From positions 744,001 to 808,000 of the forward strand of contig NZ_CP096184.1 of the NCBI RefSeq assembly GCF_020447105.2: DNA of 64,000 bases. Direction: 5' to 3'. The stretch is from Demequina sp. TMPB413. Its GTDB lineage: Bacteria; Actinomycetota; Actinomycetes; Actinomycetales; Demequinaceae. Shown here one piece after another: positions 1 through 64,000 of the stretch. The stretch's first letter is position 1. The number at the start of each line of letters is the position of its first letter. The notes under the pieces are model-generated. The model saw only the letters and a list, made by a program, of their open reading frames with translations, was not told the origin of the DNA and ran no database searches. A program made the translations under genes and the position numbers.

Positions 1-799
1 CTGCCAAATCATCTGGGTACGTGATCCGATACCGGGGAGGTGTGTACCGCCGTGCCGCCGTAGGAGGGAAGTTTGGGATCGCCGCCGTAGCAAAGAGGCG
101 ATGCAGCGCACCAAAGTGCGTGTCGTGAGTACCGGTCAGGTGAGCCACGAACACAGGCATCGCCGTGATTACCGATGACCAAGTCTCTACGATGTGGTCC
201 GAGTCCTGTCCGGTCGACGCAAGGGCGTTCCACTCACGCCACCCAGCGCCCGGGTAGGCCATCGCTCCGACGAAACCCCCGCCCATCTTCCACATCGTGC
301 GAGCTTGCGACCACACCGCCTCACTACTCGATGAAAGGCTCGACCGGATCTGGAAGCGATAGTCAGCGTGCCACGAACCCACCAGCGACTCATATTCAAC
401 GGTCGCGCCAGGAGGAACGTCGTCGGGGACGAACAACGGGTTGTCGTCGGTACTGGTATCGGCAGCGAGTTCGGCAAACGCGAACCGCGTCTCAAATGCT
501 GACGACGATCCTGCCGTCGGTTCCCATACGTTGCTGATGATGGACGTACTCGGACCGACGTCCGGGGTGATCTCCTCAGAGGCCTCGGCATCGGGCCATG
601 CGTCACCTGCCACCAGCGCCGCCCATGTAGGCGAGTCCGCCGTGAACATTGCCGCCCAGCGCGCGTCCCGCTCTGCGATCGACAACCCGTAGTCATCGGG
701 CAACCAATTCATCTTCCGCCAGATGCTGGTGCGGTCCAGGTCTACTGGCCGAGACACCCACATGTCGTCGGGCTGAAACCAACCAGTCGTGGACGGCAT
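1..799 (-). CDS. Phage tail protein, partial (C-terminus outside window)
   Basis: An open frame starts at ATG 799, overlapping the stop of the upstream minor tail gene (TGATG), and stays open to the window edge for 266 codons. It begins MPSTTGWFQPDD and reads on through SRPVDLDRTSIWRKMNW. The sequence is rich in Trp, Asp and Thr with no transmembrane segment or clear domain. Its place directly after the tail-tip protein, in the same operon, suggests a minor tail or host-recognition protein. The function is inferred from position only. The 3' end is cut by the window border. Confidence 0.75.
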   Translation of the reverse strand, partial: MPSTTGWFQPDDMWVSRPVDLDRTSIWRKMNWLPDDYGLSIAERDARWAAMFTADSPTWAALVAGDAWPDAEASEEITPDVGPSTSIISNVWEPTAGSSSAFETRFAFAELAADTSTDDNPLFVPDDVPPGATVEYESLVGSWHADYRFQIRSSLSSSSEAVWSQARTMWKMGGGFVGAMAYPGAGWREWNALASTGQDSDHIVETWSSVITAMPVFVAHLTGTHDTHFGALHRLFATAAIPNFPPTAARRYTPPRYRITYPDDLA

Positions 800-3651
800 C
801 AGTCCGCGGCCCCGTAGAAGCGACCCTCAATGAAACATGCGGCGGGCGCGAACGCTGCGACCCAAAGCCATGGGGAGCGCTCTGAGGCGTAGTCCCATGA
901 CGCATCATCGAGGAGCCTCCCGGTCACAGGGCTCGCTGTCTCACCATTCGGGTTCGAGTACGTGTCGGGGTAGTAGCCTGCTGGCTGGCTTGCCCACCCC
1001 CACGCCTGAAGCAACCCCAAATCGTCCACGGCCTCGTTGCTCCACGGGTTTGTGGCTGTTGACAGCGGGTTTCCTACTGCCGACACAAGGTCCGCTGCCG
1101 TCAGTGGTTTGCCGAATACCGCGAGCGCGAACGGTTGCGCGGAGCTCGTTGTCTTGAAGTCGGTTCGGACGACACGACCGTAGGCGCCCATCGGTATCTG
1201 GCGCACATCCCACAGACCGGAGAAGATCGCGTGTCGCGGCATCCGACCAGCTGGCGACTCTGCGTCGTAGGTTGCGCGGTCGGTCCCGATGTCTCCCTCG
1301 AGCAGCCGCTTCTGTGCCACTTTCGCTGGGTCCGTGGCGTTTCGGTCACGGGTGCGGATCGCTTCGAGGGTGGGGTAGTCACGGGCCTTTGAGTCAACCT
1401 CGCAGATCGCGAAGTCTTCGTCGAATCGAACCCGCGCGGTGTGGACGTCTACTGTCTGTCCGTGTAGCCCGAGCAGTCTCCAGTTGTCGCCCTCTCGGAT
1501 TTCGTACCGTGACTTGTTCGGCGGGTCAAGCTCGAACGTGATGATGCCAGCCCATCCGGGGTCGGACTCCCGGGCGAGTACTTCCTCTGCGTTCGCAATG
1601 CCTTCGGCCTTGGTGACGTCTTGGCCGTAGTTGATCTTGTCTTCGACGCGGATGATGTCCGGGTCGTGCGTTGGGTTTGGTCCGAGGTCATCGCCGTCGG
1701 GGCCGTAGAGGCGAGGCATGACTTCCTCAGCTGCCGCGAGCGGTGCAATGAATGCGCCGTCAAGTGACCCCGTGTTCGCGCCGGTGTTGAAGGTTGTTGC
1801 CCACGTCTGCGGGCCCAGAACTCCGTCGACGGTGATTCCCGAACGACCCTGCAGACGCTTCATCGCGAGCACGTCCGCGGCTGACAGCACACCGTCGGCG
1901 GGCAGCCCCATCTTGCGTTCCCACGTCGAGATGCCGTTCCCCGAGTCGGTGGAAGCGTCCGTGCGGCCCTGCCGCATCGTGTCGGCAGGGTTCACGTTGG
2001 GGTAATCGGGAGTGTCGTCTGGCTTCCAGTTTGGGTACTTCGAGTTGCGCCACCTGCCACCGTCCGGCGCGATGCCTTCGCCGTAGATCACGTTGGGGGC
2101 CTGTGTGGCATCCGAGTTCACATCGACGCGGTATCCGCGCTGGCCGACACGAATGCTCGCTTCGATGTTGGTCGTGTCCTTGAGCATCAACTCGGGTGTG
2201 CGCTCTTCACACCTGACGGTCCACTGCTTTCCGTCCTTGATGGCGGTTGCCAGCAGTTGCTGGATGTACCCGGTCAGGAGAGGCTCCCAACCACCGGCAA
2301 CCGAGGTGCGGGCGCCAGTGACGATGGAGGCCATGCTTAGCCACCGACGGCCAGCCACCTTGTTCAGCAGCTCCGGTACAAGCGAGCCGAGGTCGCGCGG
2401 CGCAGTCGTGAACGAAGGAGTGCGCAGTGTCAGATCGGCACCGAACAGCACACCGAGACACTCGAGAGTGAAGATGCCCGTGTCCTCGTTGACCCCAAGG
2501 TCCATCACGAAACCCTCGAAAAGGGACACCGAACCGCCGGCGATCTTCACTAGATCTATGCTCACGTTTGCGCCATGAGCCGCCCAAGACGGCATCGCAG
2601 AGAATGTCGTGATCTGAGGCACCTCAATGGTGGCGGACTGAGGCCCGAACGGCTCGCCGCGCCGCCACGACGGGAACGGCGTCTCGACTCCGTCAAGTAG
2701 CGTGATGTCCACACCCTCAACCGTGATCTGAAGGTACCCGTACTCGTCATCACCGTGCGAGCTCGCAGTCCAACCAACTGGCAGATCATTCACCAGCGTC
2801 GGTGCTGGCATCGTCTCGAACACATGGCGAATCGGGTACACGCCCGCAGACTTCATTTCGGAAGGCGTCGCTGGTGTCGGCTTCGTAGGCGGCGACTGTG
2901 ACCCGCCGGAAGGAGGCGTCGGGGTCGTTGGAACTGTCGGCTCCACGTTGACGGACGCGAGCGCGGTGCCCGATATGGCCCACTCGCCTACGCCTGAGGC
3001 GTCTGACGTTTCGGGGGACAGTGCGGCGAGGATGGCGTCCATCGTGTCGATGGCGTCTGTTGTCGACACCTCGACGTTGTCAAAGTGCCACATCCCGAGA
3101 ATGTCGACGTCGTCGCTGTCACCATCCGTGGTGTCGGTGGACGTGGTGACTAGTCCGGGGTCGGTTGTTGCCGGGGCTACCGAAGCGATGACGCCTTCGA
3201 GCGAGTTCGCGACGAACGCTGCAGTGGAGTTGTTGACGAAGCAGTAGACGGAGATTCCGTCGACAGTGTGGGGTACCGTCAGAATCGTTTCAGAGGCGAT
3301 GACTGACGTGTCGTGGACGTAGGCGTAGGAGATCCTGTCGCGCATGATCCCCGAGTTGAAGTAGCACATCGGTGCGTTCGGGGTTGTGTACGAAGCGACC
3401 AATCCGAATCCGCCACGAAAGGCGATGAACGTGGCACCGTGTAGCGCAACGGAGACGGCAATGTCGGATGTGATGGTGCTGCGACCCGGGTAGTCGGCCT
3501 TGGTCGGGATGCCTGGCAGGTCGTCCACGATCCGCACGGGGTGGGGGGCGATCGAAGGAGTCAGTGTTTGGTCGCCAAACGCGAGCGCAGAGAATGGCGC
3601 AGGCGGACACACGAACGACCGGGTTGCGACGTCGAGGTCAAGCGCTGCCAT
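799..3651 (-). CDS. Minor tail protein with peptidoglycan-binding domain
   Basis: A 950-residue tail-tip protein downstream of the tape measure. The first 230 residues look beta-rich. A Pro/Thr/Ser linker (about 237-263) follows, then a baseplate-like region (about 280-510). Residues about 575-622 fit a PG_binding_1 repeat pair, with the hallmark GITVDGVLGPQTW. Known PG_binding_1 domains bind cell-wall glycan or peptide, so this protein may anchor the tail to the wall of the Gram-positive host. No catalytic lysin motif is visible. The start overlaps the preceding stop (TAATG). The tail assignment rests on context and the domain call on the motif. Confidence 0.8.
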   Translation of the reverse strand: MAALDLDVATRSFVCPPAPFSALAFGDQTLTPSIAPHPVRIVDDLPGIPTKADYPGRSTITSDIAVSVALHGATFIAFRGGFGLVASYTTPNAPMCYFNSGIMRDRISYAYVHDTSVIASETILTVPHTVDGISVYCFVNNSTAAFVANSLEGVIASVAPATTDPGLVTTSTDTTDGDSDDVDILGMWHFDNVEVSTTDAIDTMDAILAALSPETSDASGVGEWAISGTALASVNVEPTVPTTPTPPSGGSQSPPTKPTPATPSEMKSAGVYPIRHVFETMPAPTLVNDLPVGWTASSHGDDEYGYLQITVEGVDITLLDGVETPFPSWRRGEPFGPQSATIEVPQITTFSAMPSWAAHGANVSIDLVKIAGGSVSLFEGFVMDLGVNEDTGIFTLECLGVLFGADLTLRTPSFTTAPRDLGSLVPELLNKVAGRRWLSMASIVTGARTSVAGGWEPLLTGYIQQLLATAIKDGKQWTVRCEERTPELMLKDTTNIEASIRVGQRGYRVDVNSDATQAPNVIYGEGIAPDGGRWRNSKYPNWKPDDTPDYPNVNPADTMRQGRTDASTDSGNGISTWERKMGLPADGVLSAADVLAMKRLQGRSGITVDGVLGPQTWATTFNTGANTGSLDGAFIAPLAAAEEVMPRLYGPDGDDLGPNPTHDPDIIRVEDKINYGQDVTKAEGIANAEEVLARESDPGWAGIITFELDPPNKSRYEIREGDNWRLLGLHGQTVDVHTARVRFDEDFAICEVDSKARDYPTLEAIRTRDRNATDPAKVAQKRLLEGDIGTDRATYDAESPAGRMPRHAIFSGLWDVRQIPMGAYGRVVRTDFKTTSSAQPFALAVFGKPLTAADLVSAVGNPLSTATNPWSNEAVDDLGLLQAWGWASQPAGYYPDTYSNPNGETASPVTGRLLDDASWDYASERSPWLWVAAFAPAACFIEGRFYGAAD

Positions 3652-4019
3652 TACGCGCCGCCGACGTCGTAAGCGAAGACGAGGGAACCTGACGGGATTG
3701 ACAACAGGTCGCCACTGACGGGAGGCACATCAAACGTCACGGCCGCACGTGCGATCAAGTCGCCACCGGATGCGGCGTCGAAGAGCGCAAAATGCGCAGG
3801 CACGCTGGCCGGGCACACGCCACCGTCGATGGATGCAGTGTTGGCCACACCACCAATCACTGCACCGAAGTCGGCGTGTGGGACAGTGAGTCCCGTCATT
3901 GACAGCACAGCGAGAGACCCATCGAGCCAACCCGACCAGAGCACATCTGGAATCGCGCTCGAGTGCGCAGGGCCAAGCACTGCTTGAATCACGGCCGACT
4001 GGTACGCGGTTCCGATCAT
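3651..4019 (-). CDS. Phage tail-region protein, unknown function
   Basis: A 122-residue protein starting at MIGTAYQSAV. This start (ATG 4019) overlaps the previous gene's stop as ATGA, the coupling used throughout this operon; a longer reading from further upstream lacks such support. The sequence is mainly Ala/Gly/Val with short hydrophobic stretches and no recognisable motif. It sits between two tail-tip genes, so it is probably a small baseplate or fibre component. I do not recognise a family. Confidence 0.65.
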   Translation of the reverse strand: MIGTAYQSAVIQAVLGPAHSSAIPDVLWSGWLDGSLAVLSMTGLTVPHADFGAVIGGVANTASIDGGVCPASVPAHFALFDAASGGDLIARAAVTFDVPPVSGDLLSIPSGSLVFAYDVGGA

Positions 4020-4462
4020 GGTGCAACCTCCGCGCCGATGACTGGCGTGCAACGGATCTCAATGCTGTAGTCCGCGAACCCCGACTCCACCTGGCCTCGT
4101 GTGCGCTGACCGTTAAGAGGACGAATCGTGGCGGGTTGGCAGTCCTCGTAGACCGTCGCCACACCAGCGAACGTGGCCGTTACGGTGTAGGAGAACTGCT
4201 GCAGCGCGAGATACATCTCGTTGATCGCCGCGTCGGTGGCGTCCCAGTCTTCACCCATACACCGGAACACGCCCCCGATTGTCATGGTTGACGGGACGGC
4301 TTGCTTCAGGCGCTCTCCGGCCTGGTACGAACCCCTGACAGCCTTTCGCATGTACTCCAAGTCAGGCTCGTTCCACACCACGAGCTCGTGCGAAACTCCG
4401 TCGTCAAGGTTCAAGTCAGAGACTGGGCGTGAGACCACGATTGAACGAGTCGGCACAGGCAT
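4016..4462 (-). CDS. Phage tail protein, possible distal tail protein
   Basis: A 148-residue protein immediately after the tape measure gene (3-nt gap), where siphoviruses carry the distal tail (Dit-like) or first minor tail protein. It contains LVVWNEPDLEYMRK and a C-terminal beta-rich stretch ending FADYSIEIRCTPVIG. No membrane segment or catalytic motif is present. The role is inferred from gene order; it is compact compared with classical Dit proteins. Confidence 0.6.
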   Translation of the reverse strand: MPVPTRSIVVSRPVSDLNLDDGVSHELVVWNEPDLEYMRKAVRGSYQAGERLKQAVPSTMTIGGVFRCMGEDWDATDAAINEMYLALQQFSYTVTATFAGVATVYEDCQPATIRPLNGQRTRGQVESGFADYSIEIRCTPVIGAEVAP

Positions 4463-4465
4463 CGT

Positions 4466-5938
4466 CTACCTCGTCAATCTTGGGTCGATACCGCGAGTTC
4501 CAGCCCACTTGTTCGTGCGGGCGGACTTCTCTGCCTGGCGCACAATGTCGTCCGTATCGGAGGCGATGACTGTCTCGATGTTGATGATCGGGGCACCTCC
4601 CCATTCACCGGTCGCGGTGATGGGCGGCACGATGTTCTGGCCCGGGATGCGAACGTTGCTCAATCCGATGTCAGACGCCGCCGCATTGCTCTTTGGATCA
4701 GTCTGCGACTTGCCCCCCGCGCCCCACCACAAACCCCACCACTCGTCGGTAGTGGTGATATTGTCCGCGGCGATCTCAGCGCCCGTCGTCCAGGTGTCCC
4801 ACACATCTTGGGCCGCGATCTCAGCGCCTGTCTTCCAGGTGTCCCAGGTCTCGCTCCAACCGCCCTCCTCGAATCCTGCGATGACACCCTCGAGGGCGGG
4901 CACTCCGTCGGTCGAGATCCAGTTCGCGATCTCTTCAAGCCGGTCTGCGCTGTACTCAATCTCGGCACTCAACTCATCCATCAGCGCCTCTAGACCGGTG
5001 GCGAGCGGGCCGTCAATAGCCTCCCAGACCTCTCCCGCGGACTCGCCCAGAGACCCGAGCGATTCCGCGAGTGCGCCAATGGTGGTCGTCGGGTCGTCGA
5101 TGTCTTCGAGGAATGTCTCGATCGCTGGCAGTCCGGTGTCGACAAGCCACGATGTCGCGGCGCTCATGGCAGGCAGGAGCTCCGCACCAAGCTTCGCCTG
5201 GAGGTTCTCCCACTCTGCCCCAAGGATGCGTTGCTGGTTTGCGAGTTCTCCCGACGTGTTTGCGAAGTCGCCCGACGTCTGGTTGGTTTGCTCCATCAGG
5301 GAGCCGTACCGGGCCTGCACCTTCTCGGCTTCAGTGAGCTTCTCACCCACGTTGGTGATGCCGTTCGCGTATGCATAGGACTCGACTGCCGCGGCGGACA
5401 GGTCGATGCCGAAACGGCGCAACGGTTCGGTCTCACCGGCAAGCCCGGACTGGAAGAGTCCTGCCGACTCAGTCACTTCAAGGTTCATGACCGACGCGAA
5501 GTCTGCGGCACGTCCCGTCAGGTCACCGAGTGTCTTCGCAACGTCCCCGCCTTCGCCAGCAACTGTCTTCACGAAGTTCGAGAACTGCACGGCAAGCGAG
5601 TTGTAGTCGGACGCGGCGAGGCCAAGGTTGCTAGCAGCCGAAGACGACTGGACGGCGATTTCCCCCGCAATGTCGCCGTAGACGACGTTGATCGCGTTCA
5701 AGGACTCGCCGAGGTCAGACGCCGCGGTGATCGAGTCACGGCCGATATCGAACGCCTTGGCGCCCAGACCGAGGGCCGCAAGAGGTGCGATCGCTCGACT
5801 CAGTCCCGCGTTGAAACCCACGCCGGCCGCAGCGCCAGCCTTGCGGCCATCGACCCCGCCAAGTTGCCGCTCGATCTCGCGTTGCCCGCCTTTGAAGGAC
5901 GGGATAATTGTGAGTTCCGCAGTACCAATCTCGGCCAT
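4466..5938 (-). CDS. Tail tape measure protein
   Basis: A 490-residue protein placed right after the tail assembly chaperones, the invariant site of the tape measure gene. The N-terminus (IGTAELTIIPSF, about 3-14) resembles the start of actinophage tape measures. A Gly/Ala-rich hydrophobic stretch at about 35-60 is followed by long amphipathic, coiled-coil-prone helices up to about 350. The protein sets tail length and is ejected during infection. At roughly 0.15 nm per residue, the family rule of thumb, it predicts a short tail of about 70-75 nm. No lytic transglycosylase or peptidase domain is visible. Confidence 0.9.
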   Translation of the reverse strand: MAEIGTAELTIIPSFKGGQREIERQLGGVDGRKAGAAAGVGFNAGLSRAIAPLAALGLGAKAFDIGRDSITAASDLGESLNAINVVYGDIAGEIAVQSSSAASNLGLAASDYNSLAVQFSNFVKTVAGEGGDVAKTLGDLTGRAADFASVMNLEVTESAGLFQSGLAGETEPLRRFGIDLSAAAVESYAYANGITNVGEKLTEAEKVQARYGSLMEQTNQTSGDFANTSGELANQQRILGAEWENLQAKLGAELLPAMSAATSWLVDTGLPAIETFLEDIDDPTTTIGALAESLGSLGESAGEVWEAIDGPLATGLEALMDELSAEIEYSADRLEEIANWISTDGVPALEGVIAGFEEGGWSETWDTWKTGAEIAAQDVWDTWTTGAEIAADNITTTDEWWGLWWGAGGKSQTDPKSNAAASDIGLSNVRIPGQNIVPPITATGEWGGAPIINIETVIASDTDDIVRQAEKSARTNKWAGTRGIDPRLTR

Positions 5939-5950
5939 GGCGGGACTCCT

Positions 5951-6621
5951 CTATGTGGGTTTGATGACGCCTCGGTCCCACCAGTCGTTGAACTCGTGGA
6001 TGGGAAGAGCTCCCGACCCCAGGCGTGTGCTCTCCGACTTCTCGCCCGGTCGGCTGATCTGCTTGGGTCGCGAACCCTTGCTGCCAGCGCGCTGCCAGTT
6101 CGCCCCCTCCAACGCCTCGACGGCACGAGCCACCAGGTACTCAAGGACGTTCCACTCCACAGAGTCGCCAAGCTTGGATCGAGCCAGCGCCGTGGCGCGT
6201 GGCCCTTGGCGGACGATCACGTAAAGGTCACGCCACGTCAGAACCGGTGAGCCCAGGTCACCCAGCCGAAGTCCCAGTGCTATGAGGTCGTACTCGACGG
6301 CCTCGCCGTGCTCCGCTAGGAGTTCGACGAGGCGGCAGATTCCCCCACGGTGATGCCTGAAGCCTCACCCCAAGCCTTCACCAACTCGGACACCTGGTCA
6401 GTGGTCAGCCCACGAATTGCGAGCGCCAGCGGCTCCTCTGGCGGGCCGAATAGTGGCATCCAGTCCCTGACCTGCTTGGCGACCACTACCTTCTCGGCGA
6501 TCTCGATGGGCAGGTACTTGAGGAGTGGGACCGCCCACTTCTTCTTCGAACCCGGCATGGTGAACTCGAACCGTGCATCAGGGTCTGTGACCGACTTCGG
6601 GGCGGGTACGGCAAATGTCAT
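5951..6621 (-). CDS. Tail assembly chaperone, long form made by -1 frameshift
   Basis: A second reading frame, open without its own good start, continues the short chaperone after a -1 slip at 6340-6346. The join gives about 223 residues: 94 from the first frame, then ICRLVELLAEHGEAVEYDL and onward to the stop at 5951. The segments AVEYDLIALGLRLGDLGS and LTWRDLYVIVRQ are typical of the T part of G/GT chaperone pairs in actinophages. The long form is known to recruit tail tube subunits onto the tape measure protein. The slip itself is inferred from overlap, phase and family precedent. Confidence 0.82.
6316..6621 (-). CDS. Tail assembly chaperone, short form
   Basis: A 101-residue protein (MTFAVPAPKSVTDPD...), the G part of a G/GT pair, lying between the tail tube and tape measure genes. 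It contains FEFTMPGSKKKWAVPLLKYL, typical of actinophage tail chaperones, and a hydrophobic middle (FGPPEEPLALAIRGL). Most ribosomes should end at the TAG at 6316-6318 and a minority shift to the long form. A GAAAGG ribosome site lies about 9 nt before the ATG at 6621. Confidence 0.87.
   Translation of the reverse strand: MTFAVPAPKSVTDPDARFEFTMPGSKKKWAVPLLKYLPIEIAEKVVVAKQVRDWMPLFGPPEEPLALAIRGLTTDQVSELVKAWGEASGITVGESAASSNS
6340..6346 (-). other. Candidate -1 frameshift slippery site GGGGGAA
   Basis: On the minus strand the zero frame reads G GGG GAA, a heptamer in correct phase, 22 bases before the short-form stop. Shifting back one base enters the frame that stays open to 5951. The P-site GGG re-pairs perfectly and the A-site GAA moves to GGA. 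This is the only G run in the overlap of the two frames. Efficiency cannot be judged by eye. Confidence 0.7.
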
Positions 6622-6660
6622 GGCGGAAGCCTTTCTTGTGGGGTGCGGAGGCGAGCGAAC

Positions 6661-6704
6661 ACCGGGGCGGGGGCAGGCCTCCGCAGGTAGGCCCCCGCCC
6701 CGGT
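6661..6704 (-). terminator. Strong GC hairpin after the tail tube gene
   Basis: A perfect 14-base inverted repeat (ACCGGGGCGGGGGC at 6661-6674 against its complement at 6691-6704) begins 5 bases after the tail tube stop. A 16-base loop can fold further through AGG/CCT pairing. There is no T tract, so it may act as an attenuator or as a 3' barrier that stabilises the tail tube mRNA rather than as a full terminator. Confidence 0.6.
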
Positions 6705-6709
6705 GGCTG

Positions 6710-7291
6710 CTAGACGACGATCTGGCCGTCGTCGGTGAAGAAGTAGATGGCGTTGTTGGTGCCGTCCGGGTAGGCCGTCAGAGTGACGCCCCACGCGATC
6801 GGCTGGCCCTTGCGGAACTGGATCGCTTCGCGCTTGGTGATCTGGCCGATGGGCACGTAAATCAGGATGCGAGTGTCGCCGTCCTTCATCTTGAAGACCC
6901 ACGACTTTCGCGGAAGGTCGTAGGCGCCCATCTTGGCCGCGACTTGATTGCCGTGAGTCCCGTCTGCTGCGGTGACTTCGACGTGGTCTTCGCCGAAATA
7001 GTTCTCCAGCGATGCCTCGTTCGTCTCGAGGTGTGCCCACTTGATCGTGCCGTCGAACTGCTCCAGCACCTCGCGCACGGTCGCACCAGACCAGTCCTTG
7101 AACTTCGCGGTCGTGATGTCCGGAGCGAGCTCAAGCCCGTCCTCCGAGACGAACCCCGAGTCACCGAACCCCGGATCCAATACGTCGACGGCCGTCGTTG
7201 GTGCCGCGGTCGCGAGAGGGGCCGACATGATGGCCCCAGTGGTCGTCTGATCGGGTGTGCCGACCAGAACTTTGGTTGCATCTACTGCCAT
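6710..7291 (-). CDS. Major tail protein (tail tube subunit)
   Basis: A 193-residue protein that polymerises into the tail tube. The N-terminus has the motif block seen in actinophage tail tube proteins: TGAIMSAPLATAAPT, DPGFGDSGFVSEDGL and FKDWSGATVREVL, followed by ETNEASLENYFGEDHVEV. Size, acidic character and position between the tail terminator and the chaperone pair all fit. An AAAGGGG ribosome site stands before the ATG at 7291, consistent with very high expression. A strong hairpin follows the gene. Confidence 0.92.
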   Translation of the reverse strand: MAVDATKVLVGTPDQTTTGAIMSAPLATAAPTTAVDVLDPGFGDSGFVSEDGLELAPDITTAKFKDWSGATVREVLEQFDGTIKWAHLETNEASLENYFGEDHVEVTAADGTHGNQVAAKMGAYDLPRKSWVFKMKDGDTRILIYVPIGQITKREAIQFRKGQPIAWGVTLTAYPDGTNNAIYFFTDDGQIVV

Positions 7292-7369
7292 GAGAGTGCC
7301 CCTTTCCAGGCGGGTGTGCGGAGACCTGGGAGTGACAGCGCCCCGCCTTGGGGAACTGCGTGACCAGAC

Positions 7370-7771
7370 CTAGAGGTCAATGCCCCGAACTCGCAGAGAC
7401 GCGGTCAGGTACAGGTGTGTGTGGTCGGACGCTTCGGCGATCTCCGACGCGACGCCCGCGATGGCGTTGACAAATGGCGAGTCGCCCAAGCCGGGCATGC
7501 TGTTGATCAGCGCCGTCAGGTACGCCGCCAAATCGACGGCGTTCTGCTTCTCGAGCGCCCATACGTTAAGCCCGGCACGCACATCGGCGAACACCGTCGC
7601 GGTGGGCGGGCCTCCGTCGTTGCGGACGGTCACCGCGTAGTCAGGGCGCGGATCCGCGAGCGCGTTGCTCACGTCAACATCTGGCGCGAATACGAGTGGC
7701 AGCAGGGCGATGCGTGGCTTCAGGTGTGTGATGAGAGCGGCTTCAACGTCTGGCCAGAGGATCGCGGTCAT
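7370..7771 (-). CDS. Tail terminator protein
   Basis: A 133-residue protein (MTAILWPDVEAALITHLKPR) located between the head-tail connector genes and the tail tube gene, the usual place of the tail terminator (lambda gpU/HK97 gp10-type ring that caps the growing tube). It contains PDYAVTVRNDGGPP and a C-terminal HTHLYLTASLRVRG, a pattern common in actinophage versions. The assignment rests on gene order and these motifs. Confidence 0.75.
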   Translation of the reverse strand: MTAILWPDVEAALITHLKPRIALLPLVFAPDVDVSNALADPRPDYAVTVRNDGGPPTATVFADVRAGLNVWALEKQNAVDLAAYLTALINSMPGLGDSPFVNAIAGVASEIAEASDHTHLYLTASLRVRGIDL

Positions 7772-7772
7772 G

Positions 7773-8048
7773 TCAACCGCCAGCCCTTCCTAGAGCGCGT
7801 GCCAGGTTGCCCGTGTTCGCCTCCACCGACATGGAGTGCGGTGCGTCGGCGAAGACCTTGCCGCGGGGCCGAACCCAACCGCTCACTACCTCTGCATGGA
7901 TGCCTGCGTGGTAGGCGCCAGTCACGAAGGGACCGGAGGCTTTGGCGTCCTGCGCGATGGGCTCGACGATGGCCGCGAGTTCTCTGATCACGCCGGGCTG
8001 TGACAGGGCCTGGTTCAGCCCTTTGACGTCAATCTTCACACGTGCCAT
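7773..8048 (-). CDS. HK97 gp10-like head-tail connector protein
   Basis: A short 91-residue basic protein (MARVKIDVKGLNQALSQPGV) with the hallmark segment VEPIAQDAKASGPFVTGAYH, typical of HK97-gp10-like/minor tail completion proteins. It overlaps the upstream gene by one base and precedes the tail terminator. Its predicted job is tail completion or joining of head and tail. The family call is reasonable; the exact ring it forms is not readable from sequence. Confidence 0.7.
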   Translation of the reverse strand: MARVKIDVKGLNQALSQPGVIRELAAIVEPIAQDAKASGPFVTGAYHAGIHAEVVSGWVRPRGKVFADAPHSMSVEANTGNLARALGRAGG

Positions 8049-8398
8049 CAGCCGTCCACCCTCTGCAATTCGACGACGACGCCGCCCACCTCAGAGCCGA
8101 ACGGGTCGGGCCAGTCGGCCGGATCGCCTTGCACGGTGTAGCGCTTGCCTGCGATGAGGACCTCGTCCTTGTCGGCGATGTCCACCACAGACTCGACGAA
8201 ATAGAGCTTCGGAGTCGTGACGGTTTGAGTGCGACCTACTTCGACCGGTTCCCGCGACCCACCAGGGTCAAACGCCGGACGCTGATCCAACACCACGTCG
8301 ACGGGAGTCTTCGTTGGCTTCCCGTACCTATCATCCGGGCCGTCGGTGAAGCGTCGGCGTGTGACCGCGACGCCGCCCGGGAGTGAAGTCCACGTCAT
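8048..8398 (-). CDS. Head-to-tail stopper protein
   Basis: A 116-residue protein. ATG 8398 (MTWTSLPGGVAVTRRRF) is preferred because it lies one base after the previous stop (TGACATG), whereas a longer reading would overlap that gene by 60 bases. The segment KDEVLIAGKRYTVQGDP is typical of actinophage head-tail stoppers, which plug the connector after DNA packaging. Position third after the capsid gene supports this. Confidence 0.72.
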   Translation of the reverse strand: MTWTSLPGGVAVTRRRFTDGPDDRYGKPTKTPVDVVLDQRPAFDPGGSREPVEVGRTQTVTTPKLYFVESVVDIADKDEVLIAGKRYTVQGDPADWPDPFGSEVGGVVVELQRVDG

Positions 8399-8399
8399 G

Positions 8400-8900
8400 T
8401 CAGGATCCGAATATCGGGAAGCCCGCGTACTCGGCGCCACAATCGCAGTAGCCCGCTCCAAGGTTGATGGCGCACGTGTCTGCGTGAGTCACCCCAGACC
8501 CCACCGTGTCCACCGCAAACGCCTTCGAACTACAGGCATAGGGATTGAGGGCCTCACGGTCCGCTTTGGTTAGCCACGGAGCATTGGTGCGTGAACCCTG
8601 CGAGAATGAGACCTGGCGGCCAAACGGTCCGACGTTGTTGCTGATCTGGTCCGCGCCGAACGTGCCGGCGGTCGTGTCCGCCTTCTGCTCGATGACCCGC
8701 GCAACGATCCGTGACGTCACGATGGTGACCGTTGCGGGCACATCGGCGACCGTCGCGTAGGGCGTCTCGCCACAGCCCATGTACCCGACAACCAGGGCCT
8801 GAGCCTCGGCGATCTTGCCGTCGATGTACTCGGCTTCACCGGTCGTCAACTGTCGCTCGAGGCGTGCCTCTACATCGACGTCTTTGCAGAACGCAACCAT
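8400..8900 (-). CDS. Head-to-tail adaptor protein
   Basis: A 166-residue protein. The start at ATG 8900 (MVAFCKDVDVEARLERQL) is chosen because GAGGAGG lies 5 bases upstream; an upstream in-frame ATG at 8924 lacks this. The helical N-terminus followed by VADVPATVTIVTSRIVARVIE and FGPFGRQVSFSQG-like sequence matches the adaptor (gp6-like) proteins that dock on the portal. Four cysteines cluster near the C-terminus (ADTCAINLGAGYCDCGAEY), which is unusual and may bind metal. Confidence 0.75.
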   Translation of the reverse strand: MVAFCKDVDVEARLERQLTTGEAEYIDGKIAEAQALVVGYMGCGETPYATVADVPATVTIVTSRIVARVIEQKADTTAGTFGADQISNNVGPFGRQVSFSQGSRTNAPWLTKADREALNPYACSSKAFAVDTVGSGVTHADTCAINLGAGYCDCGAEYAGFPIFGS

Positions 8901-8972
8901 GGCGGCCTCCTCAAGAGTGGGCACACCCGCGCGCGACCACGGATGGTCAGCGTCGTGCGCGGGTGTGTGGAA

Positions 8973-9206
8973 CTACTCGGACTCGGTGGCGTCCGCGTCG
9001 TCGGTCGTCTCTGCCTCGGCAGGCTCGACCTTCTTCGCTGGCGTCTTAGCCGCCGCCTTGGCAGGTGCCTTGGTCGGAGGCTTCGCGGTTGCCTTGGTGG
9101 GCTTCCACTGAGGCCCGAGAGCCTTTGCCTTCTCGGGTGACACACGGACGATTGAACCGGTGTCACTGTTCTTCAGTCGAACGAGGCTGTCCTCGCGCAT
9201 GGTCAT
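8973..9206 (-). CDS. Small Lys/Pro/Ala-rich phage protein
   Basis: A 77-residue protein between the capsid and adaptor genes. After a folded N-terminus (REDSLVRLKNSDTGSIVRV) comes a low-complexity stretch of KAPAK-type repeats (about 36-60), then a strongly acidic tail (AETTDDADATESE). Similar small proteins occur next to capsid genes in actinophages; their role is unknown. The start is either 9206 or the ATG at 9200. Confidence 0.65.
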   Translation of the reverse strand: MTMREDSLVRLKNSDTGSIVRVSPEKAKALGPQWKPTKATAKPPTKAPAKAAAKTPAKKVEPAEAETTDDADATESE

Positions 9207-9229
9207 GCCTTTCGTTAGGAGGGAACGTG

Positions 9230-9257
9230 AGCCGGGGCGAGGGTGCCCGCCCCGGCT
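9230..9257 (-). terminator. GC hairpin after the major capsid gene
   Basis: A perfect 10-base inverted repeat (AGCCGGGGCG at 9230-9239 and its complement at 9248-9257) with an 8-base loop starts 12 bases after the capsid stop. It lacks a T tract. It shares the CCGGGGCG core with the hairpin after the tail tube gene, so a common role in attenuation or mRNA 3' protection is plausible. Confidence 0.55.
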
Positions 9258-9269
9258 ACGTGGCCTTGG

Positions 9270-10151
9270 TTACGCGACCTGGTCCTCGATGACCGCGAAG
9301 CGGTCGAGGTCGCCGATGACCCAGCCGTAGACCAGCTCGGCACGAAGCGCGATCTGGTTGAACTGCTGCAGGTCACCCTCGCCGTCCGGGTCACCGAACT
9401 CGATCATGCGGACGCCGATCTTGCGCTGGACGCCCCAGTAGATCTGCGAGTAGTCGCCAACGAACCCGCGGATGCCGGTGTCGACCGCCACCTCTTCCGA
9501 AGCGGAGATCGTGTCCGACACCGACGTGGTGTAGCCGTCGAGGTCCGTGGGCTCGGTCTGCAGGCGCAGATCCGGGAACATGCGACGGCCCTCCGAGTCA
9601 CGCACCGAGCGGAAGCCCTTGGCGTAGGTCGGGTCGAGCGCGGCACCGTTGGGGATGCCCGCCACCAGAGCCTCTGCGGCGTCGAGGTCGGCAATGGAAG
9701 CGCCGGCCGTCTCGACACGGTTCGTGCTCTGGTTGATGAACTTGGTGATCGCCGCGAACGCGAGACCCGTGAGGGGGTTCACGCCGTGGTAGACACCCAG
9801 GTCGAGCGCACGCGCCAGGGCTGGGCCGGACTTGTCGGCGAGTTGCTGCAGAACGCCGAGCTGGTAGTCCTCGTCAGCCCACTTCACCTCTTCGTTGAAC
9901 CGCATGGTGACCTGGGTCTTGTACGGCTTCACGGTGATGATCGACGGGGTGACGGGGCTGTGTGACTTCTGCGCACCTTCGCCCACGAACTGGGCCTTGG
10001 GGTTGGAGAAGGTCATCGACTGGGATTCGCCGAAGAGCATGGGCTTGGCGCCCGACAGCGCGGCAATGGTAGAGCCGAGCTGAGCCTCCTCGAAGATTCC
10101 CTTCGCCATGTGCTTGGGAAGTTCAAGACTTGCGCTGGTCAGAGAAGCCAT
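9270..10151 (-). CDS. Major capsid protein, HK97 fold
   Basis: A 293-residue protein that forms the icosahedral shell. It shows the conserved line of actinophage HK97-type capsids: GESQSMTFSNPKAQFVGEG, VTMRFNEEVKWADED, ALARALDLGVYHGVNP and a C-terminal QIYWGVQRKIGVRMIEF with a DPDGEGDLQQFNQIALRAEL stretch. The scaffold gene sits directly upstream. ATG 10151 is preferred over GTG 10160 because AGAAAGGGAG lies at proper distance from the ATG. There is no N-terminal delta/protease domain; scaffolding is supplied by the separate upstream gene. Confidence 0.95.
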   Translation of the reverse strand: MASLTSASLELPKHMAKGIFEEAQLGSTIAALSGAKPMLFGESQSMTFSNPKAQFVGEGAQKSHSPVTPSIITVKPYKTQVTMRFNEEVKWADEDYQLGVLQQLADKSGPALARALDLGVYHGVNPLTGLAFAAITKFINQSTNRVETAGASIADLDAAEALVAGIPNGAALDPTYAKGFRSVRDSEGRRMFPDLRLQTEPTDLDGYTTSVSDTISASEEVAVDTGIRGFVGDYSQIYWGVQRKIGVRMIEFGDPDGEGDLQQFNQIALRAELVYGWVIGDLDRFAVIEDQVA

Positions 10152-10172
10152 CGTGGCCACTCCCTTTCTTGG

Positions 10173-10679
10173 TTAGTCAGATTTGCCGAAGAGTTGCGCA
10201 GCGAACTGCGCGCTCTCGTCGGCTGGGGGGACGGTGTGTCCTTGCTGCTCAGGCACGTATGGCGCGCCCTTCTTGCGGTCGGCGATGCGCTCGGACAGGG
10301 CCTTCGCCTGCTTGTCGAGCACGTCGGTGTCGGTTGCAGTGAGGAACAGCGCGGCGTCGTCGTCGGAGATCTTGTACTTCGCCTGGATGCGGGCCTTGAC
10401 GGCCTCGGACTGCGACTGCGTGAGGTTGTCGTTCAGACCGTCAATCTGCTTCTGCAACTTGGCGATCTGCTCGGCTGCCTTGTCCTCCACGGACTTGGCG
10501 GCGTTCTGCCCCTCGACGTACTTCGCGGCCTTCTCTTTGAGGTCGTCGTAGTCCTTGAACGGCTCAATGGCCTTCGCCTCGGCGCGCTTGATGCGGTCCG
10601 CGATGACGGTGTTGAGCTGCTCCTGGCTGGTGATCGGCGTGAACTCGCTGCCGGTCTTGATCTCGGGTGCCTTCGTCAT
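10173..10679 (-). CDS. Capsid scaffolding protein
   Basis: A 168-residue, highly charged, almost wholly helical protein directly before the capsid gene. A coiled-coil region (about 35-100) contains EDKAAEQIAKLQKQIDGLND, as in phage scaffolds of the DUF4355 kind. The C-terminus ends SAQFAAQLFGKSD, probably the capsid-binding tail. An AGGGGA ribosome site precedes the ATG. No protease motif is visible, so scaffold exit may not need cleavage. Confidence 0.85.
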   Translation of the reverse strand: MTKAPEIKTGSEFTPITSQEQLNTVIADRIKRAEAKAIEPFKDYDDLKEKAAKYVEGQNAAKSVEDKAAEQIAKLQKQIDGLNDNLTQSQSEAVKARIQAKYKISDDDAALFLTATDTDVLDKQAKALSERIADRKKGAPYVPEQQGHTVPPADESAQFAAQLFGKSD

Positions 10680-10726
10680 GGTGTTCCCCTTGCATGCCGC
10701 GCATTGACCGCTGCGCGTAGGCGTGA

Positions 10727-10742
10727 CCCCGCGAGCGCGGGG
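10727..10742 (-). terminator. Short hairpin between MuF and scaffold genes
   Basis: CCCCGC-GAGC-GCGGGG forms a perfect six-base stem 6 bases after the MuF-like gene stop. No T tract follows. A weak attenuator or processing site is possible. Confidence 0.35.
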
Positions 10743-10748
10743 GAGTCT

Positions 10749-11438
10749 CTAGTCCTCGAAGTTTTCGAGGTAGCCGGCGACCGTTTCCCGGTGGCGGGCC
10801 TTCTGTTCGTCCGTCATGCGCGAGGTGCGCTCGGAGGCGACGTACTGGGTGGCGCTCACCTCTGGGGCGGACGAGTCGAACGATGGTGCTGCGACGCAGT
10901 CGCAGTGATGATGGGCCGCGAAGTCGGCCGTCTCACGCCGGTACACGGCGCCGCGCGAGGCGAGCATCCGGCAGAACTTGCACGTGTCGCCACGGATCTC
11001 GCGTTGCCACCCGGACGAGTCCGGATCCGATATCGACGACCGGGTGATGGTGTCTCGCCCCACCTGCTTGATCTGCTTGTCAGCGATCGCTTCGAGACCG
11101 GCGATCATCGCCTCGGCGTCTCCCTCGAAGAGCGACCGCGCCAGGCGGCGCGTGGCCTCCGTGGTGGCGACGTCGTCAGCACCCGCGATGATCGACTTGA
11201 ACTCGCGGCGAGTGCGCACGTCGGAACGCAACTGGTCGTAGAAGTCAGCGGCCGCGACACCCGCGGCGTTGCCGTACTCGTTCACCAATGCGGGCATGAA
11301 CTCCATGAGGGCGTCTCGCGCTACCTCCGGATTCGACAGGTCCAGCGAGAGCCAGAACCGTCGCAACGTCGCGTGAGCCTCCTTGACTACGCGGGCCTGC
11401 ACCGCCGCATGTTGGTCGATCTGGGCGGGCGTGGCCAC
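10749..11438 (-). CDS. MuF-like minor capsid protein
   Basis: A 229-residue protein between the portal and scaffold genes. The C-terminal part holds the signature GDTCKFCRMLASRGAVYRR followed by HHHCDCVAAP (about 150-185), characteristic of the MuF/VIP2-like minor capsid proteins of actinophages. The Cys and His residues suggest a bound metal. Such proteins associate with the portal and can be injected. The GTG start at 11438 lies 3 bases after the portal stop. No toxin domain is fused at the C-terminus. Confidence 0.85.
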   Translation of the reverse strand: MATPAQIDQHAAVQARVVKEAHATLRRFWLSLDLSNPEVARDALMEFMPALVNEYGNAAGVAAADFYDQLRSDVRTRREFKSIIAGADDVATTEATRRLARSLFEGDAEAMIAGLEAIADKQIKQVGRDTITRSSISDPDSSGWQREIRGDTCKFCRMLASRGAVYRRETADFAAHHHCDCVAAPSFDSSAPEVSATQYVASERTSRMTDEQKARHRETVAGYLENFED

Positions 11439-11441
11439 GGG

Positions 11442-13037
11442 CTACTCGCCTTCGAGGTTTGCCGCTTCGCGCTCTGTGGGGCGCAGCGTGACCGGGACGG
11501 CGCCGGTGAATCCGACGTCAAGCCCGACGATTCGTGCCGCATCCGCGGGGATCACACCTGCGCGAATCAGGGAACCTAGCGCCTCGCCTTTCGCGGCGAT
11601 TGTCTTGGCCTCCTCAGCGGCGGATCCGCTGCCGCCGGCGGCGATCGCCTGGAGGGTCGCGGATCCCGCCTTGCGTCTGCGGTCGCCCTCGGCACGGCGC
11701 GCCTGGTCTGGCGTGAGTCCCACGAGCTCCGGGCCTACCTCGGTCTCCGCGAGCCACGGGAGTGCCTGCAGTTGCTTCATTCCACCGTCGGCCTTAGCCG
11801 CGCGAGACTCGTAGCGGACGTCGCGCCAACTGGTGTTGATCGACCACCACTCGGCAGGGACGTCCTCCATGCCATTGATGCCGTTCTGCATCGCGAGCGC
11901 GCGGATCATTGAGCGACGAAGGAACGGTGACCAGTCATCGGTCGCACCTTCGGCTTCTGCAACGAGCTCGTACTGCGAAGCGTCGTAAGACTCTGCACTC
12001 GTGGGGTTCGCGAAGTCGGATATCGCGACTGACGAGTCCGGCAGCGATGCCTCGCGCGCAAACAACTTGGACAGTGCGTTGATGTCCTTCAGGTGCGGTT
12101 CAGGGCTCGACGCCAGGAACTGCTTCACGTCGGCTCGGGGGTTCGTCAGGTCCTCATCGTCGGGGATGCCCTTGATTCGACCGAGCATGACTTGCCACGT
12201 CGATCGCACGGTGCCGTCGGGCGCTTTGAAGATGGACGGGTCCGCACCGAGCATCCACATCTCTGGGAACGAGTAGACATCCATGTGACCCTCGAGGCGC
12301 GCGAGCTCCCGCACCGCGGCGTCCTGAAGGCCCATCATCGGGCGGGTGATGCGCGACGACCCAAACGGGCGTCGGAGACGCGGCTTGTATGGCAGCGGCT
12401 CAGCGGGAACACCCCAAACGTGCTCCTGGTCCGCCACCACCAACCACTTGCCCTGCTCACGGCGACACGTGATCGTCCGGTTCGGCTCATACAGCACGAA
12501 ACCCGTGAGGCGACTGTCCGCATACGACGTGACCACCAGGAGGTTGTCCAGACGGCGAGTGCGGGCATTCCAGTCACCGATGGCCTGCGTGGCGTCGCGG
12601 AACTGCCACAACACCTCAGGCTCACCAGGTCCGCCAGCGGTCGTGATGGTGTATCCGGTGCAGTGAACGAGCGAGGACTCAAGGCCCTGATCGACCTCTG
12701 CGCCAAGCATGTTGCCGTCCCACACTTCGGCGAACCCAAGTGAGCCGAGGTCCCCATCAGGCCACGTGAACGTGTCCAAGTGGCACCGACGGTTCAACGC
12801 GTCGACAGCCTTCGCGGTCCACCCCAACACCAGACCAAGGTTGTTGTATGCCGGAGGGAGCACAGACGTGATCTGGCGTGCCGCTCGCTTGCCGTCGTAG
12901 TACGCGCCTCGCAGAACGTTGCGCTTGTTCTTGGCTTCGAGATCACGCAGGAGCCGGTTGATCCGGGCGTTGAGACCGGTATTGAGGGCGTCGACCTGCA
13001 CGGTCTCGTGGCTTTCGGTGATCTCGCTCACGCTCAC
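11442..13037 (-). CDS. Portal protein
   Basis: A 531-residue protein forming the dodecameric DNA channel at one capsid vertex. Supporting features are the N-terminal helical region (LLRDLEAKNKRNVLRGAYYD), the WxxxxVDALNRRC segment near residue 75, RPFGSSRITRPMMGLQDAAV and FAREASLPDSSVAISDFANP, all typical of the SPP1_Gp6-like portals of actinophages. It follows the large terminase with a GTGA overlap. Length is normal for the family. Confidence 0.93.
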   Translation of the reverse strand: MSVSEITESHETVQVDALNTGLNARINRLLRDLEAKNKRNVLRGAYYDGKRAARQITSVLPPAYNNLGLVLGWTAKAVDALNRRCHLDTFTWPDGDLGSLGFAEVWDGNMLGAEVDQGLESSLVHCTGYTITTAGGPGEPEVLWQFRDATQAIGDWNARTRRLDNLLVVTSYADSRLTGFVLYEPNRTITCRREQGKWLVVADQEHVWGVPAEPLPYKPRLRRPFGSSRITRPMMGLQDAAVRELARLEGHMDVYSFPEMWMLGADPSIFKAPDGTVRSTWQVMLGRIKGIPDDEDLTNPRADVKQFLASSPEPHLKDINALSKLFAREASLPDSSVAISDFANPTSAESYDASQYELVAEAEGATDDWSPFLRRSMIRALAMQNGINGMEDVPAEWWSINTSWRDVRYESRAAKADGGMKQLQALPWLAETEVGPELVGLTPDQARRAEGDRRRKAGSATLQAIAAGGSGSAAEEAKTIAAKGEALGSLIRAGVIPADAARIVGLDVGFTGAVPVTLRPTEREAANLEGE

Positions 13038-14569
13038 ATCACCGTCCCTCTACGCCCACCGCTCGTGCGGCCTTGTCCGGTGCGCCCATTGGCGCTTGTA
13101 CGTTTGGTCTTGAGCCCGAAAATTGCCAAAGCCGCTGCTTCCGTTGGCGTGGAGTCCCCGTCGGGGTGGTTCGGCTCGTACCCCCACGCGCCCTGCGTGC
13201 CGATCTTGCGTTTCTTCGAGCACGCGATCGACGCGGCGAGGCCCGGCTGGCCCGAGTGGTGCACGCTCTTGGACAGCACGAGGTCCGGCAGGCCCGCATA
13301 TGCGGCACCCGCCTGTCCAGGCGTCACTCGCGTGATCTTGCGTGGCTGAACGCGTTCCTTCTTCAGTCGAGCCTCGAGAAGATCCGCTGCGCCGCGGCCG
13401 TCAATCACGATGCCGTCACACGTGCGCCAACGCGACGACAGCCACTTCACCAATCCGTCGATGCTCGACGCGGGTGAACCGGCGTAGATGCCCTCGACGA
13501 AGCAGCCCTGGCCGTCCGCGAGCGCGACGGACAGCGCCACGCGTGTTCCGCTTGGGTCGAACCGGATCCCGTAGGCGACCTGGTTCCCTGATGGTGGACG
13601 GCGTTGAAGCAGTGCCCAGTCTTCGGGGTCGATCACTGGTGGTTCCAACTGGCCGCGTGCGTCCCACACGCCCAACGCCTCACGGCGCCAGGAGTCGTCC
13701 GACGGGAGGTTCTTGCGGAGCCTCTGCATCGACGCCAGCGGTGTGCGGTAAGGGAACGACGGGTTGGCGATGCGCCACTGCTTGTGATCGTCGAGTGAAG
13801 GGCCGTTCTTGCGGCCGACATTTGGGGCTGCCGAGCACTCGATATAGAGGGAGTCGCGAGAGCTGCCGGACAGTGCCTCTTCACGCCGGGCGATGAACAC
13901 TTCGCCCGGATCGATGCCGGGCCTCGGCGGCGTGCCCATGTAGAGCAACAGCGCGCCGTGGGGGTGCTGCGACTGGTTTGTCGCCGCGACCATGTCCTCG
14001 AGCGCCTTCTCCGTGAGGATCTGCGCCTCGTCGAACACCTCAATGTCGAGTTCGTCGAACCCGCGACCGAATCCCTGCTCGCGTGCACCGAACAGGATCA
14101 CCGAACCGTTGTGGAACCGGATCTCTTGCTCACCGTTCGCGACGCGAATGGACTTGACGTACTTGGCGGCGTTCCGCGACTTCGCGAGTCCCTGCAACTT
14201 CTGGAACGTGTTCGTCGCGGTACGGGTGCGGTGCGCGGTCCACACCACACGAAGACCCGGGAACAGCGTGCAGAGCGCGAAAACGATGCGCCCCACGATG
14301 AATGTCTTGGCTACCTGGCGAGGGATGGAGAGCGTCGCCCCGCCGACCGTCGCTGCGTACAGGCCGTTGGCGCGTTTCGCGAGAATCAGTTGCCCGATGC
14401 CGCGCTGCCACTCATCGAACACATCGCCGAACTCAGTGCAGCGACGCTCTACAGCCGGCCATCCCGTCGAGACAATGCCCGACGGGGTGACGACGTGCCG
14501 GGCTACTTCAGACAGCCGCCGGGTCGAACGCCTCGTCTTCGGCCTGGTCATCGTCGCTGTCGGGCTCAT
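13034..14569 (-). CDS. Terminase large subunit
   Basis: A 511-residue packaging motor with ATPase and nuclease domains. The Walker A-like motif is RQVAKT (84-89), a deviant form common in phage terminases, and Walker B is IEVFDEAQ (176-183). The C-terminal RNase H-like nuclease region shows YGIRFDPSGTRVALSVALAD and DGIVIDGRGAADLLE, supplying candidate metal-binding Asp residues. The start at 14569 overlaps the small subunit by 62 bases and has GGAGGGG 8 bases upstream, so translation is probably coupled. It converts ATP energy into DNA translocation and cuts concatemers. Confidence 0.94.
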   Translation of the reverse strand: MSPTATMTRPKTRRSTRRLSEVARHVVTPSGIVSTGWPAVERRCTEFGDVFDEWQRGIGQLILAKRANGLYAATVGGATLSIPRQVAKTFIVGRIVFALCTLFPGLRVVWTAHRTRTATNTFQKLQGLAKSRNAAKYVKSIRVANGEQEIRFHNGSVILFGAREQGFGRGFDELDIEVFDEAQILTEKALEDMVAATNQSQHPHGALLLYMGTPPRPGIDPGEVFIARREEALSGSSRDSLYIECSAAPNVGRKNGPSLDDHKQWRIANPSFPYRTPLASMQRLRKNLPSDDSWRREALGVWDARGQLEPPVIDPEDWALLQRRPPSGNQVAYGIRFDPSGTRVALSVALADGQGCFVEGIYAGSPASSIDGLVKWLSSRWRTCDGIVIDGRGAADLLEARLKKERVQPRKITRVTPGQAGAAYAGLPDLVLSKSVHHSGQPGLAASIACSKKRKIGTQGAWGYEPNHPDGDSTPTEAAALAIFGLKTKRTSANGRTGQGRTSGGRRGTVM

Positions 14570-14795
14570 CCGTCATCCCCTCCAGCTCGCGGCCAATCTC
14601 TTGCAACCGACGAGAGAGGGCGGCAAGGTCGCGGGGCGGTGTCTTGGGATCGTCCACTGTCTTCGCGATGCGTGACTGCATGGCCTTCAGCAAGGCACGA
14701 CGATCGCCAGCAGACGCCGCCTGCTCGACGTTCATCTTCGCCTTGGGCTTTGGCACCTCGGACTCAGGAACGGCACGGAGGGCGGGGCGAGCCAT
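14508..14795 (-). CDS. Terminase small subunit
   Basis: A 95-residue protein (MARPALRAVPESEVPKPKAK) just upstream of and overlapping the large terminase. It has a helical middle (DRRALLKAMQSRIAKTV, DLAALSRRLQEIGREL) and an acidic C-terminus, as in small terminases of actinophages, which recognise the packaging start site. A GGAGG site lies before the ATG. A palindromic repeat starts 15 bases upstream of the start codon (14810-14828). Confidence 0.8.
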   Translation of the reverse strand: MARPALRAVPESEVPKPKAKMNVEQAASAGDRRALLKAMQSRIAKTVDDPKTPPRDLAALSRRLQEIGRELEGMTDEPDSDDDQAEDEAFDPAAV

Positions 14796-14809
14796 AGCGC
14801 CTCCAATCG

Positions 14810-14935
14810 TTCGAACGAGCGTTCGACTTGGGGTGGTGTGGAAAATACCAGGAGAGATATTGCTCAGTGCCGAGAGGGTGAGGGGAGGGGTGGCTCGGGG
14901 GGACCCCTGGGGTGGCTTCGAACGAGCGTTCGACT
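14810..14935. repeat. Two copies of a 19-base palindromic repeat flanking the terminase leader
   Basis: TTCGAACGAGCGTTCGACT occurs at 14810-14828 and 14917-14935, 107 bases apart. Each copy contains a perfect inverted repeat TCGAACG-AG-CGTTCGA. One copy lies just upstream of the terminase small subunit start; the other spans the stop of the HNH gene. The spacer is G-rich and noncoding. Dyads of this kind are protein-binding sites; a packaging (cos/pac) recognition site or an operator for the terminase genes are the two likely roles. Confidence 0.75.
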
Positions 14936-15251
14936 ACCAAGCCCTTGAGGGCGGGAAGAGGTTCGCGTTCTCCTCGACTGGCGCCTGAGCGTTGCTTCCT
15001 CGCGATTGGTTGCAGTGCGCACAGATCGTGCGCCAGTCTTCGAGGTCGGTGCTTGTCTCTTGGGTGTGTGACCACGGTGTGATCTCGTCCGCTTCCGCCT
15101 TGGCAGGATTGCTGCGATCCGTCGTGTCGTAGTCGAGCTCGGCGCCGCAACCTGGGATGGGGCAGTGGGTAATACCTGCCGCACGATCCCGCGCGAGTGT
15201 CCGCTTCCTCATCCGCTTGTGCACCGTGGTGCCCGTGCGAGTCGCTGCCAT
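14934..15251 (-). CDS. HNH endonuclease
   Basis: A 105-residue protein next to the small terminase. It carries the zinc-HNH signature: CPIPGCG, then ADEITPWSHT and ICAHCNQSRGSN, with four cysteines and the catalytic His in the WSH segment. HNH proteins beside terminase genes are known to be needed for cos cleavage in several phages, so a packaging role is likely. ATG 15251 (MAATRTGTTVHKRM) is preferred for its GAGGTCA upstream; a longer reading from 15356 has no ribosome site. Confidence 0.85.
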   Translation of the reverse strand: MAATRTGTTVHKRMRKRTLARDRAAGITHCPIPGCGAELDYDTTDRSNPAKAEADEITPWSHTQETSTDLEDWRTICAHCNQSRGSNAQAPVEENANLFPPSRAW

Positions 15252-15288
15252 GCCGTGACCTCGCGTGTGGCTAGGGGACAGTGGTCGA

Positions 15289-15462
15289 CTACGGCGACTT
15301 GACGACGCAAGCGAATGCGCCTCTTGCGAAGATCGCGACGTCCTTGCCTTGGGCATCCCTCAGCATGAGGTGTCCGAACTCAGGGTCTAGTTCGGCCTTG
15401 TCGGCCTCGACGACTTCTTGGCCGAGGCGCGGGTCTGACATCGTGATGGTGTGTTTCGACAT
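15289..15462 (-). CDS. Small phage protein of unknown function
   Basis: A 57-residue protein starting MSKHTITMSDPRLGQEVVEA, with AAGGGA before the ATG at 15462. It includes FGHLMLRDAQGKDVAIFARG. It is the first gene after the terminator at 15635-15660 and so is probably the first gene of the late transcript. No family recognised. Confidence 0.6.
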   Translation of the reverse strand: MSKHTITMSDPRLGQEVVEADKAELDPEFGHLMLRDAQGKDVAIFARGAFACVVKSP

Positions 15463-15634
15463 GAGATTTCCCTTGGTGTGTGTGTTGGGGAATTGCTCAA
15501 CCGGCGTCGGACCGGAAGTCTTCTGACTGCGATCGCGCAGCGAGCCCGCCAACCACCCCACGAGGGTGAGTGACGGGCTCGCGCGCTGCTGCCGTCTCGG
15601 CGCCCTGCTCGCGCCTCATGCACTGGTGGCATGC

Positions 15635-15660
15635 AAAAGGCCCGATCCGAAGACCGGGCC
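15635..15660 (-). terminator. Rho-independent terminator with UUCG loop
   Basis: On the minus strand GGCCCGGT-CTTCGG-ATCGGGCC is followed at once by TTTT. The loop is the very stable UUCG tetraloop. It ends the early operon 80 bases after the metallopeptidase-like gene and is the only clear intrinsic terminator in the phage part. The surrounding gene-free stretch 15463-15739 must also hold the late promoter, but I could not pick out convincing -35/-10 boxes. Confidence 0.85.
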
Positions 15661-15739
15661 CAGAGACACTTCACCTAGTGGGCAACATGCTACGCCCACC
15701 AACAGACACCACGCAACAACCCACCACGACCGCGTGTCG

Positions 15740-16168
15740 TCACGGCGCCGCAACCCACCACGGCCGATACCCATCGATCTCATACCCCGACTGAGCCAAC
15801 GTCTCCAACGTCGACACCAACGCCTCAGAGAACATGTGCGCCAACTCCTCATTGCCGTTCGTCAGCACTTCCGGCACCGGCGTCTCGGGATCGACCAACG
15901 CACCATAGATCCCCAACGTCGCATGATGCAGCTCGTGAGCCACAACCTCCACCGACAACGCCGGGCAACACAGATACACGAACGCCAGCGCGTCACGAGG
16001 ATCGGCCTCACTCCGATACAGATGCGTCACCCCATCAGCCCGCAAATCCAACGGATCACCCGTGATCCCATGACACACCCGCCGCATCCACCCACGCGTC
16101 CGATACACCCTCAACTCGATATGACGCTCCGGCCCCAACACCGTCGACGTCAACCTGAACCGACGCAT
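15740..16168 (-). CDS. Putative zinc metallopeptidase-like phage protein
   Basis: A 142-residue protein with an HExxH zinc motif, VEVVAHELHHATLG (H78, E79, H82), and a downstream NEELAHMFSEAL in which E107 or E108 could be the third ligand, as in gluzincin-type minimal peptidases. No signal peptide or membrane segment is present, so it would act in the cytoplasm. The start overlaps the previous stop (TGATG). It is the last gene of the early operon. The substrate is unknown; a non-catalytic structural role cannot be excluded. Confidence 0.6.
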   Translation of the reverse strand: MRRFRLTSTVLGPERHIELRVYRTRGWMRRVCHGITGDPLDLRADGVTHLYRSEADPRDALAFVYLCCPALSVEVVAHELHHATLGIYGALVDPETPVPEVLTNGNEELAHMFSEALVSTLETLAQSGYEIDGYRPWWVAAP

Positions 16169-17121
16169 CACGCACGCCCAGGATGAAACGCCTTGCATAG
16201 CGAGCAGAAGTGCGCCGTCCCCGCAGGATGCCGCTCCACCACATCAACCGCACGACCCCGCACCGAAGACGCAGCAGCCGACGCCTGAGCCGAACACGAC
16301 TCACACACCTTCACCTCACCCTTCGGATCCACAGCCGCCGCATCATGATGCGACCGAAACGACCACTCCAACGTATGCCGCACCTCCACAGGCACCGACG
16401 CGCTCGCGGCCTCCGCCTCCTGCTCCTTGATCGCCCGCAGCAGGATGCCGATATACCCGGCGTCCTCATTCTCGGCAGCCGCAACCGGGTCACCAGTCCA
16501 CACCGCCAAGCACTCCCGACACATCGCCAGCCCGAACCGACCCGGGATATCGAGCCTCACCCTCAACGAGTCCAGCGTGTCGCACCGCGGACAACGCACA
16601 TGCGGCGCCATCGGCCGATCGTCCATCCCGGCCACAATCTTCGCGTGAGCCCACCACGACCGCACATCCCGCTCGAGCGCCCGCAACTCATCATCAGACA
16701 GCGTCGAAGCCAACGCACCCAACGACGTCAGATTGCTCTCCGGCAACACCGACGGCTCACCGCCCGTCAACTCCCGCACCTTCTCAGCAGCCGACACCCT
16801 GATGCGCTCGCGGGCGTCGATCGCATCGAGTACTGCCGCCGGCCGCGACTCGAACGATCCTGTCGTGCCACTCGACCACCCGACGCGGCTCACTGCCATA
16901 TCGATCTGCTCAAGCAGCGGAGGGAGCTCCGTGACGTGGTCACCCATCGGCACGTCGTACCACTTGCCACCATGGGCATCCCAAGACCACCACGGCTCCC
17001 GCACCTCGAAAGGATCGGTGAACTGGCGGAGACGACGCCGCACCAGGCGAGCCTTCTCCCGACGTTCGTCTGGCGTGAGAGCCTCACGCTTGGAATCCTC
17101 AATGCTGGCCACTGTGGTCAC
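16168..17121 (-). CDS. Phage zinc-finger protein, unknown function
   Basis: A 317-residue protein with several paired-cysteine motifs: HVRCPRCDTLDSLRVRL, AMCRECLAVWTGD, VKVCESCSAQASA and a final HFCSLCKAFHPG. These look like two or three zinc ribbons. The N-terminal third is helical with a Trp-rich patch (REPWWSWDAHGGKWYDV). Similar large zinc-ribbon proteins are common in actinophage early operons, but no function is established that I know of. The GTG start overlaps the upstream stop, with AAGGA before it. Confidence 0.65.
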   Translation of the reverse strand: MTTVASIEDSKREALTPDERREKARLVRRRLRQFTDPFEVREPWWSWDAHGGKWYDVPMGDHVTELPPLLEQIDMAVSRVGWSSGTTGSFESRPAAVLDAIDARERIRVSAAEKVRELTGGEPSVLPESNLTSLGALASTLSDDELRALERDVRSWWAHAKIVAGMDDRPMAPHVRCPRCDTLDSLRVRLDIPGRFGLAMCRECLAVWTGDPVAAAENEDAGYIGILLRAIKEQEAEAASASVPVEVRHTLEWSFRSHHDAAAVDPKGEVKVCESCSAQASAAASSVRGRAVDVVERHPAGTAHFCSLCKAFHPGRA

Positions 17122-18170
17122 CTCTGTTCCTTCCGTCGACGTGATCGCTTTGACCCACCAGTAGGCGCGGCGGTGCCAGAGCCGGGAAGACCCGGAACTA
17201 CCAAACCCGTCCCGACCCGACCCGACCCGGCAGATCTAGATCCGTCAGACCCCCGATCTACTGGTCTGCTGTAGATCGGCTGTGGGGGCCCGTGTGGCGG
17301 GCTTTCGCCCGCCTGTGGGCTGGTCGTGCCCGACGCGTTCTCCGATACGTTCTCGGGCCGCTGTGGGGCGTCTTGGGTCGCGTTCTTCCGGGCGGGCCGC
17401 TGGTCGGTCGGCGCGTGCTCCGAAGAGGTCCGCAGGCCAGTGTCCGCGCCCTCCTCTTCGGTCCGCTTGCCCTCTACCGCGTTCCCCGCCCAGATCCGCA
17501 GACCCGGGTACATTTCGTCAATCTGTGCGCGCGTCGGCCACTTCCCGAGGCGCTCCCTCACGAACTCTCTCGTCTTCGGCCCGTACTTGGGCTGCTCAGG
17601 CGGCGCCAGAAGCGGACCGCGTGACGAAGGCTCCCGGTTGCATGCGAAGCAACACACCACGAAGTCCCGCAACGCTGTTGGCTGGGCCGCGATGTTGACG
17701 TGCTCCCACGTTGCCCCGCGCAGGCTCTTGCGGTCCGACCAGTTGACGTCCTTGCTGCAGTACCGACAGTTGTCACCGTCACGCAAGCGGGCGGGCACGG
17801 TGAGCATGTCGTCGCGCGCGTCTTTCTGACGGACGCGGTCGCGATCGATCTCTCCCTGAGCCCGAAGGTGCAAGTACTTCTCATCGTTGATGAGTTCCCA
17901 ACCGTCGCCGTCCGGCCTCCACGCTCCCGCCGCGACAAGCATCGCCATCATCGCTGTCGCGCGGGTGGGCGAGCCCGCGAGCGCACGGACCATGCCCAGG
18001 GTGGCGCGGCGGTCGGTGTTGTCGTTCTCTTTGCTGCCGCATTCGGCGGCGAGGCGTACTGAGAATCCGAATACCTCGTCGACGGTTCGTTCGTCGGCGT
18101 CGGCGCTCTCGAGGGGGTGGAGGGTGCGCGGGTCATACGCGGATGAATCGCTGACTCGCAGGAAGCTCAC
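17118..18170 (-). CDS. HNH-like protein with winged-helix N-terminus and Pro-rich tail
   Basis: A 350-residue protein. Residues about 25-100 resemble a small helical or winged-helix domain (VDEVFGFSVRLAAECGSKEN). The middle holds an HNH-like zinc unit: NCRYCSKDVNW, ATWEHVNIAAQP and VCCFACNREPSSR. A disordered tail rich in Pro, Ser, Gly and Arg fills about 240-350. Similar proteins in actinophages stand in the replication region, so DNA processing or replication initiation is likely. The catalytic activity is inferred from motif layout only. Confidence 0.65.
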   Translation of the reverse strand: MSFLRVSDSSAYDPRTLHPLESADADERTVDEVFGFSVRLAAECGSKENDNTDRRATLGMVRALAGSPTRATAMMAMLVAAGAWRPDGDGWELINDEKYLHLRAQGEIDRDRVRQKDARDDMLTVPARLRDGDNCRYCSKDVNWSDRKSLRGATWEHVNIAAQPTALRDFVVCCFACNREPSSRGPLLAPPEQPKYGPKTREFVRERLGKWPTRAQIDEMYPGLRIWAGNAVEGKRTEEEGADTGLRTSSEHAPTDQRPARKNATQDAPQRPENVSENASGTTSPQAGESPPHGPPQPIYSRPVDRGSDGSRSAGSGRVGTGLVVPGLPGSGTAAPTGGSKRSRRRKEQR

Positions 18171-18194
18171 GGGTGGGGTGTCCTCTCGGGGTGT

Positions 18195-18428
18195 CTAGTC
18201 GGAGCAACCGCTGCACTCAGCGGTCTCAGGGTTGATAGGTCGGCCGCAGGCTGTGCACCGGACTGGTGTCGGCGGGTGACATGTGAGGCACGGGCAGGGC
18301 ACTTCGTTGTCGTTCGCGTCGAACGACACGCCCGTGCAGTTGGAGTGCTTGCCGACACGGCACTCTGGGCACATGCGAACACGTGGCGGGTCGGCCGCGA
18401 GCGCCGACGGAGGCGGTGTCGTGGTCAT
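18195..18428 (-). CDS. Small zinc-ribbon protein
   Basis: A 77-residue protein (MTTTPPPSALAADPPRV) with CPECRVGKHSNC, PCPCLTCH and a C-terminal CTACGRPINPETAECSGC, enough for two or three zinc sites. The ATG at 18428 overlaps the previous stop (ATGA). It probably folds around zinc and mediates protein or nucleic-acid contacts; no enzymatic motif is visible. Confidence 0.65.
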   Translation of the reverse strand: MTTTPPPSALAADPPRVRMCPECRVGKHSNCTGVSFDANDNEVPCPCLTCHPPTPVRCTACGRPINPETAECSGCSD

Positions 18429-18727
18429 GTGGTCTTCTCTCCCTTGGGTCGGTGGTGGACGCCGTCGCGGATGGCGGCAATGAACTCGGCGGGTGTGCCG
18501 TCGAAGCAGACGACCGTTCCCGGTTCGCTGATGCCGTCGATCCACTGCTGGTCGCGAAGCGTGATGCCCTCAAGCCACTTGGCTACCGCCTCACGCTCTT
18601 GTGCTTCTGCGTGGAGGGCTTCGATGTTCGGGGGTGCGTCTACTCGGTCGAGGTGGACCTGAACCTCGACGGGGCCCTCTGGTCCCTGGATGTAGGTGTG
18701 GCCGGCGCCATCGATGGTTAACTCCAT
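18425..18727 (-). CDS. Phage protein of unknown function
   Basis: A 100-residue protein starting MELTIDGAGHTYIQGPEGPV at ATG 18727, which overlaps the preceding stop (TGATG) and follows GGGAGG. A beta-rich first half is followed by a helical, acidic second half. No family is recognised. It is coupled to the DUF550-like gene upstream and the zinc-ribbon gene downstream. Confidence 0.6.
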   Translation of the reverse strand: MELTIDGAGHTYIQGPEGPVEVQVHLDRVDAPPNIEALHAEAQEREAVAKWLEGITLRDQQWIDGISEPGTVVCFDGTPAEFIAAIRDGVHHRPKGEKTT

Positions 18728-19260
18728 CACGCACCCTCCCTTGTGCGGACGTGCTCGATCGCGCGGTCTTTGGGCTGTGTGCGCCAGTTGGGCCACTCTC
18801 GGGCCTCGTTGTGTTGTTGCTTCGCGAGTACCGCGTCGAGGACCTCCTGTGCGGGTACGCCCGTGCGCAGTGCACCATCGAGAGCGAGGATGATGACGTC
18901 GACCCACTCTTGGACGGCCTGCTCGAGCGTCTCCGCGTCCGCGATCTCGACGAGCTCCTTGCGGATGTGGTCGATGACACCGGCCTCACGCACACCGGGA
19001 CCGAACGTGGCCAGGCTGAACTCACGTTGCCTGGTGAGGTGTGCGGCGTCGATAGCGAACGGCTCGGCGGGCACGGACGATTGGCTCTTGGCGCGTGGGG
19101 CGCCCCAGTCCAGATTCTGGACGAAGGTCCCGCCGCAGGTGACTCCGCTCGGCTGGGGCATATGGTCAACCGAACCGATGCTGCTCTTGTCCCAGGTGCT
19201 CCGGCCACACTTGGTGCACTTGCCGACGGGCGGGTCGTCGGCCGCATTGCGCCAGCTCAT
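18727..19260 (-). CDS. MazG/DUF550-like nucleotide pyrophosphohydrolase with zinc-ribbon N-terminus
   Basis: A 177-residue protein. The C-terminal half reads FSLATFGPGVREAGVIDHIRKE followed by ADAETLEQAVQEWVDVIILALDGA, the DUF550 (dATP/dGTP diphosphohydrolase, MazG-like) pattern with the E..E..D metal ligands. Such phage enzymes sanitise or shape nucleotide pools. The N-terminus adds CTKCGRSTWDK and a further Cys, a likely zinc knuckle. The ATG at 19260 overlaps the previous stop. Confidence 0.72.
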   Translation of the reverse strand: MSWRNAADDPPVGKCTKCGRSTWDKSSIGSVDHMPQPSGVTCGGTFVQNLDWGAPRAKSQSSVPAEPFAIDAAHLTRQREFSLATFGPGVREAGVIDHIRKELVEIADAETLEQAVQEWVDVIILALDGALRTGVPAQEVLDAVLAKQQHNEAREWPNWRTQPKDRAIEHVRTREGA

Positions 19261-19841
19261 AGTGCCCACCTGACGGGGAAGCGGCAGCGCACGAGATGAG
19301 TTCGCGGCACGAACCTGAAGCGATTGCCGTTCACCCACTCCCACCGTTCGGCCCCCGCGACGATTCTCAGCGCCCACATGTCGCCGTTTCTGCGGTCGAC
19401 GTAGTGCCCGGGGATCATCAGTACCCGCATCAAGCCTGGACGTGGCTTGCGGTGCCCGTTGGGAACATTGGGCAGAGGTGTCACCGTGTTCGCCTCGCCA
19501 GGAGCCTTGTCGAGGTCGTAGGCATCGACGATGAGTGCGATCATCTGCGGAGTGATGCCCGGCACCCGCGCCCAGTGCATGATGCCCTCAGCGAGCTGTT
19601 TCGCCGTGTACGGGGTCGTCTGAGCGAACTCTGCCAACTCTCCGAACACCGCCGGCACATCGGCGGCGGCCGCGATCGCGGCGTCGGCTGCGGCGCGTGC
19701 TATGTGTGGCCACGCTTCTTTGTGGACCCGTTCGGTGTCCCAATGGAGGGAGGGCCAACGTAGGCGTTGCTCGATGGCTTCGAGGGCCGCGACTTGGGGC
19801 TTGGTGAGGACGTATCCGTCAGCGGTTCTGCGTTCGGTCAT
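19257..19841 (-). CDS. Phage protein of unknown function
   Basis: A 194-residue protein (MTERRTADGYVLTKPQVAAL) in the overlapping early chain (ATGA at both ends). A longer frame extends upstream through the neighbouring gene but its sequence there is a shadow of that gene. The middle is helical (HIARAAADAAIAAAADVPAV). The C-terminus is basic and aromatic (ERWEWVNGNRFRFVPRTHLV). No known domain recognised. Confidence 0.55.
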   Translation of the reverse strand: MTERRTADGYVLTKPQVAALEAIEQRLRWPSLHWDTERVHKEAWPHIARAAADAAIAAAADVPAVFGELAEFAQTTPYTAKQLAEGIMHWARVPGITPQMIALIVDAYDLDKAPGEANTVTPLPNVPNGHRKPRPGLMRVLMIPGHYVDRRNGDMWALRIVAGAERWEWVNGNRFRFVPRTHLVRCRFPVRWAL

Positions 19842-20278
19842 GCTGGCACCTCCTCGGGGTTGAGTGCCTGACACCGCTCGCAGTACGAGTAGGCGGGTAG
19901 GGTCTTGCCTGCGTAGGGGGATGTCGGAGGGGGCGTGTACGGCTCGACAGTGCGGATCGTGGTGTGGCCGAAGCGCTTGCAACGTTCCTCGTCCGCACAA
20001 CTGCCGCAAAGGACCGTGCCGTCCTCCAAGAGCACCCACTCGGAGGTGAGCACCATGGCGATCGCCTCTGCCACGCTGTCGAAGTGGAGCGAGATGTCTT
20101 CGCCCGTGTAGTCCTGATTGCAGGCAGAGCACGAGATCATCACGCACGGTCGGGCGAAGACCACGACTGAGGGCGGAGGCGGAGCATCGGCCGGCCAGGC
20201 GTCCAAAGTCGGCAACTCCTCATCGGGTGCCGTGTCTTCTGGCTCGGGGGTCACGTCGACGAACGTCGGGCCGCTCAT
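19838..20278 (-). CDS. Zinc-ribbon phage protein
   Basis: A 146-residue protein with three paired-cysteine units: ISCSACNQDYTG, LCGSCADEERCKRFG and YSYCERCQALNPEE. The N-terminal 40 residues are acidic and Pro-rich, likely disordered. It belongs to the run of zinc-binding proteins in this operon. The function is unknown. Confidence 0.6.
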   Translation of the reverse strand: MSGPTFVDVTPEPEDTAPDEELPTLDAWPADAPPPPSVVVFARPCVMISCSACNQDYTGEDISLHFDSVAEAIAMVLTSEWVLLEDGTVLCGSCADEERCKRFGHTTIRTVEPYTPPPTSPYAGKTLPAYSYCERCQALNPEEVPA

Positions 20279-20727
20279 GACGGCACGTCCCCGTCCGCCT
20301 CGTCGTCGACGTCGCCGTCTTGCTCGGTATCGTCGTCTTCGCCGTTGAAGACGCCCTTGCCGAACTTCAGCACCGTGGCGTGTACCTCGCCTGTGCTGTG
20401 TTGCACGGCACCCTCAGCGAATGCCTCCTTGACGTCGTCGCGGATGAACAACGGCAACGTGTTCGGGCTTGTGCGCTCCTCGAGCGCCCTGGTGAGTAGG
20501 CGTTCCGCGTCGCCGGCGTCGCGCGGGCGGACCAACTCAATACGGTCGATCGCCATGACCGGTTCCACCGAATGGGAGGCCCGGTTGTCGATCAGTTTCG
20601 CTGTGGACAGCACGACGATCGCGATACGCCGTTCGTCCGGGTGCCGGACGACGTCGGCGGCGTGGACCGCGAGACCGTTGCGCATGTAGTCGTCGTCGGC
20701 CTTCGGCAGTGTTGCTGCAAGTTTCAT
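20275..20727 (-). CDS. Phage protein of unknown function, acidic tail
   Basis: A 150-residue protein starting MKLAATLPKADDDYMRNGLA with a strong AAGGAG ribosome site. Alternating beta and helix segments (ERRIAIVVLSTAKLID, AIDRIELVRPRDAGDAERLL) are followed by an extremely acidic C-terminus (GEDDDTEQDGDVDDEADGD). The acidic tail could mimic DNA or bind a basic partner; this is speculation. No family recognised. Confidence 0.6.
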   Translation of the reverse strand: MKLAATLPKADDDYMRNGLAVHAADVVRHPDERRIAIVVLSTAKLIDNRASHSVEPVMAIDRIELVRPRDAGDAERLLTRALEERTSPNTLPLFIRDDVKEAFAEGAVQHSTGEVHATVLKFGKGVFNGEDDDTEQDGDVDDEADGDVPS

Positions 20728-20766
20728 GATGTGTTTCTCCTTGAGGGTGGTTGCAGGGCGTTGGAG

Positions 20767-20979
20767 TCAGCGGCGCTGACGGTTGACGGCACGCGACCGG
20801 CGGGCCACACGGTTCTTCGCACGACGCTTCGCCACCTGGTTGTGGTTCGCCGTGCCGGCGTACACCTGCCCGGGCTTGCGGTTGCTGAGCGCGTTCAGCG
20901 CGTCTTGACGCACTCGCTGCCGCGGGCTTGTCAGCCGACGCAACGTCGCGAGGGCCTTGTCAGATAGGAACTGCATCAT
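20767..20979 (-). CDS. Small very basic phage protein
   Basis: A 70-residue protein starting MMQFLSDKALATLRRLTS. The C-terminal half is strongly basic (QVAKRRAKNRVARRSRAVNR) and likely binds nucleic acid. AGGAG stands 6 bases before ATG 20979, deciding this start over longer readings. Confidence 0.6.
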   Translation of the reverse strand: MMQFLSDKALATLRRLTSPRQRVRQDALNALSNRKPGQVYAGTANHNQVAKRRAKNRVARRSRAVNRQRR

Positions 20980-20986
20980 GTGTCTC

Positions 20987-21259
20987 CTAGTCCCACTCGT
21001 CGACGATCGCGACGGTGTTGTCGGGGTTGAGGTTGAAAGTCCGCGTACCCACACGGGCACCCGGTAGCGGCAACTCGCCGCGACGCAACTCGGTCACGCC
21101 GCGACGGTCCTGCACGATCGCGCACCGACGAATCAGCGCCGGCTCACCCACCGCATGACACACGTTGATGCGGTTCCGCAGTTGCCGCTTCGCGTCGATA
21201 CGCCACGTCGGAAAGTCAGGGGTGCACGACCGCACCGCGACCTCTTGTGCCGGGTTCAT
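20987..21259 (-). CDS. Phage protein of unknown function
   Basis: A 90-residue protein from ATG 21259 (MNPAQEVAVRSCTPDFPTWR), which overlaps the preceding stop as ATGA. It has RRCAIVQDRRGVTELRRGEL and ends with FNLNPDNTVAIVDEWD. The upstream extension of this frame is a shadow of the neighbouring gene. No domain recognised. Confidence 0.55.
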   Translation of the reverse strand: MNPAQEVAVRSCTPDFPTWRIDAKRQLRNRINVCHAVGEPALIRRCAIVQDRRGVTELRRGELPLPGARVGTRTFNLNPDNTVAIVDEWD

Positions 21260-21510
21260 CTGGCAGGGCTTCTTTCGACACGCCACGCCTTGAGTGGGGC
21301 TGTGACTCCGCACGCGTGCTTGAGGACTTCGACCTGGCCGGGTGACTTGGTCAGGGGCCCGCCGACGGTGTGGAGGGCGACAGCGGCGCACCGGGCGCAC
21401 TTGTCGACCGAGCACCCACACGGGACGAGGGTCAGGGTCACTGACACGCCTTTTGACCCGCATCCGGCGCACCGGCGTGCCGCGAGCGCTTTCATCTGCT
21501 CGGCGGTCAT
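21256..21510 (-). CDS. Cys-rich small phage protein
   Basis: An 84-residue protein with CAGCGSKG, PCGCSVDKCARC and a later lone Cys, consistent with one or two zinc sites. It overlaps the helicase gene by an ATGA. It may be an accessory factor of the helicase, but this is inferred from coupling only. Confidence 0.6.
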   Translation of the reverse strand: MTAEQMKALAARRCAGCGSKGVSVTLTLVPCGCSVDKCARCAAVALHTVGGPLTKSPGQVEVLKHACGVTAPLKAWRVERSPAR

Positions 21511-23201
21511 GCGGCCCTCCGGTGGTTGGCGAGGACCGTGCGGGCGAGGCTGCGGGCCCGGTCGGTGTCGACCGTCGCGTTCGTCAGGAGCTTCCCGTCG
21601 GGGCTGATGATGGGCTCCGCCTGGTTGCGCTTGATCTGCAAGGTCTCCATGATTGGCGGGTCAGATCCCTCATCGGAGGTCAGGAAGTACGCGACGACGG
21701 GGTTGTTCTCGTCCATGCCATCGCGACGGAAGCGGCCGATGCCTTGCTCGTGGATCTGGGGTGACCAGTCAAGTTCGCCGAACACGGCCACCGAGCACAC
21801 CTTCTGCAGTCCGTCGACGCCAGCACCGGACCGCAGGCTCATCATCAGCACCCGAGCATCCCCATGGATGAACGCGTCCTCGGCTGCGGCTTTCTGTGCC
21901 GGCGACTCACTGCCCGTGTACATCACCGGGCGGAACGCGTCGAGCTCTCGACGCCAGATGCCCCACACCGCGCGGTGCCACCCAAACAGTGCGACCTTTT
22001 CCTCAGACTCGAGAAGCATCTTCACGAACTCAGCGACGTAAGGCGCCTTCGCGATACCGGTCGCCTGCCGCACCTTCCAGTCCAACTCACCCGCCGCCTG
22101 AAACCGCTCCTGGCGAGTGGTTCCCTGCGCCAGAATCACCTCAGCGAGACGGGCAGCATCACCAGTGATTGCGGTCAATGCGGCAGGGTCTGACTCCACC
22201 GTGTGCGGCACCTTCACCACCTGCGGCAACTCGCGACCCACCTCCTTGCGGGTGCGCGCCAACAGCAAACCCTCACGACGCAAGTACTCGCCCAGTGCTG
22301 CCGGCTCACGCACCAACACGTGCCCGCCATAGGTTTGCGTGCCCCACTCGCGGATGAACTCCTCACGAGTGCCCAACACGTCCGGCGCGATGATGTCGTA
22401 CAGGTTGTGGATCTCGCCGCCGTAGTTGTACACCGGCGTTGCCGTCAAACCCACCACGAACGAAGCCTCACTAGCCACATGCGCCGCCGCACGACCCTTG
22501 TCCGACACCGTGCCGCGACGTAGATCCTGCACCTCGTCAAACAACACCGTCCGCACCCGACCTGCCAGCGCGTGCGCCCATCCGGCTAACTTGGAGTACG
22601 GGACCACGACCACGTCGGGAAGGTGGCCGTCGATGATGTGCTGCGGAGGCTTGGTCTTCTTTGCCACCTCAACGGTGAGCATCGGTAGCGATTCGTTCAG
22701 TTCGGTCACCCACCGTCGGGGCAGATGGGTGAGCGGCACCACTAGAGCGGGGCGGGCGTCGTCGTCGATGACGGTGAGTAGCCCTGTGAGGGTCTTGCCC
22801 AGCCCCAGCTCATCGCCGATGATCATCCGGCGACGCTCACGCACCAGCTGGTATGCCTGCACCTGGTAGTCGCGGGGCGTCTTCATCAGGTCCGGCGGGA
22901 ACGACGTCTGGTGCGACGGCGTGGTCAGGATCCGCGCAATCGCCGCTTCCGTCTCACGATGTTGGGTTGCCGCCATGGCAAGGAAGTCGGCCGACGCGCC
23001 ATCGAACGGCTCGAGCGGGAACCGTTGCATGAACCACTCAATATCGCGGGCCACCTCGGGGGTGTGCTTCACGACAATTTCGCCTGACCGGGTCGACTGC
23101 ACTCGAGCGAACATGCGGCGTGCACGTATCGCCGTCGCCGGATCTAACGCAAGACGCCAAATCTGGGCGAACGGATCGTGTTGGTAGGTGCCGTGGTTCA
23201 C
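21507..23201 (-). CDS. SNF2-family DNA helicase/translocase
   Basis: A 564-residue superfamily 2 ATPase. Motif I is GDELGLGKT (129-137). Motif II is DEVQ (222-225) instead of the usual DEAH/DEAQ. Motif III is GLTATP near 255, motif V is SLRSGAGVDGL and motif VI is QIHEQGIGRFRRDG. The N-terminal 100 residues are a separate helical region. SNF2-type proteins translocate along duplex DNA and in phages usually stand in the replication region next to a VRR-type nuclease, as here. The GTG start overlaps the nuclease stop. Confidence 0.88.
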   Translation of the reverse strand: MNHGTYQHDPFAQIWRLALDPATAIRARRMFARVQSTRSGEIVVKHTPEVARDIEWFMQRFPLEPFDGASADFLAMAATQHRETEAAIARILTTPSHQTSFPPDLMKTPRDYQVQAYQLVRERRRMIIGDELGLGKTLTGLLTVIDDDARPALVVPLTHLPRRWVTELNESLPMLTVEVAKKTKPPQHIIDGHLPDVVVVPYSKLAGWAHALAGRVRTVLFDEVQDLRRGTVSDKGRAAAHVASEASFVVGLTATPVYNYGGEIHNLYDIIAPDVLGTREEFIREWGTQTYGGHVLVREPAALGEYLRREGLLLARTRKEVGRELPQVVKVPHTVESDPAALTAITGDAARLAEVILAQGTTRQERFQAAGELDWKVRQATGIAKAPYVAEFVKMLLESEEKVALFGWHRAVWGIWRRELDAFRPVMYTGSESPAQKAAAEDAFIHGDARVLMMSLRSGAGVDGLQKVCSVAVFGELDWSPQIHEQGIGRFRRDGMDENNPVVAYFLTSDEGSDPPIMETLQIKRNQAEPIISPDGKLLTNATVDTDRARSLARTVLANHRRAA

Positions 23202-23605
23202 AGGGCACCACCGGACAAGATCAACACGTCAGGAGCGGCGCCCACACCACCGACAAACGTCATCGCCGGCACCCCAATATGTGCTGGCACGGTCGACACC
23301 AACAGCAACTCATCCACGGCGGGGTGGGCCGCATACGCAGCCAACTGACGGGCCACCGTAGGTGCCGCACCTTTGACCTTCACCTCGACACCCACGCCAC
23401 CGACCATGAAGTCGATCCGCATTCGGTCATTCAGCCTGTCCTCCCGGTGCACGAGGTCACCAAACCGGGATGTCAATGCGACAGCGAGTCGCTCCTGCAG
23501 TTGCCGCTCCCCGGTGAACTGGTACGGCTCACCCGCCTCGATGACCTCCCGCACCACGAGCGCCGTGGGCGTGTCGTCTGCCACGGTGAGATTCGTCTCA
23601 GCCAC
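23198..23605 (-). CDS. PD-(D/E)XK (VRR-like) nuclease-fold protein
   Basis: A 135-residue protein. The core reads ERQLQERLAVALTSRFGDLV, then RMRIDFMVGGVGVEVKVK, giving the D...ExK active-site pattern of the PD-(D/E)XK fold, and then a helix with AARQLAAYAAHPAVDELLLV-like sequence. It resembles the small VRR_NUC/restriction-like proteins paired with phage SNF2 helicases. The start at GTG 23605 overlaps the previous gene by 8 bases. The nuclease activity is inferred from the motif. Confidence 0.65.
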   Translation of the reverse strand: MAETNLTVADDTPTALVVREVIEAGEPYQFTGERQLQERLAVALTSRFGDLVHREDRLNDRMRIDFMVGGVGVEVKVKGAAPTVARQLAAYAAHPAVDELLLVSTVPAHIGVPAMTFVGGVGAAPDVLILSGGAL

Positions 23606-23765
23606 GACCCACCACCGCCTCGAGGAGACGTCGCAGCGGGCGCGACACCTCGGCCCAGATCGCACCGAAGGCCGCGTTGACACTGTTGGCCGCGAACCGA
23701 TACGACCCCTTTGCAGCGTGTGCCGCCACGAAGAAGTCCGACAGGTCGCGAGCGTGGCGTGTCAT
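23598..23765 (-). CDS. Small phage protein, 55 residues
   Basis: Starts at ATG 23765 (MTRHARDLSDFFVAAHAAKG), overlapping the ASCH gene stop as ATGA, and ends 8 bases inside the nuclease gene. Predicted mostly helical and basic, ending SRPLRRLLEAVVGRG. It belongs to the lower part of a much longer open frame whose upstream portion is a shadow. No family recognised. Confidence 0.55.
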   Translation of the reverse strand: MTRHARDLSDFFVAAHAAKGSYRFAANSVNAAFGAIWAEVSRPLRRLLEAVVGRG

Positions 23766-24226
23766 GAGGCGACCTCCGCCCACACTCGGGCCTCGACGTC
23801 GTCGGGCAGGGTCCGCAGACCGAGCGCACCCGTGTACCGGATCGGGGTCGCGAGCGCGCGTGGGTTTTCGAGCACTAGGTGATAAGTCCCGTAGGTGTCG
23901 CCCCATGGCGAGCATGGGAACTTGCCTGCGCGCGGCGTGCACTCGTTGTCGGACGGGTGCGAGTAGTGCACGTCGACGAGGTCGACCACGCCGATGATCG
24001 CGCCGAGGTTGGGCGGGAGGGTGATGAGTGGCATCCAACCGGTGATCGTGACGATTCGGTCGCTGGCGCCACCTGGCTCGAAGCGGTTTGGTACTTCGCG
24101 CTTCGCGGCGTGGATCGCGACGGGGCCGCGGTAGTCGCCGGCGATGTTGCGGGACCTGTTCTCGACGTCTTTGCCACCATGGATGATGGCCCACGCCCAC
24201 GGTTGGCGCACTGTCAGGATCTTCAT
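23762..24226 (-). CDS. ASCH-domain protein
   Basis: A 154-residue protein starting MKILTVRQPWAWAIIHGGKD, the hallmark opening of ASCH-like proteins, followed by DVENRSRNIAGDYRGPVAIH and LGAIIGVVDLVDVHY. ASCH folds are PUA-like and bind RNA or modified nucleobases; some members are amidohydrolases of N4-acetylcytidine. In phages they may read modified nucleotides. The ATG at 24226 overlaps the preceding stop. Confidence 0.85.
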   Translation of the reverse strand: MKILTVRQPWAWAIIHGGKDVENRSRNIAGDYRGPVAIHAAKREVPNRFEPGGASDRIVTITGWMPLITLPPNLGAIIGVVDLVDVHYSHPSDNECTPRAGKFPCSPWGDTYGTYHLVLENPRALATPIRYTGALGLRTLPDDVEARVWAEVAS

Positions 24227-24999
24227 ACCGTCGCCCCTGTCACGTGCGCCTGTAGGGCCGCGAGCTCGATGGCGGGACCGGCGAGACCGGCGCGTGAGGG
24301 ATGTGGGTCCCACACCAGGTCGCCCGTCACCCAGTCCACGAGGACGGCGTGCATGAAGTCACCTCGAGGCGACTTACCGGTCGCGATCACTACCGGCGGA
24401 AGCGCCTCTGTCTGCGTGGCGACCGGGAACACCGGGTCAATGCACACGAGCGTCGTGCCGGGGGCGTTCTCTTCCACCCACGTGACGGTCGCGTACCACC
24501 ACGCGGGTGTCGTCTCGTCGGGGTAGAGCTGCGCAAAGTGGGGCACCACTTCCAACGGGGCATTCGTGAGACCCGCAATGCACGCGCGCCAACAGTCACC
24601 GGGCACGTCCGACTCGCCGTGTAGAAACTCTTGCGTCGGATACCGGTCAGGTTCGGGAGCGTTCGCAATCTCAAGCAACACGTCCGCGTGGCAGGGGTCG
24701 CCGGGCTTGCACCAGCACGCGAGATCCTTGCCCGCGAGCGCGGTCCGTATCTCTGCGGAGGTGGGGACGGTTTCGTGGACGTCGGTTGCCTTGACCGTGA
24801 TCACGTAACTGGGCGTCACGATCTTCGCTGCGCGGCGCACCACCAGGTCGCGGTAGCCGTAGACGATCTGCTCACGGGTCAAACTCTTGATGCCGCCCGG
24901 CAGAGGGTTGCCCCACCTGCTCGGCCTGGCAACGATCACCGCGTCGGGGTGTTCGGCCCGCCATGGGTGCTGGCGTGACATCTGGACGCGCTTAGGCAT
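24223..24999 (-). CDS. DUF4326 domain fused to papain-like cysteine peptidase-like domain
   Basis: A 258-residue two-domain protein. Residues about 15-112 fit DUF4326: ARPSRWGNPLPGG and DLACWCKPGDPCHADVLLE. Residues about 125-258 resemble small phage-borne papain-like domains: VPGDCWRACIAGLTNAPLE with Cys136, a later FMHAVLVDW with His217, and VWDPHPSRAGL with Asp231, a plausible Cys-His-Asp triad. DUF4326 is often linked with nucleotide or ADP-ribose-type metabolism, but its activity is not settled. The start overlaps the previous gene by 8 bases. Confidence 0.65.
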   Translation of the reverse strand: MPKRVQMSRQHPWRAEHPDAVIVARPSRWGNPLPGGIKSLTREQIVYGYRDLVVRRAAKIVTPSYVITVKATDVHETVPTSAEIRTALAGKDLACWCKPGDPCHADVLLEIANAPEPDRYPTQEFLHGESDVPGDCWRACIAGLTNAPLEVVPHFAQLYPDETTPAWWYATVTWVEENAPGTTLVCIDPVFPVATQTEALPPVVIATGKSPRGDFMHAVLVDWVTGDLVWDPHPSRAGLAGPAIELAALQAHVTGATV

Positions 25000-25261
25000 C
25001 AGGCGCCTCTTCCCAGTCTTTGCCGGGCTTGCGGCGCACGATGACGTAGGTCTCCCAGTAGCACTTCACTGCGGTGTGCCGGGCGCTCTCTTCGGTCAAG
25101 AACGGCAGGCACCCGAATGCATAGGCGATGACTGTGGGCGAGTCGTCGGCGATGAAGCCGTACTGGTAGCCGTCCGGGCCGAAGTCCTTCGGGTCGTCGG
25201 TCAGGCCCGGGTCGGCTGGCCACGTTTTGCCTTGCCTCTCTGCTGCGTCGGCCACGGTCAC
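24992..25261 (-). CDS. Phage protein of unknown function
   Basis: An 89-residue protein from GTG 25261 (GTGA overlap). It includes DGYQYGFIADDSPTVIAYAF and AVKCYWETYVIVRRKPGK, suggesting a small mixed alpha/beta fold. No family recognised. Confidence 0.55.
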   Translation of the reverse strand: MTVADAAERQGKTWPADPGLTDDPKDFGPDGYQYGFIADDSPTVIAYAFGCLPFLTEESARHTAVKCYWETYVIVRRKPGKDWEEAPDA

Positions 25262-25572
25262 ACACCGGCCATGGTGGCCACCGTGATGGCGTTGGCGGCG
25301 CGTTGGCGCACCGCGGGGGCGATTTCGTAGTAGCCCTCGGAGCGGAACGCGGCACGGATCATGGGGAGGGTCGCGAAGGCGAACCCGACTCGTGACGTGT
25401 TGGTCTCAAAGTCATAGTCGACGTCGACGTCGCACATGATCTCGCACGTCTCGTTGGGTCCGTAGATCCCGCCGAGCATCTGGCGGCGGTCGCCGTCATA
25501 GTTCGCGAACCGAGCGGGCTTCGGCAGCCCTGACACTTCGTAGCTCTGGGCGTCGTCGGTGTTCTCTTCCAT
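25258..25572 (-). CDS. Phage protein of unknown function
   Basis: A 104-residue acidic protein (MEENTDDAQSYEVSGLPKPA), with TCEIMCDVDVDYDFETNTSR and a helical C-terminus. The start overlaps the RusA-like stop (TGATG). No family recognised. Confidence 0.55.
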   Translation of the reverse strand: MEENTDDAQSYEVSGLPKPARFANYDGDRRQMLGGIYGPNETCEIMCDVDVDYDFETNTSRVGFAFATLPMIRAAFRSEGYYEIAPAVRQRAANAITVATMAGV

Positions 25573-26048
25573 CAGCTGCTCTCCTTTGGGTATGCCTCAA
25601 CTTCGATCACGGTGTACGGGTGTGCGGGGTCGGCAGCCCACCGCTTCGCGGAACACAGGTCGACCACCTGGGCGTCGTCGACGATCGCGCCCGCGTCAGT
25701 GAGGGCGTCGAGGACGTTGCGGTCGATCTTGTCCATGTCGCCAGTCCTCTTCGCCGTCGGCATCGGGTCCCGGTTCGACTTCGGTTGCGGCAGAAACGAC
25801 ATGACGGTCACCCGCACCGGACCCGACACCGGGCCAGCGCTGCGCAAGCCCTGGCGCACACGCCACGCGACCTCGGCACGCCACTCCTTCGAGTGCGCGG
25901 TGGACTCCACCAGGCGGGCGTGACCCACCCCGTAACTCACACCGTTCACGATGCGGCGAGCCTGCTTGGTCTGCATGCTCCCCTTGGTGCGCGCCCGACC
26001 TTCAACCACCACGCGCACCACCGGCACCATCGCCGTCCCCGCGATCAC
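25572..26048 (-). CDS. RusA-family Holliday junction resolvase
   Basis: A 158-residue protein from GTG 26048, which overlaps the previous stop. The RusA signature is clear in the C-terminal half: MPTAKRTGDMDKIDRNVLDA followed by LTDAGAIVDDAQVVDLCSAK, containing the conserved Asp residues (D-x-D-K, D-A-L, DD) that bind Mg. RusA enzymes cut four-way junctions formed during phage DNA recombination and replication, clearing DNA for packaging. Length is normal for the family. Confidence 0.88.
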   Translation of the reverse strand: MIAGTAMVPVVRVVVEGRARTKGSMQTKQARRIVNGVSYGVGHARLVESTAHSKEWRAEVAWRVRQGLRSAGPVSGPVRVTVMSFLPQPKSNRDPMPTAKRTGDMDKIDRNVLDALTDAGAIVDDAQVVDLCSAKRWAADPAHPYTVIEVEAYPKESS

Positions 26049-26347
26049 GACGCACCGACCCTCGTCATCAGGACCGCTTCCCACGTCGACTTTCGTGACG
26101 CACCACCAGGCGCGCCCGGGTCAAGCCGGTAGATGGAGACCACCAACTTCGGCGCAACGCTCAAGATGTGCCTGTTAGCGGCGCGGCGATATGTGCTGGC
26201 GTCGACGGCAGTGCCCTCGAATTGCACCGCTCCAGTGCGGTTGTCCATCAGCAGACCAACCAGCGCGACTCCAACAGACCGAACCGCTTTCTTGGGCCGC
26301 GACGAGGCCTTCTCGACGGCGCGCAGACGCGCATACGGGTCTCTCAC
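26045..26347 (-). CDS. Phage protein of unknown function
   Basis: A 100-residue basic protein. GTG 26347 (VRDPYARLRAVEKASSRPKK) overlaps the stop of the small zinc-ribbon gene; a longer reading would run through that gene. It contains VALVGLLMDNRTGAVQFEGT. It is coupled to the resolvase downstream. No family recognised. Confidence 0.5.
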   Translation of the reverse strand: MRDPYARLRAVEKASSRPKKAVRSVGVALVGLLMDNRTGAVQFEGTAVDASTYRRAANRHILSVAPKLVVSIYRLDPGAPGGASRKSTWEAVLMTRVGAS

Positions 26348-26487
26348 GCCGCCACCCCCTCGCCTTGAAGCAGGCCAACGCGGGCTGAGATCGAGCCGAG
26401 CAACTTCACGGCGATCGCGGCACACTTGGGACACATCGGGTCATCCAGAGTCGCGCTCATCTGCGCACCACAGTCGATGCACTTCAC
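26344..26487 (-). CDS. Tiny zinc-ribbon protein, 47 residues
   Basis: A very short gene from GTG 26487 to TGA 26344 with GTGA overlaps at both ends. The protein begins VKCIDCGAQMSATLDDPMCP and has a second CPKC pair, giving a classic CxxC...CxxC zinc ribbon, followed by a helix. The overlap phasing and the cysteine spacing support it as a real gene. Confidence 0.6.
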   Translation of the reverse strand: MKCIDCGAQMSATLDDPMCPKCAAIAVKLLGSISARVGLLQGEGVAA

Positions 26488-27407
26488 GCCGCCACCGCCT
26501 CTAGCAGCACTGCGATATCACTGCGACCGTGGCGAGCGATAGCGGTGTTGATCGAGTCGAGCTTCACCCCGAGGCGTGAAGCAGCACGTTCAGGGGTCTC
26601 GCCTGAACGGAGAAGAAACGCGAACTCGTCAAGGTCGACACCCCGGGCTGGGCCTTCACACGGGGACGGCGAGTCAGTGAGGTAGCCGTCGTCGTCAAGG
26701 TCGATCGGTGATGGCCAACCAAGATCGATGGCACGTCGTCGGGTGCGGGTCGCAGCGATCTTCGCGCGCCACTCCACCGGGGTGCAGGGCGTCCGCCACA
26801 GCCTCGTGAAGACGTCACGGACGGCGATGTGAGTTTGCACCGACGCGGTAGGTGTGCCCTTCATGATCTTGTCGAGGCGTTGCCTATCCACACGCGCGAC
26901 ACGGCTGATCTCGCCGACGCTGTATCCCATTCGACCCAGCGCCTGGATGCGGTTCCGAGTAGGCGTCCCGTCGATCAACTGATGCGCCGCGAGCTCCTCG
27001 GGCGATGGGATCGCGACAGCGAGGAGCTTCGCTTCAGTCTCACGCGAGATCTTCGTCCGCACCCCACGGCCGCGCGAAGGGGTCGGGTAGAGCAGAGCGC
27101 CAATCGCCGAGCAACCCGTGCCTGCACGCTTCGCGATCTGCTTGTAACCCAACCCCGCGGCTTGCAACGCGAGAACGTGGGCCCGAGCGCGCGACGCGTC
27201 AACATAGGGCTCATATCGGTCGTCGGTCGCGTACCTCCGGTAACTCTTGCGACGGCTCTCCTCGCGGCGATACGCGACCGCAACGGGCCGGCAGTCGTCG
27301 CATCGGCAACCGTCGAGCACGTAGCACGCATAGGTGCCGTGCCGATGGGTGGTGCGCGGATGTGTGCATGCTTCGTTAGGTGCAGTGGGGTGGTCGAAGG
27401 CCGTCAT
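26484..27407 (-). CDS. Helix-turn-helix DNA-binding protein, phage type
   Basis: A 307-residue protein from ATG 27407 (ATGA overlap). The N-terminus has a Cys/His motif found in many actinophage proteins (GTYACYVLDGCRCDDCRPVA). A helix-turn-helix follows (HVLALQAAGLGYKQIAKRAG), and a second one near the middle (RMGYSVGEISRVARVDRQRL), with a third helical unit near the end (ETPERAASRLGVKLDSINTA). It probably binds DNA as a regulator of phage genes, perhaps controlling the switch to late genes. The target is unknown. Confidence 0.7.
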   Translation of the reverse strand: MTAFDHPTAPNEACTHPRTTHRHGTYACYVLDGCRCDDCRPVAVAYRREESRRKSYRRYATDDRYEPYVDASRARAHVLALQAAGLGYKQIAKRAGTGCSAIGALLYPTPSRGRGVRTKISRETEAKLLAVAIPSPEELAAHQLIDGTPTRNRIQALGRMGYSVGEISRVARVDRQRLDKIMKGTPTASVQTHIAVRDVFTRLWRTPCTPVEWRAKIAATRTRRRAIDLGWPSPIDLDDDGYLTDSPSPCEGPARGVDLDEFAFLLRSGETPERAASRLGVKLDSINTAIARHGRSDIAVLLEAVAA

Positions 27408-28012
27408 GCGAACACCACCCACCAGGCGGCGACACCCACCGTGAACACCGACGCGCCGACGACGGAGAGCACGGGACCCGACAGCACCATCCGCCGCTTG
27501 GGATCGGCGGGGGCGTCAGGTGCTAGTTCTGCGTCGGGAGCGTCGTCGACGTCCACGGTGGGGTCAACCTCCACGACATCGCGGGGAGGCACGATGCCCT
27601 GGTCTTGCGGGGCGGCACGAGACAGCATCACAGCCGACGCCAAAGCCGCAGGGTGGCCACCCAACGCCAACAGCCTCCCCGCGTACCGTGGGGCCGTCCT
27701 AGGGCGAATGGTGCGCGACCACAACGCCGTGACCTTGATCAGCGCTCCCTCGGTTGAGTCGGCCCGCGCTTCGGCACTGCCTGCCCTCAACCTCATGGCA
27801 TCGAACTCACGCGACACGTTGATGTACCGCTCCTGCGCCTTGGCCGCGTCGCTCTTGGCTCGCTCTAGCGCGACGTCCAACGCCGACGACCGCAACCACA
27901 GCGCGACGATCATGACAATCGCGGCGACCATCCCAATACCGACGTTCGACGTCACCAGGCACGCCACACCCAACATGCAGGCGATGCCGTAGAGGAAGCG
28001 TGACCAGACCAT
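27404..28012 (-). CDS. Membrane protein with central coiled coil
   Basis: A 202-residue protein from ATG 28012 (MVWSRFLYGIACMLGVACLV), overlapping the preceding stop (TGATG). Two N-terminal membrane helices (about 5-45) are followed by a charged coiled coil (DVALERAKSDAAKAQERYIN), a Pro/Asp-rich linker and a final membrane helix (VLSVVGASVFTVGVAAWWVV). It may be a superinfection-exclusion or membrane-scaffold factor, a guess based only on topology. Confidence 0.6.
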   Translation of the reverse strand: MVWSRFLYGIACMLGVACLVTSNVGIGMVAAIVMIVALWLRSSALDVALERAKSDAAKAQERYINVSREFDAMRLRAGSAEARADSTEGALIKVTALWSRTIRPRTAPRYAGRLLALGGHPAALASAVMLSRAAPQDQGIVPPRDVVEVDPTVDVDDAPDAELAPDAPADPKRRMVLSGPVLSVVGASVFTVGVAAWWVVFA

Positions 28013-28215
28013 CACGACGCACCACACGGACGTGGACGGGACATCACCGCGGCCGCGATCGCGGCGCAATACAGCGCGATCGACAACAGCCACATGCCCC
28101 ACAGGCCGCCGACGAAGAACACGACGAATGACGCCACGGCGGCAACGAGAGCGGCCAACGCGATCGCCCGCCAACGGCGCGCACGGTACGGCTCAGAGTG
28201 GTTCACGTACACCAT
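28012..28215 (-). CDS. Small membrane protein with two helices
   Basis: A 67-residue protein with a basic N-terminus (MVYVNHSEPYRARRWRA) and two membrane helices (IALAALVAAVASFVVFFVGG and a second, WLLSIALYCAAIAAAV). It is coupled to the next membrane gene, so they may form one complex. No family recognised. Confidence 0.6.
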   Translation of the reverse strand: MVYVNHSEPYRARRWRAIALAALVAAVASFVVFFVGGLWGMWLLSIALYCAAIAAAVMSRPRPCGAS

Positions 28216-28257
28216 GAGGAACTTCTTTCGGTCAGCAGGGAGCAGGGACGACGGGAG

Positions 28258-28647
28258 TCAGATGCCGCGCGGTGGCGGTAGCCACGTCTCGCGGTCAGGC
28301 ACCGGCACTGCGGTGCGGCGGTAGACCTTCACGTGGGCGCCGTTCGCGGACTTGCCGCGAGACGGGATGGAACGGTGCACGTCACCAACACCCGGGATGT
28401 GGTCCATCACCGGCTCGAGAAGGTGAAGAGCGCAGACCTTGCGAAACAGGCCCGCGCGTGACTTCGTCGGCACGCCCCGGCGGTCGAGTTCGTCGCGCAC
28501 GTCATTCGACGTGAACTCGCTGCCCGTGGCCAGCGGCCGCACCGCATCGAAGATCACGTCGATGTCTTCACGCATCGAGTCCCAGAGGGAGGCCTGCTGG
28601 CCCGATTCCTTCGCCGCCGTGTACTCCGCGACCGTCGCGCCGCTCAT
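28258..28647 (-). CDS. Phage protein with winged-helix-like domain
   Basis: A 129-residue protein (MSGATVAEYTAAKESGQQAS). The centre (GSEFTSNDVRDELDRRGVPT, then RAGLFRKVCALHLLEPV) resembles a winged-helix domain as found in phage proteins that read host or phage DNA. The C-terminus is basic and extended. ATGA overlap with the upstream gene. DNA binding is an inference. Confidence 0.55.
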   Translation of the reverse strand: MSGATVAEYTAAKESGQQASLWDSMREDIDVIFDAVRPLATGSEFTSNDVRDELDRRGVPTKSRAGLFRKVCALHLLEPVMDHIPGVGDVHRSIPSRGKSANGAHVKVYRRTAVPVPDRETWLPPPRGI

Positions 28648-29198
28648 GAGGTGGCCTCCGGCAGATCGGGCACCGGCTCAAGGTGGCGCTCGCCTGGCGT
28701 CACGGGCTCGACGGGCCCCACGGAGTAGACGTCGCAGCCAAGGAAAGTGAACACGTCATCAATACGCCCCACAGCTCGACCACACATCGTGGCCCACTCG
28801 GCAGCGCCGTCCACACCCGACGCCATCTCGGCGGCATCCGCTAGGAGCTCACGAGCCCGACGCACACGCTCCGTCACCTGCGCCGCAAGCGCCGGAGAGG
28901 CAGCCATAGGCGACGCCTCCCGTACCCTCACCGCGAGCGCGGGGATTGCTTCGACGGTGCGGGCGAAAGAGTTCGGCATTACCACGACGCCGTCGTGGTC
29001 GGGGGCTTGAAAGAAGTGGTGTGAGGCCTGAATCCGGTCAATTTGGTCTGTGAGCCATGTCTGCGCGGCGTTGCGGTAGATGAAGGAGTCATGCACTGAT
29101 TGCTCGCCGGCCATCACGCCGACGTGCCACATGGCGGTCGTGGGGTGTACGGGGCAATCGGCGTCGCACAGCGTGGGCTCAAGGATCCGGAGTTCCAT
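28644..29198 (-). CDS. Phage protein of unknown function
   Basis: A 184-residue protein from ATG 29198 (MELRILEPTLCDADCPVHPT); a GTG one codon earlier is an alternative. It has an early CDADCPVH motif and helical middle (RVREASPMAASPALAAQVTE). A similar helical part with RRARELLADAAEM also occurs in the next gene upstream (VRRARELIASVMP), so the two may be distant paralogues. Confidence 0.55.
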   Translation of the reverse strand: MELRILEPTLCDADCPVHPTTAMWHVGVMAGEQSVHDSFIYRNAAQTWLTDQIDRIQASHHFFQAPDHDGVVVMPNSFARTVEAIPALAVRVREASPMAASPALAAQVTERVRRARELLADAAEMASGVDGAAEWATMCGRAVGRIDDVFTFLGCDVYSVGPVEPVTPGERHLEPVPDLPEATS

Positions 29199-29728
29199 CA
29201 CGCCACCCCCAGGTTGTGCAGACGCTCGATCGCGTCATCCAGCAGAAGCTGTGCGCTGCGGGCGTCCAGTCCTGCGCCCTTCACACGGTGACGCGGGTCG
29301 TTGACGTCATTGGGCATCACCGACGCGATCAGTTCGCGAGCGCGGCGCACCAGGGCGTGAGCGGTCTCGAGGTCTCGTTTCGCGTCGACGAGCGGGTGTG
29401 CGTCGGCCGCGAGCGCGTCGACGACGTATTCGCTTCCGTCGGTGCGGGTTGTGTCGGTGGGACGTGATACGACGTCGTGTCCGGCGAAGGGGACTCCTCC
29501 GCATCCGGTGATGCGTTGTCCTTGTGCGGTGAGTTGGTTCGCGAGACGGGAGGGGATGTCAGTGACGTCGATGCGTCGCGCTGGTTGCCATGTGTTGGGC
29601 GAACCCGGGAGCCACGGCGCGTGGGGGACTGGTTCCGTGGTCGCGTGCTCTGGGACCGCGGCCATCTCGCGTCGGGCACACGATTGGCCAGCGAGGAACT
29701 CCACCAAGGTGGACGGCTCGGCGGTCAT
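29198..29728 (-). CDS. Phage protein of unknown function
   Basis: A 176-residue protein from ATG 29728 (MTAEPSTLVEFLAGQSCARR), which overlaps the stop of the small membrane gene as ATGA. It is acidic with a long helical C-terminus (DLETAHALVRRARELIASVM and SAQLLLDDAIERLHNLG). The longer frame upstream is a shadow. No family recognised. Confidence 0.55.
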   Translation of the reverse strand: MTAEPSTLVEFLAGQSCARREMAAVPEHATTEPVPHAPWLPGSPNTWQPARRIDVTDIPSRLANQLTAQGQRITGCGGVPFAGHDVVSRPTDTTRTDGSEYVVDALAADAHPLVDAKRDLETAHALVRRARELIASVMPNDVNDPRHRVKGAGLDARSAQLLLDDAIERLHNLGVA

Positions 29729-29859
29729 GAGTTCGTCTCGCTGATGAACACGACCGCGGCGGCAGTGAGGCCACCGGCGGCGAGACCGAGGACGGCGGCA
29801 ATGCCGAGTGCCACCCACCCGAACGTCGCGCCGATACGGCGACCCGTGCTGTGCCTCAC
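29725..29859 (-). CDS. Tiny membrane protein, 44 residues
   Basis: A short gene from GTG 29859 to TGA 29725, with GTGA and ATGA overlaps to both neighbours. After a basic start (VRHSTGRRIGATFGW) one long membrane helix follows (VALGIAAVLGLAAGGLTAAA). The overlap phasing supports it. The role is unknown; small membrane proteins early in phage operons sometimes affect superinfection. Confidence 0.6.
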   Translation of the reverse strand: MRHSTGRRIGATFGWVALGIAAVLGLAAGGLTAAAVVFISETNS

Positions 29860-30125
29860 GACGCCACGTCCTCGAGTTGTGCGCGCCGAGCCTCAAGACG
29901 GGCCGCTTCCTCCGCGATGCGTTTGCGGGCGGCGGCGATCACGACGTCGCGGCGGAAGAGATAGGAGCCCAGGGTGCCGGGGAGTTTCTGCTCGAAGTCG
30001 AGCCGCCCTCCCTCGGCCATCTTGCGAACAGCGCCCGGTGTCACCGAGAGAATCTCCGCAGCGTCTCCCGTCGTGATCAGCGTTGCACGAGAGTCGGTTT
30101 GCGTACCTGTGTGCGTTTCGGCCAT
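29856..30125 (-). CDS. Excisionase/Cro-like helix-turn-helix protein, first early gene
   Basis: An 89-residue protein starting MAETHTGTQTDSRATLITTG at ATG 30125. It holds a MerR/excisionase-like winged helix: TTGDAAEILSVTPGAVRKMA, then GSYLFRRDVVIAAARKRIAE. It is divergent from the repressor and is the first gene of the leftward early operon, the place of Cro or Xis in temperate phages. A candidate promoter puts the transcript start at or next to the ATG, so the mRNA is probably leaderless; no ribosome site is seen. Confidence 0.72.
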   Translation of the reverse strand: MAETHTGTQTDSRATLITTGDAAEILSVTPGAVRKMAEGGRLDFEQKLPGTLGSYLFRRDVVIAAARKRIAEEAARLEARRAQLEDVAS

Positions 30126-30251
30126 GAGACACATATAAGCACCACCAGAGCGCATGCGCAACCCTCGACGTGTTTACGGCGTGTCGTTGCTATCGCTCCC
30201 CTTGCGCACTTGCGCACCAGTCGCTATTCTGTGCTGAGAGAGGAGAACGAC
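30126..30251. promoter_or_regulatory. Divergent lysogeny control region with TGCGCA operators
   Basis: The intergenic space between the two regulators holds two facing promoters. Rightward: TTGCGC (30202-30207), 17-base spacer, TATTCT (30225-30230), reading to the repressor, which has a GAGAGGAG ribosome site. Leftward: TTGCGC (complement of 30156-30161), 17-base spacer, TTATAT (complement of 30133-30138), only 7 bases before ATG 30125. TGCGCA occurs at 30155-30160, 30203-30208 and 30211-30216, each touching a -35 box. This is a strong candidate operator set for repressor and Cro-like protein. Confidence 0.7.
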
Positions 30252-30554
30252 ATGTATCCCGTAATTCACGTAGGACACCGGATGCGCATCGCGCGCGAAG
30301 AAGCCGGGTATGAGGTGCGCGCGTTCGCCGATGCGCTCGGGATTGCACCGAGCACCGTGACGCGCTACGAGAAAGGCCGCGCGCGGCCGAAGAGGCTGGC
30401 GCTGAAGGCGTGGGCAGAACTCACCGACGTGCCTGTGCACTGGTTGGAGTTCGGTCTGATGGAGGCGGCTCCCTTGCCGCCCACCGCCGCAGTGGCAGTG
30501 AGCGGCAAGAGCCAGCTCCCCCGGTTGGACTCGAACCAACAACCTGCCGATTAA
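30252..30554 (+). CDS. Prophage immunity repressor, XRE family, ending inside the tRNA attachment site
   Basis: A 100-residue XRE helix-turn-helix protein (MYPVIHVGHRMRIAREEAGY). The HTH spans about 10-65 with VRAFADALGIAPSTVTRYEK as its recognition part. It is the only plus-strand phage gene and divergent from the early operon, the position of the lysogeny repressor. Codons 89-100 and the TAA stop are antisense tRNA-Asn sequence; the stop falls in the anticodon loop. So the integrated form seems truncated or re-ended by integration, as in mycobacteriophage integration-dependent immunity. The viral C-terminus cannot be seen here. Confidence 0.8.
   Translation: MYPVIHVGHRMRIAREEAGYEVRAFADALGIAPSTVTRYEKGRARPKRLALKAWAELTDVPVHWLEFGLMEAAPLPPTAAVAVSGKSQLPRLDSNQQPAD
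30516..30554. other. Predicted attachment-site core in the tRNA-Asn 3' half
   Basis: The tRNA 3' half facing the prophage is the usual crossover target for tyrosine integrases. The repressor frame runs from phage DNA into this stretch and ends in it, which marks the junction. The exact core length cannot be set without the other end, where a direct copy of this sequence should occur left of the window. Confidence 0.6.
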
Positions 30555-30588
30555 CAGTCGGCTGCTCTGCCAATTGAGCTACGGAGGA
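30516..30588 (-). tRNA. tRNA-Asn (GTT)
   Basis: Full cloverleaf on the minus strand: acceptor TCCTCCG pairs with CGGGGGA, D arm AGCTCAATTGGCAGAGC, anticodon loop CTGTTAA with GTT (30553-30555), T arm GGTTCGAGTC. No CCA is encoded. It is the prophage integration target; the gene remains complete. Confidence 0.95.
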
Positions 30589-30692
30589 TCATCGATCGAT
30601 TCAACGATCGCGAACCGAAGAAACTTTACACGATCCGACGCGGCCATCGGTGCACGATAACCTTGCTGCGCAGCACACCTTAAGGGAGAGTC

Positions 30693-31937
30693 ATGACGCC
30701 CTCGTATGACACAGGGGATACCGCGTGGATCATCCTGTGCACGGTGCTCGTCCTGCTCATGACCCCCAGCATCGCGACCTTCTACGCTGGCATGGTGCGC
30801 TCCAAGCACGCGCTCGGCATGATGATGCACGGCCTTGGCGCGATGGTCGCCGTCTCCATCACGTGGGTGCTGGTGGGGTTCTCGCTCTCATTCGGGCCGC
30901 ACGCGCTCGGCGGCCTCGTGGGCAATCTCGAGCACGCAGGGCTTGCGGGCCTGGCGGAATCTGACATCTTCTCCGGCCTTGAGGTGCCGCCCATCGCCTT
31001 CGCGACGTTCACGATGATGATCGCCATCCTGTCGGCCGCCGTCATCACGGGCGCCGCCGCCGACCGCATGAAGTTCGGCGCGATGTTGTCCTTCCTCGCA
31101 CTGTGGTCCGTTTTTGTGTTGCCCGTCATCTCCCACTGGGTTCTTGCCGACGACGGTTGGCTGGCTGAGTGGGGCGTGCTCGACTTCGCTGGCGGGTCGT
31201 TGGTCGGGGTGAGCGCAGGGGCGTCCGCATGGGCGCTCGTCATCGTGCTTGGGCCTCGCCGCAAGTGGCAAGTCAGTTCCATGCGTCCCCACAGCCTGCC
31301 CCTCACTTTCGTGGGCGCTGCGTTCTTGTGGGTCGGTTGGCTTGGGCTTACGGCGGGTTCCGCGTTGGCGGCCGACGCCGTTGCGGCTTCCGCTGCGCTG
31401 GCAACTCACCTAGCCGCCGTGGGCGCGGTGGCAGGGTGGCTCTTGCTGGAGAAGCGGTTAACCGGTGCGGCATCCGCGCACGGCGCGGTGTCGGGCGCGG
31501 TTGCGGGGCTCGTCGCCTCGACGCCGGCGGCTGGCTACCTGGACCCCTTCGCCGCGTTGCTGCTTGGCTTCATCGCAGGTGGAGCCGCGTACCTCGCGAT
31601 TCGCCTCAAGTTCCGCTTGCGCTTCGACGACGCTTTGGACGTGGTCGCCGTCCACCTGGTGGCTGGCTCCATCGGAATGCTGTTCGTCGGCCTGTTCTCC
31701 CGCGAGATCGTGAATGGCGGCACGGTGGGAATCGGCCTCACCAGTACTGGCGACGCCTCCCTGCTGGGCAAGCAAGCGGTCGCAGTGCTCGTGATCGCTT
31801 TGTACTCCTTTGTTGCTTCGGCCATCATTGCGATGGTGTTGCGTGCCGTCATGGGCCTGCGAGTCACGCCTGAAGGCGAGGAGCAGGGGCTCGACATCGC
31901 GCAACACGGGGAGTCCGCGTACCAAATACGCCACTAG
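30693..31937 (+). CDS. Ammonium transporter (Amt) family protein, divergent
   Basis: A 414-residue protein with about 11 membrane helices and the Amt layout: AGMVRSKHALGMMMHGLGAM, ITGAAADRMKFGAMLSFLAL, LDFAGGSLVGVSAG and DDALDVVAVHLVAG. Of the twin pore histidines, the second is kept (His321) but the first, normally in GGTVVHINAG, is replaced by Gly172. Other pore residues also differ (FTMMI for FQMxF; LTAGS for FNAGS). Substrate or gating may thus be changed. No glnK/PII gene adjoins it. AAGGGAGAG precedes the ATG. Confidence 0.82.
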   Translation: MTPSYDTGDTAWIILCTVLVLLMTPSIATFYAGMVRSKHALGMMMHGLGAMVAVSITWVLVGFSLSFGPHALGGLVGNLEHAGLAGLAESDIFSGLEVPPIAFATFTMMIAILSAAVITGAAADRMKFGAMLSFLALWSVFVLPVISHWVLADDGWLAEWGVLDFAGGSLVGVSAGASAWALVIVLGPRRKWQVSSMRPHSLPLTFVGAAFLWVGWLGLTAGSALAADAVAASAALATHLAAVGAVAGWLLLEKRLTGAASAHGAVSGAVAGLVASTPAAGYLDPFAALLLGFIAGGAAYLAIRLKFRLRFDDALDVVAVHLVAGSIGMLFVGLFSREIVNGGTVGIGLTSTGDASLLGKQAVAVLVIALYSFVASAIIAMVLRAVMGLRVTPEGEEQGLDIAQHGESAYQIRH

Positions 31938-31954
31938 TCTCTCCGTACCACCAA

Positions 31955-32028
31955 GGGCCAGTAGCTCAGCCGGTTAGAGCAGCGGACTCATAATCCGTCG
32001 GTCGTGGGTTCGAGCCCCACCTGGCCCA
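31955..32028 (+). tRNA. tRNA with CAT anticodon (Met or Ile2)
   Basis: A cloverleaf with acceptor GGGCCAG/CTGGCCC, D arm AGCTCAGCCGGTTAGAGC, anticodon loop CTCATAA (CAT at 31989-31991) and T arm TCGTGGGTTCGAGCCCCAC. It is not an initiator type. Elongator Met and lysidine-modified Ile2 cannot be told apart safely by eye. Confidence 0.92.
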
Positions 32029-32104
32029 CTTTGTGAAGCCCGCCCTGGCGGCGTCGTGACCTGGGTCCCGGAGCAAGTACCCAGGTACGACATACCGTGA
32101 ATCG

Positions 32105-33250
32105 GTGAGACACGTCGCTCGGGACTATGCCCAGACCCCCGTCAACATCTACTGGGAAATGACGCAGGCGTGTGCGCTCGCGTGCAGGCACTGCCGAGCC
32201 TCCGCGATGCCCGACGCCCAGCCAGGGGAGTTGACCCACCAGGAGAGCTTGGACTTCCTTCGCCAGATTCCGGCGTTTGGGGACCCGCTGCCTACGCTGA
32301 TTCTGACGGGTGGCGATCCGCTCAAGCGCCCCGACCTCTTTGCGCTCATTGATGAGGCCAGGCGGCTAGGGATCGACGTGTCGATCACGCCAGCAGCGAC
32401 TCCCGCTTTCACACGGGACATGCTCGTGGATCTCCAGGACCACGGGGTCACTGCTCTGGGACTCAGCCTCGACGGCTCGACCCCCGAGCGCCACGACGGG
32501 ATCCGCGGAATCCCTGGCACGTTCGACCGCACGATGGAGGCCATCGGCTGGGCGGCCGAACTCGGGAAGCCGCTTCAGGTCAACACCCTGGTGACGGCAG
32601 AGACGGCCCCTGACATCCCCGCGGTGTACGAGCTGCTGCGGCCGCTCGGCCTGGCCCGGTGGAGCCTCTTCTTCCTCATCGAGGTGGGCCGAGGGACGGT
32701 GCTCGAGCCGCTCGCGCCCGCCGACGGCGAGGAGTTCATGCGTTGGGTGTACCGCACGTCTCTCGAGGCGCCGTTCGTGGTCGCGACCACCGAGGCGCCT
32801 TCGTATCGTCGCGTCGCGATCGAGGTGATGAGGGAAGAGGGGCTCACGCCTGAAGAGATCCGACATTCGAGCACGGCGCGCAGCTTTGGCGTCAGGGACG
32901 GTCACGGCATCATGTTTGTGTCCCACCTCGGCGAGATCTGTCCCGCTGGGTTCCTCCCGCTGCCCGTGGGCAACGTGCGCACTGACAGCCTCGTGGAGGT
33001 GTACAGGGGCGAGCCGCTGTTCAGGTCGCTGCACGACCCGCGTGAGTTTGGTGGACGTTGTCACCACTGCCAATACCAGCAGCAATGTGGGGGATCGCGT
33101 GCCAGGGCGTACTCCGCCTTCGGCGATCCGCTCGCGGAGGATCCCTTCTGCACCTACGTGCCGCCTGGGTATGAGAAGGCCACAACTCGCGCGGACGCCG
33201 GCGCTGGCACCCCTGCTCAAGCAGGCATTTCGGTGCAGGAGGCGCGGTGA
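32105..33250 (+). CDS. Radical SAM/SPASM protein linked to heme biosynthesis
   Basis: A 381-residue radical SAM enzyme. The 4Fe-4S/SAM motif CALACRHC gives C23, C27 and C30, and LILTGGDPLKRPDL is the GGE-like segment. A SPASM-type C-terminus carries further Cys ligands (GEICPAGFLPLP, CHHCQYQQQCGGSRARAYSAF, EDPFC). It overlaps the next gene, a protoporphyrinogen/coproporphyrinogen oxidase, by GTGA. This pairing is widespread in actinobacteria and suggests a role in heme formation or modification, akin to AhbC/AhbD/NirJ relatives. The exact reaction is not established. The start is a GTG at 32105. Confidence 0.8.
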   Translation: MRHVARDYAQTPVNIYWEMTQACALACRHCRASAMPDAQPGELTHQESLDFLRQIPAFGDPLPTLILTGGDPLKRPDLFALIDEARRLGIDVSITPAATPAFTRDMLVDLQDHGVTALGLSLDGSTPERHDGIRGIPGTFDRTMEAIGWAAELGKPLQVNTLVTAETAPDIPAVYELLRPLGLARWSLFFLIEVGRGTVLEPLAPADGEEFMRWVYRTSLEAPFVVATTEAPSYRRVAIEVMREEGLTPEEIRHSSTARSFGVRDGHGIMFVSHLGEICPAGFLPLPVGNVRTDSLVEVYRGEPLFRSLHDPREFGGRCHHCQYQQQCGGSRARAYSAFGDPLAEDPFCTYVPPGYEKATTRADAGAGTPAQAGISVQEAR

Positions 33251-34632
33251 AGGTCGTCGTGATCGGCGCGGGCATCACTGGTCTCGCGGCAGCCGTCGAC
33301 CTCATTGACGGCGGTGCCTCCGTCGTCCTTGTCGACGCGGCGCCCCGCGCCGGGGGCAAGATCACCACAGAGCAGGCAGACGGCTTCGTCATCGAGCACG
33401 GTCCGGACTCCTTCGTGGCCTACCGCCCGGCTGCCGCCGCGCTGGCTCAACGATTCGGCTTGAGTGAAGACATCATCGCCGTGTCGGAACCCCGCGTCGT
33501 GTTCCTGAGGCGCAACGGCAAGATGGTGCGCATGCCTGACGGGATGGGTCTGGTCCTGCCCACCAGGCTGGGTCCTTTCATTCGCACCCGGCTCTTCACG
33601 TGGCCCCAGAAGCTGCGTGCCGGGCTCGACATCGTCTTGCCCCGCTACTTGAAGCAAGAGGACATGGCGATCGGGAAGTTCTTGCGCCACCGGCTCGGGC
33701 CTGCCGTGATCGAGCGGCTTGCCGACCCACTCATCGGCGGCATCTACGGCACGTCCATCGAGGAACTCAGCGTCGATTCCGTCTTGCCGATGCTCCGCGA
33801 CTACGAGGAATCCTCTCGTAGCCTCATCATCGCCTCGCTCCTGTCTGGGAGAAAGGCCCGCAAAGACGGCTCGCCCTTCCGGACGCTACGCGGCGGGCTC
33901 GGGGACCTCATCGAGGCGCTCGTGGCGCACCTTCGAGCTTCCGATGCTTTCGAGGAGCGGTTTGGTGATGCGGCCGAGTCCCTCACAAGGATTGCGGACG
34001 GCACCTCCAGGCTTCGCCTCGTCTCAGGCGAGGAGATCACGGCCGACGCCGTGGTGCTGGCGACGCCCGCTCCCGTGACGGCGATGCTGATTGACGGGGA
34101 TTGTCCGGAGGCAGCTGCCGCTCTCAGGACGATTCCCCACGCGTCCACGGCCGTCGTCTCCCTCGCGTACCGGGCAGAAGCCTTTCCCTCGCCGCCAGCT
34201 GGCCACGGCTATCTCGATGCCGGCACTGGCAAGGAGGACCGGAGCCCGTCCTCAGGCTGCACTGTGACGTCGGCAAAGTGGGCTGGTCGCGCCCCCGATG
34301 GCACCGTCCTCATCCGTTCCTTCCTGCCCGAGCGCTCTCGCGACCTGTTTTCGGGACCAGATGACGACGTGCTTGCGGCCGTCGAGCGAGACGTCGCCGA
34401 GACCTATGGCGTCGAGGACGAGCCGATCTTGCGGCGCGTTGCGCGCTGGGACAACCTCATGCCCAAGTACACGGTGGGGCACCAGGAGCGGCTGGCACAG
34501 ATCGAAGCCGCGCTCGCCGAACGGCCAACCTGGCACCTTGCAGGCGCGAGCTACCGCGGTGTCGGTCTGCCTGACTGCGTGACGTCGGGCCAGGCGGCCG
34601 CGGCAACGGCCCTCGCGAACGTGCAGGGCTGA
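33247..34632 (+). CDS. hemY: Protoporphyrinogen/coproporphyrinogen oxidase (HemY/CgoX type)
   Basis: A 461-residue FAD enzyme. The N-terminal Rossmann motif is VVVIGAGITGLAAAVDL (3-19), followed by the FAD region RAGGKITTEQADGFVIEHGP. LIGGIYGTSIEELSVDSVLP is characteristic of the family, and the C-terminus ends in an FAD-contact segment (AGASYRGVGLPDCVTSGQAA). In Gram-positive actinobacteria the enzyme normally oxidises coproporphyrinogen III in the coproporphyrin-dependent heme route. It is translationally coupled to the radical SAM gene upstream. Confidence 0.9.
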   Translation: MKVVVIGAGITGLAAAVDLIDGGASVVLVDAAPRAGGKITTEQADGFVIEHGPDSFVAYRPAAAALAQRFGLSEDIIAVSEPRVVFLRRNGKMVRMPDGMGLVLPTRLGPFIRTRLFTWPQKLRAGLDIVLPRYLKQEDMAIGKFLRHRLGPAVIERLADPLIGGIYGTSIEELSVDSVLPMLRDYEESSRSLIIASLLSGRKARKDGSPFRTLRGGLGDLIEALVAHLRASDAFEERFGDAAESLTRIADGTSRLRLVSGEEITADAVVLATPAPVTAMLIDGDCPEAAAALRTIPHASTAVVSLAYRAEAFPSPPAGHGYLDAGTGKEDRSPSSGCTVTSAKWAGRAPDGTVLIRSFLPERSRDLFSGPDDDVLAAVERDVAETYGVEDEPILRRVARWDNLMPKYTVGHQERLAQIEAALAERPTWHLAGASYRGVGLPDCVTSGQAAAATALANVQG

Positions 34633-34734
34633 GCTACTGACACCGACCCGGCCTGACCCGCGCTGGGTCGCCGTCACGACGTAGGCGCCAACGGCGTCGG
34701 CCGCTGTGTGAGGGGGCGGCGGTAGGGTGCCCAC

Positions 34735-35028
34735 ATGATCTACCGATTCGCAGCCCAGATCTGGCGGTGGGAGGCGCAGAGCGCCGCGTGGCACTTCGTA
34801 TCGCTGCCCCAGGATGTTGCCGACGAACTGGATGAGACAGCGCCGGAGCCGCGGGCAGGCTTCGGCTCGGTGAAGGTCGAGGTGACGATCGGCGGCACCA
34901 CCTGGCGCACGTCGGTGTTCCCTTCCAAGGAGCACGAGACGTTCATCCTGCCCGTGAAGAAGGCCGTGTTGAAGGCGGAGGGATTAGCAGCGGGCGACGC
35001 CGCGGACGTCGTCCTAAAGGCTGTGTAG
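34735..35028 (+). CDS. DUF1905 domain protein
   Basis: A 97-residue protein: YRFAAQIWRWEAQSAAWHFV, LPQDVADELDE, then GFGSVKVEVTIGGTTWRTSV and a C-terminal LKAEGLAAGDAADVVLKA. This is the DUF1905 pattern, a small beta-barrel. The biological role is unknown. It stands alone and converges on nnrD, 11 bases apart. Confidence 0.85.
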   Translation: MIYRFAAQIWRWEAQSAAWHFVSLPQDVADELDETAPEPRAGFGSVKVEVTIGGTTWRTSVFPSKEHETFILPVKKAVLKAEGLAAGDAADVVLKAV

Positions 35029-35039
35029 CCAGAGGCCGC

Positions 35040-35891
35040 CTAGGCGTTCTCCAGCAGGAGTTCCGCGACAACGGCCGGGACGGCTTCGGCGATGTCGAGC
35101 GCTGCGATCGGGCCGCCACCAGACGCGGCCTCTGCCGCACGGGCGTGAATCCAGGACGCTGCCACTCCGGCATCGAGTGCCGAGAGGCCGGACGCCAGCA
35201 AGGCGCCTGCGATGCCAGCCAGCACGTCGCCCGCGCCAGCCGTGGCGAGCCAGGGTGTGGCGTCGGGAAGGGTGACGACAGCCCCGCCTGGCGGCGCCAC
35301 CACCGTGGCCGATCCCTTGAGCAACACGGTGGCGCGAGCCGTCTCGGCGAGCAACCGGGCGTGCGCCGGCCTGTCGCGCTCGACATCCCGTTCGGTGACG
35401 TCGTGCCTGATTGACCCCAAGGTGGCCACCAGTTCGCGCATGTGGGGCGTCATGAGCACGCGATCGGGCGCCGCCTGACGCGCACCCGCTGCCCGAGCTC
35501 GTGCGCACGGTTCGAGCGCTCCGGCGTCCACCACGATGGGCGTGCCGGAAGCGAGGACCGCCCCGATCACGGCGTCTTGACCAGGGTGGTCGGCCACTCC
35601 TGGCCCAATCACCCAGGCCGACACCCGCGGCAACCGTTCCGTCGCCTCTCCGGAATCGTGAACGACCACCTCCGGCCGAAGGGACAGGACAAGGTCTTGA
35701 GCGCGGCGGGGCCCCACGTAGCGCACGAGTCCAATGCCGGTCCGCACCGCCGCCGAGGCAACAAGGGCGGCCGCGCCTGGGTACGCCTCCGAACCAGCGA
35801 CGATGCCAAGAACGCCGCGCGAGAACTTGTCATCAGCGGCGGTAGGGACGGGCCAACGGTCCGCTACCCAGCTCCTGTCAATGGGCTCCAT
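35040..35891 (-). CDS. nnrD: ADP-dependent NAD(P)H-hydrate dehydratase
   Basis: A 283-residue repair enzyme that reconverts the damaged cofactor NAD(P)H-hydrate to NAD(P)H. It shows GVLGIVAGSEAYPGAAALVA, AVRTGIGLVRYVGP, VIGPGV, TPHMRELVATLG and the nucleotide site WLATAGAGDVLAGIAGALLA. ATG 35891 (MEPIDRSWVADRWPVP) is preferred. In many bacteria it is fused to the epimerase domain; here the epimerase is a separate gene (36467-37099) with deformylase between. Confidence 0.9.
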   Translation of the reverse strand: MEPIDRSWVADRWPVPTAADDKFSRGVLGIVAGSEAYPGAAALVASAAVRTGIGLVRYVGPRRAQDLVLSLRPEVVVHDSGEATERLPRVSAWVIGPGVADHPGQDAVIGAVLASGTPIVVDAGALEPCARARAAGARQAAPDRVLMTPHMRELVATLGSIRHDVTERDVERDRPAHARLLAETARATVLLKGSATVVAPPGGAVVTLPDATPWLATAGAGDVLAGIAGALLASGLSALDAGVAASWIHARAAEAASGGGPIAALDIAEAVPAVVAELLLENA

Positions 35892-35969
35892 GCCCCTAGC
35901 CTGGCACGCACCACCGACCTGGGCCATCACGCCCGCAAGGGTGACCTCTCGGCATGACAGAATTGCCCC

Positions 35970-36464
35970 ATGGCAATGCGAGAGATTCGGGTAGTGGGCG
36001 ATCCGGTGCTACGCACCCCCTGCGAGCCCATCACCACGATCGACGACCGGGTGCGCTCCGTCGTCGAAGACCTGCTGGAGACCGTCGACCACGAAGGCCG
36101 CGCCGGGCTTGCGGGCAACCAGATTGGGGTCTCACTGCGCGCGTTCTCGTGGAACATTGACGGCGACATCGGCTACGTGCTCAACCCTGAGATCGTCGAG
36201 AATCACTCCGAGTATCAGGAGTTGGGGGAGGAGGGGTGCCTCTCCGTCCCGGGGCTCTGGTATCCGTGCGAGCGGCCGCTGTACGCCAAGGCAGTCGGCA
36301 CGGACCTCGACGGTAACGAGGTAGTAGTCGAAGGCGAAGACATCTGGGCCCGCCTCATCAACCACGAGGTGGATCACTTGAATGGCAAGCTGTTCATCGA
36401 CCGGCTGAGCAAGGACGTGCGCCGCAACGCGATGCGCGAACTGCGGGAGCAGATCGAGCGCTAG
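35970..36464 (+). CDS. def: Peptide deformylase
   Basis: A 164-residue metalloenzyme removing the formyl group from new proteins. All three family motifs are present: GLAGNQIG (46-53; canonical GxGLAAxQ, with Gly for the second Ala), EEGCLSVPG (87-95, metal ligand Cys90) and HEVDH (132-136). Length is normal. It lies between nnrD and nnrE on the opposite strand, 78 bases from the nnrD start and 2 bases from the end of nnrE. Confidence 0.95.
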
Positions 36465-36466
36465 GG

Positions 36467-37099
36467 CTACGGGTCGATGCCCACGTCGGCGACGATGACC
36501 TTTCCGGCCGCCGCGTTCGCGGGGGACAGGACCAGGCACGGCTTGAGAGCAGTGAAGGTCACGGTCGCCTCCGCGGTGACGTAGGAATCCGGCAGGGCGC
36601 CGCTGTCTGCGTCAAAGCCGGAAGGGATGTCGACGGCTATCACGGGCGTCTCGGGTGCGATGGCGGCGACGAGTCCGGCGGCGGGCTCCCGCAGGTTCGG
36701 CTTGGATCCGATCCCCACGATGCCGTCGATCACGAGGTGAGCCGACGCGAGGGCCGTGTGGGCGGACGCGAGTCCTGCGTCTACCCGTGCGTGGTGCCAG
36801 TGGCCACCCGCACCCGTCAGCGTAGCGAGCCCGCGCTCGTGGGCGGAAGGCCCGACGCCGACGGCCGTCACCGTGCCGACGTCTGCGGCCAGTAGCGCTC
36901 CCGCCAGGAGCGCGTCGCCACCGTTGTTGCCGGAGCCGACGAGTACGACGATGCGCGCGTCGTCGACCGAGACGCCGTGTGCGGCGAGAAGTGCGAGGGA
37001 TTGCTCCGCCACGGCCTGGGAGGCTCGATCCATGAGCTCAGACTCCGGAGTGTGACGCATCGTCGCGGCCTCGGCATCCTTGATCTGCGCGACCGTCAT
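36467..37099 (-). CDS. nnrE: NAD(P)H-hydrate epimerase
   Basis: A 210-residue enzyme interconverting R and S forms of NAD(P)H-hydrate. It has VVLVGSGNNGGDALLAGALL, VIDGIVGIGSKPNLREPA, VIAVDIPSGFDADSGA and VTFTALKPCLVL, all typical of YjeF_N proteins. ATG 37099 (MTVAQIKDAEAATM) is favoured over an upstream start. It works with NnrD, encoded on the same strand beyond def. Confidence 0.9.
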   Translation of the reverse strand: MTVAQIKDAEAATMRHTPESELMDRASQAVAEQSLALLAAHGVSVDDARIVVLVGSGNNGGDALLAGALLAADVGTVTAVGVGPSAHERGLATLTGAGGHWHHARVDAGLASAHTALASAHLVIDGIVGIGSKPNLREPAAGLVAAIAPETPVIAVDIPSGFDADSGALPDSYVTAEATVTFTALKPCLVLSPANAAAGKVIVADVGIDP

Positions 37100-37292
37100 G
37101 ACGCGGCCTGATGCCGGCGTCGGCGAGGTTGGTGGGAGGTTCACACGTCCACAGTGCCACAGGGATATGCAACTCGTCGTCGTGTCTCGCTGGTGCTTTT
37201 CGCATGCTTAAGGCACGATAGAGACACACCCGGTGGAACCGGACACCTCGATAGGTCGTAGGGGAAGACGCACCTATCAATAAGGAGGGGTC

Positions 37293-37790
37293 ATGGCTGC
37301 CATAGCCCGTGGTGTTCTTTTCGTGCACTCAGCAACCCGCGCAATGTGCCCCCACGTCGAGTGGGCGGCACAGTCTGTGCTGGGTTCGCGCGCCACTTTT
37401 GACTGGATCGACCAGCCAGCAGGCACCCAGCTGTTCCGTACCGAGGTTGCCTGGCAGGGCAAGCAAGGTACCGGCGCGCGCCTCGCATCGGCGCTACGCG
37501 GCTGGGAGCACTTGCGGTACGAAGTGACCGAGGACCCTTCCTTCGGTTGCGATGGAGCCCGCTGGTCACACACCCCGTCGCTCGGCATCTTCCATGCGGT
37601 CACCGACGTGCACGGAAACATCGTGGTCCCTGAAGACAGGATCCGCGCTGCGATGGAGGCTGGCGGCACGGCTGCCGACTTCAAGCGCTCCATGGACCTC
37701 GCTCTTGGAACGGCATGGGACGAAGAGCTCGAACCCTTCCGGTACGCGGGGCACGGCGCCCCTGTCCGCTGGCTCCACAGAGTCGGCTAG
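37293..37790 (+). CDS. DUF3145 family protein
   Basis: A 165-residue protein starting MAAIARGVLFVHSATRAMCP, then HVEWAAQSVLGSRATFDWID and RLASALRGWEHLRYEVTEDP. DUF3145 is restricted to actinobacteria and well conserved there; no function is known. AAGGAGGGGT stands before the ATG. The gene converges with fabF; the 185-base space between holds a (GGT)-rich run at about 37937-37961 and no clear gene. Confidence 0.88.
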   Translation: MAAIARGVLFVHSATRAMCPHVEWAAQSVLGSRATFDWIDQPAGTQLFRTEVAWQGKQGTGARLASALRGWEHLRYEVTEDPSFGCDGARWSHTPSLGIFHAVTDVHGNIVVPEDRIRAAMEAGGTAADFKRSMDLALGTAWDEELEPFRYAGHGAPVRWLHRVG

Positions 37791-37975
37791 CACGCCACCC
37801 GCGCGTCAGTGGGCGCGCGCAGCGGCCCGAGCGCCCCCGACACTGCGAACCGATCTGAACGCGACACGCCGCAGTCGGGGCGCAACGTTGACCAAAGTGC
37901 GGCGCGCCGCGCGCCGAAACGGTTCGTACTGTCGGCGCGGTGGCGGTGGTGGTGGTGGTGCAGACGGCCGGGACG

Positions 37976-39211
37976 TTACGGCGTGGTGAAGACCAGCGCC
38001 ACGTTGTGGCCCCCGAAGCCAAACGAGTTGTTGATCGCGGCCAGGTCACCAGAGGGAGCCATCGCGCGCGGCGTGTTGCGCACGAGGTCTACCTCGAGGC
38101 CAGGATCTGGGTTATCGACGTTGATCGTCGGCGGCGCCACGCGGTCCTCAAGTGCCTTGATCGTGAACACCGACTCCACGGCGCCGGCCCCACCGAGCAG
38201 GTGGCCCGTCATCGACTTGGTGGCGCTCAGCAGCACGTTGTCGCCGTGCGAGCCCATGATGCCGCGAATGCCGCGCGCCTCGACCATGTCGCCAGCGGGC
38301 GTTGAGGTCGCGTGCGCATTGACGTGCACCACGTCAGCAGGCGTGAGGCCCGCTCGTTCGAGAGCGAGCTTCATGGCGCGAGTCTGGCCAGCGCCTTCAG
38401 GGTCTGGCGCGGCAATGTGGTGAGCGTCCGACGTCATGCCGAGTCCCACGAGCCTGGCGTGGATGCGCGCGCCTCTAGCCCTCGCGTGCTCCTCCGATTC
38501 CAGGACGACGATGCCGGCGCCTTCACCGAGGACGAAGCCGTCGCGCGTGGTGTCATACGGCCGAGAAGCCGTCGCGGGGGAGTCGTTTCGCTTGGACAGC
38601 GCCTGCATCGCGGCAAAAGCCGAAATCGGTAGCGGGTGAATTGCCGCTTCAGTGCCTCCGGCGACCACGACGTCGGCGCGGCCAGACTCGATCATCTCGA
38701 AGGCCATGCCGATCGCTTCTGCGCCGGATGCACAGGCGGAAACGGGGGCATGTGCGCCCGCCTTCGCGCCAATCTCCAACTCCACGTAGGCAGCCGGTGA
38801 GTTGGGCATCAGCATGGGAACGGTGAGGGGAAGAACGCGCGCGGCGCCCTTCTCCCTCACCGAGTCCCAGGCTGTCAGCAATGTCCACACCCCGCCGATG
38901 CCAGAGGACACCACTGCGCCAAGACGCTCAGGGTCTACCTCGGGAGACCCCGCATGCTTCCACGCCTCACGCGTAGCGATGATCGCGTACTGGGCGGAGG
39001 GGTCCATGCGCTTGGTCTCGGGGCGCGAGAGCACTTCGCTTGGTTGAACCGCGATTTGGCCTGCGAAGTTCACGGGCAAGCCATACAGCTCGGCCCAGTC
39101 GTTCTCGAGCGTGCGCACGCCCGAGCGACCCTCGAGCGCTGCCTGCCACGTGCTTGCCACGTCTCCGCCGAGCGGGGTCGTGCAGCCGAATCCAGTGACA
39201 ACCACTGCCAT
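37976..39211 (-). CDS. fabF: Beta-ketoacyl-ACP synthase II
   Basis: A 411-residue condensing enzyme extending acyl chains from malonyl-ACP. The Cys-His-His triad is visible: APVSACASGAEAIG (C160), VNAHATSTPAGD (first His) and INNSFGFGGHNVAL (second His). It is the last gene of the minus-strand cluster fabD-fabH-acpP-fabF. Actinobacteria of this group make membrane lipids with this type II system, since no large FAS I gene is nearby. Confidence 0.95.
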   Translation of the reverse strand: MAVVVTGFGCTTPLGGDVASTWQAALEGRSGVRTLENDWAELYGLPVNFAGQIAVQPSEVLSRPETKRMDPSAQYAIIATREAWKHAGSPEVDPERLGAVVSSGIGGVWTLLTAWDSVREKGAARVLPLTVPMLMPNSPAAYVELEIGAKAGAHAPVSACASGAEAIGMAFEMIESGRADVVVAGGTEAAIHPLPISAFAAMQALSKRNDSPATASRPYDTTRDGFVLGEGAGIVVLESEEHARARGARIHARLVGLGMTSDAHHIAAPDPEGAGQTRAMKLALERAGLTPADVVHVNAHATSTPAGDMVEARGIRGIMGSHGDNVLLSATKSMTGHLLGGAGAVESVFTIKALEDRVAPPTINVDNPDPGLEVDLVRNTPRAMAPSGDLAAINNSFGFGGHNVALVFTTP

Positions 39212-39253
39212 GGTGTTCCTCCGAGGTGTGTGCGGGTGGGGACAGGCGGCTGT

Positions 39254-39502
39254 TTAGGCCTGTGCCGTGGTGATGTAGTTGACCGCGTCGCCGACGGTGA
39301 CGAGGTTCTTGACCTCTTCGTCGGGGATGCGGACGTCGAACTTCTCTTCTGCGAGCGTGACGATCGTCATCATCGACAGCGAGTCGATGTCGAGGTCGTC
39401 GGTGAACGACTTGTCGAGCTGAACGTCGCCGGTGTCGATACCGGTCTCTTCAGCGACAATCTCTGCCAGACCGGCGAGGACTTCCTGCTCAGAAAGGGCC
39501 AT
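39254..39502 (-). CDS. acpP: Acyl carrier protein
   Basis: An 82-residue acidic four-helix protein from ATG 39502 (MALSEQEVLAGLAEIVAEET). The phosphopantetheine site is Ser41 in DDLDIDSLSMMTIVTLAEE. It carries growing acyl chains for the Fab enzymes. The longer frame upstream is not coding; the short form has the family length and a GAAAGGGC site. Confidence 0.96.
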   Translation of the reverse strand: MALSEQEVLAGLAEIVAEETGIDTGDVQLDKSFTDDLDIDSLSMMTIVTLAEEKFDVRIPDEEVKNLVTVGDAVNYITTAQA

Positions 39503-39590
39503 GAGGGTTTTTCTCCTTGGGTTGGGTGATGCCAGACGGCATCGCTCTTGTGAGGAACGACTATCGAGACTAGCGCGGAAGGCGCCGACG

Positions 39591-40589
39591 CTAGGGGAGG
39601 ACCACCACTTGGGCGGCGTAGACAAGGCCAGCACCGAATCCGATCTGCAGCGCCAAATCGCCTGACTGCACGGCTCCGTCGCGCAACAGACGTTCGGTCG
39701 CGAGAGGGATGGACGCGGCCGATGTGTTCCCGGAGTCAACGATGTCGCGGGCGATGGCAACGTGCTCCGGAAGACCGATCTGCTTGACCATTTGGTCGAT
39801 GATGCGGATGTTCGCCTGATGAGGAATGAAGGCCTTGATGTCCGTGGGCGTCACGCCTGCCGCCGCGATGGCCTCGAGCGCGACGGGCGCCATCTTGAAC
39901 GACGCCCACTTGTAGACGCTTGGGCCTTCCTGGAAGAGGGTGGGGAAGGGAGTACCGGGATTGTCGCGGTACTCAAGCCACGAAGCGGTCTGGCGGACCA
40001 GGTGGGCGCCAGCGCCGTCGGAGCCCCACACCGTCGGGCCGATGGCGGGGGTGTCGGAAGCGCCAACCACCACGGCTCCTGCCGCATCACCGAGCAAGTA
40101 CGAGATAGAACGATCGGCGGGGTCGATGAATTCGCTCATCTTCTCCGCGCCGATGACGAGCACGTTCCTGGCCTGACCGGAGCGCACGAGCGAGTCGGCT
40201 TGGCCGATGCCGTAGCAATAGCCAGCGCAAGCGGCCGAGATGTCGAATGCGGCCGCAGTGATCCCCAAACGATCGGCGACCACGGGAGCGCCGCCGGGAG
40301 TGATGTGGGGGAACGTGATGGTCGACAAGATGACGGCGTCAATCTCATCAGCGTCGATCCCAGCGTTCTCGATTGCTTGGCGGGAGGCCGCCTCCGCCAT
40401 GTCGATCACGGTGGTCTCGGGGTTTGCGCGCACTCGCGTGGCGATGCCCGTCATCTTGCGGATCCACTCGTCTGAGGAGTTGATGGGCTCGATGATGTCT
40501 TCATTCGGCACCAACATCTCGCCGCGGAACACACCCAATCCACGGATGCGCGAGAACTCGGGGCCCTTGGTCGTGCGAATGACGGTCAT
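39591..40589 (-). CDS. fabH: Beta-ketoacyl-ACP synthase III
   Basis: A 332-residue enzyme starting chain synthesis by condensing an acyl-CoA with malonyl-ACP. The active Cys121 is in DISAACAGYCYGIG, the His in AFIPHQANIRIIDQM and the Asn in VDSGNTSAASIPLATERLL. It overlaps fabD by an ATGA. In actinobacteria FabH commonly uses branched acyl-CoA primers, so branched membrane lipids are likely. Confidence 0.95.
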   Translation of the reverse strand: MTVIRTTKGPEFSRIRGLGVFRGEMLVPNEDIIEPINSSDEWIRKMTGIATRVRANPETTVIDMAEAASRQAIENAGIDADEIDAVILSTITFPHITPGGAPVVADRLGITAAAFDISAACAGYCYGIGQADSLVRSGQARNVLVIGAEKMSEFIDPADRSISYLLGDAAGAVVVGASDTPAIGPTVWGSDGAGAHLVRQTASWLEYRDNPGTPFPTLFQEGPSVYKWASFKMAPVALEAIAAAGVTPTDIKAFIPHQANIRIIDQMVKQIGLPEHVAIARDIVDSGNTSAASIPLATERLLRDGAVQSGDLALQIGFGAGLVYAAQVVVLP

Positions 40590-41497
40590 TCCAGGTTCCT
40601 TGCCAGTTCGAGGGCGGCCGCGAGGTCGTCCGGAGTCTTCAGCGCCACGGACGGGACGCCTTTCATCCCGCGCTTCGCGAGCCCGGTAAGTACGCCACCA
40701 GGAGCGAGTTCAATGATTCCGGCGACGCCCATCGACAGCATCGTCTCCATGCATAGGTCCCACCGTACGGGGCGCGCGACTTGGGCGACCAGACGAGAGA
40801 CGACGTCGTCGCCCGACGTCACCACGGAACCGTCGGCGTTGCTCAGGAGAGCGACGTCAGGGTCGCGGCGCGTCGTGGTTGCTGCCGCCTCTTCGAGTAC
40901 TGACACCGCTGGCGCCATGTAGTGAGTGTGAAATGCGCCAGCGACTTGCAACTCGATTACGCGTGACCTGGCGGGCGGGTTCGCGACCAGAGCGGCGATC
41001 GCATCGGCAGAGCCCGCGGCGACCACCTGACCACCGCCGTTCATGTTCGCCGCCGTGAGATCGAGTTCGGCAAGGGCGAGCGCGACCTCCTCCTCGACGC
41101 CGCCGAGCACGGCGGCCATCGAGGTCGCCTCCGATTCCGCGGCGGCGTGAGCCATGGCGACTCCGCGCTCACGGACGAGCGCGACGGCGTCTTTGCGGGA
41201 CAGCACCCGAGCCACGGCGGCTGCGGCAAACTCGCCAACCGAGTGACCGGCGACCACGCCAGGCGAGATGTCGCCGAGGGCGGCGTACGTGGCAAGAGCC
41301 GTCGCAACGAGTAGCGGTTGGGCGACGGCAGTGTCGCGGATAGCGTCGGCATCTGCGACTGTTCCCAGCTGGGCGAGATCGAGACCGCTCGCCTCTGAGT
41401 ACTCCCCGACCGCAGTGCGGACCTCGTCGAGTTCGAGCCACGAAGCGAGCATTCCAGGGCTTTGGGCGCCTTGGCCGGGACACACGATCGCAAGCAT
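40586..41497 (-). CDS. fabD: Malonyl-CoA:ACP transacylase
   Basis: A 303-residue enzyme moving malonyl groups from CoA to ACP. It shows LAIVCPGQGAQSPGML at the N-terminus, the nucleophile Ser86 in VVAGHSVGEFAAAAVA and the catalytic His in VAGAFHTHYMAP. It heads the fab operon. The 77-base gap to the upstream regulator probably holds the promoter, but clear boxes are not seen. Confidence 0.95.
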   Translation of the reverse strand: MLAIVCPGQGAQSPGMLASWLELDEVRTAVGEYSEASGLDLAQLGTVADADAIRDTAVAQPLLVATALATYAALGDISPGVVAGHSVGEFAAAAVARVLSRKDAVALVRERGVAMAHAAAESEATSMAAVLGGVEEEVALALAELDLTAANMNGGGQVVAAGSADAIAALVANPPARSRVIELQVAGAFHTHYMAPAVSVLEEAAATTTRRDPDVALLSNADGSVVTSGDDVVSRLVAQVARPVRWDLCMETMLSMGVAGIIELAPGGVLTGLAKRGMKGVPSVALKTPDDLAAALELARNLE

Positions 41498-41574
41498 GGT
41501 TCAAGCGTGCCCTATCTTGAGGCGGGCGGTGACTCCTGGCGGTACCGACTTGTAGGCGAGGATTTGTAGAAGAC

Positions 41575-42747
41575 CTACAAAAGAGCTCGACCCGCATCGC
41601 GCAGGCGACCGAGGGCGAAGGCCATCTCAAGCACGTGTGCATCGCGCGTCGACAACACGTCCCAACCGGTCAGTTCCGACACCTTTTTCAGGCGGTACCG
41701 CACGGTGTTGGCGTGGACGAACATGGTGCGCGCGGAGAGTTCAAGCGACCTACCGCAGTCGAGGAAGGTTGCCACCGTCTCTTGTAGGGAACCTCCAGCG
41801 CGCTGGATGGGATCGTAAGCGATCGTCAGGAGCCGATCGCGCGCGCTGGCGTCTCCCACGAGTACCCGTTCCGGCAAGAGGTGGTCGGCAAAGACGGGGC
41901 GCGGGGTGAGCGACCACGCCGGTGCGGCGACCACGCCTGCGAACGCCGCCCGAGTGGATCGAGCGACTTCGAGGAGGGTGACGGCGGGGGGGCCGATGAC
42001 GACAGGTCCCTGTCCAAAGTTCTCGATCATGGAGTGCGCGAGATCTTCGAGCGGCTGGTCGGAGCGTGAGATCACGATCAGATCCTCGCCGTGGATGCCC
42101 ACCATGGCACCGGGGGCTGCCCTGCGCAGGGAGCGTCGCAACTCCGCCGACTGAACCTCGCCGAGCGCACCGTCGGTGTGGCCCACCATCACCAGCGTGG
42201 GACCAGGCTTCCAGCCGAGCGCCGCGGCGCGGGAGGGAAGATCGTCATCGACCTCTCCGCGCACCAGTGCGTCGACCACGAGGGCTTCGAGTCGTGCATC
42301 CCATGCGCCGCGCGACTCAGCGGCTCGTGCGTACACCTCTGCCGCGCTGAATGCCACTTCGCGCGAGTAGCGAAGGATGGCCTCGCGAAGGTGAGCTTCT
42401 CCGCCAGGCGCTGCGAAGTCGTCGGCGTGCTCCTCGACAATCTTCACCACACTACGGACGATGCTCAACGTGTGTTGAAGCGAGATGGAGCGTGCCAGCT
42501 CAGGCGGGGCGGCGGCGAAGACCTCGATGGCGCCCCGATATGAGCCGCCTGGGCTCGCGTACCACGTGACGAACGACGTGATGCCGGCTTGGGCGACCGT
42601 GCCGACCCAGGAACGCTCTTGAGCAGGCAGTTCGCCGAACCATCGGTACTCGGCGTCGAGTTCCCTGAGGGCGGCGGTGGCGAGCTTGCCTGTGCCTGCA
42701 CGGAGCTTGCGCAGGGTGTCGTGCTTGACGTCGGCGGTTGCGACCAT
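41575..42747 (-). CDS. fasR: PucR/FasR-type transcriptional regulator of fatty-acid genes
   Basis: A 390-residue regulator with a GGDEF-like middle (PucR type) and a C-terminal HTH_30: SARTMFVHANTVRYRLKKVS then ELTGWDVLSTRDAHVLEMAF. The gene sits directly upstream of fabD-fabH-acpP-fabF, the same arrangement as FasR in Streptomyces and mycobacteria, where it activates the cluster and senses acyl-CoA. The function is therefore inferred from family and location. Confidence 0.85.
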   Translation of the reverse strand: MVATADVKHDTLRKLRAGTGKLATAALRELDAEYRWFGELPAQERSWVGTVAQAGITSFVTWYASPGGSYRGAIEVFAAAPPELARSISLQHTLSIVRSVVKIVEEHADDFAAPGGEAHLREAILRYSREVAFSAAEVYARAAESRGAWDARLEALVVDALVRGEVDDDLPSRAAALGWKPGPTLVMVGHTDGALGEVQSAELRRSLRRAAPGAMVGIHGEDLIVISRSDQPLEDLAHSMIENFGQGPVVIGPPAVTLLEVARSTRAAFAGVVAAPAWSLTPRPVFADHLLPERVLVGDASARDRLLTIAYDPIQRAGGSLQETVATFLDCGRSLELSARTMFVHANTVRYRLKKVSELTGWDVLSTRDAHVLEMAFALGRLRDAGRALL

Positions 42748-42787
42748 GCACTACAGCATAGGGCGATTTTGTACGACAGGGACAACC

Positions 42788-42813
42788 GAGTGCCCCCACA
42801 ATGGGGGGCACTC
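42788..42813 (-). terminator. Hairpin terminator after aceE
   Basis: GAGTGCCCCC and its complement GGGGGCACTC form a near-perfect stem with a six-base loop, between aceE and fasR. Only short T runs follow on the minus strand, so termination may be partial. The rest of the gap 42748-42920 shows no gene. Confidence 0.6.
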
Positions 42814-42920
42814 AGCCGGAAGAACTACACCAAACCGGTGCATTCGCGGCGCGGCACTCATGGAGTGTCCAGCAATGGCGCGCCGTGTCTTGCACAGGGG
42901 CGAGCCCCGTTCGCTTGGCG

Positions 42921-45635
42921 CTATGCCTCGCCGCCAGCGTTCCCTGACGTCCCCTTGCTCACATCGTGCAACTCGTAGCGCTCGATGGCCCTTGCCGTCG
43001 TGCCGCGCTCCACCTCGCCTCTGCGCTCCAACTGCTGGAGAACGCGCACGGCGGTGGACGGACCGTCGATCTTGAAGAAACGGCGGGCAGCAGCCCTGGT
43101 GTCGGAGAAACCGAAGCCATCGGCGCCCAAGGTGGCGTACTCGCCAGGAATCCAGGCACGCACCTGATCCGGTACCAAGTGGTCGTAGTCCGTCGTCGCA
43201 ACAAACGGTCCAGGCGCGCCCGCGAGCTTGCTCGTGAGGTATGGCGTCCGGGGTTCCTTCTCCGGGTGGAGGAACGCCTCTTGCTCGCAATCAAGGGCTT
43301 CGCGACGCAGTTCGTTCCATGACGTCACTGACCAGACGGAGGCGTGAACGTTCCAGTGAGCCTGGAGAAGTTCTTGGGCCTCGAGAGCCCACGGGACGGC
43401 AACTCCCGACGCCAAGATCTGAGCTTGAGGGCCCTCGCCAGTGGGAGCATCCGCGAACTTGTAGATGCCCTTGATGATGCCCTCGACGTCCACGTTCTCT
43501 GGCTCGGCCGGCTGCTGGATGGGCTCGTTGTAGACCGTCAGGTAATACATGACGTTCTTGTCGCGCCCGTCCTCAGGGCCGTACATGCGCTCGATTCCGT
43601 CCTTGATGATGTGACGGATCTCGTAGCCGAATGCAGGGTCGTACGTCACGACCGCCCGGTTCGTGCCCGCAATCAGCGGCGAATGGCCGTCCGCGTGCTG
43701 CAGGCCCTCTCCCGTGAGCGTGGTGCGGCCGGCGGTGGCGCCAATGATGAATCCGCGAGTGAGCTGATCTCCCGCCGCCCAGAACTGGTCGCCCGTCCGC
43801 TGGAAGCCGAACATCGAGTAGAAGATGTACATCGGGACCATGGGCACGCCATGGGTGGCGTAAGCAGTGCCCACGGCCTGGAACGCGGCGGCAGAACCCG
43901 CCTCATTGATCCCCGTGTGCATGATCTGGCCGGACTCTGACTCCTTGTAGCTGAGCATCAGTTCGCGGTCTACCGGCAGGTAGTTCTGCCCCTGGGTGTT
44001 GAAGATCTTTGCCGACGGGAAGATCGCGTCGAGTCCAAAGGTGCGCGCCTCGTCGGGAATGATCGGCACAATCCGGTGCCCGAAGCTCTTGTCCTTGATG
44101 AGGTCCTTGAGCAGGCGGACGAAGGCCATCGTCGTCGCAACTTCTTGCTTGCCAGATCCCTTGGCCAACAACTCGTAGACGGAGGCATCCGGCAATTCGA
44201 TCGGATCGAAAGACCCACTTCGCTCGGGTACGAAACCGCCGAGCTCTTCGCGGCGCCCCAGCATGTACTTGATCGCCGGGTTGTCGAAGCCTGGGTGGTA
44301 GTAGGGCGGGTTGTACGGGTCCTCGTCGATCTGCTCGTCAGTGAACGGGATGTCAAACGTGTCCCTGAGCACCTTGAGGTCCGCGGCCGCCAGTTTCTTC
44401 ATCTGGTGGGTGGAGTTGCGGGCGGCGAAGTTGGTGCCGAGACCGTAACCCTTGATGGTCTTCGCGAGGATGACGGTGGGCTTGCCATTCTTCTCATGAA
44501 CGGCGCGGGCGTAGGCGGCGTACAACTTGCGGTAGTCGTGACCACCACGCTTGAGCGCCCAGATCTCGTCGTCGGTCATGTCGTTGACGAGTTCCTTGGC
44601 ACGCGGGTCGCCACCAAAGAACTGGTCGCGAATGAATGCGCCAGACTCGGCCCTGAACGTCTGGAAGTCGCCGTCGGGCACCGTGTTCATCAAATTGATG
44701 AGCGCACCGTCGTGGTCGCGGGCGAGCAGCGGGTCCCAGTTGCGGCCCCAGATCACCTTGATGACGTTCCAGCCAGCACCCCTGAAGAAGGCCTCGAGTT
44801 CTTGGATGATCTTGCCGTTGCCTCGCACGGGCCCGTCAAGACGCTGAAGGTTCGCGTTGACGACGAACGTCAGGTTGTCGAGCCGTTGATTGGCCGCGAG
44901 CTGGAGCATTCCGCGCGACTCCGGCTCATCCATCTCGCCGTCGCCGAGGAACGCCCAGGTGTGCTGTTGCGACGTGTCCTTGATTCCACGCAAGTGGAGG
45001 TAGCGGTCGGTCCACGCCTGGTAAATGGCCGACGCGGGGCCGAGACCCATCGACACGGTCGGGAACTCCCACAGTTCCGGCATGAGACGCGGGTGAGGGT
45101 AGGAAGAGAGCCCACGGCCGGCAGCTGACTTCTCTTGGCGGAACGAGTCGAGGTCCTCTTCGCTGAAGCGGCCCTCGACCAGGCCGCGGGCGTACACGCC
45201 TGGCGCAGCGTGACCTTGGAAGTAGATGTGGTCGCCACCGCCCGGGTGGTTCCTGCCTTTGAAGAAGTGGTTGAGGCCCACTTCGTACAGGGTGGCGACG
45301 GAGGCGTAGGAAGAGATGTGTCCGCCCACGCCTTTGCCCGCGGCCTGGGCGCGCGTGACCATGACCGCTGCGTTCCAGCGGATCCAACCGCGGTAGCGAC
45401 GCTCGATCTCTTCGTCACCGGGGAACTCGGGTTCCTCGTCGGCATGGATGGTGTTGACGTAAGGAGTATTGAGGCTCAAGGGCACCATGAGCTGCTTCGA
45501 CGCCGCGTGTTCGACCATGCGATCGATGACGTACTCGGCGCGGGTAGCGCCGCCCTCTTCGATCATGCCATCGAGCGATTCGAGCCACTCGCTGGTCTCT
45601 TCTGGATCCTTGTCGATCGCGCCGTGCTGTGCCAC
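42921..45635 (-). CDS. aceE: Pyruvate dehydrogenase E1 component, homodimeric type
   Basis: A 904-residue thiamine diphosphate enzyme that decarboxylates pyruvate and passes the acetyl group to E2. The TPP motif is [17 protein letters not shown] with [17 protein letters not shown]. Also typical are [20 protein letters not shown] and [20 protein letters not shown]. Length and sequence fit the AceE (not alpha2beta2) type. It supplies acetyl-CoA upstream of the fatty-acid genes. E2 and E3 are not nearby. The start is a GTG. Confidence 0.96.
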
Positions 45636-45890
45636 AGGGGACCTTCCGTTTCGGCGCGAGGTGTCGCGCTCATGTCACATATCGGGGGGTTGCGGGGGTG
45701 CCGCTTACCAGATCATTCTTGCCTCATCCCGGTCCAATGTCACGCCAGGGGGCTTCGCTAGCAGCGTGATCGCGACGGCGGCGACGCGGGCGGGGTGGGG
45801 CTGCGCCGTTGCGACGTGCATGCCGGGACCCGTACTGTGGTCCAATCGAGCGCGAACCGTGCGCTCTTGGACGAAAGGAGCAGGCGGGCC

Positions 45891-46319
45891 GTGGCCACGA
45901 CAGAGGGCTCGGAAGCGCTCGACATCGCAATGGTGTCTCGCCTGGGGTTGACCCGGGAAATGGTTGTACAGGAATTCGGTTACGACAACGATGTGTGCGA
46001 CGCGCTTCGCAGAGCGATCATGTCCGTTACAGGTGAAGACCTGGTGGACGAAGACTACGGTGACGTCACCGACGCGGCGATTGTGTGGTTCCGCGACGGG
46101 GATGACGATCTGGCTGACCTGCTGATGGACGTCCAGTCCCTGCTTGATGGCAGTGCGCAGGTGGTGCTTCTCACCCCGAAGGCTGGCCGACCGGGACACG
46201 TGTTGCCCCGCGACGTCGAAGAAGCGTCCTCGCTTGCGGGGCTGCACGCGACATCGACTTTTGTGGTTGACGAGTCGTGGACGGCTACGCAGCTCGGAGA
46301 AAAGGGCCGCTCGAAGTGA
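45891..46319 (+). CDS. DUF3052 family protein
   Basis: A 142-residue acidic protein from GTG 45891 (VATTEGSEALDIAMVSRLGL), with AAAGGAG nine bases upstream. It contains EMVVQEFGYDNDVCDALRRA and DEDYGDVTDAAIVWFRDGDD, the DUF3052 pattern, found next to aceE or peroxiredoxin genes across actinobacteria. The function is unknown. It is coupled to the peroxiredoxin by a GTGA overlap and diverges from aceE across 255 bases. Confidence 0.88.
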   Translation: MATTEGSEALDIAMVSRLGLTREMVVQEFGYDNDVCDALRRAIMSVTGEDLVDEDYGDVTDAAIVWFRDGDDDLADLLMDVQSLLDGSAQVVLLTPKAGRPGHVLPRDVEEASSLAGLHATSTFVVDESWTATQLGEKGRSK

Positions 46320-46771
46320 CCCACCCCTTGGTGGGTCACACCGCTCCTGAGTTCACGCTCAGCGACCAAGACGGGATCAACGTCTCGCTGTCGTCGTTGC
46401 GGGGGAGCGACGTTCTGCTCGTGTTTGTGCCATGGGCTTTCTCGCCAGTGTGCACTTATGAGTTGGAGCAGTTGCGCGACGCCGACGACTTGCTCAAGTC
46501 CGACGCCAAGGTGATGGTGGTCAATTGCGACTCGAAGTTCGTCAACCAAGAGTGGGCTTACCAGAACGAGTTCGCTGGCACCCTGCTCAGCGACTTCTGG
46601 CCTCACGGGTCGGTGAGTCGCGAGTACGGAGTCTTTGACGAGGAACTGGGCCGTTCCAGGCGCGGCACGTTCCACATCAACGCGGAGGGCGTCATCGACT
46701 GGGCACTCGTGAACCCGACTGGCGATGCGCGCGACCTCGACCAGTACCGCAAGGTGTTGGGACTCATCTAG
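46316..46771 (+). CDS. AhpE-like peroxiredoxin
   Basis: A 151-residue peroxiredoxin that reduces hydroperoxides. The peroxidatic Cys46 is in VFVPWAFSPVCTYELEQLRD, with Ser in place of the usual Thr of PxxxTxxC. The rest (VNCDSKFVNQEWAYQNEFAG, SDFWPHGSVSREYGVFDEEL) fits the one-Cys-like AhpE/alkyl hydroperoxide branch; no clear resolving Cys is seen. The GTG start overlaps the DUF3052 stop. Confidence 0.85.
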   Translation: MTHPLVGHTAPEFTLSDQDGINVSLSSLRGSDVLLVFVPWAFSPVCTYELEQLRDADDLLKSDAKVMVVNCDSKFVNQEWAYQNEFAGTLLSDFWPHGSVSREYGVFDEELGRSRRGTFHINAEGVIDWALVNPTGDARDLDQYRKVLGLI

Positions 46772-46831
46772 ACCGCTCGCACCATGTGCTGCGTCGCGTG
46801 GACCCCTTGTTGATAGGGAACAATGGGGCAA

Positions 46832-46905
46832 GGGCCCTTAGCTCAGTTGGTTAGAGCACTGCGTTTACACCGCAGGTGTCATCGGTTCGAGTCCGGTAGG
46901 GCCCA
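46832..46905 (+). tRNA. tRNA-Val (TAC)
   Basis: A cloverleaf with acceptor GGGCCCT/AGGGCCC, D arm TAGCTCAGTTGGTTAGAGCA, anticodon stem CTGCG/CGCAG, loop TTTACAC with TAC, and T arm ATCGGTTCGAGTCCGGT. CCA is not encoded. Confidence 0.95.
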
Positions 46906-46919
46906 CGGAGGGAGTCACG

Positions 46920-47690
46920 ATGGCGTTGGGGCAGGTCCGTGAGTTGTTCAGCGGCAGCAAGTACGACGCCTACGCCAAGCGCACCGACGCCATCTTGCTC
47001 GCGCTGGGGCTTCTGTTCCTGGTGCTGTGGACGCTCGAGACCGTGCAGCCAGGGCTGCCAAGCCCTGTTCCCGGCCTGATCGGGTCGCTGCTGGGTGTGA
47101 TCTGGCTCGTGTTTCTTGTCGACGTGGCGATCAGAATCTCGCTAGCCCGCAGCTCGTGGCGATTCGTCGTGCGACACCCAATCGACGTCCTTGCAGTGTT
47201 CGTCCCTGCGCTCCGCCCGCTCAAGATACTGTCCGTCTTCACCAACGGCTCCAAGATGCTGCGCGGCCGCGGGGCATTGAACGCGACGCGAGCTGTCGTG
47301 CTCTCGGCTGCGTTGCTGATCTGGATCGCGGCCGTCGCAATCTTGGGCTTTGAACGTGGCGCTCCAGGCGCGAACGTCGAGAACTTTGGCGACGCACTGT
47401 GGTGGGCTCTCGTGACCACGACGACCGTCGGCTACGGCGATTTCTACCCGGTGACGCTTGAAGGACGCGTCGTGTCTTCGGCGCTCATGGTCCTCGGTAT
47501 CTCCCTCATCGGCGTGGTCACCGCATCCGTGGCCGCATGGTTTGTGCGCCTCACCACGGCGGAGTCGGACGAACGCGACGAAGCCTCCATCGCCAAGAAT
47601 GAGCAGGAAATCAAGCGGCTCCACGACAAGATCGACGCGCTCGAGACCAAGATTGACCGCGCGCTCAAAGCGCGAGAATCGGGGGACTGA
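46920..47690 (+). CDS. Voltage-gated-type potassium channel
   Basis: A 256-residue membrane protein. Helices lie at about 24-42, 52-75, 86-105, 125-144 and 182-210, with the pore loop carrying the selectivity filter TTTTVGYGD (166-174). The segment RHPIDVLAVFVPALRPLKIL resembles a weak S4. A C-terminal coiled coil (KNEQEIKRLHDKIDALETKI) probably holds the tetramer. It likely sets potassium conductance and membrane potential. It lies 14 bases after tRNA-Val. Confidence 0.9.
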   Translation: MALGQVRELFSGSKYDAYAKRTDAILLALGLLFLVLWTLETVQPGLPSPVPGLIGSLLGVIWLVFLVDVAIRISLARSSWRFVVRHPIDVLAVFVPALRPLKILSVFTNGSKMLRGRGALNATRAVVLSAALLIWIAAVAILGFERGAPGANVENFGDALWWALVTTTTVGYGDFYPVTLEGRVVSSALMVLGISLIGVVTASVAAWFVRLTTAESDERDEASIAKNEQEIKRLHDKIDALETKIDRALKARESGD

Positions 47691-47692
47691 CC

Positions 47693-48526
47693 ATGACCAC
47701 TGTCGCCGACGTCGTCGCTTGGCTTGAAAGACGCTACCCGCCGCGCCTTGCCGAAGCATGGGACGCCCCAGGCCTGGCGGTGGGGGACCCCGCCAGGGAC
47801 GTCCGGCACGTGCGCTTCGCCGTCGATCCCACGCTTGAGGTCATTCGCGAGGCGATCGCGGCGGGAGCCGACCTGCTGATCACTCATCATCCGCTGATGC
47901 TGCGCGGCGTCACCTCCGTCGCGGCCAACACCGTCAAGGGTGCCGCCGTTCACGCACTGGTGAAGGGGGGTTGCGCGCAGCTGGCCGCTCACACCAACGC
48001 CGACGCTGCCGCCGACGGTGTGGCCGACGCTCTCGCCCAGGCTCTCGGAGTGCGGGTGGAAGGCCCCTTGGTAGCCGCGAGTGGCGAGCCACACCCCGTC
48101 GGTTCTGGGAGGGTCGGCACGATCGAGCCGACCTCCTTGAAGGATTTCGCGGCCGTCGTGGCCGCTGCGCTGCCGGCAACGGCTGCTGGAGTGCTGTACT
48201 CAGGGGACGCCGATGGCGTCATCACCACGGTGGCGGTCGTGGGTGGCTCAGGAGATGCGTATCTTGCCGACGCGGCGGCGGCAGGCGTCGACGCCTACGT
48301 CACCGCCGACCTCCGTCACCACCCTGCGTCGGAGGCGCGCGAGGCCGCGCTCCTCGACGATGGCAGGCCGTACCTGATCAACGTCTCCCACGCGGCCTCC
48401 GAGTCTTTGTGGCTTGCCGCCGCCGCGAGCGAGCTCGCCGAGGCGTTCTCGGTGACCACTTCGGTGAGTACGCTGAACACCGACCCCTGGACCGGCCGCG
48501 CGCCGTCACCCTCGTTCAAGGAGTAA
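47693..48526 (+). CDS. Nif3-like dinuclear metal centre protein
   Basis: A 277-residue Nif3/YbgI protein forming hexameric rings with a two-metal site. It shows VVAWLERRYPPRLAEAWDAP, LLITHHPLMLRGVTSV, LAAHTNADAAADGVADALA, YVTADLRHHPASEAREAAL and NVSHAASESLWLA, which hold the His/Asp/Glu ligands. The function is unsettled; GTP cyclohydrolase-like roles were proposed. It begins an operon with the zinc-ribbon and phosphatase genes, an arrangement common in actinobacteria. Confidence 0.92.
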   Translation: MTTVADVVAWLERRYPPRLAEAWDAPGLAVGDPARDVRHVRFAVDPTLEVIREAIAAGADLLITHHPLMLRGVTSVAANTVKGAAVHALVKGGCAQLAAHTNADAAADGVADALAQALGVRVEGPLVAASGEPHPVGSGRVGTIEPTSLKDFAAVVAAALPATAAGVLYSGDADGVITTVAVVGGSGDAYLADAAAAGVDAYVTADLRHHPASEAREAALLDDGRPYLINVSHAASESLWLAAAASELAEAFSVTTSVSTLNTDPWTGRAPSPSFKE

Positions 48527-48529
48527 ACA

Positions 48530-49270
48530 GTGCCTCAGGCCCCCGTGGCTGACCAGCTCACGCTGCTGACAGTGCAAGACCTCGACACCAAGGTCGACCA
48601 GGCGCGGCACAGGCTCGCGAGTCTTCCTGTGCGTCAGGAACTGGCCGAGTTGACTGCCAGGCTCGCTTCGCTTGAGGAGAGCCGCGTGGAGGCCGCGACG
48701 GCGGTGACGGATGTGCGCCGCGAGGTCACCAAGGCAGAAGACGACGTGGCTACGGTCCGCGCGAGAGCCGACAGGGACAATCAGCGCATGCTGTCTGGCG
48801 CGGGCCTGGCCTCCAAGGAGTTGCAGGCGCTACAGAGTGAACTCGAGGTCCTTGCGAAACGCCAAGGTGCCCTCGAGGAGATCGAGTTGGAGGCGATGCA
48901 GCGGCTTGAGGACGCCGAGGCCGAGGCCGCTCGCGTCGCCGCGGAACTCGACCAGGTGGGCGCGCAAGTGGCAGATGCGCAAGCTCGACTCGACGACGAG
49001 GCCGCCACTATCGAAGCCGAGATCGTCTCGCTCAGTGCTGGTCGCGCGAACGCGGCGGCTGGGCTCGATGAGGCGCTCCTCGCACTCTACGAGAAGCTGC
49101 GCGCCGCCCAAGGTGGCACGGGAGCCGCCGCCCTCAAGCACGGCGCCTGCCAGGGATGTCACATGAGCCTCAACCCAGGTGACCTGGCGCGCATCGAGGC
49201 GGCGCCCGCCGATCAGGTGGTCCGCTGTGAAGAATGCGGAAGGATTCTGGTGCGCGGAGCCACATCGTGA
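48530..49270 (+). CDS. Zinc-ribbon protein with long coiled coil (DUF164 type)
   Basis: A 246-residue protein: a long antiparallel coiled coil (about 15-180, with QVADAQARLDDEAATIEAEI) followed by a C-terminal zinc ribbon, GACQGCHMSLNPGDLARIEA and VRCEECGRILVRG (four Cys). This matches the C4-type zinc-ribbon family near nif3 genes, of the CT398 kind. It may bind RNA or a secretion/flagellar-like partner; the role is unknown. It overlaps the phosphatase gene (GTGA). Confidence 0.9.
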   Translation: MPQAPVADQLTLLTVQDLDTKVDQARHRLASLPVRQELAELTARLASLEESRVEAATAVTDVRREVTKAEDDVATVRARADRDNQRMLSGAGLASKELQALQSELEVLAKRQGALEEIELEAMQRLEDAEAEAARVAAELDQVGAQVADAQARLDDEAATIEAEIVSLSAGRANAAAGLDEALLALYEKLRAAQGGTGAAALKHGACQGCHMSLNPGDLARIEAAPADQVVRCEECGRILVRGATS

Positions 49271-50055
49271 CCGATCCTGATGCCGCCGTCGTCGGGGACA
49301 CACCCGTCGCCCGCAACACACCGAGCGCCCTCCCTCGACCGTCGTCTCCGCTCTTCCAGGTGGCGGGCGTCGAACTGCTGAACCCCTTGACGCTCGTCCT
49401 GGTGCGGCACGGGGTGACGGACATGACCGTCACCCACCAGCTGTCGGGTTCTGGCGTCCCAGGCCCTTCCCTGAACGCCGTCGGACGCGTCCAGGCCGCG
49501 AAGGCCGCCGATGCTATCCATGCGATCGGTCGACGCCGGTGGCCCTCCGTCGCGAAGGTGAGCAGGGTGATGGCTTCGCCGTTGGTGCGTACTCAAGAGA
49601 CGGCGGCCGCTATTGGCAGGCGACTCGGGATGCATCCAGAGACGGAAGGCCGTCTAAGGGAGATCCACTTTGGCGCCTGGGAGGGTCGGACCGCGGAGGA
49701 GATCGCGGCCGAGGATCGCGACATCATGCACCGCTGGCGCTTTGGCGAGATTCCGGCCGAGGGCGGCGAGTCCTTCGCTGACGTGGCCGACAGGGTCGAC
49801 GCCCTTCTCGTGGATCTCGCTTCCCAGCACGCGCAAGCGGCGTCCGCAGGCGAGGACGCCGCGCGAACGTGGGTGGCTGTCTCGCACGCCGTGGCCATCA
49901 AGTGCGCAGTAGGCGTGTCGATGGGAATGCCGATGGACAGGTGGGGGGCGATCTGGCCCGTTCCCGCCTCGTTGACCGTCTTGCAATTGCGCGTGTCACG
50001 TGAAGGCAGAATCGTCGAAAGGCATCTGATGTCCGTAGGCTCACCCACGGATTAG
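49267..50055 (+). CDS. Histidine phosphatase family protein
   Basis: A 262-residue protein of the phosphoglycerate mutase-like fold. The catalytic motif is LVLVRHGVTDMTVTHQLSG with the phospho-His in RHG; the second His is in WVAVSHAVAIKCA. VSRVMASPLVRTQETAAAIG and IHFGAWEGRTAEEI complete the pattern. In mycobacteria the homologous phosphatase domain is fused to RNase H; here no RNase H domain is present. The family covers GpgP, CobC and general phosphatases, so the substrate is open. The GTG 49267 start overlaps the previous stop. Confidence 0.85.
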   Translation: MTDPDAAVVGDTPVARNTPSALPRPSSPLFQVAGVELLNPLTLVLVRHGVTDMTVTHQLSGSGVPGPSLNAVGRVQAAKAADAIHAIGRRRWPSVAKVSRVMASPLVRTQETAAAIGRRLGMHPETEGRLREIHFGAWEGRTAEEIAAEDRDIMHRWRFGEIPAEGGESFADVADRVDALLVDLASQHAQAASAGEDAARTWVAVSHAVAIKCAVGVSMGMPMDRWGAIWPVPASLTVLQLRVSREGRIVERHLMSVGSPTD

Positions 50056-50076
50056 GGTCAGCCGCTAAGGAGGCAC

Positions 50077-50583
50077 ATGATGTCCAATGCTTGGAATGGG
50101 CCGGTGACGGTGTGGACGGAGCCGACGCTGGCGTCGGTGGTGCGCGTCGCGGGCAGGGGCCTCCTTGCGGCGGTGTGGGGAACCGCGGCCATGCTCGTGC
50201 CATGGGCGCTGCTATCGACGCTGTTCTGGGTCTTCTCTGCGGTCGCGTTCCTCCATGCCGTGCTCGCCATCGTCAACCTCGTTCGCAATGGCGGAGTCTT
50301 GCTGAGACTCACCAGCGAGGGAACCCTTGAGTGGCCGCAGTCCTATCAGGAAACCTGGTTGCGCAGGCCGCGCGAATGGGTGGACGGAAAGGTGATCACG
50401 GTCGTGGAGCACCCCACGCTGCCCGTGAAGTCACACGTGGAGCCGCGCGTGACGCTCAAGGGCGAGACGCATGACTTGCTGAACCTTCCGCTCCACCGAG
50501 CCAGCCCCATTGACTTTGCGAAGACTGTCAACGAGATCGTTGCCGAGCAAGGCATCGTCCTGAAGGCCTACGGCAAGCCTTAA
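50077..50583 (+). CDS. Membrane-associated protein of unknown function
   Basis: A 168-residue protein with two hydrophobic helices (AAVWGTAAMLVPWALLSTLF and VFSAVAFLHAVLAIVNLV) followed by a soluble C-terminal part (TVVEHPTLPVKSHVEPRVTL). No family is recognised. AAGGAGG precedes the ATG. It converges with the YaaA gene, overlapping it by 4 bases. Confidence 0.65.
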   Translation: MMSNAWNGPVTVWTEPTLASVVRVAGRGLLAAVWGTAAMLVPWALLSTLFWVFSAVAFLHAVLAIVNLVRNGGVLLRLTSEGTLEWPQSYQETWLRRPREWVDGKVITVVEHPTLPVKSHVEPRVTLKGETHDLLNLPLHRASPIDFAKTVNEIVAEQGIVLKAYGKP

Positions 50584-51353
50584 GCGCCGACCACCAGGGT
50601 CAGTTGATCGGGGCCCTTGCTCCGCTCCTCCAGGACGACGTCCACGAGAGCTGCGCCGATGAGGCCAGCGGCTGCGTCGGCAACGTCTTGGGGTGTCTGT
50701 GGGGCGGTCTCGTAGCTCATGAGGTGAGCCGTGAGCAGTCCGCGGGTGTGCTTGGCCATGTGACTGACCACGGTGCGGCGCCCGTCGAGTTCACGCAGCA
50801 CGCGCACCGCGACCCACGGCGTGTCGCGGGGAGTCCAGGCCGCCGCGTTGGAGCTCGAACGGCAGTCCACCACCACGGAGCCGGCGGCCAGGGCGGTGAG
50901 ATGAGGGTCGAGGCGCTTCTTCCAGAGGGTCGCCAAGCCGCCGACGCGGGGGAGGGACGTCGACATCGACAGCCGGTAGGCGGGGATGAGGTCGGCGGGG
51001 GAGACGGCTCCCCAGAGCGCCGAGATGATCCTGATGCGTTGCTGGGCGCGCAGCATTGTGGCGTCGTCCCACTCCGACATGTGTGCCGCGTCGTAGAGAA
51101 CCCCCGAGTACACGGCGGCTGCGGGGGCTGCAGGCTCTGACCATAGGCGGGTATTGCGCGCCACGTCGTCGGCGAGCGAGGGGCCCACGTCGAGAACCTT
51201 CAGCGCGTTTCTTTGGCCGCTGACCTTGGCGAGGGTGTCGCCGACCCGGCGCCTCGCATCGGCGAGTCCTGCGTGGCTGAGCGCGCTCAGATCGACGGGC
51301 TTGCCCACAGTGGCTGGGGTCTTGCCTTCGGAGGGAGGGAGCAGCACGAGCAC
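50580..51353 (-). CDS. yaaA: YaaA family peroxide stress protein
   Basis: A 257-residue protein beginning LVLLPPSEGKTPATVGKPVD, the family hallmark, with VAVRVLRELDGRRTVVSHMA and AKHTRGLLTAHLMSY near the end. YaaA proteins lower intracellular free iron and so limit Fenton damage; some act on DNA structures. The start is GTG 51353, just before the RNase P RNA gene, which runs the other way. Confidence 0.88.
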   Translation of the reverse strand: MLVLLPPSEGKTPATVGKPVDLSALSHAGLADARRRVGDTLAKVSGQRNALKVLDVGPSLADDVARNTRLWSEPAAPAAAVYSGVLYDAAHMSEWDDATMLRAQQRIRIISALWGAVSPADLIPAYRLSMSTSLPRVGGLATLWKKRLDPHLTALAAGSVVVDCRSSSNAAAWTPRDTPWVAVRVLRELDGRRTVVSHMAKHTRGLLTAHLMSYETAPQTPQDVADAAAGLIGAALVDVVLEERSKGPDQLTLVVGA

Positions 51354-51376
51354 GCGCTACACCCTATGCTTGAGCC

Positions 51377-51752
51377 GCGGATGAGTTGGCCAGGCGGTCG
51401 CGTTGTGGGGAAACCCGCACCGAGGAACGTCCGGGCTCCGTAGAGCAGGGTGATGGCTAATGACCACCCGGGGCGACCCGCGGGAAAGTGCCACAGAAAA
51501 CAACCGCCTCCGGCCTCGGCCGGCGGTAAGGGTGAAAAGGTGAGGTAAGAGCTCACCGCGGCGCTGGTGACAGCGTCGGTCAGGGTAAACCCCACCCGGA
51601 GCAAGACCAGACAGGATGCGTTTGAGGGCTGCTCGCCCGAGCATCCGGGTAGGTTGCTAGAGGCGTGCGGCAACGTACGTCGTAGATGGATGGCCGCCCG
51701 TTACCTCCTTGGAGGCAACGACAGAACCCGGCGTATCGGCCAACTCATCCGC
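51377..51752 (+). ncRNA. rnpB: RNase P RNA, bacterial type A
   Basis: The ends form a perfect 15-base P1 helix (GCGGATGAGTTGGCC at 51377 and its complement ending at 51752). Conserved core blocks are present: GAGGAACGTCCGGGCTCC (from 51422), CCACAGAAAACAACCGCC (from 51491) and the 3' ACAGAACCCGGCGTAT (from 51721), followed by CGGCC. The order of helices is that of type A. The RNA is the catalytic part of the enzyme that trims tRNA 5' ends. It lies between YaaA and the SDR gene. Confidence 0.97.
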
Positions 51753-51805
51753 CTGATCGCTCACCACAATTCACGTCCTCCTTGGCGACGGGGCACAGTA
51801 GTGGC

Positions 51806-52564
51806 ATGAGCGACTTCGATATCAGCGGCAAGACCATGGTGATTACCGGCGCTACGAGCGGAATCGGTAGGGGCTTGGTCGACTACTTCGTGGACCGCGG
51901 CGCGGTGGTTGGGGCGGTCGGCGGCCATGAGGAGACGACGGAGCGGCTCAGGCACGAGTTGGCTCAGACGGGGCGTACGGCGCAGGCGTACGCTGCCGAT
52001 CTGCGCGACGTGGCCAATATTGGACCACTCTTCGACCGAATCGCGGCGGATCTCGGGAGTATCGACGTCTTGGTGAACAACGCGGGTATGGGGCGGCCCA
52101 TCGCGGCGATCGACGTCACCGTTGAGGACTGGGACACGATGATGGACCTCAACCTCAGAGCGGCGTTCTTCTGCGCGCAGGCCGCAGCGCGCCACATGCT
52201 TCCCCGCGGCTACGGCCGCATCATCAACATGAGTTCCCAGATTTCCGTCGTGGCGAACCAGGATGAGGTTGTGTATTGCGCCTCTAAGGGCGGCCTGAAT
52301 CAAGTGACAAGGACGCTCGCCATCGAGTGGGGCGGCGCGGGCGTCGTCGTGACAGGGGTGGCGCCTACGTTTACGTACACGGCAGGCACTGCGGAGCGCC
52401 TCGACACCCCCAGCTTTCGTGACGCCGTGCTATCGAAGATCCCTCGCGGACGCTTCGCCACGATTGACGACATCGCGGCAGCCGTGCAGTACCTCGCGAG
52501 TGACGCAGGGGAGATGGCCAACGGGTCGACGCTCATGGTCGACGGAGGGTGGACGGCCGTGTGA
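51806..52564 (+). CDS. Short-chain dehydrogenase/reductase (SDR)
   Basis: A 252-residue NAD(P)-dependent oxidoreductase from ATG 51806. It shows the cofactor motif ITGATSGIGRGLVDYF, the NNAG motif VLVNNAGMGRPIA and the catalytic Ser...YxxxK in NMSSQISVV and VVYCASKGGLNQV. The C-terminal NGSTLMVDGGWTAV is typical of FabG-like classical SDRs. The substrate is unknown. The longer reading upstream would enter the RNase P RNA gene and is not used. Confidence 0.9.
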   Translation: MSDFDISGKTMVITGATSGIGRGLVDYFVDRGAVVGAVGGHEETTERLRHELAQTGRTAQAYAADLRDVANIGPLFDRIAADLGSIDVLVNNAGMGRPIAAIDVTVEDWDTMMDLNLRAAFFCAQAAARHMLPRGYGRIINMSSQISVVANQDEVVYCASKGGLNQVTRTLAIEWGGAGVVVTGVAPTFTYTAGTAERLDTPSFRDAVLSKIPRGRFATIDDIAAAVQYLASDAGEMANGSTLMVDGGWTAV

Positions 52565-52653
52565 GGGACGGCGGTCAAGGTCCATCCCCATGCATGTGGG
52601 CTTTTGAGAGTGGGGCGAGTGATCCTCGGCGGAAGGTCCGTTAAGGTCGCATC

Positions 52654-53037
52654 ATGAACAAACGGGAGTTCGAGCGAGTGCAGTCGCACTTCCCTGTGGA
52701 GGTGGAGTGCGGCGGCAAGACAGTCGCGGGCGAGACGCGCGACATCGGATTCGCTGGTTTGTGGTTGCCGACGTCCGATCCCTTCGCTGAGCGGGCAGAA
52801 GGCACAGTGACCGTTCACCTTGCCGAGACGATCAAGATCCGCGCCAAGGGCCTGGTGGTTCGCTCTGAGGACGACGGCTTCGCTGTCCAGTTCCTCGAGT
52901 TGCTCGACCTCGAAAGTTACGGCCACTTGCGCAATCTGATCCTCTACAACTCCTCCGACCCTGCGACGGTTGACGAAGAGATCGACAGGCACTTTCGTCT
53001 GCGCAATGGCACCGCGCCGCGGCTTCCTTGCGAGTAG
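52654..53037 (+). CDS. PilZ domain protein
   Basis: A 127-residue protein with the cyclic di-GMP pattern RxxxR (REFER, residues 4-8) and a (D/N)xSxxG-like segment, TRDIGFAGLWL, in which Gly replaces Ser. The rest is a beta-barrel (HFPVEVECGGKTVAG, IKIRAKGLVVRSEDDGFAVQ). It probably senses c-di-GMP, but the changed Ser may lower affinity. It stands alone; no pilus or flagellar gene is nearby. Confidence 0.82.
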   Translation: MNKREFERVQSHFPVEVECGGKTVAGETRDIGFAGLWLPTSDPFAERAEGTVTVHLAETIKIRAKGLVVRSEDDGFAVQFLELLDLESYGHLRNLILYNSSDPATVDEEIDRHFRLRNGTAPRLPCE

Positions 53038-53161
53038 CGCGGCGTCACTCTAGTCCCTAGTACCCAGGACTTTCGTAGGAGTTTCGTCCGGGGTTTCACC
53101 CCACAAATGCCCGGTAGGGTATCGCTGGGTACGAGTCCGTCGATGCGAAGAGGCCAGCACC

Positions 53162-54781
53162 ATGTCCGAAGTGAGCGCGAAGCGCACCGGGGCCGAAGAC
53201 GCCGCCGCCCCGATGACCCTGGGGATCCCCGCTGAGACCAAGAAGGGCGAGCGGCTCGTGGCGGCGAGCCCCAAGACGGTCGGTCAGCTAGTGGCCCTTG
53301 GCTACGAGGTCATCGTCCAAAGTGGCGCAGGCCAGCAAGCGACGTTTACCGACGAGGATTACGCCGACGCTGGAGCCACGGTCGGTGACGCGAAGGCGGC
53401 GTGGCGCGCAGACATCGTGACGGCTGTGAACGCGCCGGGCAAGACGCAGCTCGCCAAGATGCGCAAGGGGTCGATCCTGATCTCGATGATGAGCGCGCCG
53501 TCCAGCCCCGACTACATCGCCGACCTCGCCGAGCGCGGCATCACAGGAATGGCGCTCGACGCTGTTCCGCGCATTTCGCGGGCCCAATCGATGGACGTGC
53601 TGTCGACGATGTCAAACGTCGCGGGTTATCGCGCCGTCATCGAGGCGGCTGAGAACTTCGGTGGCATGTTCACGGGACAGGTGACGGCGGCGGGCAAGAC
53701 GCCCCCGGCCCACGTGTTCGTCATTGGCGCGGGCGTGGCGGGCCTTGCGGCGATCGGTACCGCAGCCAGCCTTGGGGCTCAAGTACGTGCCTTCGACGTT
53801 CGACCGGAGGTGGGGGAGCAGATCGAGTCGATGGGCGCGACCTTCGTACAGGCGGAGGCGGCCCAGCAAGAGGTGTCTTCCGACGGCTACGCGAAGGAGC
53901 TCTCGAAGGAGCAAGAGGCGCTCACCGCGGCCATGTACGCGGAGGAAAGCGCCAAGGCCGACGTCGTGATCACCACCGCGCTCGTGCGTGGCAAGGCCGT
54001 GCGCACCATCTCAGCCGAGATGGTCGCCGCCATGAAGCCTGGATCCGTCATCATCGACCTCGCTGCCATTGGTGGCGGCAACTGCGAGCTGACCGTCCCC
54101 GGCGAGCGCATCGTCACCGACAACGGCGTGACGATCGTGGGGTACACGGATCTGACCAGCAGGATGCCGCAACACACCTCGCAATTGTTCGGAACCAACA
54201 TCGTCAACGTCATGAAACTGATGACCCCAGGCAAGGACGGAACGGCCGTCCTCAACTTTGACGACGAAGTGGTGCGCGGCATGACCGTCGCGCACGCAGG
54301 CGAGGTCATGTGGCCGCCGCCGCCGGTGAATGTGTCGGCCGCAGCGGCTGCCGAGGAAGCGCCGTCGGTGCCGCCAGCGACGTCCATGAGCCCAGAAGAG
54401 CAAGCCAAGGTCCTCGCCGAGGCTGCCGCGAAGAAGGCCACAAGGCGCATGGTCACTTCCGGAATTGCGGCTGCACTCGTGGTGCTCGCCGTGTCGTTCT
54501 CGCCGTTGTCGTTCGTGTCTTACTTCACGATCTTCGCGCTCGCCGTGGTGGTGGGCTTCTACGTCATCTCTGGCGTCTCGCACTCCCTCCACACGCCCTT
54601 GATGGCGCAGACAAACGCGATCTCGGGGATCATCCTGGTGGGCGCTCTCTTGCAACTCGGGTCCACCAACATCGCGGTACTCGTCATGTCGTTTGTGGCG
54701 GCGGCAATCGCCTCCATCAACATCTTCGGCGGCTTCCTCGTGTCCTACCGAATGCTCGGCATGTTCCGAAAGGAGGCCTGA
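53162..54781 (+). CDS. pntA: NAD(P) transhydrogenase alpha subunit
   Basis: A 539-residue protein. The NAD-binding domain shows [20 protein letters not shown], the Rossmann motif [20 protein letters not shown] and [20 protein letters not shown]. It is followed by a Pro/Ala linker (about 393-440) and four C-terminal membrane helices ([20 protein letters not shown] and following). Domain dI and the first membrane part are thus fused, as in E. coli PntA. With PntB it couples proton flow to hydride transfer from NADH to NADP, making NADPH for lipid synthesis. Confidence 0.95.
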
Positions 54782-54786
54782 CAGCC

Positions 54787-56232
54787 ATGACCATCATCGG
54801 ACTGATTCAGGGCCTGTACATCGTGGCAGGCATCATGTTCATCCTGTCGCTCGCCGGGCTGTCAAAGCAGAGCACGGCGCGAGGCGGCAACCTCATCGGC
54901 ATCATCGGCATGGCGCTCGCGCTCCTCGCCACGGTGGGCTACTCGATCTACTTGTCGGCGGAATTCCCTGAGGACAGGCAGCCCGTGTGGTTGACGGCCC
55001 TCCTGATCGCCGCGGTCTTGGCCATCGGCGCCGCCGTGGGCACGCCTATCGCCCGCCGCGTCGAGATGACGCAAATGCCAGAACTGATCGCTGCCTTCCA
55101 CTCCTTCGTTGGCCTCGCCGCGGTGCTCGTCGGCATCAACTCCTACATCGCCGACCATGGCGGCGGCTCCGTCCACCTCGTCGAGGTGGCGCTCGGTGTC
55201 CTGATCGGCGCGTACACCTTCACGGGATCCGTCGTCGCGTACCTGAAGCTCTCCGCGAAGATGAGCTCTGCCCCCCTCGTGCTTCCGCAACGCAACCTGC
55301 TGAACGTCGGCGCATTCGCGCTGTTCCTTGCCCTGATGATCTGGCTGGTGTCCCTCGGCGAGGGAAACCAGACGCTCGGCGTGGTGCTGGTCGTGGCGAT
55401 GACCGTGATCGGCTTCGCCCTCGGATGGCACATGGTGGCCGCTATCGGCGGCGGCGACATGCCCGTGGTGGTCTCCATGCTCAACAGCTACTCCGGCTGG
55501 GCGGCGGCAGCGGCAGGCTTCTTGCTTGGTAACAACCTGCTGCTCATCACCGGCGCGCTCGTCGGCTCCTCCGGCGCAATCCTCAGCTACATCATGTGCC
55601 GCGCCATGAACCGCTCGTTCATCTCGGTGATTCTTGGCGGATTCGGTTCTGACGGTGGTGCGCCGGCCAAGGACGATGGCGGCCCAGAGGGGGAGTACAC
55701 CGAGATCTCCGTCGAGGGCGCGGCCGAAGCGCTCGCTACGGCCAGGTCGGTCATCATCACTCCCGGCTACGGCATGGCCGTAGCGAAGGCTCAATACCCG
55801 GTAGCGGAGCTCACGTCGCGCCTGCGCGCAGCCGGTGTGACAGTACGCTTCGGCGTGCACCCCGTTGCGGGACGCCTGCCTGGCCACATGAACGTGCTGC
55901 TCGCAGAGGCGAGGGTGCCCTACGACATCGTCCTCGAAATGGACGAGATCAACGACGACTTCTCTGACACCGACGTCGTGCTCGTGATTGGCGCCAACGA
56001 CACCGTCAACCCCGCTGCCAACGACGACCCGTCGTCGCCCATCGCGGGAATGCCAGTGCTCGAGGTGTGGAAGGCCCGCCACGTCATCGTCTTCAAGAGG
56101 TCCATGGCGACCGGCTACGCAGGCGTGCAGAACCCGCTGTTCTTCAAGGACAACGCGGACATGCTGTTCGGCGACGCGAAGACTCAGGTGGAGGCCATCG
56201 TCGCGGCCCTGCCCGTCGCTCAGAAGGTCTGA
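54787..56232 (+). CDS. pntB: NAD(P) transhydrogenase beta subunit
   Basis: A 481-residue membrane protein from ATG 54787 ([20 protein letters not shown]), 5 bases after pntA. About nine membrane helices carry the proton channel ([20 protein letters not shown], with a His conserved in the family). The C-terminal NADP domain shows [40 protein letters not shown] and [20 protein letters not shown]. The longer frame reaching into pntA is a shadow. Converges with the FNT gene. Confidence 0.95.
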
Positions 56233-56248
56233 TCGACGCCTCTCGTTT

Positions 56249-57127
56249 TCACGGTTGCTCGGGCGGAGTGCCCACGCTGCCTTCACGACCAGTGAGTCGG
56301 CGCAAGTACTTCCGATCGTCGTTCGCGTACGCGTAGTACAGGCCAATCAAGACGCCGCCGCCGACGAAGTTTCCCAGCAAGACGATGCCGACTTGGGCGA
56401 GGGCCGCGCCGACGTTGAGCCCTCCTTGGAGGCCGACGATGCTGAACAACACTGTGTTGGCTACGGAGTGCTCGAAGCCGACAAACGCGAACACAAACAC
56501 GCTCACGATCATCACGAATGACTTGGTGACGTCGTCCTTGATGAGGCCGTTGTAGACCAGCAAGATGGCCAGATTGATCATGAAGTTACACAGGATGGCG
56601 CGCACAAAGAGGTCGGACCAGCCCGCGAGGCCGCCAGCCACGAACTCCAACTTGTGCTCGACTCCAGCGTCGATCTGGGTGCCGACGGCGCCGTCGCCCA
56701 GCGTCGACCCCAACACCAGGATCGCGACGGCGAGGCCGCCCACAAAGTTGCCCCCGTAACACAAGACGAGAATTCGCAGTGACCGCCAGGCGGTGACGCG
56801 TCGGTAGTAGCCGCCGATCGACACGATCATCATGTTGGACGTGAGCAACTCTGAGCGGCTGTAGTAGATGAACACGAGGGCAACTCCGAAGACGAGACCG
56901 CCCACCATGCGGCCGATGCCCGACCAGTCCTCGCCGCCTGCCTGGTAGAACGCGCTCAAGACCGCGTAGTACGTGAGGTACATGACGCCGATGATGACGC
57001 CAGCCATTCCGGCTCTCATCAGGTACACGCGCGCCAGGCCACCGCTCATGGCCGACTTCGTGTCGAGCGCGTCGATCACGGTGGAGATGAAGTGTTTGCC
57101 AGGGAACAGCGCGCTCTGATCGGTCAT
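56249..57127 (-). CDS. Formate/nitrite transporter (FNT) family protein
   Basis: A 292-residue protein with six membrane helices and the FNT pattern: SRSELLTSNMMIVSIGGYYR (ELFTGN-like), CYGGNFVGGLAVAILVL, ILCNFMINLAILLVYNGLI and VGFEHSVANTVLFSIV, then GNFVGGGVLIGLYYAY. FNT channels move formate, nitrite or hydrosulfide with protons. The central His of GFEHS is present. The substrate cannot be read; no nitrite reductase or formate enzyme is adjacent. Confidence 0.88.
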   Translation of the reverse strand: MTDQSALFPGKHFISTVIDALDTKSAMSGGLARVYLMRAGMAGVIIGVMYLTYYAVLSAFYQAGGEDWSGIGRMVGGLVFGVALVFIYYSRSELLTSNMMIVSIGGYYRRVTAWRSLRILVLCYGGNFVGGLAVAILVLGSTLGDGAVGTQIDAGVEHKLEFVAGGLAGWSDLFVRAILCNFMINLAILLVYNGLIKDDVTKSFVMIVSVFVFAFVGFEHSVANTVLFSIVGLQGGLNVGAALAQVGIVLLGNFVGGGVLIGLYYAYANDDRKYLRRLTGREGSVGTPPEQP

Positions 57128-57227
57128 GGGACAACGGTACTCACGTCGAAGTACCAGGGGCTCCGATTTGGTCCTCTTCGGCGTGCTGAGCGCGCAGAAG
57201 CGCGGATCGCGGGGTTACCCTCGCCAG

Positions 57228-58466
57228 GTGAACACACCGGGCGGCGGGGGCCGACACGATGGCGACGGCAGACCAACGGGACCGCGCAGGCCGATGCCGC
57301 CGTCCATTCCCCCTAAGGGGCGCCCCACACCGCCTGCTGTTCCGCCGCGCAGGGAGCCCTTGCGCGATCGCGGTAGCGCTGCACCTCAGCGAAGCGGAGG
57401 CGCACGACGCCCAGCGCAGGGCGGCGCTGGGGCTCAGCCCCGCCGTTCCCCAGCCGATGGCGTTCCCGTCGTGCGTCGGGCGCCCGGCGGCGCAGACGGG
57501 TCGGGCGCCGGCCAGCAGGCTCGCCGCCCAGCGCCGCGCAAGCGCCACCGCATCCGCACGGCGCTGCTGAGCCTCGTAGCGGTCTTCGTGATTGCGCTCG
57601 GCTCTCTGTGGTGGTGGGTCGAGGGCAAGATTTCCCATGTGGACGCCCTCAGCGGCGCGCCGGGGACCCCTGGCCAGACCTACTTGATCGTGGGCTCCGA
57701 CTCGCGCGAGGGTTGGGGAGAAGACGGCACGGTGGGCGCTCGCACCGACACGATAATGCTCGTCCATCAACCCGAGAGCGGGCCGACGGCGATGATCAGT
57801 ATCCCGCGCGACACCTACGTCGAAATCCCCGGTTACGGGGCGAGCAAGGTCAACGCAGCCTTCGCGTACGGAGGGCCGCAACTGCTCGTGCAGACCGTTG
57901 AGCAACTCTCGGGCCTCACGATCGATCGTTACATCGAGGTCGGTTTCCTTGGCGTCACCGGCATTGTCGACGCTGTGGGGGGAGTCGAGCTGTGTTACGA
58001 CCGCAGCGTCAACGATCCGTACAGCACCTTGGTGTGGGAGGCAGGCTGTCACCAGGCGGACGGTGCGACGGCGCTCGCCTTCTCCCGGATGCGGTACGAA
58101 GACCCGCTCGGCGATATCGGGCGCACCGCCCGTCAGCAACAGGTCGTCTCGGCGGTGGCAGAGAGCGTCCTCACCCCGTCCGTGGTGCTCAACCCCACCA
58201 AGCTACTTCCCGTGGCGTCGACGGGCCTCGACTCCTTCAGGGTCAACGACGGCACGGGTGCGCTCGATTTGGTCAGGATGGCGAGGGTGGTCAACGCGGC
58301 CAGAAGCCCTGACGCCGTGACGGGCACGCCGCCGATCGCGAGTCTCGACCATCGGGTGGAAGGTGCTGGCTCGACGGTGTTGCTCGACCCCAACACGATC
58401 GAGGAGTTCTGGCGCACCATCGAGGTAGGCGGCTATCCGCCCGGCACCCAGGTGGGCGGGATCTAG
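57228..58466 (+). CDS. LytR-CpsA-Psr family cell-wall ligase
   Basis: A protein of about 412 residues. A long disordered Pro/Arg/Gly-rich cytoplasmic stretch precedes one membrane helix (TALLSLVAVFVIALGSLWWW). The extracellular LCP domain shows TYLIVGSDSREG, ARTDTIMLVHQ, MISIPRDTYVEIPGYG followed by SKVNAAFAYGG, and RMRYEDPLGDIGRTARQQQ, with the Arg/Asp residues that bind polyprenyl-phosphate substrates. Such proteins attach teichoic acids, arabinogalactan-like or other polymers to peptidoglycan. The start is uncertain: GTG 57228 is chosen; no ribosome site is seen. Confidence 0.88.
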   Translation: MNTPGGGGRHDGDGRPTGPRRPMPPSIPPKGRPTPPAVPPRREPLRDRGSAAPQRSGGARRPAQGGAGAQPRRSPADGVPVVRRAPGGADGSGAGQQARRPAPRKRHRIRTALLSLVAVFVIALGSLWWWVEGKISHVDALSGAPGTPGQTYLIVGSDSREGWGEDGTVGARTDTIMLVHQPESGPTAMISIPRDTYVEIPGYGASKVNAAFAYGGPQLLVQTVEQLSGLTIDRYIEVGFLGVTGIVDAVGGVELCYDRSVNDPYSTLVWEAGCHQADGATALAFSRMRYEDPLGDIGRTARQQQVVSAVAESVLTPSVVLNPTKLLPVASTGLDSFRVNDGTGALDLVRMARVVNAARSPDAVTGTPPIASLDHRVEGAGSTVLLDPNTIEEFWRTIEVGGYPPGTQVGGI

Positions 58467-58497
58467 CGAGTTCCTCGCGCGAGGACCCGAGGCAACG

Positions 58498-59367
58498 TCA
58501 CAAGGTGGGGTAATCGGGCAGAGAGGCGCTCAGGCCCCAGCGAATTGCGCGTGTCGCGAGGGCGCCCCCCACAGGGCCGACGACGCTGTTGGCGCCACCG
58601 CCCACCTGCAGTTCAGTTCGCGCCCAGGCCGGGAGCAGAGCAACGGCGCCCGCCGCCATGAGCGAGTAGGGCACCTTTGCCGCGGCTGGCAACGGCGGCT
58701 CGTGGAGCAGAAAGCGGGTCGTGTCGAGCGCCGCGGGCGTGGCCTTGAGTTCCGGCCGATACGACTCGAGGCAATCGGCGAGACCAGCGACGGTCGTGGG
58801 CACGTCGGTGGCGCCAAGGGCGCTGGCGACCCGCGCCGCCTGCGCCAGGTACTCGTCGGCGCGCTCTGGGGTCAAGGGCTTTGCACCGTAGCGTTGGTGA
58901 GCCGACAGGAATGAGTCGGCCTCGGCCACGTGGACCCACCTCAGCAAGTGAGGGTCGCTCGCGTGATACGGCCTGCCGTCTGGCGCCTTGCCACGTACCC
59001 TGTCGTGAATGGTCCGCACGCGCTCGATCATCGCCTCCGCGTCGTCGGCAGCGCCGAACGTCGTCATCGCGATGAAGGTCGAGGTCCGCTCGAGGCGGCC
59101 CCACGGATCGCCTCTGTAGCCCGAGTGTCCGGCAACGCCGGCCATGGCGAGCGGGTGGAGGGCCTGCAACAGCAAGGCCCTCAAGCCGCCCACCCACATG
59201 GAAGCGTCGCCGTGGACGCGCCGAATGGCGCTGCCCTGCGGAAACCACCGAGGCCCCGGAGTGCCGTGGACGCGTTCCCGCGCGGCATGGCCGTCCTTGC
59301 CGGCCACCCTGGCGAACAAGGCCTCGCCCACTCGCGCGCGGGTTCTCGTGAGGGGGTTTGAACTCAT
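58498..59367 (-). CDS. Oxygenase MpaB/DUF2236 family protein
   Basis: A 289-residue protein from ATG 59367 (MSSNPLTRTRARVGEALFAR). The family pattern is RRVHGDASMWVGGLRALLLQ, ALHPLAMAGVAGHSGYRGDP and HLLRWVHVAEADSFL, containing His residues that hold heme b in studied relatives (latex-clearing protein and MpaB'). The reaction here is unknown. It lies on the minus strand between the LCP and glycogen phosphorylase genes. Confidence 0.87.
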   Translation of the reverse strand: MSSNPLTRTRARVGEALFARVAGKDGHAARERVHGTPGPRWFPQGSAIRRVHGDASMWVGGLRALLLQALHPLAMAGVAGHSGYRGDPWGRLERTSTFIAMTTFGAADDAEAMIERVRTIHDRVRGKAPDGRPYHASDPHLLRWVHVAEADSFLSAHQRYGAKPLTPERADEYLAQAARVASALGATDVPTTVAGLADCLESYRPELKATPAALDTTRFLLHEPPLPAAAKVPYSLMAAGAVALLPAWARTELQVGGGANSVVGPVGGALATRAIRWGLSASLPDYPTL

Positions 59368-59411
59368 TGTCCCAGTATCACCCCGCCGCTTGGCGGGGCC
59401 TGCCACATGCT

Positions 59412-61886
59412 CTAGGACGTCTGGCGAATGGGCCGTGCGCCCCAAATGCGATCCAGGTAGTCCTGGATCGATCGGTCGGAACTGAAGTAACCGGTGCGGG
59501 CGACGTTCAGGACGGCCGAGCGGCTCCACGCCTCGTGGTCGAGGTATGCGGCCTCCACACGCGACTGGGCGTCCATGTACGAACGGAAGTCGGCTAGGGC
59601 CATGAACCGGTCGCGCTCGGTGAGCGAGGCGAAGATCGACGCGACGGCGCCGCCCTTGTCACCGTTCGTGAACAGCCCCGACGCGATGAGGTCGAGTGCG
59701 GCCTTGAGCTCTGGGTCGGACTCGTAGTAGGTGCCAGGGTCGTACCCGCTCGCCTGCAACGCCGCCGCTGCAGGCTCGTCCATGCCGAACAAGAAGAAGT
59801 TGTCATCGCCGACGAGCTTGCGAATCTCGACGTTGGCGCCGTCATCGGTTCCCACGGTGAGCGCGCCGTTGAGGGCGAACTTCATGTTGCCCGTACCCGA
59901 GGCCTCCTTGCCAGCCAAGGAGATCTGCTCAGAGAGATCAGAGGCAGGAATCAGCTTCTCGGCAAGAGTCACGTTGTAATTGGCAGGGAAGGCTACCTTG
60001 AGACGGCCCTTGAGCGAGGCGTCGGCGTTGATGGTGCGACCCACCGCATTGATGAGCTCGATCGTCTCTTTGGCGCGCACGTAACCAGGTGCTGCCTTCG
60101 CGCCGAACACGAAGGTGCGCGGGGTGACGCTGTCGAGCGGAACGCGACCGGAGCGAATGCCCTCGTAAAGCGACACGATGTGAAGGAGCTTGAGGCTCTG
60201 ACGCTTGTATTCGTGCAGGCGCTTCACCATCGCGTCCACCATGGCGTCTCCCGCAATCTCAATGCCATCCCTTGCGGCGAGCACGTCGGCGAAGTGCTGC
60301 TTGTTGGCGGCCTTCACCTCGCGGAAGCGGAGCCTGAACTCCGCATCGTCAGCGAGCGGCTCCAACTCACGCAGCCGCTCAAGGTCGGTGATCCAGCCGT
60401 CGCCGATCGCCTCGGTGATGAGCGAAGACAGGCGCGGGTTCGACAGTCGCACAAAGCGGCGAGGGGTCACCCCGTTGGTCACGTTCGTGAACTTCTCCGG
60501 CCACAGTTGAGCGAAGTCGTGGAGCACCTTTTCCGCCAGGAGTTCAGAGTGGAGCTCGGCGACGCCGTTGACCTTGAACCCCGCGACGGTGGCCAAGTGG
60601 GCCATGCGTATGGCGCGCACTGGCTGTTCAGCGATGATCGACATGCGGCGCATGCGCAGGATGTCGTCTGGGTAGCGATCTTCGACCTCTTCCAGGAACT
60701 CCTCGTTGATGCGGTAGATGATCTCCAAGTGGCGGGGCAGTAGCTTGCCCAAGAGATCCACTGGCCACACTTCGAGCGCCTCGGGCAAGAGGGTGTGGCA
60801 CGTGTAGGCGAAGATCTTCTGGCAGACGGCCCAGGCGTCGGCCCATTCCCAGCCGCGCTCATCGATCAGCATGCGCATCATCTCTGGCACCGCAATAACG
60901 GGGTGAGTGTCGTTGAGCTGCCAGGTGATGCGGTCCGGCAAACGCTTCAGGTCGAAGTCTTCCGGGAGGACGTTTTCCAGGAAGTCGCGAATGGAGGCGG
61001 CGACAAAGAAGTACTGCTGCTGGAGGCGCAGTTCCTTACCTTGAGGCGTGGAGTCTTCCGGGTACAGCACCTTGGAGATGTTCTCGGCAAACGTGCGGGC
61101 GCGCACCGCCTCGACGTAGTCGCCCGAGTTGAAGGTCTGGAGATCGAACTCCCTGGTAGCGCGAGCGGACCACAGGCGCAGCGTGTTGACGCGGCCGTTG
61201 CGATAGCCAGGCACCATGTAGTTGTACGGCACCGCAGTGACGCGCCAATCAGGCGTCCACGTCCGCGCGCCGTCGGGACCGCCGTCGGCCGGGCCCGTGC
61301 TACCGCCAAAGCCCACCTCGACGGAGTTTTCCGGGTGAGGGATCTCCCACGGCGACCCCAACCGCAGCCAGTGGTCGGCCCGTTCTACTTGCTTGCCGTC
61401 TTCAAAGGTCTGGCGGAAGATGCCGTACTCGTAGCGAATGCCGTAGCCAATCGAGGGAACGTCAAGGGTCGCGAGTGAGTCGATGAAGCACGCCGCGAGT
61501 CGCCCCAGCCCGCCATTGCCGAGACCGGGCTCGATCTCTGCGCTTCGCAATTCGTCGAGGCTGACGCCCAGGTTTGCGAGCGCCTGCGACGCAATCTCCT
61601 CGAGGTCGGCCGCCAACATGCTGTTCTCAAGTTGCGGTCCCAGGAGGAACTCGGCGGACAGGTACGCGACCACCTTGGCTTGATCGCGGTACTGGTTCCG
61701 CAGGGTCTCGAGCCACTGCGTGGTCAGGTAGTGGCGAACCGTTCGCGAGAGAGCCAAGTACTTGTCGTTGACCGAAGCGCGATCGAGGTCGACGCCTTGG
61801 CCGAAGTTGAGCTCACGAAGAAACTCGTGGGTGAAACTCTCCACGGTGTAGATGCGGCCGGAGACGGGGGGATTATTGGCGTTCAC
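59412..61886 (-). CDS. glgP: Glycogen/maltodextrin phosphorylase
   Basis: An 824-residue PLP enzyme from GTG 61886 (VNANNPPVSGRIYTVESFTH). Strong motifs include VVAYLSAEFLLGPQLENSML, EPGLGNGGLGRLAACFIDSL, WQLNDTHPVIAVPEMMRML, VTNGVTPRRFVRLSNPRLSS and the PLP site EASGTGNMKFALNGALTVGT (the Lys binds PLP). It releases glucose-1-phosphate from stored glucan. A LacI-type operator stands about 100 bases upstream (61987-61998), so expression probably depends on a sugar-sensing repressor. Confidence 0.95.
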   Translation of the reverse strand: MNANNPPVSGRIYTVESFTHEFLRELNFGQGVDLDRASVNDKYLALSRTVRHYLTTQWLETLRNQYRDQAKVVAYLSAEFLLGPQLENSMLAADLEEIASQALANLGVSLDELRSAEIEPGLGNGGLGRLAACFIDSLATLDVPSIGYGIRYEYGIFRQTFEDGKQVERADHWLRLGSPWEIPHPENSVEVGFGGSTGPADGGPDGARTWTPDWRVTAVPYNYMVPGYRNGRVNTLRLWSARATREFDLQTFNSGDYVEAVRARTFAENISKVLYPEDSTPQGKELRLQQQYFFVAASIRDFLENVLPEDFDLKRLPDRITWQLNDTHPVIAVPEMMRMLIDERGWEWADAWAVCQKIFAYTCHTLLPEALEVWPVDLLGKLLPRHLEIIYRINEEFLEEVEDRYPDDILRMRRMSIIAEQPVRAIRMAHLATVAGFKVNGVAELHSELLAEKVLHDFAQLWPEKFTNVTNGVTPRRFVRLSNPRLSSLITEAIGDGWITDLERLRELEPLADDAEFRLRFREVKAANKQHFADVLAARDGIEIAGDAMVDAMVKRLHEYKRQSLKLLHIVSLYEGIRSGRVPLDSVTPRTFVFGAKAAPGYVRAKETIELINAVGRTINADASLKGRLKVAFPANYNVTLAEKLIPASDLSEQISLAGKEASGTGNMKFALNGALTVGTDDGANVEIRKLVGDDNFFLFGMDEPAAAALQASGYDPGTYYESDPELKAALDLIASGLFTNGDKGGAVASIFASLTERDRFMALADFRSYMDAQSRVEAAYLDHEAWSRSAVLNVARTGYFSSDRSIQDYLDRIWGARPIRQTS

Positions 61887-61986
61887 ACCACAAAACTTAG
61901 CGGCTCTCGGGCGACACGAAACCCCATTTCTGGGGATGTTTTCGCGGTTGGTCCAAGTACCTGGGGTGATGCACCGGCACGGTAAC

Positions 61987-61998
61987 GCAAGCGCTTGC
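61987..61998. promoter_or_regulatory. LacI-family operator upstream of glgP
   Basis: GCAAGCGCTTGC is a perfect palindrome with the central CG of LacI/GalR-family operators and flanking AAC/ATT. It lies between glgP and the GNAT gene, 101 bases before the glgP start. The regulator gene is not in the window. Confidence 0.65.
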
Positions 61999-62014
61999 AT
62001 TCGGTCGCGGAGTA

Positions 62015-62599
62015 CTAGCTAAGCCGTGACTCAAGTCCCCTCCGCACGGTGGCCCATTCGCAGTCAAGGATCGAGAAGACGACGGTGTCGCGCACCGTTC
62101 CGTCCTTCCAGACCATGTGGTTGCGCAGGACTCCATCCTGCTTCGCGCCGAGGCGCGCAATAGCGGCACGTGACGCGTGGTTGTGCCAGTGGGTGCGCAG
62201 CTCGACCGCGATGCAACCGAGGTCGTCAAAGGCCCTGCTCAGCAGGAGCAACTTGGCCGCTGGGTTGACCCCCGTTCGTTGGGCTTCCTTGCCGAGCCAC
62301 GTGCTGCCGATCTCGAGGCGGCGATGCGTGGGATCCAGGTTCATGAACGTGGTCATGCCCACCGGGCGTCCCGTGGAGCGGGCAACTATCGCCCACGGCG
62401 CCATCTCGCCGTTCTTCTGCAGCGTCAGTCGCCTTTCGATCTCCTGTTTCATCTGGTCCGGCGACGGCACGCTCGCGTACCAGGTAGTCCAGAGGTCGCC
62501 CACGCTCACGGCCGCGCACAAGTCGTCGTGGTGGTGCAGCGCGAGCGGCTCGAGGCGCACCAGCGGGTTCTCAAGGACAGAGGTGACGGAGAAATCCAT
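62015..62599 (-). CDS. GNAT acetyltransferase, RimJ/RimL-like
   Basis: A 194-residue protein (MDFSVTSVLENPLVRLEPLA). The pattern fits the RimJ/RimL branch of GNAT: APWAIVARSTGRPVGMTTFM, DPTHRRLEIGSTWLG, then NPAAKLLLLSRAFDDLGC, and the late NHASRAAIARLGAKQDGVLR with its hydrophobic strand. It uses acetyl-CoA on an amino group of a protein or small molecule. The substrate is unknown. Confidence 0.88.
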   Translation of the reverse strand: MDFSVTSVLENPLVRLEPLALHHHDDLCAAVSVGDLWTTWYASVPSPDQMKQEIERRLTLQKNGEMAPWAIVARSTGRPVGMTTFMNLDPTHRRLEIGSTWLGKEAQRTGVNPAAKLLLLSRAFDDLGCIAVELRTHWHNHASRAAIARLGAKQDGVLRNHMVWKDGTVRDTVVFSILDCEWATVRRGLESRLS

Positions 62600-62645
62600 G
62601 GCAGAACTCTAGGCGCATCGCACCCCAAGAGTCCGCGGGCGGCCG

Positions 62646-64000
62646 CTACCGACGGGGCGTTGCGTAGATCTGCTCGACGACGTCGGCGAAGTGTTCAATG
62701 ACCACCTTGCGACGCACCTTCATCGATGCCGAGAACTCGCCTTCAGCCTCCGTCAACTCGCGAGGCAGCACTCGCCACTTGCGGATCGCCTCGGCCTTCG
62801 AGACGTGGGCATTCGCCGCAGCGACGAGGCCCTTGAGGTGTGCCTTCACGTCTGGACTCTCTGCGGCTTCAGCAATCGTCATGGCGGGCAAACCCTTGGC
62901 CTTGAGCCATGCCGCCAACATCTGACTGTCCAGCGCGATCAGCGCCCCGATGAACGGCTGCCCATCGCCCACCACAATCACCTCTTGGACGATCGGGTCA
63001 GGCCGGATGGCATCCTCAAGCACTGCTGGCTGCACGTTCTTGCCAGCGTCGGTGACGATGATCTCCTTCTTGCGGCCGGTAATTCGCAAGTAGCCGTCGG
63101 CGTCGAGGCTGCCGAGGTCCCCCGTGGCGAACCACCCGTCTGCCAGTACCTCGGCAGTGAGGTCCTCGCGGTGGTGGTAGCCCGCAAACACGTTGGGTCC
63201 CTTGATGAGCACCTCGCCGTCGCCGGCGATACGTACCGTGCAGCCGGGTAGCGGGGGACCCACCGTGCCGACGCGGGGGGCGTCTTGCGGATTGCACGTC
63301 GCGGGCGCCGACGATTCGGTGAGCCCGTAGCCCTCCAGCACTGTCACGCCAAGGCCTGAGTAGAAGTGGGCAAGGTCTGGCGACAGGCGGGCACCTCCCG
63401 ACACGACGAACTGCATATCGCCACCCATGGCGTCCCGCACCTTGTGCAGTACGAGCGCGTCGGCGACGCGCCACTGCACGGAAAGGAAGGGGCCCAGCCG
63501 CCCACTCTGACGGGCAGCAGACGCTCGTCGGGAGATCTCAGCCGCCCACCGGAAGAGGCGCTGCTTCGCCCCGCCGCCGGTGCGCGCGTCGGCCGTGTTG
63601 TAGAAGGCCTCGAGCACCCGAGGAACGGCGAGCATCCAGTGCGGCTTGAACGACTTGAGGTCGGCGGGAAGGGTAGCGGGGGAGGGCGCGAAGCCCAGCG
63701 TCATCCCCGACGCGAGGGTCAGGATTTCCAGGTGGCGCGCCAGCACGTGAGCCAACGGCAGGAACAGCAAGATGCGTTTGCCTGGAGACGTGAGCTTCTG
63801 TAGCTCGGGGTAGGCGGCGGCGTTGAGCGCGTGTTCCACGAGATTGCGGTGAGTGAGCTCGACTCCCTTGGGGTTTCCCGTGGTGCCCGAGGTGTAGACG
63901 ATCGATGCGACCTCGTCAGGGGAGACGTGTGATGTGCGGGACGCGAGCTCGGCGTCGGAGATGCCCTCGCCGGCGACGACCAGCGCGTCGACCGCCGGCG
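62646..64000 (-). CDS. Long-chain acyl-CoA synthetase, partial
   Basis: An AMP-forming ligase whose 5' part lies beyond the window; about 451 codons are visible. The adenylate motif SIVYTSGTTGNPKGVEL opens near the edge. It is followed by LEGYGLTESSAPATCNPQDA, the hinge segment DGWFATGDLGSLDADGYL, then ITGRKKEIIVTDAGKNVQPA and a C-terminal Lys-containing part. The length and the NVQPA segment fit FadD15/FAA1-like long-chain enzymes. It activates fatty acids with ATP and CoA, linking to lipid turnover. Confidence 0.9.
   Translation of the reverse strand, partial: PAVDALVVAGEGISDAELASRTSHVSPDEVASIVYTSGTTGNPKGVELTHRNLVEHALNAAAYPELQKLTSPGKRILLFLPLAHVLARHLEILTLASGMTLGFAPSPATLPADLKSFKPHWMLAVPRVLEAFYNTADARTGGGAKQRLFRWAAEISRRASAARQSGRLGPFLSVQWRVADALVLHKVRDAMGGDMQFVVSGGARLSPDLAHFYSGLGVTVLEGYGLTESSAPATCNPQDAPRVGTVGPPLPGCTVRIAGDGEVLIKGPNVFAGYHHREDLTAEVLADGWFATGDLGSLDADGYLRITGRKKEIIVTDAGKNVQPAVLEDAIRPDPIVQEVIVVGDGQPFIGALIALDSQMLAAWLKAKGLPAMTIAEAAESPDVKAHLKGLVAAANAHVSKAEAIRKWRVLPRELTEAEGEFSASMKVRRKVVIEHFADVVEQIYATPRR

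What the first reader, a model, noticed from the sequence alone, without database searches (positions are those of the whole stretch)
30252..30588. Repressor gene ends inside the tRNA-Asn attachment site: candidate integration-dependent immunity switch
Seen: the XRE repressor (100 codons) takes its last 12 codons and its TAA stop from antisense tRNA-Asn; the stop lies in the anticodon loop. No integrase is present on this side of the prophage. Known: in mycobacteriophages such as BPs, Brujita and Giles, attP lies in the repressor gene; integration removes a C-terminal degradation tag, so only the prophage form is stable, and integrase ends up at the far end of the prophage. The BPs prophage form has about the same length (103 residues). 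Inference: this actinobacterial prophage uses the same logic with a tRNA-Asn site.
Basis: partly seen in the sequence, partly recalled or inferred. Interest (0 to 1): 0.85.

Follow-up and report, generated by a model that had tools for sequence, protein, structure and literature searches.

The report
Integration-armed phage repressor at tRNA-Asn
A virus dormant in a Demequina chromosome has its integration site inside its own off-switch gene, so inserting into the host's asparagine tRNA gene cuts off a predicted self-destruct tag and makes the switch stable; the trick is known from mycobacterial phages, and this is a new case in another bacterial genus and at another tRNA.

Summary
The repressor (window 30252-30554, 100 codons) takes its last 12 codons and TAA stop from antisense tRNA-Asn. 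The other prophage end lies 5.8 kb left of the window: a displaced tRNA-Asn 3' half, then a plus-strand tyrosine integrase. Rejoining the ends extends the repressor in frame to 130 residues ending -DHKAA*, its TGA overlapping the next ATG. The reconstructed empty tRNA is identical to that of 13 congeners. Demequina gelatinilytica carries a sister prophage whose rejoined form ends -GDKAA*. Metagenomic viral contigs hold uncut forms directly. Both Demequina integrases end in -AA. Repressor and integrase are homologues of those of BPs- and Wizard-group phages, which use integration-dependent immunity. So this is a new member of a known kind, in Demequina and at tRNA-Asn, neither of which I found reported. 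New twist: in the repressor frame the host tRNA reads TAA at the edge of the crossover. Both Demequina phages carry a compensated T-stem pair (A49-U65 to G49-C65) that removes this stop and keeps the tRNA paired. Degradation of the long form and stability of the short form are inferred, not shown.

The parts
1..30549 (.). Right-hand part of a 36.3-kb prophage. Its left end is outside the window at G000:C1:738200-738208 (window coordinate about -5800); the integrase and repressor-tail remnant lie there.
   Evidence: terminase large subunit, portal, tape measure and helicase matches
29856..30125 (-). Divergent HTH_17 / excisionase- or MerR-like gene (89 aa from ATG 30125), in the place of the Cro-like gene of BPs
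30126..30251 (.). 126-bp repressor/early intergenic region with three TTGCGCA repeats (one inverted): candidate operator (inferred)
   Evidence: 7 copies of TTGCGCA in the whole 36-kb prophage, 3 of them here
30252..30554 (+). Immunity repressor, prophage form, 100 aa, HTH_3/HTH_31; in the rejoined phage form it continues to 130 aa ending -DLDHKAA
30515..30588 (-). tRNA-Asn(GTT), attB; its 3' part (30515 to about 30549) is phage-derived with T-stem GTTGG/CCAAC instead of host ACTGG/CCAGT
30541..30549 (.). AACCTGCCG, the stretch within which the crossover must lie (phage sequence to its left, host to its right)
30540..30542 (+). CAA codon of the phage; the host tRNA reads TAA (stop) here in the repressor frame
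30552..30554 (+). Host-supplied TAA stop of the prophage form, antisense of tRNA positions 35-37

Best explanation
An integration-dependent immunity switch of the BPs type in a Demequina prophage. SHOWN BY SEQUENCE: in the circular phage the repressor ORF runs through attP (the 3' half of tRNA-Asn, read antisense) into a tail ending -DLDHKAA*. The tail's TGA overlaps the ATG of a 77-aa ORF, followed by a tyrosine integrase ending -QRPHAA. Recombination between attP and the host tRNA-Asn replaces the tail by Asp plus a host TAA stop, moves the integrase to the far end of the prophage, away from the repressor promoter, and rebuilds an intact tRNA-Asn. INFERRED: the -AA tail is an ssrA-like degron, so the 130-aa viral form and the integrase are turned over by ClpXP or a similar protease during lytic growth. 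Only the 100-aa prophage form accumulates, represses the divergent early promoter and gives superinfection immunity. Since the host tRNA-Asn itself reads TAA in this frame at the edge of the crossover, the phage carries an altered but still paired T-stem, and integration edits two base pairs of the host tRNA.
For: Displaced tRNA half, integrase and repressor-tail remnant at the far end. In-frame 130-aa joint ORF with ATGATG stop/start overlap. Reconstructed attB identical to 13 congeners. Sister prophage in D. gelatinilytica with conserved tail ...VSSLDDK..RR...KAA and integrase ending RAA. Viral contigs with the uncut form, 8 of 14 repressors and 10 of 14 integrases ending -AA against 16 of 222 background ORFs. 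Repressor homologous to immunity repressors of Wizard-group Gordonia phages across the junction and of cluster-G-type mycobacteriophages over the HTH. Integrase closest to GMA5, Wizard-group and cluster-G-type integrases. Host tmRNA tag ends ALAA. Published mechanism.
Against: No direct evidence of excision of this prophage, of degradation, or of repression. The divergent gene looks more like an excisionase/MerR HTH than a Cro. Codon-position differences in the tail between the two Demequina phages are too few to show selection by themselves. Some uncut relatives end in -VA, -FA, -AS, -NS or -AL rather than -AA.
Confidence: 0.88

Rival explanations
1. attP overlaps the repressor 3' end for economy only. 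Both forms are stable and active, the tail has no regulatory role, and immunity does not depend on integration.
For: No stability data for this protein. Some tRNA-Asn relatives have tails without terminal AA, and the second prophage of this genome ends -ESA.
Against: The tail is conserved between two phages with 60% identical repressors, including the final KAA. Terminal AA is enriched in relatives. A phage that kept the host T-stem would have the same repressor end in both states, yet these phages have changed that base pair.
Confidence: 0.08
2. The tail does something other than mark the protein for proteolysis, for example it weakens DNA binding or oligomerisation, or couples translation to the downstream ORF and integrase; integration still switches the repressor on.
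For: The tail is about 30 residues long, more than a degron needs, and its stop overlaps the next start codon.
Against: In BPs both forms bind DNA similarly and differ by degradation (PMC4557955). The -AA ending is shared with the integrase and the host tmRNA tag.
Confidence: 0.1
3. Chance overlap or decayed prophage: the open joint frame is an accident of GC-rich DNA.
For: About 31 codons without a stop is not rare in GC-rich DNA.
Against: Sister prophage and many viral contigs with the same arrangement. Structural genes present. Stop/start overlap, terminal KAA, and a frame kept open through the tRNA by a paired change.
Confidence: 0.01

Closest known systems
Mycobacteriophage BPs integration-dependent immunity (gp33 136 aa viral / 103 aa prophage; cluster G)
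   Different: tRNA-Asn instead of tRNA-Arg; an extra 77-aa ORF between repressor and integrase; divergent gene excisionase/MerR-like; host stop lies in the anticodon loop; phage T-stem removes an in-frame host stop
Gordonia phages Wizard, Twister6, Jambalaya (Wizardvirus) and GMA5
   Same: Repressor aligns across the att junction (residues 2-124, E 1e-12); closest integrases; GMA5 also has an extra ORF between integrase and repressor (PMC5559632)
   Different: attB in tRNA-Arg (Wizard, Twister6) or tRNA-Lys (GMA5), other host genus; only 36-40% protein identity
Integration-dependent prophages of Bifidobacterium (Bb423phi2, 689b-1) and Mycobacterium abscessus (MabB, MabN and others)
   Same: Prophages in which rejoining the ends in silico extends the repressor with an ssrA-like tail (PMC6109161, PMC8092301, PMC9934374)
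   Different: Other hosts and other attachment sites

Membership tests
Integration-dependent immunity (BPs type) | attP lies inside the 3' part of the repressor ORF | tested here: met
Integration-dependent immunity (BPs type) | Viral repressor longer than prophage form, with an ssrA-like C-terminus (-AA) | tested here: met
   130 vs 100 aa, -DHKAA; sister -GDKAA; relatives
Integration-dependent immunity (BPs type) | Stop codon of the prophage form made by host DNA at the junction | tested here: met
   TAA 30552-30554 lies to the host side of the crossover
Integration-dependent immunity (BPs type) | Tyrosine integrase downstream of the repressor in the same direction, separated from it by integration | tested here: met
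   one 77-aa ORF lies between, as an extra ORF does in GMA5
Integration-dependent immunity (BPs type) | attB overlaps a host tRNA that is rebuilt without mispairing | tested here: met
Integration-dependent immunity (BPs type) | Integrase also carries an ssrA-like C-terminus | tested here: met
   QRPHAA here, ELPRAA in the sister; sequence only
Integration-dependent immunity (BPs type) | Repressor homologous to those of known integration-dependent phages (lineage, not required for the mechanism) | tested here: met
   phrog_2328
Integration-dependent immunity (BPs type) | Divergent Cro-like gene | tested here: inconclusive
   A divergent HTH gene is present but matches HTH_17/excisionase/MerR-like families
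Integration-dependent immunity (BPs type) | No directionality factor; integrase without arm-type DNA-binding domain | tested here: inconclusive
   Pfam finds only the catalytic domain; the divergent gene could be an excisionase
Integration-dependent immunity (BPs type) | Viral form degraded, prophage form stable and immunising | not testable with these tools
   Needs protein half-life and immunity assays

The most novel reading that the evidence does not exclude
tRNA-Asn is a recurrent site for this switch in actinobacterial phages because its U35-U36-A37 read antisense always gives TAA in the anticodon loop. Most host tRNA-Asn genes of the sampled type also carry a second in-frame TAA at T-stem position 49, just at the crossover. 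The phages must therefore carry a compensated T-stem (pair 49-65 changed, pairing kept), and integration rewrites the host tRNA to suit the repressor's reading frame: one stretch of DNA under selection at once as recombination site, tRNA and antisense protein.
Probability: 0.45. Interest if true: 0.62.

Novelty: new member of a known kind. Interest (0 to 1): 0.5.

Why it matters
It extends immunity-by-integration to Demequina, where this one genome carries two such prophages, and to a tRNA not in the published Gordonia attB list. About 14 uncut and 20 integrated tRNA-Asn cases in viral contigs, with several different repressor heads fused to the same att-coded peptide LPxLDSNQxPA, make the evolution of this switch testable. 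The T-stem change is a clean, checkable example of a phage altering a host tRNA in a way that keeps its own gene open.

Tried and rejected
ARAGORN's 'tRNA-Ser' at the left end is a false call built on the displaced tRNA-Asn half. A nine-sequence repressor alignment was too diverse for a genome-contig scan; a two-sequence one found only D. gelatinilytica as a close relative. Annotated phage records with tRNA-Asn-like att DNA were mostly phages' own tRNA genes, plus M. abscessus prophage ends; in the two M. abscessus records opened, no annotated repressor overlaps the site. So no isolated tRNA-Asn phage of this kind was found. A first T-stem count was circular because sites were chosen for an open frame; it was redone choosing only on the upstream ORF. 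Codon-position differences in the tail (7, 8, 10) are too few and even to argue selection alone. BPs itself (EU568876) is not held, so cluster-G-type relatives served. Broussard 2013 is not held; its content is taken from later papers.

Full report
OBSERVATION. The repressor ORF starts at ATG 30252 and stops at TAA 30552-30554 (100 aa). tRNA-Asn(GTT) runs on the minus strand from 30588 to 30515. Codons 89-100 and the stop are therefore antisense tRNA-Asn, and the stop is the complement of U35-U36-A37 in the anticodon loop.

THE OTHER END. The window is G000:C1:744001-808000 of a single-contig 2.92-Mb genome. Searching it for the tRNA 3' end found one partial copy, at 738176. It sits just after a dnaG-like ORF (L002 9209-11092) and reads CTCCCCCGACTGGACTCGAACCAGTAACCTGCCG|GTTACAGG. 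To its right lie a 77-aa ORF and a tyrosine integrase, both on the plus strand (PF00589). The prophage is thus about 36.3 kb, with terminase, portal, tape-measure and helicase genes inside the window.

REJOINING. The two ends share AACCTGCCG (window 30541-30549, genome 738200-738208), with T-arm differences to the left and anticodon-loop differences to the right. Joining them gives attP, in which the repressor continues ...LPRLDSNQQPAGYRSVSSLDDKRRIASERQRVTRPDLDHKAA* (130 aa). Its TGA overlaps the ATG of the 77-aa ORF (GCATGATG). The integrase ends QRPHAA. Joining the other halves gives attB, a perfect tRNA-Asn that is 100% identical to the intact tRNA-Asn of 13 congeners. So the left copy's T-arm is the host's, the right copy's is the phage's, and the crossover is confined to 9 bp (tRNA positions 40-48).

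A SISTER PROPHAGE. It has a prophage at the same tRNA with a repressor 60% identical. Its rejoined form ends DYRAHTVPGTVSSLDDKKRRVRERLSAPRLDLGDKAA* and its integrase ends ELPRAA. In the tail, 18 of 31 aligned residues are identical, including the final KAA. The tail lies past the crossover, so the lysogen's repressor does not contain it; its conservation points to a role in the viral form.

UNCUT FORMS IN NATURE. Viral contigs contain repressors reading straight through the tRNA-Asn att core. The closest, L007/L008 (55% identical over residues 1-111), ends ...YRSGGISSLADKRERVTAVARIRTLATHQTKDAA*. Of 14 distinct uncut loci 8 end in -AA, against 16 of 222 background ORFs of 150 aa or more, and 10 of 14 of their integrases end in -AA. 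The background set is mechanical and some loci are related (L087, L098, L136), so the binomial value (1.5e-6) is only indicative. About 20 further contigs show the integrated form, stopping ...PAG* or ...PAD* in the tRNA. Several quite different HTH heads share the att-coded peptide LPxLDSNQxPA.

RELATION TO KNOWN SYSTEMS. The reconstructed 130-aa protein matches immunity repressors of free Gordonia phages of the Wizard group over residues 2-124 (E 1e-12), and over the HTH those of cluster-G-type mycobacteriophages such as Terror and Avrafan. The integrase is closest to GMA5 (40%), then Wizard-group and cluster-G-type integrases. Such phages are reported to use integration-dependent immunity. 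[quoted passage not shown] A review lists the features: attP in the repressor, tags on both proteins, tRNA attB, host-made stop, no mispairing in the rebuilt tRNA (PMC9262239). Gordonia examples in the published table use tRNA-Ala, Arg, Ser, Thr, Lys or Gly, not Asn (PMC5559632). Bifidobacterium and M. abscessus prophages with the same logic are also published (PMC6109161, PMC8092301, PMC9934374). I found no report for Demequina or for tRNA-Asn, but the library holds only open-licence papers, and Broussard 2013 itself could not be read.

A TWIST IN THE ATTACHMENT SITE. In the repressor frame the host tRNA reads GAC TCG AAC CAG TAA CCT GCC GAT TAA. The first TAA falls on what is window 30540-30542, at the left edge of the crossover and four codons before the anticodon-loop stop. 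In the 13 congeners with the identical tRNA, the frame before the anticodon-loop stop is just PAD for that reason. A phage carrying the host sequence would have the same repressor end in virus and prophage, and so no switch. Both Demequina phages have changed the responsible T-stem pair from A49-U65 to G49-C65, reading CAA CAA or CAG CAA. The D. gelatinilytica phage differs from the host T-stem in that pair only; this phage also changes pair 50-64. In a sample of the class, 72 of 98 exact-pattern tRNA-Asn sites carry the stop-making T (counted by hand). Among viral-contig sites chosen only for the upstream frame, 30 of 40 non-T sites but 2 of 31 T sites have an ORF of 80 or more codons entering (Fisher 2.7e-9); sites are not all independent, and many T sites are tandem tRNAs. 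In one search pairs 49-65 and 50-64 are kept in 38 of 38 sites. That set was chosen for open frames, and three of its members (L038, L042, L162) do not look like repressors, so only the pairing, not the absence of T, is evidence there. I read this as one sequence selected at once as att site, tRNA and antisense protein. The paired mismatches of BPs (PMC9262239) are a precedent for compensated differences; I did not find stop avoidance discussed.

MECHANISM AND LIMITS. Shown: anatomy of attB, attP and both prophage ends; homology to known systems; conservation of the tail. Inferred: ClpXP-type degradation of the 130-aa form and of the integrase, stability of and repression by the 100-aa form, and operator function of the three TTGCGCA repeats in 30126-30251. 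The host tmRNA tag ADSKRTDFALAA shows that a terminal AA signal is in use in this host. Two points fit less neatly: the divergent gene (29856-30125) looks more like an excisionase/MerR HTH than a Cro, and an extra ORF separates repressor and integrase, as in GMA5.

SECOND CASE IN THE SAME GENOME. G000:C1:2223005-2256541 is another prophage-like element whose repressor homologue ends in tRNA-Arg(ACG). Rejoined, the ORF reads ...PPTFWLVADGAPADVVEEAPERPDADVIPIRSRAASLSLPEAESA*, again with an ATGA overlap to a small ORF and then a tyrosine integrase. Its tail ends -ESA, not -AA. Two more Demequina genomes have homologous repressors ending in tRNA-Arg (L052, L053).

VERDICT. Observation confirmed, interpretation supported: a new member of a known kind, in a host genus and at a tRNA for which I found no report, with a testable dual-coding feature.

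Noticed in passing
G000:C1:2223005-2256541 (L165, L166, L078): A second element of the same design in this genome: repressor homologue ending in tRNA-Arg(ACG), 37-bp shared core, rejoined ORF ending -PEAESA with ATGA overlap, small ORF, then tyrosine integrase.
   Followed up: partly
L052 1501-1840 (G032) and L053 1388-1728 (G001): Repressor homologues in two other Demequina genomes end inside tRNA-Arg(ACG), in two different reading frames of the same tRNA (...RRDSNPQPSDP* and ...RPEGFEPPTF*).
   Followed up: partly
L087, L098, L136 (viral contigs): Related uncut repressors whose tails end -RPRAS or -RASQNS instead of -AA, while their integrases end -SVAA; the tag may be lost or different there.
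   Followed up: no
L002 11301-11534 (left of the window) and L049 reverse strand, about 2644-3027: The ORF between repressor tail and integrase appears different in the two Demequina phages; the 77-aa one here has no significant Pfam or PHROG match. Function unknown.
   Followed up: no
L002 11175-11262: ARAGORN calls a tRNA-Ser(CGA) that is really the displaced tRNA-Asn 3' half folded with phage DNA; an annotation pitfall.
   Followed up: yes
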